Shown here: positions 1-29,886 of the stretch, piece by piece
How the letters are laid out: every line of letters begins with the position of its first letter
Numbering within the stretch: the first letter of the stretch is position 1
Source of the DNA: a virus
Virus record (IMG/VR): IMGVR_UViG_3300025674_000249
Coordinates: 1-29,886 of that record
DNA length: 29,886 nucleotides
Strand: one strand, 5' to 3'
Translations under genes and position numbers: made by a program
Notes under the pieces: model-generated
Told to the model about the DNA's origin: nothing
Databases searched by the model: none
What the model saw: the letters and a program-made list of their open reading frames with translations, nothing else

Positions 1-183
1 CGTGAACTTAATTCTTGGGAGAAAAAAGATTTAGCAAGACGTATGTACGCTAAGCGCAAGCTCCAGCAGTTTATTGACTGGAGTATAGAATCTAAGGGTT
101 ATTTAAAATATAAAGACTTAATTAAATATTCAGAAAAATATGGCGAAGCTAACATTATCACCGTATCGAGCGAAGACCCGTAA
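1..183 (+). CDS. C-terminal end of an unidentified phage protein (5' end outside window)
   Basis: The reading frame is open from the first base and ends at TAA 181-183, giving 60 C-terminal residues. They are charged and probably helical (starting RELNSWEKKDLARRM, with several Lys/Arg and Tyr), with no catalytic motif. I do not recognise the family. The last 44 bases overlap the next gene in another frame, as in the rest of this left-hand operon, which argues for a real gene in the same transcription unit as the ribonucleotide reductase. A nucleotide-metabolism or replication role can only be guessed from that position. Confidence 0.6.
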   Translation, partial: RELNSWEKKDLARRMYAKRKLQQFIDWSIESKGYLKYKDLIKYSEKYGEANIITVSSEDP

Positions 184-274
184 AAAAAGACCGGGTACAC
201 ACTCTAAAAGCAAGACATCTACTTTAAAAGGTAGTATTAACTATAAGAAAAAATATAGAGGACAAGGCAGATGA
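140..274 (+). CDS. Small, very basic 44-residue protein
   Basis: ATG at 140-142 opens a 44-codon frame ending in TGA 272-274. The protein begins MAKLTLSPYRAKTRKKRPG and ends YKKKYRGQGR. About a third of its residues are Lys or Arg and it has only one acidic-free, low-hydrophobic chain, so it is probably unstructured and nucleic-acid-binding; that role is inference. It overlaps the preceding gene by 44 bases, and its stop shares ATGA with the next start, which suggests coupled translation. I recall similar short proteins with the same MAxLxLSPY start and YRGQGR end from marine phages, but could not check. No Shine-Dalgarno motif precedes the start. The gene is easily missed by length cut-offs. 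Confidence 0.7.
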   Translation: MAKLTLSPYRAKTRKKRPGTHSKSKTSTLKGSINYKKKYRGQGR

Positions 275-510
275 AAGAAAGTAAGTTGCTAGAAATGCAA
301 AACAAAATTAAAGCTATGACCAATGTGTTACAGCAATTAATAAATGAAATAACACATCTTAGAGAGTTAAGCGTAGGAACTTTAGAAACAATAAAGTTAA
401 TGCCTGATTATCAAGATGCCATTGATGCTTTAAAAAAGCAGATGGAAGAAAATGTAAAAGAAAAACAAAAAGCAAAACAAAATGGAGCTATCAAACAAGA
501 TACTAAGTGA
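271..510 (+). CDS. Small helical protein of unknown function (79 aa)
   Basis: The product is almost wholly helical by composition. Residues about 5-35 have the heptad-like spacing of hydrophobic residues expected of a coiled coil (LLEMQNKIKAMTNVLQQLIN), followed by a short LSVGTLETIKLMPDY segment and a Lys/Glu/Gln-rich tail from about residue 55. No catalytic motif is present. The start shares ATGA with the preceding stop, and the last 29 bases overlap the reductase gene, so translation is probably coupled to both. I recall similar sequences next to phage reductase genes, but no function. A small adaptor or oligomerising protein is a guess. GAGG and AAGG lie just upstream of this ATG; they fall inside coding sequence and may be chance. 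Confidence 0.75.
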   Translation: MKESKLLEMQNKIKAMTNVLQQLINEITHLRELSVGTLETIKLMPDYQDAIDALKKQMEENVKEKQKAKQNGAIKQDTK

Positions 511-2344
511 TATTACTGTTTACATGAAGTATGCTAAATACGTACCTGAATTAAACAGAAGGGAAACATGGGAAGAACTAGTTACTAGAAACAAGAACAT
601 GCATATCAAAAAATATCCTAAACTTGTTGATGAAATTGAAGCTGCTTATAAATTTGTGTATGAAAAGAAAGTTTTACCGTCTATGCGTTCGCTACAGTTC
701 GGAGGCAAACCGATTGAGATCTCGCCTAATCGAGTTTATAATTGTGCTTATCTACCTATTGATAGCATTGAGTCTTTTAATGAAATAATGTTTTTATTAC
801 TCGGTGGTACTGGTGTAGGTTATTCTGTACAACATCATCATGTTAATAAACTACCTTCGGTTAATCAACCTTATAGTAAAAGAACTAGAAGACATTTAAT
901 AGGTGACAGCATTGAAGGCTGGGCTGATGCAATTAAAGTTTTAATTAAGTCTTATATGGGTCCTAAGAGATCATCTAAGATAACATTTGATTATTCCGAT
1001 ATAAGACCAAAAGGCGCACAATTAGTTACGTCTGGAGGCAAAGCTCCAGGTCCACAACCTTTAAAAGAGTGTATAGTAAAAGTAGCTGGTATACTTAGCG
1101 ATGTAGAAGACGGAGATAAATTAACTACATTACAAGCTCACGATATTGTTTGTCATATAGCTGACGCTGTATTAGCAGGTGGTATTCGTAGAGCAGCTTT
1201 AATTAGTTTGTTTTCTGCAGATGACGAGGCAATGATAGGTTGTAAGTCTGGACACTGGTGGGAAGAAGCACCTCAACGAGGTCGTGCTAATAATTCAGCT
1301 GTACTTATGAGACATAAAATAAATAAAGGATTTTTTATGGACTTATGGAAACGTGTTGAGCGATCAGGATCAGGCGAACCAGGTATTTACTTTAACAACG
1401 ATAAAGACTGGGGGACTAATCCTTGTTGTGAAATAGCTTTACGTCCATATCAGTTTTGTAACTTATGTGAGGTAAATGCTAGTGATATTAAAGATCAAAT
1501 TGATTTTAACGATAGATGTAGAGTAGCTTCATTTATAGGTACACTACAAGCAGGTTATACTGACTTTCATTATTTAAGAGACATATGGAAAGATACGACA
1601 GAGAAGGACGCCCTTATAGGTGTATCAATGACAGGAATAGGCTCTGCCGCTGTGCTGCAGTTGGATATGACGGAAGCTGCAGATATAGTAGTAAGCAAAA
1701 ACAAACAAACAGCTAGAAAAATAGGTATCAAACCAGCTGCTAGATGTACAACCGTGAAGCCTGCTGGGACAACATCTCTGGCATTAGGAACTTCATCGGG
1801 TATACATGCATGGCATAATGATTATTATGTTCGTAGAGTTAGAGTTGGTAAAAACGAAAGTATGTATAAATACTTAGTTAATAATCACCCTGATTTAATT
1901 GAAGATGAATACTTTAGACCTCATGATACTGCTGTAATTAGTATACCACAAAAAGCGCCTGAAGGATCTATACTTAGAACTGAATCACCGTTTGATTTGC
2001 TAGAGCGTATAAAGAAAGTAGCAACTGAGTGGGTACAACCAGGTCACAAACGTGGTAGTAATACTCACAATGTTTCAGCTACTGTTAGTTTAAAGCAAGA
2101 TGAGTGGGATAAAGCTGGTAAATGGATGTGGGACAATAGGGACTATTATAACGGGCTATCTGTCCTACCATATGATGGTGGTACTTATACTCAAGCGCCG
2201 TTTGAAGATATAGATGAATCTAAATATAAAACTATGATGAAAAGTTTAACTGATGTTAATCTTACTAATATAGTAGAAGTTGAAGATGAAACTGATCTAG
2301 CTGGTGAATTAGCTTGTGCAGGAGGCGCGTGTGAAATAGTATGA
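482..2344 (+). CDS. nrdJ: Adenosylcobalamin-dependent ribonucleotide reductase (class II)
   Basis: Reduces ribonucleotides to deoxyribonucleotides, using coenzyme B12 to generate the active-site radical; it would feed phage DNA replication in the cytoplasm. The active-site block NPCCEI places Asn313, the radical-bearing Cys315 and Glu317. Cys88 (in NCAYLPI) and Cys326 (11 residues after Cys315) match the substrate-reducing disulfide pair. The C-terminal CAGGAC (Cys612, Cys617) matches the pair that re-reduces the active site. PAGTTS at 427-432 is the phosphate-binding loop. At 620 residues it is shorter than the 739-residue Lactobacillus monomeric enzyme, as I expect for phage forms. I kept the first ATG because the residues after it (LSDITVYMKYAKYVP) look like a conserved N-terminus. 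It overlaps the genes on both sides. No small-subunit gene is present or needed for this class. Confidence 0.95.
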   Translation: MELSNKILSDITVYMKYAKYVPELNRRETWEELVTRNKNMHIKKYPKLVDEIEAAYKFVYEKKVLPSMRSLQFGGKPIEISPNRVYNCAYLPIDSIESFNEIMFLLLGGTGVGYSVQHHHVNKLPSVNQPYSKRTRRHLIGDSIEGWADAIKVLIKSYMGPKRSSKITFDYSDIRPKGAQLVTSGGKAPGPQPLKECIVKVAGILSDVEDGDKLTTLQAHDIVCHIADAVLAGGIRRAALISLFSADDEAMIGCKSGHWWEEAPQRGRANNSAVLMRHKINKGFFMDLWKRVERSGSGEPGIYFNNDKDWGTNPCCEIALRPYQFCNLCEVNASDIKDQIDFNDRCRVASFIGTLQAGYTDFHYLRDIWKDTTEKDALIGVSMTGIGSAAVLQLDMTEAADIVVSKNKQTARKIGIKPAARCTTVKPAGTTSLALGTSSGIHAWHNDYYVRRVRVGKNESMYKYLVNNHPDLIEDEYFRPHDTAVISIPQKAPEGSILRTESPFDLLERIKKVATEWVQPGHKRGSNTHNVSATVSLKQDEWDKAGKWMWDNRDYYNGLSVLPYDGGTYTQAPFEDIDESKYKTMMKSLTDVNLTNIVEVEDETDLAGELACAGGACEIV

Positions 2345-2496
2345 AACGATTAGCAATAATAGGAGGTATTGGCATGATGACTATGGCTGGTACTAATATG
2401 ATTTGGCATAAACAAAAGCCAAACTTTAATGCAAACACACTTGCAATAGCAAGCGGCGCTTTTATAGTGTCAATAGGTATAACTATTAAAATATAA
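2341..2496 (+). CDS. Small membrane protein (51 aa), unknown function
   Basis: The start shares ATGA with the reductase stop, so it is probably translated by reinitiation. The product has two hydrophobic stretches, about residues 4-21 (LAIIGGIGMMTMAGTNM) and 34-50 (LAIASGAFIVSIGITIK), joined by a polar loop containing HKQKPN. This fits a two-helix hairpin membrane protein. The first stretch could alternatively be an uncleaved signal anchor. I do not recognise the family. A holin is conceivable for any small two-helix phage protein, but no endolysin is nearby, so I do not make that call. Confidence 0.65.
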   Translation: MKRLAIIGGIGMMTMAGTNMIWHKQKPNFNANTLAIASGAFIVSIGITIKI

Positions 2497-2499
2497 GTT

Positions 2500-2538
2500 A
2501 TGTGTCCATATTGCAATGGCTACTGCAGTAGCTGCTAA
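2500..2538 (+). CDS. Possible 12-residue Cys-rich micropeptide (doubtful)
   Basis: ATG 2500-2502 to TAA 2536-2538 encodes MCPYCNGYCSSC. Four of twelve residues are Cys, spaced as two CxxC pairs, the pattern of a minimal metal knuckle. It starts three bases after the stop of the 51-residue gene and ends nine bases before the tRNA. It may be chance, since any short spacer yields tiny frames; only the composition makes it notable. Confidence 0.2.
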   Translation: MCPYCNGYCSSC

Positions 2539-2547
2539 GTAAAGGCT

Positions 2548-2621
2548 GGGGAATTAGCTCAGCTGGCTAGAGCGCCTGCCTTGCACGCAGGAGGTCATCG
2601 GTTCGACTCCGATATTCTCCA
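2548..2621 (+). tRNA. tRNA-Ala (anticodon UGC)
   Basis: A full cloverleaf can be drawn. The acceptor stem is GGGGAAT (2548-2554) with ATTCTCC (2614-2620); it includes the G3-U70 wobble pair, the main identity element of alanine tRNAs. The D stem is GCTC/GAGC. The anticodon stem CCTGC/GCAGG closes the loop CTTGCAC with anticodon TGC. The T arm is ATCGG-TTCGACT-CCGAT. The discriminator base is A2621. The 3' CCA is not encoded (CAAA follows), so the host must add it. UGC reads GCA and, with modification, other Ala codons; GCA and GCT are frequent in the Ala-rich virion genes. It is the last gene of the rightward unit, just before a terminator. Confidence 0.97.
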
Positions 2622-2626
2622 CAAAT

Positions 2627-2659
2627 AAAAAGGGGACCTCGTTTGAGATCCCCTTTTTT
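2627..2659. terminator. Bidirectional intrinsic terminator between convergent operons
   Basis: The hairpin arms are GGGGACCTC (2632-2640) and GAGATCCCC (2645-2653) around a GTTT loop, with one C-A mismatch. An A-run on the left and a T-run on the right (2654-2659) extend the stem and give a U-tract on both strands. It can end both the rightward reductase-tRNA transcript and the leftward virion transcript, whose last gene stops at 2707. Confidence 0.9.
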
Positions 2660-2674
2660 GGTTACAGGAACTTT

Positions 2675-2696
2675 TGGGTATGGTGCCCAGTTTTTT
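2675..2696 (+). terminator. Second, weaker + strand hairpin with T-run
   Basis: TGGG (2675-2678) pairs with CCCA (2686-2689), followed by G and six T. This is a small back-up terminator for the rightward transcript. An outer inverted repeat, AGGAAC (2666-2671) with GTTCCT (2700-2705), encloses it and would stabilise a longer stem-loop at the 3' end of the leftward mRNA. The stem is short, so activity is uncertain. Confidence 0.45.
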
Positions 2697-2706
2697 CTTG
2701 TTCCTA

Positions 2707-5700
2707 TTAAGGCGCAAAACCTATTGAAGATTTAGTTTTAATCTTTGGTTTTTCACTTACACTTTTTTTATTATCTTTTGGCATTATCTGCCACTCAGGC
2801 CAACCAGCTATCATAGCTACAGTCTGCCACCATTCTGCTTCTTCACTCATTGCTGCTTCTAAATTGTTGTACTTAGATAAAACTCTATCAAGAGGCACGT
2901 TAGTAACAGCTGATATAACTTTTGCAGACGCTTCATAAGCTGGATTATCTATATCAAACGGGCCCATTTCCATTATTTGTTTTCTTCTTTTCTTACTGTC
3001 TAATTGCCACGCTGCTTGTCTTAGTCTAGATATTTTAGAACTAATAGGCGGTGAAAATTGTAACAACTTCCAAACAGAGTCAGTATATTCAGGTCTTTTT
3101 CTTTTTGATCTTTCATATATATCTAGCAAGAAATTTTTAACAGTAGCTATTGCTACACCACCAATACCTAAACCTCTAATTGTAGAGTCAATCATACCAC
3201 CTGCTATATCAAAGTATTTTTTATCTTTCTTTTCTTCTTCATCATCAGCTCCTAATGCAAATATAGCTTGCTGTAACGCATTAAATATTAAATTCTGTAC
3301 TACAGCATAATAAATTATTTTAGATACATTAGATTTAGCATCTCCTCTACGGTTAATTAAATCTTGAAAAGCTCTTTTTTGTAACCTAGCATATTGCATA
3401 GGTGTGTTTTGAAAAGCTAATATTAAACGACCTGCATCACTAGCTTGTTGAGAAGATATTTTACTAGGATCAGAAGATTGCTGCGACTGTTCAGCTACAT
3501 CTCTCCATTCTACTAAAGCTTCAGCTTCTGCTTGTTTTAAGGACATGTTTGTATTACGTTTCATTAAGTCTTTAACTTTATTTCTATACCAAGTAGCACC
3601 ACCAGAAGCAATAGCAAAACTATCAGCAATCTGTGTGGGCGCATATCCTTTACTTAAAATGTAACTTATAGCTGACTTAGCTTTATTTTTTCCTGTTTTA
3701 GCAGCATTAGCTATTTCACTTTCAGATATATTTATTCTTAAACCATTACGCCTATCTTTTAAATAATCTGAGTTCATTAATGTTTTAAAATCTTTCCAAT
3801 ATTGTGGTTGATTAGCAAAAGCTTTACCAGCATTATAAGGATTGTTAAAACTCCAATTTATAAAGTTAATAGCTGATATAGTTTGTAGTATAGCAGATCT
3901 AGCATTTAAGAACATAACAACACCTGTAGCATTGTTAATATAATCAAGCATCCTATTACTAAGCCTGTTACCACTAAACAACCTATTTTTACCTTGCTTC
4001 ATACGCATTATAGAATTACGTAAAGCTTCGACATATCTAGGTCCATATATAGCTTCTAGTTTGTTTAAGTTTTTATCACTGAATATTAAGTCTACATTAT
4101 CAGTCCAACCTTGCTCTTTTAATAACCTAGATCTTACACTTGTATTTAAAGTATCAATTAAATCTGTAGTAACAGTTCCAGCTAACCAACTTTCACCTGG
4201 TTTAGCGTATTCAGATCCTTTAGTTAGTGTAATTAATTCGTCTCTAAATAATTTTAAGTTCTTATTATTTTCTACAATATCGTTTAATTCTTTTTGATCA
4301 GCTTTAGATAATCCATCTATTTCATAACCTAGCTTACTCCAAACAGATACTCTAACCGCTTGCTCATTAGAAAAGCCAGACTCATTTGTTTGCTGTAAAT
4401 CTTTAGGTATATTTAAAGCTTTTTTCAATGCTCTAAAATCATCTAATAAGTTTACTCTAGCAGCAGCTAAACTATTCATAGCTCTAGTATAAGGTTGTAA
4501 CAAATGCTCTTTAAACCAAGCCATTTGTGTATCACCTTCCTTACCTTTGCCTAGCAGTTTATATATTAAACCTTGAAAATCTTCTGCTGAATAAGGAATC
4601 CAAAATTTACCTTTACCTTTGCTAGCTCCTATTGTTTTAGCTTTAGCAGCTGAATATTCTTTTTGTCTGCCTATTCCAAAATTGTTTTCTATTATTTTAT
4701 TAAAGTCTTCATCTACATTTTCACTAAATTTAAATTTAGCTTGTTGCACTTTAGACTTAACATCAATAACACTTAAAGCATCTCTTACAGCTTTTACATT
4801 TTGATATGCATCATCTGCAAAATAAAAATCATTATATCCTTTAGCTGCTTGCTCAACTATCCATTTAGCTTTTGCAGCTCCAGTAGAATTACCTAAGCCT
4901 ATTATATTTTTCTTTTTAAATTCTAAACCTTCTGCTTTCAAAAAGTCGTATATAGCTTGCTGCGACTCAGGTGCTCTAGCAGTTAATACAAATAAGTCTT
5001 CATTACCTCTAGCGTCTTTTATAGCTTGAGCTACTTTAAACAAAGGACCACGACCACCATCAGTTACTCTATTAAAATCACTAAAGTCCATTGTATAACC
5101 TTCTTCTTTTAATTCTAATCCTCGCTCTGCAAACTCTTCTGCATTAAGTTTTATTTCCTCATCACCTCGTTTGGCTATTACGATGTTGTTACTAGTGGCT
5201 AGTGTATCATCAAAGTCAAATACTCTTATCTTTTTAACAGGTGCATTAGGATCACGAGCAAATTTCAATGCTTCATCTATAGTTCCAGCTAAATTAATTA
5301 CATCTTCATTGCTAAGCTCTTCGCTCATTTTAAATACGTTGTTACTTAAATCAACGTCGTTAACAGCTTTAGCTTCTTCTGTAGCATTCCATATGTTAGT
5401 TTCTTCTGTACCTATAGTTTCACCTTCAACTACATCAAGTAGTTCATGTACTTCACCGCCTCTAGTAAACTCATTATACCATCTAGTCGTAGGCATATCA
5501 CCTATTTTATAGTTAAAAGGCATACGAGATTTAAAAAACCTACCAAAGTTATCGTTAAACTCTACACTAATAACACCAACACTATATGTATCTTGTAATT
5601 TTTTAAGATCTATTTTTGTATTATCATTAAGTACAGCATCTGCTATAGCTAAATTAACTATTACAGCTGGAATACCATGCTCATACTCAAAAGCTTTTTT

Positions 5701-8700
5701 ACCATCAGGTCTAGTTAGTTTTTTGTACTTAGCATTTACAGGTAAATATCTTAATTTCGCTGCTGCTCTTATAGGTCCTTTCATATTAGCACCCATACCA
5801 GCAGATAACATGAATAAGTTTTCTTTAGTAGGATTAGCTTTTTTAGCTCCTTCATATATTTCTACTACAAAGTTAAAAGCTCTATCAGCATCTTTAGCTC
5901 TCCTATCTAATTCTTCTTTTGATATAGTACCATCAACCATTTGCTGAGTAGTCTTCTGAGCTTCACGTCTAGGTGATTTTACCTTTTCACTTGTGCCATC
6001 TTTAAATTTAAACTCTACTTCTCCTGTTTTATTTATGTTTTTAATTTCAACTATAGGATTTTCTGTAGTAGAAAAAACAGGTGCGATAAATTCGTCTATA
6101 AAAACTTTAACATGACTACCTCCAGTTTCACTAAAGAAAGTCATAGATCTTCCTGGATTAGCACTTCCATCTTCTAACATAGCTTTATAATGCCAAAACT
6201 TAGCAGCTAAATCTAAAGGATTTTTATAATTAGCTTTCATTATGTTAGCTACTGTTTTTACAAAAGGCCTTTGTTTTGTAATAGCTTGTTCAGCAAATAT
6301 TTTAGCACCATTTTTTAAACCATAAAAATCTGCATATCTATCTATCGTATCATCAGTTAATACTTCGTTTATATAGGTATCTAAATCTATTTTAACAGCT
6401 TTATATTTAGCAGTTTGCTTAGCATAAGGTCTTAGTATTTTATCAAAATAATTTACTACAGCTGCTTTTTGTTTTAAGTCAGGATAATTACCATCAAATA
6501 AATCTCCTATTAAAGCCTTTCTTTCTGCATCATCTAAAGGTATACCTTGATTTTTAGCTACATCAACTATAGATTTAATAAAAGTATCTTGACCTGTTAC
6601 AAACTTCTGATAATTTTCTGCTGAAAGTTTAGAAGATATTTCTTCTGATAGTTTAGCATCTAAACCTTGATCCGTTATTTTACCAAACATTTGTAGCATA
6701 TTTTCTAATGGGATCCAATTAAGATCTGGATTATTATTAGAAAATATTTCTATTACCTTTGCTTTATCTTGACCAACTTCTCCTTTTAATGCTTGCATCG
6801 TAGCATTTTCACCTAGCTTTGCAGCTATAGCTTTTGCCAAGGCATTATCTCTACCACGTTTCAAAAAGAACTCTGATATTTGTTCAGGTGAAGGATCTAA
6901 TCTTTTATATAAAGTAGGTCCAGATGTAGGGTTAATATAAACTAAATCAGCTTTTCTACCAACAGATAACGCAGCGTTAATTTCACTAGGGCTCATATCT
7001 TTTTTCTCAGCAACAGCAAATATTTTATCTTTAGATAATCTTTCAAAAGCTACTAAAGTGTTTATATCTAAACTAAGTATAGCTTTTTTATTATTTTCTA
7101 GCCAAGACTTGTAGTTAGGTTTCTTAATAGTGTTTTTAACTTCTTTAAACATTTCAGTATCAAAATCACTATTTAATTGTTGTCTAATACTTTTATAAGC
7201 TTTATTTACTTGAGCAATAGCTTTAGAGTTTGTAGGTTGTTTAGCTAGTTCTAATATTTCAGCGTTTAAACCTTTTACTTTAGGTTTAAAAGTAGATAAT
7301 ACTTTTTTAGTTTTATCTAATATAAAGTTATATAAGTCGCTACCTTCTTTTATATCTGCTAATTGTCTTAAGTTTAAATCAACTGTTTTATCTGCTTCAG
7401 CTCTAGTATCTGCTATATCAAAAGCTCTACCGCCTTCTCGTTGCTGACCTATTCTAGTTGCAGCTTTTGGCCCTTCTGATTTAGCTACTCGCTTTGCACC
7501 AGTACCAACTTTAGCTTTTAAATATGTACCTATGTAACCAGCTAAGTCTGTATTAGTAGCAGGATTAAAAGCTTCAATATGTTTTATTAAAGGTTGATAA
7601 CCAGCTACAGCTTTATCTACATCACCTTTAGCTATAGCTAACATGTCTGGATAATAATCCACTAGTATCTCACCTAAATCACTTTTACCTTCTGGTGTTT
7701 GTACAAATTCTTTAAACTCCTGTTTTGTTTTAGGAGCTTTATCATAAAGTTTTTTTACATTTGTATCTCTTCTATCTCTACGTTTAGCTTTTTCTTCAGG
7801 GGTTTCTGAAACAGACTCTTTAATAGGTGACTGTGCTTGTTTTACCTTAGTAGCTAATTCTATAGCAGCTGTCTCACTAGTTTTTTCTTCAATAGCTTTT
7901 ATAACAGGTGACTGTCTAGCTTCTTGTATATCTCTTTCTGTTATGTCGCCTCTTTTTATTTTAGTAGCTAATGTTGCTAAAAAACTAATAGCATCGTTTT
8001 TACCTTTTAAATTTAAAGCAAAATTATTAGAAGTGTTTTTCTGCATCATGTCAGAAGCCATATAAGAAAAATATGCTGCTAACTCTTTATCTTGTAACCT
8101 ATCAAAGTTTAATCTGTCAGCTGAGACTTCTTCTAAAAATTCTACAACAACTTCTTCTGCGCCTCTTTTTCTATCAGCTAACTTATCACTAGTTAATAAA
8201 TTAACTCCAGCTTGTGTAGTTAATCTTTTAAATACAGCAGGGTTATTAACTTTTGTCCACTCTAAAACAGACTTAGCCATATCAGTAAAGTCAGCATCTC
8301 TGCTTTGAAGTATCTCTTGAAATACTTGATGTCCAGGTTCATGTATAGTTATCTCAGTCTTTTCATTAGCTACAGCATTTTCCATTATAGCGTAGTTAGT
8401 ATTACCAACTTGAAAACCATTTAATCTACCTGAATTTATTTTCTTTTCTATAGTCTTAGCGTCTTGTATAGATGTAGTTTCTTCTGATGCAGCTATATTA
8501 AACTCTTCATCTACTAATCTATTAACTTCATCTATCGCATCTTGTTTAGTTTCTAATACAATAGTTTTAAAATTATTACTAGCTTTGTTAGACTGATCTA
8601 TTCTGTCTTGTATTTCTTCTCTTACATATATATCATATGCAGCTGCATTTATATCTTTATTGTCTGGTTGAAAGTCAGGAGCTTTATTTTTATCTACTCG

Positions 8701-11430
8701 TAATTTAGTAATAGCTTCTTGTTTTATTCTTTCATATCTAGCTTTTTGTTTTTCATTACCAGAACTTAACAAAACAAATTCATTGCCAAAAGCATCTTCA
8801 TCTCTCCAAAGATCTCTAGCATACTGTATATTATCAAACTCTTGTTTAAGAGCTTTTAATTCATTTTGTTTTTCTTGTTGATTTTTTATAGTTTTATCAT
8901 TAACTATAGCAGAAGCTTGTGATCTTATTTCTTCTTGTCTTCTAGTAGCATCAGTGTACATGTTAAAAGCTTTAGGTGAAAGCTTATTGTTAACATTGTA
9001 ATCTACTTTATTAATGTTGTTTTCAATTTGTTTATCTAAACTTATTATTTGATCTTTATAAGATCTTCCAATCGCAGTACGACCATCTACCTTATCTAGC
9101 TTAGCTTTAAGAACGTTTCTTTGATCCGCTAAATCTCTAGTCTCTTTCCATTTTTTATGATCAGAAAACGCTGTTAAAGTGTGCCCATATACTAAAGGTC
9201 CACCTCCTAAAAACACACTAAACATACCAGAAGTAAACGCAGTATGGCCTGTATTTGTTAGTATAGGTCTACCATCTAAAGCGTTTTGTCCCCAGGTAGT
9301 ACCTACTTCTCCAGCCATATCTATAGCTGGTTCATATATTACATTTTTTCTAAGTGTACCATTAGTCCAAGCATTTTTAAAACCATCTTTCCAGTTTAAT
9401 AATCCTCTAGTACTAGCTGTACCTATTGAGTTTACACTGTTTCTTAATATTTTAGCAGTAGGTAAAGTACCTAATGTGCCGTCAAGTACACCGTATCCTG
9501 TACTTACAAACCACTTTTCTATACCAGAAGGATTATAATTAGGATCAGTAGCTTCTGTTACATCAAACTCTGCAAGTCTTTCACCAGCACTATATGTACC
9601 AATAGTAAGAGCAGGTAAAACTGCAGAGCCAGTACCACCAGTAGCTACCATAGCAGCTAGTATAGGTAGTTGTGTACCTACTTCTTGATTGACAAATCTA
9701 CCAAACCTATTGAAATCAAATTCTCCGTTTTTATCTTTGAAACTGCCAAATGAAACATCTTTAGCTAATACTTTTCTGCGCTCTTGATCTTTTTTAAATC
9801 TTTCTACTTGCCAATCAGTCAAGTCTTTCTGTAACATATCTCCGGCTAAACCTGTTAGTCCGCCTTGTAGTTGCATAACCTCACTAGCTGCTCTTCCTCC
9901 ATAATACACAATACCTGAACCAATAGATTCTAAACCTTTTACAAAATTATAAGTAAACTTATTTACATTACTATAATCTCTACCATATAAATCCATTTTA
10001 GTATTTAAGTCTGTAACTTCTTCTGTTAATGTATTTATTTCTTTATCTCTTTTCTGTAAAACAACTAACTTATTGTTTACGTTTGACTGAGCTTCTATGT
10101 AGTCGTTGTATAATTTTTCACCTATTATTTTGCCATTATTAAGCTTAATAGTTTTTTCTCCTTCTTCAGGAATAAACTCTTGTGTTGGATCTGATAAAAT
10201 TTCATTTACATAATTAACTAGCATTAAGTCTGGATTTTTACTTTCATTTAAAAAGTTGTTCATTTCCATTTCTTGTACAGCTAGTAATTCACCAGTCTTT
10301 TTTACTTTCTTATCTTTACTTTTTGCACCATATACATTTAACTTAGCTACTTCAGATGATGATAGTTCTTCTAAATAATCCTGCAAGTTACTGTCTTGCA
10401 TTTTATATGTCATATCAGCACCTATTATTTGTTTAGCTTTATTTTGTATTTGTTCTTTTGTAGGTGCAGGGAGTTGATCGCTTGGTGATCGTTGAGAGTT
10501 TAAGTAAGCTGTTTCTTTGTTTAAAATATCTTCTGCTTGAGCTAATTCATTTTCATATGGTTGAATAGTTTTTTCTACTCTTCTACTGCCACTTATAGCA
10601 GTACCAGTTCCACTATCTATTAATCCAGTTGAAACAGTTTCCATTTTTGTATACGGCTTAAACAACTCTTCATTAGGCTTTTTAGTTATGCTTTGTATTT
10701 CAGACTGTTGATAACCTGAAAGACTAATAGCTTCATCAGCTTCTTTAGCTAGCTTAGAAGTTACTTCATCTGGTTTATATTCTTTCGTTCCACCGTGTTT
10801 GTTGACAAAGCCTCTAATATCTGACTTAAAACTTTTACTTTTAGGATCTAATTCTATTTTGTCTCCTGTTTTATCATCTGTAAAAGATAAGTTAAACTGT
10901 GGCAGTGGTTGTGGACCATCAGGTCCATAATCATATTCATAAGTAGTATAGTCTTTAGCAGTAAAACCTGGATAAGCTTCATTAAGCATTACAGCCATTT
11001 TATCTTTACTAGCATTAGAAAACTGTACATCATCTACATTATCCATCCAAGTATGAGCATCATCTAACTTTATAGCTTCTTCAGTTGTCTCTTTCATTTT
11101 AGCTTCACGAACTATTTGAGACATACTTTTATTTACTTTAGGCTTTTCATTTGCTATACGATTATCTAAATCAGCTAGTCGCGTGTTATCTCTTTGAGTT
11201 TGAATTTTAGTTTCTTCATCTTGAGCATTGTCAACTGCGTCTTTAGTTTCTTCTCCAGAGAATATAGGTGCTTCTTGCTTTTTAGCAGGTGGATCTGTAG
11301 TAATGCCTTTATCTTCCATGTATGTTTGAGCGTCAGGGTAACCAAAATGTTTTGACGCTTCTTCTACTTGACTATAAGTGGCTTCTACTACTTCACCTTT
11401 TGAATTAGTGTAGTAATAAATATCATTCAT
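2707..11430 (-). CDS. Giant multidomain virion protein, probably ejected into the host (2907 aa)
   Basis: Last gene of the virion operon, in the position of the largest podoviral ejection protein. Visible regions in order: a polar N-terminus; Gly/Ala-rich hydrophobic segments at about 500-525, 583-612 and 732-753; coiled-coil-like stretches at about 770-870; a zinc-metallopeptidase-like HEPGH at 1030-1034 with Glu-rich EEVVVEFLEE about 65 residues later; a basic linker near 1210-1230; a conserved-looking block with YEHGIPAV near 1917; a HAD-phosphatase-like domain starting at DFDDT (2072-2076), with VLTAR as second motif and FADD as the acidic motif; and a C-terminal part with hydrophobic segments at about 2490-2525, 2705-2728 and 2742-2770. 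I recall the HAD and C-terminal blocks from marine phage virion proteins. Its start overlaps the upstream stop (ATGAATGA). Peptidase and phosphatase activity are inferred from motifs only. I found no RNA polymerase motif. Confidence 0.85.
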   Translation of the reverse strand: MNDIYYYTNSKGEVVEATYSQVEEASKHFGYPDAQTYMEDKGITTDPPAKKQEAPIFSGEETKDAVDNAQDEETKIQTQRDNTRLADLDNRIANEKPKVNKSMSQIVREAKMKETTEEAIKLDDAHTWMDNVDDVQFSNASKDKMAVMLNEAYPGFTAKDYTTYEYDYGPDGPQPLPQFNLSFTDDKTGDKIELDPKSKSFKSDIRGFVNKHGGTKEYKPDEVTSKLAKEADEAISLSGYQQSEIQSITKKPNEELFKPYTKMETVSTGLIDSGTGTAISGSRRVEKTIQPYENELAQAEDILNKETAYLNSQRSPSDQLPAPTKEQIQNKAKQIIGADMTYKMQDSNLQDYLEELSSSEVAKLNVYGAKSKDKKVKKTGELLAVQEMEMNNFLNESKNPDLMLVNYVNEILSDPTQEFIPEEGEKTIKLNNGKIIGEKLYNDYIEAQSNVNNKLVVLQKRDKEINTLTEEVTDLNTKMDLYGRDYSNVNKFTYNFVKGLESIGSGIVYYGGRAASEVMQLQGGLTGLAGDMLQKDLTDWQVERFKKDQERRKVLAKDVSFGSFKDKNGEFDFNRFGRFVNQEVGTQLPILAAMVATGGTGSAVLPALTIGTYSAGERLAEFDVTEATDPNYNPSGIEKWFVSTGYGVLDGTLGTLPTAKILRNSVNSIGTASTRGLLNWKDGFKNAWTNGTLRKNVIYEPAIDMAGEVGTTWGQNALDGRPILTNTGHTAFTSGMFSVFLGGGPLVYGHTLTAFSDHKKWKETRDLADQRNVLKAKLDKVDGRTAIGRSYKDQIISLDKQIENNINKVDYNVNNKLSPKAFNMYTDATRRQEEIRSQASAIVNDKTIKNQQEKQNELKALKQEFDNIQYARDLWRDEDAFGNEFVLLSSGNEKQKARYERIKQEAITKLRVDKNKAPDFQPDNKDINAAAYDIYVREEIQDRIDQSNKASNNFKTIVLETKQDAIDEVNRLVDEEFNIAASEETTSIQDAKTIEKKINSGRLNGFQVGNTNYAIMENAVANEKTEITIHEPGHQVFQEILQSRDADFTDMAKSVLEWTKVNNPAVFKRLTTQAGVNLLTSDKLADRKRGAEEVVVEFLEEVSADRLNFDRLQDKELAAYFSYMASDMMQKNTSNNFALNLKGKNDAISFLATLATKIKRGDITERDIQEARQSPVIKAIEEKTSETAAIELATKVKQAQSPIKESVSETPEEKAKRRDRRDTNVKKLYDKAPKTKQEFKEFVQTPEGKSDLGEILVDYYPDMLAIAKGDVDKAVAGYQPLIKHIEAFNPATNTDLAGYIGTYLKAKVGTGAKRVAKSEGPKAATRIGQQREGGRAFDIADTRAEADKTVDLNLRQLADIKEGSDLYNFILDKTKKVLSTFKPKVKGLNAEILELAKQPTNSKAIAQVNKAYKSIRQQLNSDFDTEMFKEVKNTIKKPNYKSWLENNKKAILSLDINTLVAFERLSKDKIFAVAEKKDMSPSEINAALSVGRKADLVYINPTSGPTLYKRLDPSPEQISEFFLKRGRDNALAKAIAAKLGENATMQALKGEVGQDKAKVIEIFSNNNPDLNWIPLENMLQMFGKITDQGLDAKLSEEISSKLSAENYQKFVTGQDTFIKSIVDVAKNQGIPLDDAERKALIGDLFDGNYPDLKQKAAVVNYFDKILRPYAKQTAKYKAVKIDLDTYINEVLTDDTIDRYADFYGLKNGAKIFAEQAITKQRPFVKTVANIMKANYKNPLDLAAKFWHYKAMLEDGSANPGRSMTFFSETGGSHVKVFIDEFIAPVFSTTENPIVEIKNINKTGEVEFKFKDGTSEKVKSPRREAQKTTQQMVDGTISKEELDRRAKDADRAFNFVVEIYEGAKKANPTKENLFMLSAGMGANMKGPIRAAAKLRYLPVNAKYKKLTRPDGKKAFEYEHGIPAVIVNLAIADAVLNDNTKIDLKKLQDTYSVGVISVEFNDNFGRFFKSRMPFNYKIGDMPTTRWYNEFTRGGEVHELLDVVEGETIGTEETNIWNATEEAKAVNDVDLSNNVFKMSEELSNEDVINLAGTIDEALKFARDPNAPVKKIRVFDFDDTLATSNNIVIAKRGDEEIKLNAEEFAERGLELKEEGYTMDFSDFNRVTDGGRGPLFKVAQAIKDARGNEDLFVLTARAPESQQAIYDFLKAEGLEFKKKNIIGLGNSTGAAKAKWIVEQAAKGYNDFYFADDAYQNVKAVRDALSVIDVKSKVQQAKFKFSENVDEDFNKIIENNFGIGRQKEYSAAKAKTIGASKGKGKFWIPYSAEDFQGLIYKLLGKGKEGDTQMAWFKEHLLQPYTRAMNSLAAARVNLLDDFRALKKALNIPKDLQQTNESGFSNEQAVRVSVWSKLGYEIDGLSKADQKELNDIVENNKNLKLFRDELITLTKGSEYAKPGESWLAGTVTTDLIDTLNTSVRSRLLKEQGWTDNVDLIFSDKNLNKLEAIYGPRYVEALRNSIMRMKQGKNRLFSGNRLSNRMLDYINNATGVVMFLNARSAILQTISAINFINWSFNNPYNAGKAFANQPQYWKDFKTLMNSDYLKDRRNGLRINISESEIANAAKTGKNKAKSAISYILSKGYAPTQIADSFAIASGGATWYRNKVKDLMKRNTNMSLKQAEAEALVEWRDVAEQSQQSSDPSKISSQQASDAGRLILAFQNTPMQYARLQKRAFQDLINRRGDAKSNVSKIIYYAVVQNLIFNALQQAIFALGADDEEEKKDKKYFDIAGGMIDSTIRGLGIGGVAIATVKNFLLDIYERSKRKRPEYTDSVWKLLQFSPPISSKISRLRQAAWQLDSKKRRKQIMEMGPFDIDNPAYEASAKVISAVTNVPLDRVLSKYNNLEAAMSEEAEWWQTVAMIAGWPEWQIMPKDNKKSVSEKPKIKTKSSIGFAP

Positions 11431-13111
11431 TTATAAGTGGATTATTCTGTTGAGGTAAACCTTCAAAGTATTGTACTGTAATGTCATCAATATTTAAACC
11501 GTGATTTAATATTCTTTGTATTTCTTTTTCATTTCCAACAGCACCTTCTATATCTGATGTTTTAGCTATTCTAACTGGCTTATATTGTAACTGTTTTATA
11601 CCTTCTATAACTGTTTGTGTTCTCTCCATTTTGTATATAGAGTTAGGTGATAATTGATCTGTTTGACCTACACTTTGTAACATTCTGTCAGCATCTGTGC
11701 TACTAACATAAGAAACATCTGATAAAGATTCTAAGTGAGCATTTTCGTTTAATTGATTTACTACCGCAGGAAGTAATGAAGCAGCGTCTTTATATTTCTC
11801 AGCGTCAAGTTGAGCATCTTCTTTATTTTGATTATAAGCATCTTCATGTACTTTAAATTTAGCAATATCTTCAGGGCTATAACCTTCTTTAGTTTTAGTT
11901 TCTTTAACTTGCTCAGTAGTTTGAGTTGATACTATTTGATTACTTTGTGGCGCCATTGTTTCTGCAAAGTAGTTGGCTAATCCTTGTCTAGCTGCATCTT
12001 TCATATTTTCAACAAACAAGTCTCTATCTTCTTGAGTGATTTTATTATCACCTGTTAAATCACCGTATTGCTTCATAAACATGTCATCAGATATGTTTTT
12101 AATCTGCTTAACAGTATTCCAAGCAATATCTCCTTCTTCAAGATATTCTCCTTTGTTGTTTCTTATGTAGCCTCCTTTATACAACTGATCCCAAGTTTTA
12201 TCAAAGCCTTGTCCATTTATTTGAGTATCAAGTCTATTAGCATACTTATTTAACAAATCATTTTTTACTTCTACTGGGTTATATATTTTTTCTTTAGTAT
12301 AAATCCACTTACCATCTTTTAAATATTTATTTTCTTTAGTTTGTTCTTGAAATAAATTACTTAAACCAATAGCTGGGTTTTTATCATTCCATATTTTACC
12401 TAACTTGTTTTGCAGTAAATCGTCTTGTTTTATCTGAGTAAACCAAGCTTGACCAGATTCATGTGCTTGCACATCTCCAGTTAAGTTTCTTTCACTAAAG
12501 CTCGCATCTTCAGCTCCAGCTATATAATTTTCGTAATCTTCACCTTTATAAAATCCTTTTAAATTTATATTACCGTTAGTATCGTCTTCTAGTAAAAAAT
12601 TAGTAAACTTTGAATTAGTTAAATCACTTTGAAAACCTAATTTATCTATATCGTTACCTCTAGTAAAAGCGCCTAATGATGTGTCTTGATCTGCAGCTGC
12701 TTGATTTTCTGTTATAGCTACGCTAGCAGCATTACCTAATGTCATCCAAGCACCTATAGATTTTAAATTTCTTTTATCTTTCATAACTTGAGCATTATAT
12801 GCGGCTCTAGCTTGAGGACTTCCTTCAGCACCAAAAGCTTGTCTATACATTTCCTCTTGCTGCGTAGAAGCTTTTCTTACATATTCTTCTGCAGCTGTAT
12901 TAAAAGCTTGATTACTAGATTTAGGTTGCTCATTGAAATAATTTAAAAAATCTACATTACGCGCATTAGCATCTTTTACTATTTGCGCTTCTCTTTTATT
13001 TTTTTCTCTTTGAATAGCAGCAAGCTTAGTTCCCATATCTTTTATAGCTTGAGCTCTCCTATTGTTTCTAGCTGCAGCTAACCCTGCGATGTTTGGTATT
13101 TGATATGCCAT
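11423..13111 (-). CDS. Probable internal/ejected virion protein with EF-hand-like motif (562 aa)
   Basis: Sits between the 236- and 2907-residue genes, where the middle of three ejection proteins is expected in T7-like order. It is hydrophilic and helix-rich: the first 60 residues are Ala/Arg/Lys-rich, and long Gln/Glu/Lys stretches follow. Near residues 350-361 is DLTGDNKITQED, with the D-x-T-x-D-x-x-I-x-x-x-D pattern of an EF-hand or dockerin calcium loop. Only one copy is seen, so it is not a full dockerin. The stop overlaps the next ATG by eight bases. The leader before its start is A/T-rich without Shine-Dalgarno. Role is inferred from position; no enzymatic domain is recognised. Confidence 0.7.
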   Translation of the reverse strand: MAYQIPNIAGLAAARNNRRAQAIKDMGTKLAAIQREKNKREAQIVKDANARNVDFLNYFNEQPKSSNQAFNTAAEEYVRKASTQQEEMYRQAFGAEGSPQARAAYNAQVMKDKRNLKSIGAWMTLGNAASVAITENQAAADQDTSLGAFTRGNDIDKLGFQSDLTNSKFTNFLLEDDTNGNINLKGFYKGEDYENYIAGAEDASFSERNLTGDVQAHESGQAWFTQIKQDDLLQNKLGKIWNDKNPAIGLSNLFQEQTKENKYLKDGKWIYTKEKIYNPVEVKNDLLNKYANRLDTQINGQGFDKTWDQLYKGGYIRNNKGEYLEEGDIAWNTVKQIKNISDDMFMKQYGDLTGDNKITQEDRDLFVENMKDAARQGLANYFAETMAPQSNQIVSTQTTEQVKETKTKEGYSPEDIAKFKVHEDAYNQNKEDAQLDAEKYKDAASLLPAVVNQLNENAHLESLSDVSYVSSTDADRMLQSVGQTDQLSPNSIYKMERTQTVIEGIKQLQYKPVRIAKTSDIEGAVGNEKEIQRILNHGLNIDDITVQYFEGLPQQNNPLINE

Positions 13112-13124
13112 ATTTTAATTTTTA

Positions 13125-13835
13125 TTATAATAAACCTGCTTCAGCGGCTTGTCCAACCGCGCCACCTACATTTTCTACAGTTCCTACTAAAGCGTCTTGA
13201 GCAGCTAAACCGTATTGTAATTCTAAGTTTTGCTGAAACTGTTGATCTTCTCTTATAATACCCATATCAACCATGTCTCTTCTTTCTTGCCTATCAAAAG
13301 CAGCAGCTTCTTCAGCTTCAGCTTGAAGTTGCAAATTAAGTCTTTGTTGTTGAGCTTGCTGAGCTCCTTGAGCAGCTAGCTTTTGATTAGCAGCTTCTTG
13401 CTGTTGTATACTATTAGATATACCTTTTTTACTAGCTAATGCAGCTCTTGCTAATGCAGTAGCACCACCAGCGCTAGCTCCAGTAGCCGCCATAGTATCT
13501 AATGACTGTGCTAAAGCTAAATCCGCTTGTTCAGCTTCAAACTCTGCGGCGCCTGTAGCAACACTTAAATTAGCAAATGGGTTATTTACTTGAGCTGCCA
13601 ATGCTCTAATATCATCTGAATTATCAATAATTTCTTGTCTATTATCTTGAAAAGCTTTTAATTCTGCTTCTTTTTGCGCAGCTGCTTCTGCAGCTTTTTT
13701 CTCTTTATTTTTACTAATACCAAAATCTATAGCGCCAGCTATTAAGGCAGTAGCGCCTGCAGTAATAGCAACAGCACCAACAGTAGCCTCATAATAAACA
13801 GGTCCAGTATGAGTAAATAATTCTAATAATAACAT
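13125..13835 (-). CDS. Small Ala/Gln-rich internal virion protein, T7 gp14-like (236 aa)
   Basis: After a short start (MLLLELFTHTGP) comes a hydrophobic Ala/Gly segment at about residues 18-42 (VGAVAITAGATALIAGAI), then a long Ala/Gln/Glu-rich helical region to about residue 215 and a Gly/Ala tail. This layout, an N-terminal membrane-inserting segment followed by helices, is what I associate with the smallest podoviral ejection protein, proposed in T7 to reach the outer membrane. The start lies one base after the preceding stop, so translation is likely coupled. A later Met is not available near the hydrophobic segment, so the given start is reasonable. Function is by analogy in order, size and composition, not by detected homology. 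Confidence 0.65.
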   Translation of the reverse strand: MLLLELFTHTGPVYYEATVGAVAITAGATALIAGAIDFGISKNKEKKAAEAAAQKEAELKAFQDNRQEIIDNSDDIRALAAQVNNPFANLSVATGAAEFEAEQADLALAQSLDTMAATGASAGGATALARAALASKKGISNSIQQQEAANQKLAAQGAQQAQQQRLNLQLQAEAEEAAAFDRQERRDMVDMGIIREDQQFQQNLELQYGLAAQDALVGTVENVGGAVGQAAEAGLL

Positions 13836-13836
13836 G

Positions 13837-14322
13837 TTAATTTATTTTAAGTTTTGGATGGTTATAATCTTTTGAAGTTATATCATGTAATATTTCTTCT
13901 ACATTTGTTTTTTCTGTAGGATGCACTGTATACCACTCCATATCTTCGTGTATTAATAAAAGTCTTTGAGTTCCTGGTTTTGTCATGCCAAAATGAGGAG
14001 CTTCTACCTTTATCAAACCTTGTTCAGATAATACAGTTGCTTTACCTTTTAACACGAAAAAAGGATGCAAAACAGTGTGTATTGCACTCATGATTATTGA
14101 TCCTTTATTCATTGTAATTTTTCTTATATAAGTACCTTCTCCAAAAAAATGTTCTAAATTATTGCCGTTATATGTATCTATGCTATCATTTTCAGCGTAA
14201 GTTTTCCTAACAGCAGCGTCTGGCAGCTGAGCCATCTTAGCAGTAAGATCTGTCATTTGATTTCTAAAATCTTGTTTACTAAGATTACTCATCTGAACCA
14301 TAAGTTCGTTTAAATGTTTCAT
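13837..14322 (-). CDS. Cupin-fold small virion-associated protein (161 aa)
   Basis: The first 45 residues are helical and polar. Residues about 55-150 have the strand-turn pattern of a small cupin: IRKITMNKGSIIMSAIH, FFVLKGKATVLSEQG, APHFGMTKPGTQRLLLIHED and WYTVHPTEK. The Gly/Pro turns (VLKGKA, KPGTQR) and repeated His (IHTVLHP, HED, VHPT) are typical, but the full metal-binding GxxxxxHxH motif is incomplete. I recall cupin proteins of this type among the tail genes of other phages, role unknown. The gene lies between the tail and ejection genes, so a tail-fitting or assembly role is plausible. Its start directly follows two ATTAT repeats. Confidence 0.7.
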   Translation of the reverse strand: MKHLNELMVQMSNLSKQDFRNQMTDLTAKMAQLPDAAVRKTYAENDSIDTYNGNNLEHFFGEGTYIRKITMNKGSIIMSAIHTVLHPFFVLKGKATVLSEQGLIKVEAPHFGMTKPGTQRLLLIHEDMEWYTVHPTEKTNVEEILHDITSKDYNHPKLKIN

Positions 14323-14332
14323 ATAATATAAT
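14323..14332. repeat. Two pentanucleotide repeats before the cupin gene start
   Basis: On the coding strand the spacer after the preceding stop region reads (ATTAT)2 directly followed by ATG. It is the shortest of the three ATTAT leaders. Two copies could arise by chance in AT-rich DNA; only the similarity with the two longer leaders and the same placement make it notable. Confidence 0.55.
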
Positions 14333-16041
14333 TAAAATCCATTGGAATTAACATAATCTGATCTAGTAGACCAAAGTTGTTTAGTTCCACCTAATTGTGT
14401 AGTGTTATCTGTTTTAAACTTAACAGTAGCTACAAAGCCTCTTATACCTGTTATTTGATTACCAAATGATACTTCGTTTGGCATAGCTGTAGAGTTAGAA
14501 ACTATATTAGCTACATAAATATTTTCCTTCCTATTAAAGCCAGCATTTAAAGTTTGACCAGTAATAGGATCTACATATTTTCCTTCTTCATAACTTTTGA
14601 CAGATAGAGTTTGATCTTGATTTTCTACATATGTACCAGCCGGCAATTGATTAACTCCCGTAAAGTCAGAAACAAAAGACTCTACTTCCCAACCACTACT
14701 ACCTTCATATCCCACAGTTTTAAAGTTTTTTACTAAACTTGGCTGTACATTAAATACACAAGTTATTGTAGAAGGACTAGCTGTTCCGTAAAATGTGTTT
14801 CTAGTATTAACTACCTCTGAATAGTGTTTAAATAAACCTACTTCTTGAGTAGTAAAATAATTATTTTTTACAGAGAAAATTGTTTCTGGTTTATAAGTAT
14901 AAAAACTTACCCACCCATTTACCTTATCATCAAATGCTAGTGTTTGAAAATTTTCTGTTTTAGATTTTAATAATGGAGATTCTTGCAAGGACACAATATA
15001 ATTTCTATTATGAACATCCCAGCCTCCTTTTACTTTGCCATTTTCAGAATATTCAAACTTAACTTTAACACTAAGATCTGTAACAAAAGGTAGTGAATAA
15101 AATATTTTTACAGCACTTGGAGTAGAAGCATCGATTTGAGTTATATAACCTGGGTTACTTGGAATTGTCATACCTGTTGAAGGTATTGGCGTTACTCCAG
15201 TAAGATTTAAAGTTAAAGTCATGTCTCCAATATTACCACCACTTGACACTGTAAAATTTCCTGTAGCTGGGATGCTGTATGCTGTGTTAGTATCTTTTAC
15301 TTTAGCTAACTCATCTCTAAAATAATCTTCCATACCATAAGCACTAATCTCAGTAAGACCATCATTAGATAATCTCAATATAGCATTTCTGTTTCTATCA
15401 GAAAAATATTTTCTATAACCATAAGTTGCTAAAGACTCTGGATTTTTACTAATACCATAAACTCCTTTGTAAGGTACAAACTGACCTATAACGGCGGCAC
15501 CTGACTGAGTTTGAGTACCACTTTCCGTGGTATATATAGTGTCTTTATCTATTAACGCTCTACTAATTTTGTTTTCCTGAAACACAACCATGTTAGTATC
15601 TTCGGCTAAAGTGCGCTGTATAGTTCCATTCTCAGGATCTAAGGACTTAGTAATGTCTGTACCAGTAGAAAACACATTTGTGTTATTAATACCTGTTCTA
15701 GAGTTGTATATACCAGAATAAATTAATGTATTAAACCTATGTTGTTGTAGCGGAAATGGATCATCTAAAAAAGCTCTAACACCTTTATCTATACTAACAG
15801 CATTAAAATCACCTCTTATTCTAGATTCTTCTATGTAAAAATTAGAATAAAATCCTTCTATTCTATCTTGATTTGTTCCACTCGATCCAATGGTAAGATC
15901 AATACCGCCAGGCCAGCATATTCCAGGGCCTAATGCCATATGTCTATTAGGATTAGAGTTTGTCCTACCATTCAATGATTGACTATAAGTCTGCTTAATT
16001 AAATAAGTGTTATTAAAATCTACTTCTATTACTGCTGACAT
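14332..16041 (-). CDS. Tail structural protein following the nozzle gene (569 aa)
   Basis: A beta-rich, Asn/Thr/Ser-rich protein lacking transmembrane segments. The first 290 residues hold blocks I remember from marine phage tail proteins: EESRIRGDFNAVSIDKGVRA, QQHRFNTLIYSGIYNSRTG, EDTNMVVFQENKISRALI and GISKNPESLATYGYRKYF. The remainder looks like stacked beta domains. In some phages I recall these blocks at the C-terminal end of the same protein that carries the nozzle-like start, so this may be the second half of a split tail protein. It lies 11 bases downstream of that gene in a different frame, with its own ATG and an A/T-rich leader. A host-contact role cannot be excluded. Confidence 0.7.
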   Translation of the reverse strand: MSAVIEVDFNNTYLIKQTYSQSLNGRTNSNPNRHMALGPGICWPGGIDLTIGSSGTNQDRIEGFYSNFYIEESRIRGDFNAVSIDKGVRAFLDDPFPLQQHRFNTLIYSGIYNSRTGINNTNVFSTGTDITKSLDPENGTIQRTLAEDTNMVVFQENKISRALIDKDTIYTTESGTQTQSGAAVIGQFVPYKGVYGISKNPESLATYGYRKYFSDRNRNAILRLSNDGLTEISAYGMEDYFRDELAKVKDTNTAYSIPATGNFTVSSGGNIGDMTLTLNLTGVTPIPSTGMTIPSNPGYITQIDASTPSAVKIFYSLPFVTDLSVKVKFEYSENGKVKGGWDVHNRNYIVSLQESPLLKSKTENFQTLAFDDKVNGWVSFYTYKPETIFSVKNNYFTTQEVGLFKHYSEVVNTRNTFYGTASPSTITCVFNVQPSLVKNFKTVGYEGSSGWEVESFVSDFTGVNQLPAGTYVENQDQTLSVKSYEEGKYVDPITGQTLNAGFNRKENIYVANIVSNSTAMPNEVSFGNQITGIRGFVATVKFKTDNTTQLGGTKQLWSTRSDYVNSNGF

Positions 16042-16052
16042 AATTTTTAAAT

Positions 16053-19000
16053 TTATGAACTTACTGCATCATCACTATCAGGTGGATCTGGAGCTGTACC
16101 ACTAGCACCTGTTCCTGTTGCTATTTGAACATTTAAATCGCTTACTAATCCTGAACACGCAGTTTCGTAATATATTTGTATTTCAGATTTAGGTGGCTCT
16201 ACTTCCATTACGTTTAATCTAAGATCAGAGCTGATAAACGATGTATTAACGTATGTTGGGTTTACTACTGGCACACCTATGTTTCTACCATTTGTATTCA
16301 TTTTAAAACCTATAGGATCTTGCTGGGCATTCACAAAACCAACGCCTGTTAGTGGTGTACTAGCGGCTAAGTCTAAAGCTTTTAAATCTGTTAGTTTAGC
16401 AGAAAAAACACCTGTTACAAACGGATTACTTTTATCAGCTGTAGTATTAGACACATAAAAATTATTAGTTACTACTGTACTCGAGCCAATAGCCATAGTA
16501 GATTGTACTCTTGGAAACAACTTAGTAGTATTAGGGGCAAACAATTGTTGGTTAGGTTCTGTTTCAGATAAATCTGCTGGTACTTTATTTATATTACTAC
16601 CAAATAAACTAGCATAAGATAATGAAGTCCTAAATAAACCTTGTTCTAGTAAAGTACCTGTACTATCTTTTTGATCTTTAAAACCTCCTTGTATAACATT
16701 ACCTAAATAAGCATTGTAATACTCGTCTTCTAGTTGCTTAATTACAACTTTATAGCTATAAAAACCTAACGGATTAGCTTCGCCAACTACATTATAAACT
16801 GTGCCAATAGAACCTATACTTGGTGGCGTTGGGCTTAAAGTTATGTTAGCTGTTGGAGATGCAGGGTAAGTAGGATAAGATATAGAAACAGCTGACATTG
16901 CATAATCAACACCTCCTATAGTAATAATGTCTCCAACTTCAGGGTTTTCACTAAAGTTTGTTATACCAAAACTACTTCCAATAAGTGAAGAGGTTACAGT
17001 CGCCGTGTAGCTACCTGTCTTATATAAACCTGGATAACCATCCGCGTAAGACACACTATTAGGTATTACAGATCTAAACAAAACTTTAATTGAATCACCA
17101 AACCACCTGTTTATACGGTTAACTTGCGCTCTTCCTGTTGAAAAATATTTATGAAAAACTGTATCACCGCCATAACTACCACCAGCATAACTAAATTGAT
17201 TAGCGTCTGCATCTGATAAAATTACATCTGTTTGTCTTCCGTATCGATCTGCTAGTATTATACCTATTTGATAAGTTCTATTTTGTTTTACACTAGCCGT
17301 AGGATGTTTAACTAATAAATTAGCAGGATTTTTAGGAAGACCTGAAGAGTCTTCTCTTGAATTTAATTTAGCGCTAATTTCCACATTGTAACTCAAAGCT
17401 TCAGGTGGAGTATGCTTATTTAAAAAATTACCATAAACAACTCTATTGCCAGTAACAGATTGAGTCTTAGCTCTAATAGGTACTCTATCAAACACTCTAA
17501 CTAACTGTGCTTCTGTAATAGGTAGTTTTGGTTCATTAGAGTTGTAGTTATATGTAAATGTATTAGTTGAATTAGAAGTAATTCTAGTATCAGTTCTAGG
17601 TATAGTTTCTAATATTCTTACAGCTAAAGTATCTGACTCTTTATAAAGTATGTCTATTTCTTCTATTTTTAAATTATCATATAGAGTATTTACAGCAAAA
17701 GGAGTCTGTATATTTAAATCAACTACATTAACACTGTTTTCAAAAAAATCTACAACAGTACTTCTAGCTATATTTTCATAACCTCTTTCTACATTTGTTT
17801 GACCAGTAGTAGCTGTAGTACCATCATATAATTGATTAATATCTACAATGTGTCCATTCTGTTTAGGTACGAAAGCAGGGCTAGTAAACGGAGCTATTAA
17901 AGAATATTCGCCATCTTCAAATTTAAATCTATAACTAAACCTAACAAACTTATCTCTTAAATATTCTGTATCACCTGAAAAGTTAGATAAATATTGAGAG
18001 TTAGAATCGGCAAAATAAACTAAAGCATTATAGTTTGTTGCTGGTGGAAGATTTTCAAAAGCTTCTCGCATTTCTGTTAATCCACCACCTGTAGTTTTAA
18101 CAGTGGCACTATTGTCTCCTAAAACATAACCAGGTAACTCAGTTATTGTTATAACAGACTTTGTTCTACTATTAAACACACGCATGCTTGGGTACAAATT
18201 TCCAGATAAATTACTCACAGTAAAATCTATAGTAGAGCCAACAGTGGCGGGAGAACCTGCAGTACCAAATACTGTAGCTTCTGTAAATCTATCTGAAACG
18301 TTTTTAGATCCAGTTTCTAGTATGGTTAAAGTAGTAGCTGTAGGATCTGTCTCATCAAGATCTTGATTTAGTGTAAAAGTTCTAGCACTAGCTGACGTAC
18401 TTTGTATAATGCAAGGCGTTGATTGAGTATTTGTGTTAGGCATTTTAACAAATTGCCCTTGTCTTATTTTAGCATAATCTGCAGCACTTAAAGTAAAAGG
18501 TCCAGGCCCAGTCAACGTACCACTTAGTACAGTAACAGTAAATTCATTAACTAAACTTATAGGATTATAAGGATTATATTTTGCTACCGATATATTATCT
18601 TCTGTTGTGTAATGAGTAGAACTAGCTAAAGCTTTATCTACGTTTATTCTTCTTGGCTGGTTTCTATCATCAGTCCAAAATAATAAATCTTCAATTAAAT
18701 CTACATTAAGTATAGGGTGAGTAATAGAAAAATTTAAAAACCTACCTTCTACTAATGTATGAGTACTATTATTTGTAAAGTCTCTCATTATTATTGTATG
18801 AGTAGAACCTTTACCTGCAAAATTACTTAATCTATCACTCGAATTATCATAGTGATCTGTTATATAAAAAAATCCTCTTTCTTTACTTTGATCAATATAC
18901 TGACCTATAACTTGCTTATTGTCATATATTGTACTCGTAATTAGATTAGTTACTAATTCATTTCCTAACACATTTTCAACAGAACCTACATCATCACCTT

Positions 19001-19115
19001 CAGATCTACTTACATTAATATTCTGAGCATCTCTGTACTCGCCTTTACCTACTAGCCTTTCGTCTAAGTCTTTGTTCATCTTAGACTTGATAAATATATT
19101 TTTCGCTAATGCCAT
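16053..19115 (-). CDS. Nozzle-like tail tube protein (1020 aa)
   Basis: Probably forms the tail nozzle below the neck rings, the role of T7 gp12 or crAss-like nozzle proteins. The N-terminus has the block KSKMNKDLDERLVGKGEYRD followed by AQNINVSRSEGDDVGSVENV (residues about 11-48), which I recognise as the start of such proteins in marine phages. The next 150 residues continue in propeller-like repeats (DLIEDLLFWTDDRNQPRRIN near 120-140). Two Thr/Ser/Pro-rich beta stretches look inserted, at about residues 190-280 and 702-775. The C-terminus is Gly/Ala/Pro/Asp-rich and probably disordered. The start lies four bases after the preceding stop. The protein is slightly longer than T7 gp12 (about 800 residues), consistent with the insertions. 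Confidence 0.75.
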   Translation of the reverse strand: MALAKNIFIKSKMNKDLDERLVGKGEYRDAQNINVSRSEGDDVGSVENVLGNELVTNLITSTIYDNKQVIGQYIDQSKERGFFYITDHYDNSSDRLSNFAGKGSTHTIIMRDFTNNSTHTLVEGRFLNFSITHPILNVDLIEDLLFWTDDRNQPRRINVDKALASSTHYTTEDNISVAKYNPYNPISLVNEFTVTVLSGTLTGPGPFTLSAADYAKIRQGQFVKMPNTNTQSTPCIIQSTSASARTFTLNQDLDETDPTATTLTILETGSKNVSDRFTEATVFGTAGSPATVGSTIDFTVSNLSGNLYPSMRVFNSRTKSVITITELPGYVLGDNSATVKTTGGGLTEMREAFENLPPATNYNALVYFADSNSQYLSNFSGDTEYLRDKFVRFSYRFKFEDGEYSLIAPFTSPAFVPKQNGHIVDINQLYDGTTATTGQTNVERGYENIARSTVVDFFENSVNVVDLNIQTPFAVNTLYDNLKIEEIDILYKESDTLAVRILETIPRTDTRITSNSTNTFTYNYNSNEPKLPITEAQLVRVFDRVPIRAKTQSVTGNRVVYGNFLNKHTPPEALSYNVEISAKLNSREDSSGLPKNPANLLVKHPTASVKQNRTYQIGIILADRYGRQTDVILSDADANQFSYAGGSYGGDTVFHKYFSTGRAQVNRINRWFGDSIKVLFRSVIPNSVSYADGYPGLYKTGSYTATVTSSLIGSSFGITNFSENPEVGDIITIGGVDYAMSAVSISYPTYPASPTANITLSPTPPSIGSIGTVYNVVGEANPLGFYSYKVVIKQLEDEYYNAYLGNVIQGGFKDQKDSTGTLLEQGLFRTSLSYASLFGSNINKVPADLSETEPNQQLFAPNTTKLFPRVQSTMAIGSSTVVTNNFYVSNTTADKSNPFVTGVFSAKLTDLKALDLAASTPLTGVGFVNAQQDPIGFKMNTNGRNIGVPVVNPTYVNTSFISSDLRLNVMEVEPPKSEIQIYYETACSGLVSDLNVQIATGTGASGTAPDPPDSDDAVSS

Positions 19116-19119
19116 TTAA

Positions 19120-20322
19120 TTAGTGTTTAATCCATTTAGATTTACCTCTCATTACTTGAGTAAACTCTTCCAATTTAATATTGCTTAATCTTATTTTAGC
19201 GTTTCTTAATTTAGCAACTTTCTCTTTTTTATATCTTTGAACGATATATTCAGGTACTCTAGGTTTAACTGAAGTTACAGCATATAACATGTATGCATAT
19301 AAAGCATCTTCTGCTAATTTAGGTATTTTAGTATTTTCATCATTATAAAGACCGTCTGATATATATTCTAAAACAATTAATCTTTGCGCTAAGTTACTGC
19401 TAAAAGCAAATACATTTCTTCTAGGATCATAAGTAAACCATCCATTTTTTTGACTAACTTCTGGCTCAGCTCCATATCTTTGACCATAAACATTTTTATA
19501 CCAAGCGTTAGCATATACATCTGCTTCTGTAAAATTTTCACTGCCAGCTGAACCTGCTATATTGTTTTGGTTAGCTGATCTCCATCTATCATTTATTAAA
19601 GCTTGTTGAGACTCTAAATTATTTCCATACTGGTCTTGAGTAGGAACACCTTGATCGTCTTGTATTACTGGAGCTGTAGGATTACTTGTTAATCTAGTAT
19701 TGTATATTATATGTTTAACACCAGCTTGATCTACCCAAGATAATTGAACATAGTTAACCATATCCTGTGGAGCTATTATAGACAAATTATTAGGTATAGT
19801 TAGCTCTTGAGCTTTTATACTTCTCAACGTGTCATAGCTAAACTCTTGTATACCTCTTTTAGCGTGGTATATTAAATCAGTTCTTCTAACTCTTGGTATA
19901 ACTTTGTCTGTACCTACGTAATTTATTATAAAGTTATTGACTATTTCACTTAATGGAGTATATTGATAACCTCCATAATTACTCCACCTACTTTGGTCTA
20001 TAAAAGCTACTTTAATTACAGATGTACCTGGGACAACTACAGCAGTATTTATAGTTAATATTTGAACAGCTACACCATTAGTTATAGTAGTACTTAAAGA
20101 AGTAGTAAAGTTATAAGGAGCTTGACCAAATTGCTTTACATTGTCAATAAAAACGTCAAAATTATCAACAGAAGTTTGGGTTGCTCCATCGTTAAAAATT
20201 AACGGTGGTAAAGTTTGTGGCCAAGTTACTGAATTACTATTAGTACCATCGCCTAATTGAGCTACTTCACCTGAATAATATTCTGAGTTAGTTTGTTGTT
20301 TTTGATTTCCTAATGTATGCAT
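19120..20322 (-). CDS. Neck/ring (head-tail adaptor) protein (400 aa)
   Basis: Residues about 120-400 contain LSEIVNNFIINYVGTDKVIP, RRTDLIYHAKRGIQEFSYDT, MVNYVQLSWVDQAGVKHIIY, and later EYISDGLYNDENTKIPKLAE with AYMLYAVTSVKPRVPEYI. I recognise this pattern from head-completion or ring proteins between portal and nozzle in crAss-like and marine phages; the helical core with long loops fits a dodecameric ring. The first 115 residues are beta-rich and Thr/Asn/Val-rich, and look like an added decorating domain. It starts three bases after the stop of the 357-residue gene and ends four before the nozzle gene, so the three are one assembly unit. Confidence 0.75.
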   Translation of the reverse strand: MHTLGNQKQQTNSEYYSGEVAQLGDGTNSNSVTWPQTLPPLIFNDGATQTSVDNFDVFIDNVKQFGQAPYNFTTSLSTTITNGVAVQILTINTAVVVPGTSVIKVAFIDQSRWSNYGGYQYTPLSEIVNNFIINYVGTDKVIPRVRRTDLIYHAKRGIQEFSYDTLRSIKAQELTIPNNLSIIAPQDMVNYVQLSWVDQAGVKHIIYNTRLTSNPTAPVIQDDQGVPTQDQYGNNLESQQALINDRWRSANQNNIAGSAGSENFTEADVYANAWYKNVYGQRYGAEPEVSQKNGWFTYDPRRNVFAFSSNLAQRLIVLEYISDGLYNDENTKIPKLAEDALYAYMLYAVTSVKPRVPEYIVQRYKKEKVAKLRNAKIRLSNIKLEEFTQVMRGKSKWIKH

Positions 20323-20325
20323 GTT

Positions 20326-21399
20326 TTATCTTTTTTCGTTTGCTTGATCTTCAGCTAATTCTTTATAAGCTGCATTGACTACGCCAGGATCTTTTACGAT
20401 TACGCCAGAATATTTTAATATTTCCATTGTAACAGTGTTTCTTTGTGAATCATCTATTTCATAATCAATACTTCCTTGAGTTGTATTAGTTTTAGTCATT
20501 AAATCTTTTGCTTCTATAAGTCTTAATGAAAAACCATTGTTCAACGATCCAAATGCGCCAGCAGCAACAGACAACGCATTATTAACAGCATATCCTGAGC
20601 TGTTATCTAAAGTAGAAATTTTTATAGTAGTATTAGCGCTAGATAAAGTTATTGTACCTGATCCTGCTATAGTTATATCTAATAAACAACCAGTTCCAAC
20701 TCCATTAGTTGACGTAACTACTCCAGTGTAAGTTCCAGCAGCTGCCGTAGTTCCAACTGGAAAAGATGGAAAAACAGTAAAAGTTTGTCCTATAATCAGT
20801 TTAGAAGTAGAAAAAGTTCTAGAGTCGTATATATATTGGCCTAAGTCACCTACATAAAATCCCCAACGTGGATCTGTAGGCTTACGCATGTAACTAAACT
20901 TAACATCACTAACAGATGTAACAGCTGGATTACCATTAGTTATCTGAGGATATACAGTTAGTTTATTATCTTTAAATGTTGCTATTGGAAATGTTTCACT
21001 CGGTTGAGTTAACGGTGACATGTTTAGTTGTCTAAATTCTCTTTGACTAACTAATTGTATTCTTGGCGAACCTTTAACGCCATTATAAAATACACTTCCT
21101 AACCTATGTAAATCAGTTGGATAAGTATATACATTAGAAGGATTAGTGTTGGCTGATGCAGACTCAAATTTTTCAAACAATTGATATTCGTCTCTTACAT
21201 GCTCTATTCTACTAGCATATTCTTCATCTGTTTTAGGCATACGTAAATACTGGTTGTAGTCTTCAAAGAAAGTTTCAAAAACTTCTAATTGAACTTGACT
21301 AGCTAAAAGATTATATTCGTACGGCGTTAAATAACCTCTTTGTTCTTTATTCAAGATACTTAAAACTGTAGTGTAAACAGTATTTACATTAATTCCCAT
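20326..21399 (-). CDS. Neck/ring protein with inserted beta domain (357 aa)
   Basis: The N-terminal 60 residues (VNTVYTTVLSILNKEQRGYL, then TPYEYNLLASQVQLEVFETF) form helices I associate with a conserved head-to-tail connector of marine phages. Residues about 60-200 hold mixed alpha/beta neck sequence with KPTDPRWGFY. From about residue 203 to 293 a Thr/Gly/Ser-rich beta unit is inserted (TYTGVVTSTNGVGTG ... NSSGYAVNNALSVAAG), and the core then resumes (IDYEIDDSQRNTVTMEILKY). It lies directly after a terminator, so a promoter or read-through is needed; the spacer at 21400-21410 is pure A/T. The protein probably stacks on the portal; its exact ring position cannot be told from sequence. Confidence 0.7.
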   Translation of the reverse strand: MGINVNTVYTTVLSILNKEQRGYLTPYEYNLLASQVQLEVFETFFEDYNQYLRMPKTDEEYASRIEHVRDEYQLFEKFESASANTNPSNVYTYPTDLHRLGSVFYNGVKGSPRIQLVSQREFRQLNMSPLTQPSETFPIATFKDNKLTVYPQITNGNPAVTSVSDVKFSYMRKPTDPRWGFYVGDLGQYIYDSRTFSTSKLIIGQTFTVFPSFPVGTTAAAGTYTGVVTSTNGVGTGCLLDITIAGSGTITLSSANTTIKISTLDNSSGYAVNNALSVAAGAFGSLNNGFSLRLIEAKDLMTKTNTTQGSIDYEIDDSQRNTVTMEILKYSGVIVKDPGVVNAAYKELAEDQANEKR

Positions 21400-21410
21400 A
21401 TTTATATATA

Positions 21411-21437
21411 TTAAAAAGGCGGCGCGTGGCCGCCTTA
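21411..21437 (-). terminator. Strong hairpin terminator between the 256- and 357-residue genes
   Basis: The eight-pair stem AAGGCGGC (21416-21423) with GCCGCCTT (21429-21436) has a five-base loop. Read on the - strand it is followed by TTTTTAATAT. It lies within the virion operon in the direction of transcription, after the 256-residue gene and upstream of the 357-residue gene? No: transcription runs right to left, so it follows the 256-residue gene and precedes the 357-residue gene. It would reduce transcription of all neck and tail genes relative to head genes. Confidence 0.85.
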
Positions 21438-21451
21438 ATTATAATCACTTG

Positions 21452-22222
21452 TTATTTTAGTTTTTTCTGTATTGATTTATAAACTTCAATACCTTCATCT
21501 GTTTTTAACCAAGCTGCCATTGCTGAATATGGGTTTTCTTCAAATGGAACTGTCATTAATTTTCTACCATTACTAGTCCATTTAAACACTCTATTATCAT
21601 CAGCTAAAGTAATAATATTAGCTTCAACTGCTTTGATAGCAAAGTTTCTTAATTCAACGTTTTCATCTTCACAAAGATTTAAAAACAACTTTGGTTGTTG
21701 TTTAGCAAAGATTAATAAATCTCTTTTTAATTCTTTAGAAGATAATTGATTTACGCTTGATCCTTTTTCAACTCTTAATATAGCTTCGGCTTTATCAATG
21801 TCCATTTCATAAGCCATATTAGAAGCTGCAAGTTCTAGTTCTAACCAATCAAAATGATCTTCTGCTTCCACTACAGCATCAAACTCTGTAAATATAATAC
21901 CGTTATGTGGATGTTTAGCTAAGAACTCTTGTAAATTTCTTTTTTCTTTAGGAACTTGTAAATGTCCTTTTTCAAAAACAATATGCGCTAAAGTTACGTT
22001 ACCTTTTTGCTCGTCAACAAATATGCTCTTATGATTACTAGCATATCTCATTTCTCTTTCATAACCTTTTTCTTTATCAAACCATACTAAAGGGTATCTA
22101 GAAGAATGCTTGCTAGGTATAGTATGAGTTAAAGGCATTTTGTTTTTTAATAAATAATAATTTCTATCTTTATACTCCCAATTATCTTTTTTCTCTGGAG
22201 TGTTTTTTACTTTTGTTTCCAT
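21452..22222 (-). CDS. Conserved virion-operon protein of unknown function (256 aa)
   Basis: A hydrophilic alpha/beta protein. The N-terminal half contains NWEYKDRNYYLLKNKMPLTH, IPSKHSSRYPLVWFDKEKGY and SIFVDEQKGNVTLAHIVFEK. The helical second half contains MDIDKAEAILRVEKG, LSSKELKRDLLIFAKQQPKL and NGRKLMTVPFEENPYSAMAA. I recall this whole architecture as a conserved unknown between capsid and neck genes in marine phages, which argues for a basic structural or assembly role, not a casually acquired extra gene. Hairpin terminators lie on both sides, so it appears to be a separate transcription unit. Four ATTAT repeats run into its start codon, and no Shine-Dalgarno motif is present. Confidence 0.75.
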   Translation of the reverse strand: METKVKNTPEKKDNWEYKDRNYYLLKNKMPLTHTIPSKHSSRYPLVWFDKEKGYEREMRYASNHKSIFVDEQKGNVTLAHIVFEKGHLQVPKEKRNLQEFLAKHPHNGIIFTEFDAVVEAEDHFDWLELELAASNMAYEMDIDKAEAILRVEKGSSVNQLSSKELKRDLLIFAKQQPKLFLNLCEDENVELRNFAIKAVEANIITLADDNRVFKWTSNGRKLMTVPFEENPYSAMAAWLKTDEGIEVYKSIQKKLK

Positions 22223-22241
22223 AATATAATATAATATAATA
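22221..22241. repeat. Four perfect pentanucleotide repeats abutting the start codon of the 256-residue gene
   Basis: ATAAT occurs four times in tandem on the + strand, equal to (ATTAT)4 on the coding strand; the last copy merges into ATG. The same unit occurs three times at 25315-25330 before the scaffold gene and twice at 14323-14332 before the cupin gene. Confidence 0.9.
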
Positions 22242-22274
22242 ATTAATAAAGACCCCGCCGAAGCGGGATCTTTT
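22241..22274 (-). terminator. UUCG-capped terminator after the 101-residue gene
   Basis: On the - strand GATCCCGC-TTCG-GCGGGGTC (22270 down to 22251) is fully paired with one U-G wobble, capped by the very stable UUCG tetraloop. Flanking AAAA and TTT extend the stem. The following tract, TTTATTAATT, is T-rich but broken. It separates the highly expressed head genes from the neck and tail genes. On the + strand four T also follow, though no + strand gene ends here. Confidence 0.88.
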
Positions 22275-22283
22275 ATATATAGT

Positions 22284-22589
22284 TTACGATATTGTTACTT
22301 TTTCAATATCAACACTAGTTACCAAAGTTGGTAAACCAACAGGTATAGCAGGGCCAGAAGCTCCATTAGCTAGTTCAATAGCAGCGTTTACTTTTTTCCT
22401 TACATCAGGATCAGTAACTCCACTTGTTGTAGCATATGTAACTTCAGCTCTCATATAAATACCAGTACCAAATACAGGTGCATAATCAATGTTGATTTCA
22501 GTTGCACTAGCAGTACTTACATGTATTATATTTTCAGCAGGAAGTAAATCTACTTCACCACTTGCTTTTAAGAATGATATATATCCCAT
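22284..22589 (-). CDS. Small head-associated protein next to the capsid gene (101 aa)
   Basis: The gene directly follows the major capsid gene with a 30-base A/T-rich spacer, and precedes the UUCG terminator, so it is the last gene of the head transcription unit. The protein is beta-rich with no Cys: it starts MGYISFLKASGEVDLLPAEN, has a central VTYATTSGVTDPDVRKKVNA stretch that includes a short helix (AAIELANG), and ends VTSVDIEKVTIS. Position and size fit a head decoration or cement protein; no motif proves it. I recall small proteins of the same design beside marine phage capsid genes. Confidence 0.65.
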   Translation of the reverse strand: MGYISFLKASGEVDLLPAENIIHVSTASATEINIDYAPVFGTGIYMRAEVTYATTSGVTDPDVRKKVNAAIELANGASGPAIPVGLPTLVTSVDIEKVTIS

Positions 22590-22619
22590 AATTTTTATCT
22601 TTTAAATGTTAAACAATAA

Positions 22620-24134
22620 TTAAGCTCCTTTGAATAACACGAAGTTATTAGCAGCTTGAGTTACTAAACATCTTTCAGATAAGAAACTTACAGTCATAGC
22701 ATCTAGAGTGTCAGTGTATGCACCACCAACTGAACCAGTAATCCAAGACTTCATTCTTCGATCTTCAGTTTCAGAAGCTCTATATCTTACATGTAAGAAA
22801 GGACGTCTGATATTAGATCCTAACATTTGATCGTATACTGTAGTAGTACCAGCTGGTATTAATACACCATCGATTTCTTTGTCAAGTCCTCTTAATGAAG
22901 CATCATTTAAGTATTTCCAGTCAGTTTTGTAGAAGTCATAAGAACCTCTTCTAAATCCTGAAAATCCAAAGTTTAACGCCATGTCACCGTCATTCTCAAA
23001 TAAACCATAAGAAGCAGCCTGTGTAGAAGCATAAGCTCCATTTACAGCTGCAATCATATCATCAAAGTCAAGAGCAGTAGCTCTAGATAAGAATAACATG
23101 TTTTCTTCAATAGCACCTTGCTTATCTAAGTTTTTGAGTATTTCATCAAAATCTCCTAAAGCACCTGAACCAGGAGCAGCAGCACCAGCAAAACCAGAGT
23201 ATACGTTACCTCTTGCTTCAATAGCAGCAAATAAACCTTCAGAACCTTGAATGTTAGTAGTTAATGCAGCATTATTAGCTCCACCATATTGGTATTGTAC
23301 AGCGTTACCCGCTTCAGTATAAGCAGCGTTATACATATTTTCAGCTTCAACCATAGCCATTTCTAACTGATCCTCAAATCTTAGTCTTGTTTCAGACTCA
23401 GACTTTAAGTACCATAAATAACCTGATTGACCGTCTTCTGTAGCAACTTCAACCCAACCAATTTGAGCAGTATCAGAACCATTAATCTCAAAGTTATCTT
23501 TAAGTATCATTGGTCTGTTAGCAAATTGAGTAAAAGTAGGCTGAATAGATCCTTGCATACCAATTGAACCTTTACCAAACTCTGATCCGTAAACAAATAC
23601 GTTACAACCACCAGCAGCTGTAGGTAAAGAATTAGTAGCAGTACCATAAAACTTAACGTTTAACACATTAAGAGTACCACCAGAAACAAGTTGTACTAAA
23701 CCTTTTTGTACGATTAATCCAGTTGCATTATCAGAAATTAATACTGTTTGTCCTTGTCTGATAGCACCTCTTCTGTCAGCAGCAGCAACATCTGGCTGTG
23801 CAACAGCTAAATCAATAGTAAGAGTAATATCAGCATCAGGTAATCCACCTGGAGCAGCAACAGTACAAGACTTATATGCAATGTGTAATCTATTTTGTTC
23901 AGACCAAATTACTTGATCCGATGTCATCGGCATCTCTGCACCGACCATTCTTAGGAAACCACCAATTGTTCTGTTTCCATAACGTTCCACCTCAGCTTCA
24001 TAAAGCTCTGGTAAGTATTGCTGAGCAAAACTACCTGTGCTTCCATCAAACGTTAAATAGTTTGTATGTAGAGCTAATCTAGTTTGAGCTGGAACTAAAC
24101 TTGCGGGAAAACTCCCACCGTTTACAAAACTCAT
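22620..24134 (-). CDS. Major capsid protein (504 aa)
   Basis: Likely HK97-fold shell subunit. It lies directly after the scaffold gene, in the usual place, and has the size of crAss-like and similar capsid proteins (about 490-510 residues). Recognisable parts are a helical YLPELYEAEVERYGN segment near residues 40-55, then IGGFLRMVGAEMPM and DQVIWSEQNRLHIAY; a middle part with QGQTVLISDNATGL; a glycine-rich QYGGANNAAL region near residue 280; and FGFSGFRRGSYDFYKTDWKY with ASLRGLDKEIDGVLIPAGTT towards the end. No delta-domain protease is encoded here, and the separate scaffold gene fits. Two Met-free hydrophilic stretches make the given start the only good one. The call rests on position, size and remembered sequence. 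Confidence 0.85.
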   Translation of the reverse strand: MSFVNGGSFPASLVPAQTRLALHTNYLTFDGSTGSFAQQYLPELYEAEVERYGNRTIGGFLRMVGAEMPMTSDQVIWSEQNRLHIAYKSCTVAAPGGLPDADITLTIDLAVAQPDVAAADRRGAIRQGQTVLISDNATGLIVQKGLVQLVSGGTLNVLNVKFYGTATNSLPTAAGGCNVFVYGSEFGKGSIGMQGSIQPTFTQFANRPMILKDNFEINGSDTAQIGWVEVATEDGQSGYLWYLKSESETRLRFEDQLEMAMVEAENMYNAAYTEAGNAVQYQYGGANNAALTTNIQGSEGLFAAIEARGNVYSGFAGAAAPGSGALGDFDEILKNLDKQGAIEENMLFLSRATALDFDDMIAAVNGAYASTQAASYGLFENDGDMALNFGFSGFRRGSYDFYKTDWKYLNDASLRGLDKEIDGVLIPAGTTTVYDQMLGSNIRRPFLHVRYRASETEDRRMKSWITGSVGGAYTDTLDAMTVSFLSERCLVTQAANNFVLFKGA

Positions 24135-24152
24135 AATTTTTGTTTTTAGTTG

Positions 24153-25316
24153 TTATTTTTTTATTTTAAATTTCAACTTAGAACTATCTACACCACTAAT
24201 CGCTTTTACTCGCAACCCATTTATAAACATGTCTCCGTTTGCTTGAGGTCTAATATCTTCACCAATATTCTTTGATTTAGATGTTATATTTCTTATAGCA
24301 TCGGCTTTACCTTGTTCGTAAAAATGAGAAGCAATTTTATCAGGATTTTGTGCTGTATATAAAGCTTTGTGATAACCTTTAGCATCACCAATCGCACCAT
24401 CTTTGTTCAAGAACTTCTGAAACAAACTATTTAAATTTGATTGTTTTTTAGCAATATCACTAGGGTTATTTATATTATATCTAAAAGTTTTTTCTCCAAC
24501 TGAATATTCAAAACCTTTGAAACTTTCGTTAAATAACTTATTAGAACTAGTAAGAAATATTTCCCTATTCTTTGCTCCTTTTTCTTGTTCTTTGTTGTGT
24601 CTATTGAAAAAGTCCATAGCTTTTTGTTGTTCTGGAGTTAAACCACTAGATCTCAACTTGATTTCTTTGTAGTATTTACTCTTTGTTTCTTCCAAAAAGC
24701 TTTTGGCTTTAGCAATTTCTTCTTTATAAGCAAGTTTTTTCTTTTTTATTTCTCGCTCATCATCCACATCTTCTTCAATTTTGAAATTATCTTCCATTAT
24801 AAAGTTAATTTCTTCTTGATTTAAATGTGGTTTAGTTCTTTTATAGTATTCATTAAGTATAGCATCTTCATTATACTCTGAATAATTTCTATTTAATCTA
24901 GCATAATCTTCAATAGTACCACCTGTTTCTTCCATAAAACTTACTAAAGCTTCTATGTTTTCTGGAAGTTTTTTAGTTGGCGTTTCTTCTTTATGCTCTT
25001 GTACAGTTTCTTGTACAACTTCTTCTTTATTTTCTTCAGGAGTAATTTCTTCTAAAGGATTTACTTCTTCTTTTTTCTCTTCGGCAACCGGCTCAACACT
25101 TGGTTCGGGTGCTCTTTCCTCCACTTTTTCCACATTTGTGGTTTGTTTATCCTCATCCAAACTTCCTGCGCTTTGCTCTGGAACGGCATTTTCTTTTTCT
25201 TTTTCTTCTGGTTTTTTATTCATATCAAGTTTATACACTTGATCGTTATTCCTTTTTAATGAAGGCTTTTTTATTTTTAAAGGCAAAGCCTCTTGCTCTT
25301 GTTTTGTTGTTGACAT
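24153..25316 (-). CDS. Scaffold protein for procapsid assembly (387 aa)
   Basis: Lies between portal and capsid genes. It is extremely hydrophilic. Residues about 10-115 are Glu/Lys/Pro/Val-rich with low complexity and probably disordered. A helical, coiled-coil-prone core at about 150-265 follows (DEREIKKKKLAYKEEIAKAK, KGAKNREIFLTSSNKLFNES). The C-terminus is basic, ending LRVKAISGVDSSKLKFKIKK, like scaffold tails that bind capsid subunits. These traits and the position define scaffolds better than sequence homology does. No protease domain is present. The start is preceded by three ATTAT repeats, and the product should be needed in high amounts, transiently. Confidence 0.8.
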   Translation of the reverse strand: MSTTKQEQEALPLKIKKPSLKRNNDQVYKLDMNKKPEEKEKENAVPEQSAGSLDEDKQTTNVEKVEERAPEPSVEPVAEEKKEEVNPLEEITPEENKEEVVQETVQEHKEETPTKKLPENIEALVSFMEETGGTIEDYARLNRNYSEYNEDAILNEYYKRTKPHLNQEEINFIMEDNFKIEEDVDDEREIKKKKLAYKEEIAKAKSFLEETKSKYYKEIKLRSSGLTPEQQKAMDFFNRHNKEQEKGAKNREIFLTSSNKLFNESFKGFEYSVGEKTFRYNINNPSDIAKKQSNLNSLFQKFLNKDGAIGDAKGYHKALYTAQNPDKIASHFYEQGKADAIRNITSKSKNIGEDIRPQANGDMFINGLRVKAISGVDSSKLKFKIKK

Positions 25317-25330
25317 AATATAATATAATA
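25315..25330. repeat. Three pentanucleotide repeats abutting the scaffold start codon
   Basis: The + strand has ATAAT three times plus A; on the coding strand this is (ATTAT)2 followed by ATTATG, so the final copy contains the AT of the start codon. The preceding bases are AACT, which makes an unstructured leader of only A and T for more than 15 bases. No purine-rich ribosome-binding motif is present. Confidence 0.85.
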
Positions 25331-25342
25331 GTTAAAAAATAC

Positions 25343-27754
25343 TTATTGCATATTAAACGCAGCTAAGTTTAATCCATCAGGATTTTCTGTTTCAGTAAAA
25401 TTAGTTGGAGACGTATCATTTTTTCTCTGACTAATCATTTCACTTTGTTGAGTGCCTGATATTCTTGTTCTTTGATCTTTACGATCTTCAATCATTTTTT
25501 CTTTTTCTCTTTTAAAACCAACGTCAAGCTGAGCTAACTGCATGTCATATCTGAACTTTAACTCCATCTCTTCTTTTCTCATTTGAGATTCTCTTTCAAT
25601 TTTATTTATATTGAACTGAGATTTAGCTTGTTCTATCTGCACTTGTGTTTCTGCTAAAGCTTGTTGTTTTTGCATCTCAGCTAACGCAGCTCTTTCGGCT
25701 GTTTGAGCATTAGCTTGAGCTTGTGCTTGTATATTAGCTTGTGCAGCTTGTTGATCTGCTTGTGCTTTTTTCTTTCTTCTATATTTTAACATTTGATTAG
25801 CTAAAGCAAGATTTTTAACATTTCTTATATCTATAGCGTCTTCTAATGTTATAGAATTAGTTTTTAAAGCGATTTGAATATTTTGCTCAAGTTTTTCTTT
25901 TTCTTCTTCGTCTGGCTCTAATTGTAAAAATATACCGAAGTCATGTATATTTATTTTAGATAATTGATCTAAAGTACCTACATTATACTCTGATATACTA
26001 TTTTCTAAAGCTTGTCTAGTTAATGGGTATTGTAATGCATCAGCAACTCTTAATGATATATTTTCACAAGTTCTTAATGTTAAAAATAATTGAGCTTGTA
26101 GTATATGTCTAGTAGCTGTATTACTATTAGCTGCAGCTAGTTTTTGTAAACCTACTAATGAGTTTTTATCTGGCGTACTTCCATCTCTAGCTTCGTTTAA
26201 CCCTGTTACATCTCTTATCATTTGTAAATAATACTGATAAGTCTGTATTAAAGTTCCTATTTTTCCGCCACCACTTCCAGTTTGTAACTCTTGTATAGGT
26301 ACTTTACCTCTATTAGGATCACCTTCTTGAGTTAAACTTCTACCTACAATACTACCAGTTTGGAAGTACATGTTTAATGCCTCAGCTGGATTATACTTTG
26401 TACCGTTACCTAAATCAACTTCAGCTAGCCCATCCATATCTAAAAATACACCATCAGGAACTGTTCTAGCAAGCACTTGTTGTATTTTAAGATGTGTAAG
26501 TTGAATCATATCAGCAAAGCCTGTTATTCTTTTTACTAATGAATTAATTCTACCTTTGTATAACCTTGGTGCACATATGTTGTAATTCATATTAACTTTA
26601 ACAGTGTCACCAGTAGGTCTAGTCATATTTGTAGCTAGCTTCCACTCTAACATCATAGGATGTCCTAGTATTTTTGCTCCACTGTATAATACTTCTATTG
26701 ATCTAGTAATTACTTCAAAGTTTTCAGTTTCAGGTGGATTAAAAGTGTCAGGCTTTTCTAATACTTTTTCTAATCCAAAAGCGTTCTTCTTGATTTTAAA
26801 CACTTGATCATGATAAGTTTTGTATTCAAAATATATAACCTGTACTGTTAGATCATCATACCTGCCGTTCCAGTTTCTTAAATATTCTGGATTACCTGGA
26901 TATTTTTGTATTGTTTCTAACTCCTCATCAGTTAATTGTGGAAACTGTTTTTTAATATCTGGTATAGAAACAGATTTAACCTCTCCTACGTAATATAAGT
27001 TTTCAAAGTTGGGATCATCTGTATAAGAATAAACCATAGCTGCTGGATCTACATAATCTACAGTAACACCTTCAGCTTCATTAAATCTAGTTTTTACAGC
27101 GGCAATACCTAATACAGTTAAATCATAAGCTAATCTTCTTCTAGTTAAATCATATTTATTATTTTCTAATATATAATTTATAGCTTCTTCTTCTGCAACC
27201 TCAACAGATTGTTTAAAATCCATTTGTAAATGTATAGCTAATTCTTCTTTATCTTGTGGTGCTGCATCAGGATTTTCAGCGTTAAAAGCGTTTACACCTA
27301 ATATTTGTTTAGCTTCAGTTAAATAATCTTTAGCTACAATATCTGTCATTAAACCAGTAGCATAATCTGTTCTTTGTCTTGAACAAACAGGATCTTGAGC
27401 AAAAGCATTTATCTCGTAATTTCTACCAGATATACCATTAACAACAATATCTACAAATTTAGCAATAACAGGAACTGGCTTCCAGTCTAGATTTAAGTAG
27501 CTTAAGTCACCGTTTATAGCTAGCTCATCTTTGTATTTTTGTACTGGTTGTTCACCTCTAGCATATAATCTTAAATTATGAAACTCATTAAAGTTAACAG
27601 CATAACCAGGAGCGTTTACTCCACCTCTATAATTTTTAAACCATTCACTCTCTATAGCTCTGCCCACGGCAAGCCCATACTCTAAAGTAGCTTTTTCTGC
27701 AGCTGGTACAACCTGATCTGGAAAAGAACTATTACTTGTGTAAGAAATTTGCAT
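25343..27754 (-). CDS. Portal protein (803 aa)
   Basis: Forms the dodecameric DNA gate at the capsid vertex and docks the terminase. It follows the terminase gene by four bases. The core is a large alpha/beta protein with YAVNFNEFHNLRLYARGEQP near residue 50, WKPVPVIAKFVDIVVNGISG near 90, and a DNA-channel-like helical region around QTYQYYLQMIRDVTGLNEAR (about 505-525) and LVGLQKLAAANSNTATRHIL. From about residue 655 to 780 there is a long Gln/Ala/Glu/Lys-rich coiled coil, matching the extended C-terminal barrel of large podoviral portals. At 803 residues it is in the upper range, as in crAss-like phages. Its start has no Shine-Dalgarno motif. Confidence 0.85.
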   Translation of the reverse strand: MQISYTSNSSFPDQVVPAAEKATLEYGLAVGRAIESEWFKNYRGGVNAPGYAVNFNEFHNLRLYARGEQPVQKYKDELAINGDLSYLNLDWKPVPVIAKFVDIVVNGISGRNYEINAFAQDPVCSRQRTDYATGLMTDIVAKDYLTEAKQILGVNAFNAENPDAAPQDKEELAIHLQMDFKQSVEVAEEEAINYILENNKYDLTRRRLAYDLTVLGIAAVKTRFNEAEGVTVDYVDPAAMVYSYTDDPNFENLYYVGEVKSVSIPDIKKQFPQLTDEELETIQKYPGNPEYLRNWNGRYDDLTVQVIYFEYKTYHDQVFKIKKNAFGLEKVLEKPDTFNPPETENFEVITRSIEVLYSGAKILGHPMMLEWKLATNMTRPTGDTVKVNMNYNICAPRLYKGRINSLVKRITGFADMIQLTHLKIQQVLARTVPDGVFLDMDGLAEVDLGNGTKYNPAEALNMYFQTGSIVGRSLTQEGDPNRGKVPIQELQTGSGGGKIGTLIQTYQYYLQMIRDVTGLNEARDGSTPDKNSLVGLQKLAAANSNTATRHILQAQLFLTLRTCENISLRVADALQYPLTRQALENSISEYNVGTLDQLSKINIHDFGIFLQLEPDEEEKEKLEQNIQIALKTNSITLEDAIDIRNVKNLALANQMLKYRRKKKAQADQQAAQANIQAQAQANAQTAERAALAEMQKQQALAETQVQIEQAKSQFNINKIERESQMRKEEMELKFRYDMQLAQLDVGFKREKEKMIEDRKDQRTRISGTQQSEMISQRKNDTSPTNFTETENPDGLNLAAFNMQ

Positions 27755-27758
27755 TTAT

Positions 27759-29886
27759 TTATTTTATTATTTTAGAAATATTGCCATCATTGTTATATCT
27801 TTTAAAACCTAGATTAAAAGATTTAATAGTATTTTGTGGTGCAGGTCTATATTTGTTTTTATTACAAGCCATTATAGCTAAACCAGAACTTATAGTAGCA
27901 TCGTATTTAGTTCTGTTATTAATATTAAATTTAGCCCAGTCTTCTAAAGTTCTTTGAAAATACATCGAACCATAACCTTCTTTTATTCTGCCTACATTAT
28001 CATTTATATAAGTTTCTATAGCAGCAGCATGTGCTTGTTTAATATCTTCGCTGGAATTAGGTATGCCACCTATTTCTCTTTCAGTAGTAGATAATTTATT
28101 AGCTAACTTATCAGGACGATTCATGCTAAAACCTCTATAGCCTCTTCTTTTTAAATAGTATAATAATCTTGGTTTATTATTTTCAGCAAGTATAGGCATG
28201 CCGTAAAAATGTAAAGCCATTAAAACGTCTTCAAAGAATATCTCAGCTGTTTGAGGTCTAGCTATATATTCTAAAAAGAACTGATTAAATGGAGCATCTT
28301 CCATAGAAAACTTTGTTAATCCATGTAAAGCTCCTTTAGAACCTTTACCATCCACAGTACCGCTAATGTCGTAACTGTCACAGCCAAAAGCTCCAATGTG
28401 TTCGTTAGCAGGATATTTTGTTCCATTTTTAATTATTACTTTATTTTGTAAATTATGAGGAGGTACCCAACTAACAAAAAATCTACCATTATTACTTGGT
28501 ATAAAACTTACTGTAGTATCTTTTATCCCACTATTCCAAGTAAAATTACCTTGAGTTATATTTGCTATATTGTTTAACTCTTCGTTATAATCTATTTGTT
28601 GATATATTTTTGTTATATTAAAAAGAGCTTGCTTACTTTCATCTCTAAACGCGTGAGCTTCTGATCTTGGAAACTGTCTGTAATATTCATTTAAACTATC
28701 TTGATCATGCTTTAGTCCTTCAACTTCATTTTTCCAGTGTTCAATAACTCCTGTTGTAATTTCGTGACCGTCAGCTCCTTTGACTCTATCTTCCCTAGTA
28801 ACGAAGACAGGTGATCCATAAGTATCGATGAATCCCTCGTAGTTCCACTCCATAGGTATGAACAAGCTATAGAGTCCAGAAGTTGTTTGTCCGTTTTTAT
28901 TTCTCTTTGTAACGTCTGAATTGTAGTATAAGTGTTTAAAATTGTCTCCACCTTTGTCTAAAGCATTTGAAGTTGAGCCCATCATACATTTACCTACAAT
29001 TCTAGAACCAAGACGTAGTGTAGTTTTTGTAACCCTCCAGTTGTTTAATATATTATCAGGTCTCTCCCATTTACCACTTTCATCATGAGCTAATAGTTTT
29101 AGTTTTTCACCATCATAAGAGTTATCACCTGTATTTTTCCAGTCAATAGTTGTGTCAAGTCCTTCTAGTTCTGTGAGTTGCTCATTATTTTCCAGCTTTC
29201 TTCTAGTAAGTTTGGATGCTGGAACCCTATATGCCAGCTCAGTCTTTGGCCTATCCATACCGTCTTGAATTGGCTTGAAGAAAAACGGATAATTAACGGA
29301 TATTGGGACAACTTTATCTGTAAACATTTTTTTGGCATCTGCTCCAGACTTGGAAAGTATACCGAATCTAGCATCGGAAGATATTGTAGCTTGGTTGACA
29401 AGTTCCGCGCTTGACATAAAAGAGAATCCAGATCGTCTGTTCTTAAGGTAGCACATTCCGTAGCACCTGTTATCTGCTTTACACGCTTCCCAAAATATGA
29501 AGAACAACCTGTTTGACTCTCTATAGTCTGGAGCTCCGACGTCAATTTTTGACCACTGCAAGTACATGTAATGAGTGCCAGTAATGTAAGTAGGAGTACC
29601 ATTATTATAAAACCAAAATCCTTCTTCTCGTCTAATAAATTCATTATCAATATAATCGTACCATTTTTCTTTAAAAGTTACAGAATGCTCTTCCCAGTCA
29701 AACCTAGTCTTTATTCTTTGTAATTCTTTTGGATATTCAAATCTTTCCCAAAGTTGTTCTTTTTGTTTTTTGCTTCGTTTAAACGGTTCATTTGCTGCTG
29801 GTAAAGCAATCCTGAGATTTTGTATTTCAATGATTTGTCCAATTTGCCCTGTTTTACTTATTACTATAAAATCATAATCAGAGTTA
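27759..29886 (-). CDS. terL: Terminase large subunit, 5' end outside window
   Basis: The ATP-driven DNA-packaging motor with nuclease domain. The frame stays open from the stop at 27759 to the window edge, giving 708 visible residues. The ATG at 29567 is internal (in THYMYLQWSK): upstream codons read conserved-looking sequence such as FEYPKELQRIKTRFDWEEH and RREEGFWFYNNGTPTYITG. Key motifs: a deviant Walker A, KNRRSGFSF (29418-29444); a probable Walker B, LLAHDES; a coupling motif, KCMMGSTSN; EYYRQFPRSEAHAFRDES at the end of the ATPase domain; and GCDSYDIS (about 28370-28385) with the first acidic residues of the RNase-H-like nuclease. The usual Walker A lysine before Ser is Phe here, as discussed in the findings. 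It heads the virion operon in this window; the next gene, portal, starts four bases after its stop. Confidence 0.93.
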   Translation of the reverse strand, partial: NSDYDFIVISKTGQIGQIIEIQNLRIALPAANEPFKRSKKQKEQLWERFEYPKELQRIKTRFDWEEHSVTFKEKWYDYIDNEFIRREEGFWFYNNGTPTYITGTHYMYLQWSKIDVGAPDYRESNRLFFIFWEACKADNRCYGMCYLKNRRSGFSFMSSAELVNQATISSDARFGILSKSGADAKKMFTDKVVPISVNYPFFFKPIQDGMDRPKTELAYRVPASKLTRRKLENNEQLTELEGLDTTIDWKNTGDNSYDGEKLKLLAHDESGKWERPDNILNNWRVTKTTLRLGSRIVGKCMMGSTSNALDKGGDNFKHLYYNSDVTKRNKNGQTTSGLYSLFIPMEWNYEGFIDTYGSPVFVTREDRVKGADGHEITTGVIEHWKNEVEGLKHDQDSLNEYYRQFPRSEAHAFRDESKQALFNITKIYQQIDYNEELNNIANITQGNFTWNSGIKDTTVSFIPSNNGRFFVSWVPPHNLQNKVIIKNGTKYPANEHIGAFGCDSYDISGTVDGKGSKGALHGLTKFSMEDAPFNQFFLEYIARPQTAEIFFEDVLMALHFYGMPILAENNKPRLLYYLKRRGYRGFSMNRPDKLANKLSTTEREIGGIPNSSEDIKQAHAAAIETYINDNVGRIKEGYGSMYFQRTLEDWAKFNINNRTKYDATISSGLAIMACNKNKYRPAPQNTIKSFNLGFKRYNNDGNISKIIK

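Follow-up and report, generated by a model that had tools for sequence, protein, structure and literature searches.

A predicted HAD phosphatase domain in the giant, probable virion protein of uncultured marine phages of the flavobacterial group

The healing and sealing of broken nucleic-acid ends requires a polynucleotide kinase, a 3'-phosphatase and a ligase. In phages it is an expressed function, in which T4 Pnkp and RNA ligase answer the cleavage of tRNA by the host. The Pnkp1 RNA-repair complex (PMC4411300) is a cellular assembly that also contains RNA ligase and methyltransferase. Polyvalent proteins (Iyer et al. 2017, PMC5512222) have been proposed to enter the host together with the DNA; in a word search of the main text of that paper, the terms 'phosphatase', 'polynucleotide kinase' and 'PNK' did not occur.

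In the present study, we analysed a 29.9-kb stretch of viral DNA (29,886 nucleotides, hereafter the window). Its terminase and portal share 33-67% identity with those of Flavobacterium (Elemovirus), Cellulophaga, Tenacibaculum and Maribacter phages and of the environmental phage MW202828; judged by these two proteins, the window is a phage of the flavobacterial group. A giant open reading frame of 2,907 aa (2707..11430, complementary strand, as are all features of this protein given below) closes the structural operon. Its residues ~2062-2235 (4726..5247) very probably constitute a HAD phosphatase whose active site is intact.

Active site and predicted fold of the HAD domain

The domain was delimited by a match to phrog_415, by an AlphaFold2 model and by Foldseek searches of PDB and BFVD. 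The motifs that a sequence-only reading had picked out are all present at these positions and in HAD order. Motif I, DxDx[TV] in the superfamily, reads D2072-F-D2074-D-T2076 (5203..5217) and holds the predicted nucleophile and acid/base aspartates. Motif II is V2148-L-T2150-A-R2152 (4975..4989), with the expected threonine and an invariant LTAR; motif III is represented by the lysine K2187 (4870..4872), and the acidic, metal-binding pair of motif IV by D2206-D2207 in GYNDFYFADD (4810..4815). The conserved last strand and linker, DVKSKVQQAK, covers residues 2223-2232 (4735..4764). The AlphaFold2 model, built from an 82-sequence alignment, reached pLDDT 82 and pTM 0.72, and has the alternating beta/alpha, Rossmann-like core of a HAD with the squiggle and flap after strand 1. 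In this model the flap beta-hairpin follows directly on motif I, at residues 2083-2096 (5143..5184; strands 2083-2088 and 2091-2096 by DSSP). The flap hairpin of HAD enzymes is the site where C1 caps are inserted. The motifs, the profile matches, the predicted fold and the unvarying catalytic residues all agree, and the assignment to the HAD phosphatases, first made from the motifs, is upheld.

Searched as a whole, the 2,907-aa protein gave nothing significant in Pfam, and a single family in PHROGs, phrog_415 'polynucleotide kinase', at residues 2063-2235 (E 3.3e-5). The excised domain matched phrog_415 with an E-value of 5.7e-7, and so did all 32 members (best 1e-10). T4 PseT itself matched phrog_415 at 3e-24 and phrog_505 at 1e-125. 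Among Pfam families, DUF2608 was matched by 28 of the 32 members (best E 8e-7) and HAD by 15. Tests for membership among the PNKP 3'-phosphatases gave the phrog_415 match and stayed below the curated cut-offs elsewhere: TIGR01664 (DNA 3'-phosphatase) was matched by 20 of the 32 members at sub-cutoff scores, with 16.4 bits for the window copy against 107.65, and PNK3P by one member, at E 0.012. Furthermore, the counterparts of T4 Pnkp R176 and D254, which we take to be essential residues, are missing; by spacing from the motifs, I2083 and T2183 stand in their places. Because these residues are not conserved, the scores stay under the curated cut-offs and no kinase is present in the window copy, the family is labelled here 'HAD superfamily, PNKP-like' and not as a member of PNK3P.

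In the Foldseek search of PDB, the top match was a weak one, to a chain of the RNA-repair Pnkp1 complex (TM-score 0.48). It was followed by generic HAD phosphatases, including the Legionella proteins Ceg4 and Lem4 and a deoxyribonucleotidase-like protein; HADs dominated the matches, with TM-scores of at most 0.5. In BFVD, which holds viral models, large uncharacterised proteins of uncultured viruses came first and then many proteins named polynucleotide kinase/phosphatase. When PDB was searched by sequence, neither the single domain nor two profiles gave a significant match. Since the PDB scores are modest, the predicted model establishes the superfamily and not the substrate.

The proposal of a polynucleotide 3'-phosphatase, which the sequence-only reading had added, has indirect and partial support: the profiles, the match to the Pnkp1 complex, the nested kinase of 34 relatives and the ligase described below speak for it, and the unconserved R176 and D254 speak against it. 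The lower matches in PDB would also suit a phosphatase of small nucleotides, which at the start of infection would destroy a host alarm nucleotide or serve nucleotide supply. The conserved ribonucleotide reductase gene next to the giant ORF (~82% identity) fits such a role, and enzymes degrading signal nucleotides have been proposed for polyvalent proteins (PMC5512222, PMC7824862). However, the best similarities in PHROGs, NCBIfam and PDB folds are all to polynucleotide phosphatases, and a nested kinase partner is better explained by end healing; we consider the small-nucleotide explanation unlikely.

The giant protein and the position of the domain

Homologues of the giant ORF are about 2,200-3,600 aa long. 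Its gene comes last in the structural operon, and in phi38:1, phi13:2 and the elemo phages this position is taken by genes that carry the annotation 'structural protein' or 'virion structural protein'. Among Cellulophaga phages, proteins homologous to the N-terminal parts of the relatives have a virion-structural annotation. The N-terminal parts of the giant proteins of relatives are homologous to phi13:2 gp127 and phi46:3 gp120 (about 1e-16) and to the giant protein of MW202828 (9e-19); the window protein itself has a single weak match, to phi38:1 gp101 (3.6e-5). From this homology and gene position, the giant protein is probably a component of the virion and probably enters the host with the DNA. 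It also carries a HExxH motif, H1030-E-P-G-H1034 (8329..8343), whose H1030, E1031 and H1034 are invariant in 18 diverse giants, and E1093 (8152-8154), 59 residues further on and conserved in at least 90% of the 18, is a possible third ligand. Together they form a candidate zincin-like metallopeptidase that could process the giant protein, as would be expected of a self-processing polyvalent protein. A weak LPD23 match was obtained in one of the 18 giants (E 8e-4), and no Pfam LPD domain was found in the window protein.

The whole-protein alignment shows a sharp conservation boundary. Residues 1-2050 have roughly 5-24% identity per 50-residue block, and the HAD domain and the ~650 residues after it about 50-70%. 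The C-terminal module (residues 2246-2907, ~660 aa; 2710..4695), delimited by the conservation profile, AlphaFold2 and Foldseek, is all-helical in the model, is among the most conserved parts of the giant protein together with the HAD domain, and has matches in more than 560 viral contigs. Foldseek found no known fold or family for its model, and its identification as a known ejection protein was rejected for want of a fold match.

The surroundings of the giant gene are mosaic as well. The first ~2,050 residues of the protein (window 5280-11430) and the next upstream gene (562 aa) are hypervariable, in contrast to the adjoining convergent ribonucleotide reductase gene at 482-2344, which is conserved in 58 loci, and the boundary is sharp. 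Elsewhere in the window, two adjoining genes on the complementary strand, 14332-16041 and 16053-19115 (569 and 1,020 aa), match different parts of phrog_14478, a 1,474-aa virion protein family, and are an apparent gene split.

A first scan of IMG/VR returned 217 relatives, all viral contigs, which bears out the statement of the sequence-only reading that the domain occurs in other marine phage virion proteins. In each of the 80 that were fetched, the HAD domain lies inside the giant ORF, and where the 3' end is complete, 836-1,085 residues separate its start from the C-terminus. All its occurrences found were in giant proteins, and these belong without exception to uncultured marine phages that are relatives of the Cellulophaga and Flavobacterium podoviruses. 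Searches by tblastn with the whole protein and with the domain gave no match in cultured phages, and the domain and the C-terminal module are both absent from the giant proteins of phi13:2, phi38:1, phi46:3, Gundel_1, elemoF and MW202828, the cultured relatives searched. Contigs of this phage family were also met in bins assigned to Ilumatobacteraceae, Bacteroidetes, Aliivibrio, Woesearchaeota and Clostridiales (L091, L092, L094-L096, L097-L099); these are probably phage contigs wrongly binned.

D2072, D2074, T2076, T2150, R2152, K2187, D2206 and D2207 are invariant in the 79 closest relatives (79/79), and in the 198 non-redundant homologues with a readable sequence at the six catalytic positions, all six are kept. 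A motif set kept in all of these is not a product of chance. The dN/dS ratio of close pairs is 0.02-0.15; with the invariant catalytic positions, this places the HAD domain, at the level of sequence comparison, under purifying selection for its active site.

The 214 non-redundant giant proteins comprise 159 with the HAD domain alone, 34 with HAD and a nested kinase, two with HAD and a kinase elsewhere in the protein, seven with only a degenerate HAD tail, 11 without HAD, and one in which a kinase replaces it. The domain has thus been lost in 19 (seven remnants and 12 absences, one of these with the kinase in the slot), and 18 have neither a full HAD nor any kinase. Since 19 of the 214 manage with its loss, the domain is, by this survey, not essential everywhere. 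Loss is all-or-none: the catalytic residues vanish together, the nucleophile is retained in every intact domain, and an inactive site in an otherwise intact domain was never found. In the proteins whose HAD is not intact, the position before the helical C-terminus is taken by unrelated sequence or by a kinase. Judged from these alignments, it looks like a cargo slot with swapped contents, of which HAD is the commonest.

Conservation along with the C-terminal module, at a level far from that of the upstream residues, and the persistence of HAD tail remnants after the rest is lost would also fit a structural or assembly domain, kept because it folds against that module and for which catalysis is irrelevant. 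Such a role is very improbable in our estimate: the six catalytic residues are unchanged in 198 domains, a dead site in an intact fold is never seen, and the slot is refilled by unrelated sequence or kinase in some relatives.

The remnants (GYNDFYFKNN and similar) stand just before the C-terminal module in L100-L103 and L105-L107; the nucleophile region and the metal pair are gone and the tail persists. In nine other loci (L070, L071, L073, L078, L080, L093, L133, L207, L243), an extra DUF6934-like domain of ~130 aa lies between HAD and the C-terminus, and the HAD-end linker (DVKSKxQ) recurs in a second copy that brackets it. In L100-L103 and L170, the DUF6934-like domain is found upstream of the HAD remnant or in place of HAD.

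Nested kinase and ligase

In two relatives (L095, L096), a stretch of ~200 residues containing GGPGAGKT interrupts the HAD domain where the flap hairpin turns. The insertion point of this P-loop kinase in relatives lies between residues 2090 and 2091, and the window's own protein has no kinase. The frequency of 34 nested kinases among 214 non-redundant relatives is inflated, because one of the scans used a kinase-bearing protein as query; a scan with the C-terminal module, which is blind to HAD, gave 11 of 80. In 33 records, matches to AAA_33 are confined to the giant ORF. Because of this confinement, the kinase, when these phages have it, is by its profile matches in the same polypeptide as HAD or in the HAD slot. 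The two enzymes are a textbook pair, but their combination with the kinase inside the phosphatase flap appears not to have been reported before: neither this arrangement nor a polynucleotide kinase within any polyvalent or ejected protein was found in the literature searched.

The insert of L095 and L096 matched AAA_33 (3.7e-17), Zeta_toxin (1.4e-13) and phrog_505 polynucleotide kinase (3.4e-13). The Zeta_toxin match raises the alternative that kinase and HAD act as a pair on a sugar or a protein, such as a zeta-toxin-like kinase that phosphorylates cell-wall precursors and a phosphatase that undoes or completes its reaction. Zeta-like kinases have been reported in polyvalent proteins (PMC5512222), and the effector HADs Ceg4 and Lem4 are among the structural neighbours. 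However, a profile of 19 kinase domains found 4gp7/4jst first in PDB (4.5e-6), ahead of zeta toxin (1.6e-4). We take these entries to be the Pnkp kinase of Clostridium thermocellum. Furthermore, 17 of the 19 domains matched TIGR04075 (bacter_Pnkp) against four for PezT, and BLASTP aligned the insert to the T4 PseT kinase (E 5e-7) with the positions of T4 D35 and R126 conserved. A pair acting on sugar or protein is therefore quite improbable.

An ATP-dependent DNA-ligase profile matched 25 of 31 near-complete genomes. The ligase is also present in a 36.5-kb contig, which is in effect the same phage as the window, because the 15.3 kb over which the two sequences overlap are 99.8% identical. Its link to HAD and kinase is suggestive. 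Three genomes with degenerate HAD lack the ligase, yet it is present in one record without HAD, and the comparison is obscured by contigs that are not complete; a clean co-occurrence of HAD and ligase was rejected on these grounds. RNA ligase was also considered as the partner: PF09414 was found in two of the 31 records, both times at sites that match the DNA-ligase profile too.

Proposed role and comparison with known systems

The explanation that we favour, and hold to be somewhat probable, is a virion-delivered phosphatase of nucleic-acid ends, that is, of polynucleotide end healing. The HAD domain in front of the helical C-terminus would occupy an exchangeable enzymatic slot of a giant virion protein of the polyvalent type, and would reach the inside of the cell together with the DNA or before it. 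As a Mg-dependent and catalytically intact phosphatase, it would remove 3'-phosphates from nucleic-acid ends. These may be nicks and ends made in the incoming genome by host nucleases, or tRNA and other RNA ends made by antiviral RNases, and the phage ligase would then seal what has been healed. The other half of the end-healing pair, the 5'-OH kinase, would in many relatives be nested in the flap hairpin of the phosphatase.

A bolder version is tentative and, in our opinion, somewhat doubtful: that the virion carries an end-healing enzyme, in many members with the kinase nested in the phosphatase at its cap position, and that this enzyme is delivered with the genome and repairs DNA or tRNA ends before phage gene expression as a pre-emptive counter-defence. 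If this is true, virion-borne end healing would act before the first transcript, at the time of greatest exposure for the one genome that has come in. Marine viral contigs often contain the family, while the phage records searched do not, so that it offers a testable question in an abundant group.

Compared with described families, the nearest in Pfam by sequence is DUF2608 (PF11019), a family without function, in which the window copy scores 22.0 bits against a gathering threshold of 22.6. The Pnkp1 RNA-repair complex, a Flavobacteriia enzyme, has the top fold match in PDB and the pairing of kinase and phosphatase in common with the phage family, and differs in being cellular and in giving no sequence match. 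The phosphatase domain of T4 PseT has the same order of HAD motifs: its D165/D167, S211/R213, K258 and D277/D278 correspond to D2072/D2074, T2150/R2152, K2187 and D2206/D2207, R2152 being aligned in position with R213. R176 and D254 of T4 PseT are without counterpart in the window HAD. A PNK-like kinase is common to T4 PseT and the relatives of the window protein; it is N-terminal in the former, nested in the HAD flap in the latter and absent in the window. Unlike T4 PseT, the window HAD is embedded in a giant protein of ~2,900 aa, which resembles the polyvalent proteins (Iyer et al. 2017, PMC5512222) in its giant multi-domain build, its HExxH peptidase motif and its exchangeable enzymatic domains.

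Follow-up and report, generated by a model that had tools for sequence, protein, structure and literature searches.

Bacteroidota initiate translation largely without Shine-Dalgarno pairing. Direct repeats upstream of start codons have been described in marine Beggiatoaceae, where the unit is the heptamer TAACTGA (MacGregor 2015, PMC4679880). In Flavobacterium, Kozak-like leaders occur in which translation is favoured by an A at -3 and -6 (excerpts of PMC6847099). A third point of reference is the late promoters of the phiKZ nvRNAP, in which TATG lies at the start codon and its G is the start site (as told in excerpts of PMC5312081). Among the matches listed in the open-access literature, no paper deals with a five-base-period leader in phages. 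The tract described here has such a period; the marine phages that carry it form a group with relatives among the phages of Bacteroidota.

Repeat tracts at start codons in the window

The window, i.e., the whole analysed stretch of 29,886 nt (IMGVR_UViG_3300025674_000249), is part of a phage genome and includes a head-and-tail module. A preliminary description of this DNA had noted ATTAT tracts abutting the starts of a 256-aa gene, a scaffold gene and a cupin gene. All three are indeed there, each on the minus strand (Table 1). The coordinates also bear out its statement that at the 256-aa gene and the scaffold gene the AT of ATG comes from the final repeat unit; the cupin tract has a different register, yet its period still continues into the AT of ATG. 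The remaining genes of the operon have A/T-rich, non-periodic leaders without the ATTAT repeat, as had likewise been noted. The repeats at starts are real and exceed chance: the window contains ATTATATTAT six times where 0.53 would be expected, and none of 100 dinucleotide shuffles reaches that count. The cupin copy is local, being seen in six out of 10 relatives, all six near-identical around the tract, and missing in the other four; the cupin gene lies outside the conserved tract-bearing set.

Table 1. Coordinates of the repeat tracts, the two conserved genes and the neighbouring hairpins in the window.
Feature	Position	Strand	Remarks
(ATTAT)2	14323..14332	-	before cupin gene, ATG at 14322; register differs from the other two; local
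Second terminator-like hairpin and T-run	21413..21434	-	between 256-aa and 357-aa genes
256-aa gene	21452..22222	-	PHROG_34748 (7.4e-29); no assigned function
(ATTAT)4	22221..22241	-	abuts 256-aa gene, ATG at 22222; consensus in relatives ATTATATTATATTATATTATGGAAAC
Terminator-like hairpin GATCCCGCTTCGGCGGGGTC and T-rich run	22245..22270	-	immediately upstream of the (ATTAT)4 tract
Scaffold-position gene, 387 aa	24153..25316	-	between portal and major capsid genes; function by position only
(ATTAT)3	25315..25330	-	abuts scaffold gene, ATG at 25316

The 256-aa protein has a predicted fold (pLDDT 74.8) like that of proteins of crAss-like and flavobacterial phages, with 11 BFVD fold matches at E ≤ 0.001, including Cellulophaga phage phi14:2 and crAss-like viruses; against the PDB, no fold match was obtained at E ≤ 0.001. 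The scaffold-position gene gave neither a PHROG match at 0.001 nor a Pfam match at 0.1. A hairpin with T-run is found within 70 nt before the 256-aa gene in 114 of 142 relatives versus one in shuffles, and the gap between the 256-aa and 357-aa genes holds the second one in 105 of 129 relatives versus none in shuffles.

Conservation in relatives and in a sister lineage

The tract is conserved in position, strand, register and gene specificity, and a second lineage carries a different unit with equal period and register. Within the ingroup, it is nearly constant while the flanking sequence diverges. In the 153 protein-selected ingroup loci, which cluster around capsid genes, 260 tracts with a length of 13 nt or more were counted, and 251 of them precede the scaffold gene (n = 123) or the 256-aa gene (n = 128). 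Nearly all lie on the strand of the capsid gene (258/260) and 231 end in the AT of ATG. A total of 247 stop inside, or within 1 nt of, the called ATG, where calls follow a naive longest-ATG rule that misassigns some leaders. Repeats are scarcer away from starts, with just nine lacking a called start within 60 nt (three coding, six intergenic). A pattern test in relatives places the tract at the 256-aa gene in 133 out of 142 and at the scaffold gene in 94 out of 123; across the phage group it is kept at these two genes. Neither of the outcomes that, by the preliminary description, would speak against a shared element was seen, and such an element is strongly supported for the scaffold and 256-aa genes; the cupin gene, where the repeat is present only in relatives near-identical around it, is not among them. 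The tract also supplies a 23-base signature for this phage group: it occurs in at least 119 viral loci and, in the 118 examined, all 113 assignable matches fall at the scaffold or 256-aa gene of the group.

The register was compared among representatives at 80% identity. AT occurs at both -5/-4 and -10/-9 in 29 of 36 scaffold and 39 of 42 256-aa leaders, against 1/37 for portal and 0/47, 0/37, 0/22 and 0/29 for four other control genes. Lag-5 identity reaches at least 0.6 in 31 of the 36 scaffold leaders. An A stands at -3 in 36/36 scaffold and 40/42 256-aa leaders, and at -6 in just 1/36 and 0/42, respectively. A-rich capsid leaders score at least 0.6 too (lag 5 in 9/47 and lag 7 in 38/47 ingroup representatives); therefore, a high lag score alone cannot define the class.

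The sister set comprises 80 loci chosen with the capsid protein of MW202828. Its leader, AAATYAAATYAAATG (unit AAATY), has a five-base period at the scaffold and 256-aa genes, with the register relative to ATG that the ingroup shows. AT is present at both -5/-4 and -10/-9 in 10/15 scaffold and 10/17 256-aa representatives at 80% identity, and in none of the controls (portal 0/9, capsid 0/19, 357-aa 0/15, 400-aa 0/10). Among the genes compared, only the scaffold and 256-aa leaders have a lag-5 identity clearly above that of shuffles. The periodicity is weaker than in the ingroup: lag-5 identity is 0.6 or higher for 9/15 scaffold and 8/17 256-aa representatives, and A at -3 is often missing (present in 5/15 and 6/17).

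Similar leaders are found at other phage genes. Half of the 40 distinct leaders of a primase-helicase gene (20) reach a lag-5 identity of 0.6, while lags 3, 4, 6 and 7 give 1, 8, 0 and 2; in one record (G001), this periodic leader lies just 13 nt past the preceding stop codon. Phage groEL and an 82-aa gene have periodic leaders in 5/5 cases each.

Possible roles of the tract

We read the tract as a start-codon-abutting, five-base-period translation-initiation leader, with a probability of about 0.52 as judged from sequence comparison. It would act in cis as a 5' leader of the mRNA, made up as a rule of three to four ATATY units (given as ATTAT in the preliminary description) that end on the start codon, with AU recurring at both -5 and -10 in phase with the AUG. 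Its role would lie at translation initiation in hosts that largely dispense with Shine-Dalgarno pairing, where it may form an unstructured, repetitive landing site placing the 30S subunit or a tandem-domain RNA-binding protein at the AUG. Ribosomal S1 or a phage protein are candidates for such a binder. The served genes would be few, several of them for virion assembly or folding (scaffold, GroEL and, by position, the 256-aa protein); that repeat number might set the strength per gene is speculation. The tract consists of A and U only, and a folding prediction over -20..+20 finds no structure (-0.2 and 0.0 kcal/mol). A point against this reading is that the ingroup nearly lacks A at -6 and the sister lineage often lacks A at -3; therefore, neither is an ordinary A-rich leader. 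It is doubtful whether the leader further amounts to a distinct ribosome-binding signal in which the five-base period in AUG register, served by a dedicated and perhaps phage-encoded reader, would mark a small regulon (scaffold, 256-aa, groEL, primase-helicase) for preferential translation without Shine-Dalgarno pairing. Nor was a reader found: the S21 family, considered for this part, gave no match in 40 records, with controls matching in six out of 14 genomes.

The tract may also be a late promoter, i.e., a -10-like box for host RNA polymerase with a phage sigma factor, from which leaderless mRNAs would start at the ATG and in which the repeats would be overlapping boxes. This is possible, though not the likelier course. 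Relatives do possess a gene for a sigma-70 family factor (above the cut-off of Pfam PF04542; PHROG_351, 2.3e-17) that matches solved sigma factors in sequence (E 5.2e-8) and in fold (E 4.1e-5, with low TM-scores). It is present in G020, the record closest to the window among those found, and in 71 viral loci; the window fragment itself has none, it is missing in all four isolates, and a collection of 50,697 phage records held no match at E 0.01. Of 50 sigma-bearing records, 45 hold the tract sequence at up to two mismatches and 38 at up to one, the matches not being tied to genes and the reversed-pattern control also matching tract sites. Whole-record tract counts include many records that may be fragments, and in one set five out of 30 records had been retrieved with the pattern. 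The early genes of these phages bear the element TACGA-N9-GATAAT; at 56 of its 95 sites, GATAAT and the following ATG are 6 nt apart, a spacing expected of leaderless transcripts. The Bacteroidota sigma-A box TAnnTTTG is not seen at the ingroup leaders: its variant TAHHTTTG, searched as one fixed pattern, precedes the ingroup scaffold gene in 1/123 loci, versus 55/65 in the sister lineage, and the 256-aa gene in 0/142. In the ingroup, no host box can be recognised at the scaffold gene and a terminator-like hairpin lies ahead of the 256-aa gene, circumstances that would accommodate a promoter.

Nevertheless, the promoter reading ranks lower because the sister lineage has a periodic leader, at matching genes and in matching register, that lies downstream of the host-type box at the scaffold gene. 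This box ends 15-23 nt before the ATG, and probable promoters of F. johnsoniae have 4-5 nt from box to transcript start (excerpts of PMC6847099). The sister scaffold leader is thus probably part of the mRNA, downstream of a host-type promoter. No sigma factor was found in MW202828 or in 13 longer sister records, some of the records being fragments, so the five-base period is not confined to phages with the factor; its absence from the 80 sister loci is uninformative, as the 153 ingroup loci likewise lack it. The sister 256-aa gene is also without TAHHTTTG (0/77), and the ingroup 357-aa (0/129) and portal (1/122) genes lack it as well, yet have no tract. Moreover, the sigma factor has another candidate target in TACGA-N9-GATAAT, which none of 17 sister and isolate records contains. 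Upstream of the tract, neither a conserved block nor a -33 element was found apart from the hairpin, and similar leaders sit behind the stop codon of the preceding gene. The co-occurrence of sigma factor and tract may reflect shared descent, the capsid tree needing one change; in this tree, labels follow how rows were fetched, with no row-by-row scoring, the bootstrap is unsettled and two isolates lie on long branches. The preliminary description had left the choice between a translation and a promoter element open, and the sister-lineage comparison favours translation.

A TAnnTTTG box does stand before the 256-aa gene in two isolates, MW202828 and elemo, in contrast to the 77 sister loci. CAAGTGATTATAA, tried as a missing late promoter, was rejected, with at least 14 places in five relatives, many inside genes, and too few overall. 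A T7-like RNA polymerase had no match in 30 records, in a search whose controls also gave none.

An RNA operator, to which a phage translational regulator would bind in order to block or coordinate scaffold and 256-aa synthesis, is unlikely. Scaffold self-repression in P22 is a model for such an operator. The tract suits this role in being unstructured by prediction, free of G and C, present at few genes and built of a repeated unit, and RegA sites of T4 similarly overlap or abut the AUG, e.g., AAAUUAUGAUU at gene 44 (excerpts of PMC3014915). However, no candidate repressor was identified, the RegA family had no match in 40 records (a search in which no control rang), and the primase-helicase and groEL leaders suggest a broader role.

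The preliminary description had further suggested that slippage might make the tract tunable by repeat number, and copy-number changes would then tune or silence the genes. The units are tandem repeats and tract lengths span 13-26 nt, but there are merely three to four units and the usual length is gene-specific (scaffold: usually three copies, with 16 nt in 95/123; 256-aa gene: usually four copies, with 21 nt in 86/128). Among pairs that are 90-99.9% identical in the respective protein, unit number is equal in 107/109 at the scaffold gene and 100/112 at the 256-aa gene, where the other 12 differ, i.e., in 207 of 221 in total; these pairs are not independent and compare relatives rather than members of one population. 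Only about half of the pairs below 70% identity agree, so slow change does occur. Copy number is mostly shared by close relatives and does not often differ between them as in phase-variable repeats; the tract does not look like a slippage-flipped switch, which we consider highly improbable.

Finally, an ordinary A/T-rich leader due to base composition would fit the 33% G+C of the window and the preference of Bacteroidota for unstructured leaders with upstream A (excerpts of PMC6847099), but the tract is strand- and gene-specific, neighbouring A/T leaders are non-periodic, and the explanation hardly deserves credence. Indeed, at a nearly equal A/T content (0.81 vs 0.82), lag-5 identity of at least 0.75 occurs in none of 364 bacterial leaders, taken from stretches of six genomes of one family regarded as Flavobacteriaceae, versus 16 out of 224 leaders in five phage relatives, five of the 16 being scaffold or 256-aa leaders themselves. 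The bacterial set consists of one Flavobacteriaceae MAG, in which phage contigs are also present, plus five genomes selected as members of its family; it omits the fetched stretches L498-L501 and L507-L511, and is compared with isolates only through 13-kb stretches of Panino and elemo.

Comparison with described systems

A near-invariant, gene-specific and periodic leader in two lineages with different units offers a compact, testable handle on start-codon choice in Bacteroidota and their phages. Like the phiKZ late promoters, the tract is a short A/T motif ending in TATG; phiKZ has a multisubunit phage polymerase (excerpts of PMC5312081), whereas the analysis of the tract phages turned up just a sigma factor, and this in relatives. 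With the Flavobacterium Kozak-like leaders (excerpts of PMC6847099) it shares an A/T-rich, unstructured make-up and, in the ingroup, the A at -3, but it has T at -6, thus lacking the favoured combination, and is periodic and gene-specific. The T4 RegA operators are also A/U-rich, unstructured and placed at the AUG of selected phage genes; the sites quoted in excerpts of PMC3014915 are, unlike the tract, not tandem repeats. The TAACTGA repeats are similarly short, of few copies and mostly forward, and their largest single class ends 1 nt before the start codon (PMC4679880); in the phages, too, a forward tandem repeat stands at the start codon (247/260). However, the unit is not TAACTGA. The seven-base repeat forms 169 sets in one bacterial genome with no functional pattern (PMC4679880), whereas the phage tract has a five-base A/T unit (ATTAT/ATATY or AAATY), belongs to two genes per phage, overlaps the ATG and is conserved by descent.

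Position and conservation of the ATTAT tract

The preliminary description placed ATTAT repeats directly against start codons; this is confirmed at all three positions in the window (see table), and the pattern extends to relatives. ATTATATTAT occurs six times in the window against 0.53 expected, a count reached in none of 100 shuffles. Conservation was assessed in 153 loci (2.03 Mb; the ingroup) fetched by capsid or 256-aa protein, three same-contig doubles being dropped. These loci contain 260 tracts 13 nt or longer, of which 231 end in the AT of the called ATG, 16 stop 1 nt short and four stop 2-60 nt short; the remaining nine (three coding, six intergenic) have no nearby start. The 251 start-associated tracts belong to the scaffold gene (n = 123) and the 256-aa gene (n = 128), with 16 nt (95/123) and 21 nt (86/128) as the commonest respective lengths. 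Exact TATTATATTATATTATG is found twice in 23, once in five and not at all in two of 30 records, five of which were originally found via the pattern, and its copies in any one record share one strand. A search of viral contigs for the 23-mer (ATTAT)4GGA gave at least 119 loci; among the matches listed (118 loci examined), 109 lie at the 256-aa gene and four at the scaffold gene, and five are truncated where the contig stops. Extended by one base, it matched four stretches in genome_contigs: two sit in Bacteroidota MAGs and belong to this phage group, and the other two come from a single Thermoplasmata MAG. One of 20 other genomes from the family of one matched MAG held a single match. The upstream consensus of the scaffold and 256-aa genes is near-invariant across the tract only; outside it, the sole conserved upstream feature is the hairpin that precedes the 256-aa gene. 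The cupin copy is present in six of ten relatives, in near-identical surroundings, and absent in four.

Features of the window and related stretches
Feature	Location	Strand	Associated gene or remark
(ATTAT)4	22221-22241		256-aa gene
(ATTAT)3	25315-25330		scaffold gene
(ATTAT)2	14323-14332		cupin gene
Hairpin GATCCCGCTTCGGCGGGGTC	22251-22270		before 256-aa gene
CAAGTGATTATAA	21439-21451		immediately behind 256-aa gene stop codon
2907-aa protein	2707-11430	-	closes structural cluster
Terminase, portal, scaffold-position gene, capsid protein, 101-aa gene, 256-aa gene, further structural genes	window	-	
Ribonucleotide reductase	window	+	
Sigma-70 family factor, 251 aa	L273:5716-6468	+	overlaps 206-aa gene
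groEL (PHROG_5725, 2.5e-131)	L272:12775-14316	-	relative G001
groES-like gene (PHROG_13932, 2e-22)	L275:2595-3185	-	relative G001

The window, a virus record of 29,886 bases, has a G+C content of 33%. Related capsids occur in 85 named-phage records (68 Flavobacterium, 15 Cellulophaga, Maribacter phage Panino and MW202828), each below 60% identity. One IMG/VR locus, L084, shares the window's capsid protein (identical across 489 columns) and its 256-aa protein. In the capsid tree (71 rows), the rows fetched as ingroup fall on one side of a branch with support 97/92. The 2907-aa protein has no Pfam match at 0.1 and contains a DFDDT stretch, presumably akin to that of HAD phosphatases. The GATCCCGCTTCGGCGGGGTC hairpin is nearly letter-identical in many sampled relatives whose 256-aa protein is about 70-75% identical, a degree of conservation that, judged by sequence, is beyond what a plain terminator would need; the hairpin before the 357-aa gene is more variable. 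CAAGTGATTATAA is likewise kept in many sampled relatives and also stands behind a few other stop codons.

Periodic leaders in the sister lineage and at other genes

The sister set comprises 80 loci fetched by the MW202828 capsid protein, in which the leaders of the scaffold and 256-aa genes resemble AAATYAAATYAAATG. Five-base periodicity, scored as lag-5 identity over shuffles, is +0.18 at these two genes and -0.08 to +0.06 at four others; the ingroup values are +0.21 and +0.30 for the two genes and lie between -0.02 and +0.01 for seven others. Some genes also deviate at lags other than 5, such as the ingroup capsid gene with 0.11 at lag 7. Among 80%-identity representatives, lag-5 identity reaches 0.6 in 9/15 and 8/17 sister leaders and in 31/36 and 41/42 ingroup leaders. 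A sharper test is the register, i.e., AT at both -5/-4 and -10/-9, which is found in 10/15 and 10/17 sister and 29/36 and 39/42 ingroup representatives, and in none or one per control gene.

Leaders of the same kind precede groEL (5/5), an 82-aa gene (5/5) and a primase-helicase gene (20/40; in G001, 13 nt past the preceding stop codon); in eight further genes tested, the excess is small or absent. Surveying called genes with distinct leaders, lag-5 identity of at least 0.75 occurs in 16/224 in five relatives (five being scaffold or 256-aa genes), 15/691 near sigma, 24/671 in the sister set (19 being scaffold or 256-aa genes, assigned by reading N-termini), 1/137 in isolates and 0/364 in bacterial stretches. 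The same threshold at other lags is reached by 0-12 leaders.

Translation leader or phage promoter

The tract is best read as a translation leader, at about even odds. Its main rival is a phage-specific promoter. Isolates show the host-type box TAnnTTTG before the scaffold and neighbouring genes, with 2.2 vs 0.8 per kb between vs inside genes in MW202828 stretches and 1.6 vs 0.7 in elemo; the relatives G001-G005 have no or hardly any intergenic excess (0.5-1.1 vs 0.65-0.82 per kb). Relatives also encode the sigma-70 family factor, matched in 8/34 records (seven at 73-100% identity, including its source G001 and, at 76%, the window's nearest relative G020; one at 26%) and in 71 viral loci, with no match in four isolates or the phage collection. 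The 206-aa gene upstream gives weak helix-turn-helix matches. With up to two mismatches, the tract sequence occurs in 45 of 50 longer sigma-bearing records; at the 256-aa gene start of the others, two have ATTATATTATATATTATG, one has TTTTATTTTATCATG and two display just the end of a tract-like leader. A terminator-like hairpin moreover precedes the 256-aa gene in 114/142 loci. Together, these observations fitted a phage-specific promoter.

However, the ingroup lacks host boxes even at genes without a tract, as follows from the upstream TAHHTTTG counts in sister vs ingroup loci: scaffold 55/65 vs 1/123, 357-aa gene 69/70 vs 0/129, portal 29/47 vs 1/122, 256-aa gene 0/77 vs 0/142 and capsid 0/78 vs 0/153. 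The search yielding 8/34 elsewhere found no sigma in 13 longer sister records. At the sister scaffold gene, the box ends 15-23 nt upstream of ATG, and flavobacterial transcripts start 4-5 nt past the promoter box (PMC6847099); most of the periodic stretch should therefore lie in the mRNA. A more natural sigma target than the tract may be TTACAAACTAAATACGA-N9-GATAAT (TACGA-N9-GATAAT), which lies upstream of early genes in sigma-bearing phages (L272, L273, L282, L300-L370) with spacer 9 in 113/124 sites. The 71 sigma loci hold 95 sites, near-copies included, all on sigma's strand; in 56 of them, 6 nt separate GATAAT from the following ATG. No site occurs in 17 sister and isolate records. By its sequence, the element resembles a class of phage promoters whose geometry would be leaderless. 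The suggestion that repeat number acts as a copy-number switch is not supported, as unit numbers agree in 100/112 close pairs at the 256-aa gene and 107/109 at the scaffold gene (and in about half of pairs below 70% identity).

Position, strand, register, gene choice and conservation are established for the repeat. As a translation leader, it would form part of the 5' leader and act as the ribosome selects the AUG. A protein with tandem RNA-binding domains would suit such a periodic single-stranded A/U ligand, S1 being the obvious candidate and a putative phage protein the more interesting one.

Comparison with known systems

Bacteroidota ribosomes are described as initiating largely without Shine-Dalgarno pairing and preferring A at -3 and -6 (PMC6847099). 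With A at -3 but not at -6, the ingroup tract differs from an ordinary leader. Leaderless mRNAs are reported as rare (5.5%) in Flavobacterium psychrophilum (PMC9723704), and the late promoters of phiKZ are given as TATG, as told in PMC5312081. The TAACTGA repeats of Beggiatoaceae end right before start codons, and they were proposed as post-transcriptional sites (PMC4679880); T4 RegA is described as binding unstructured A/U-rich sites at the AUG (PMC3014915).
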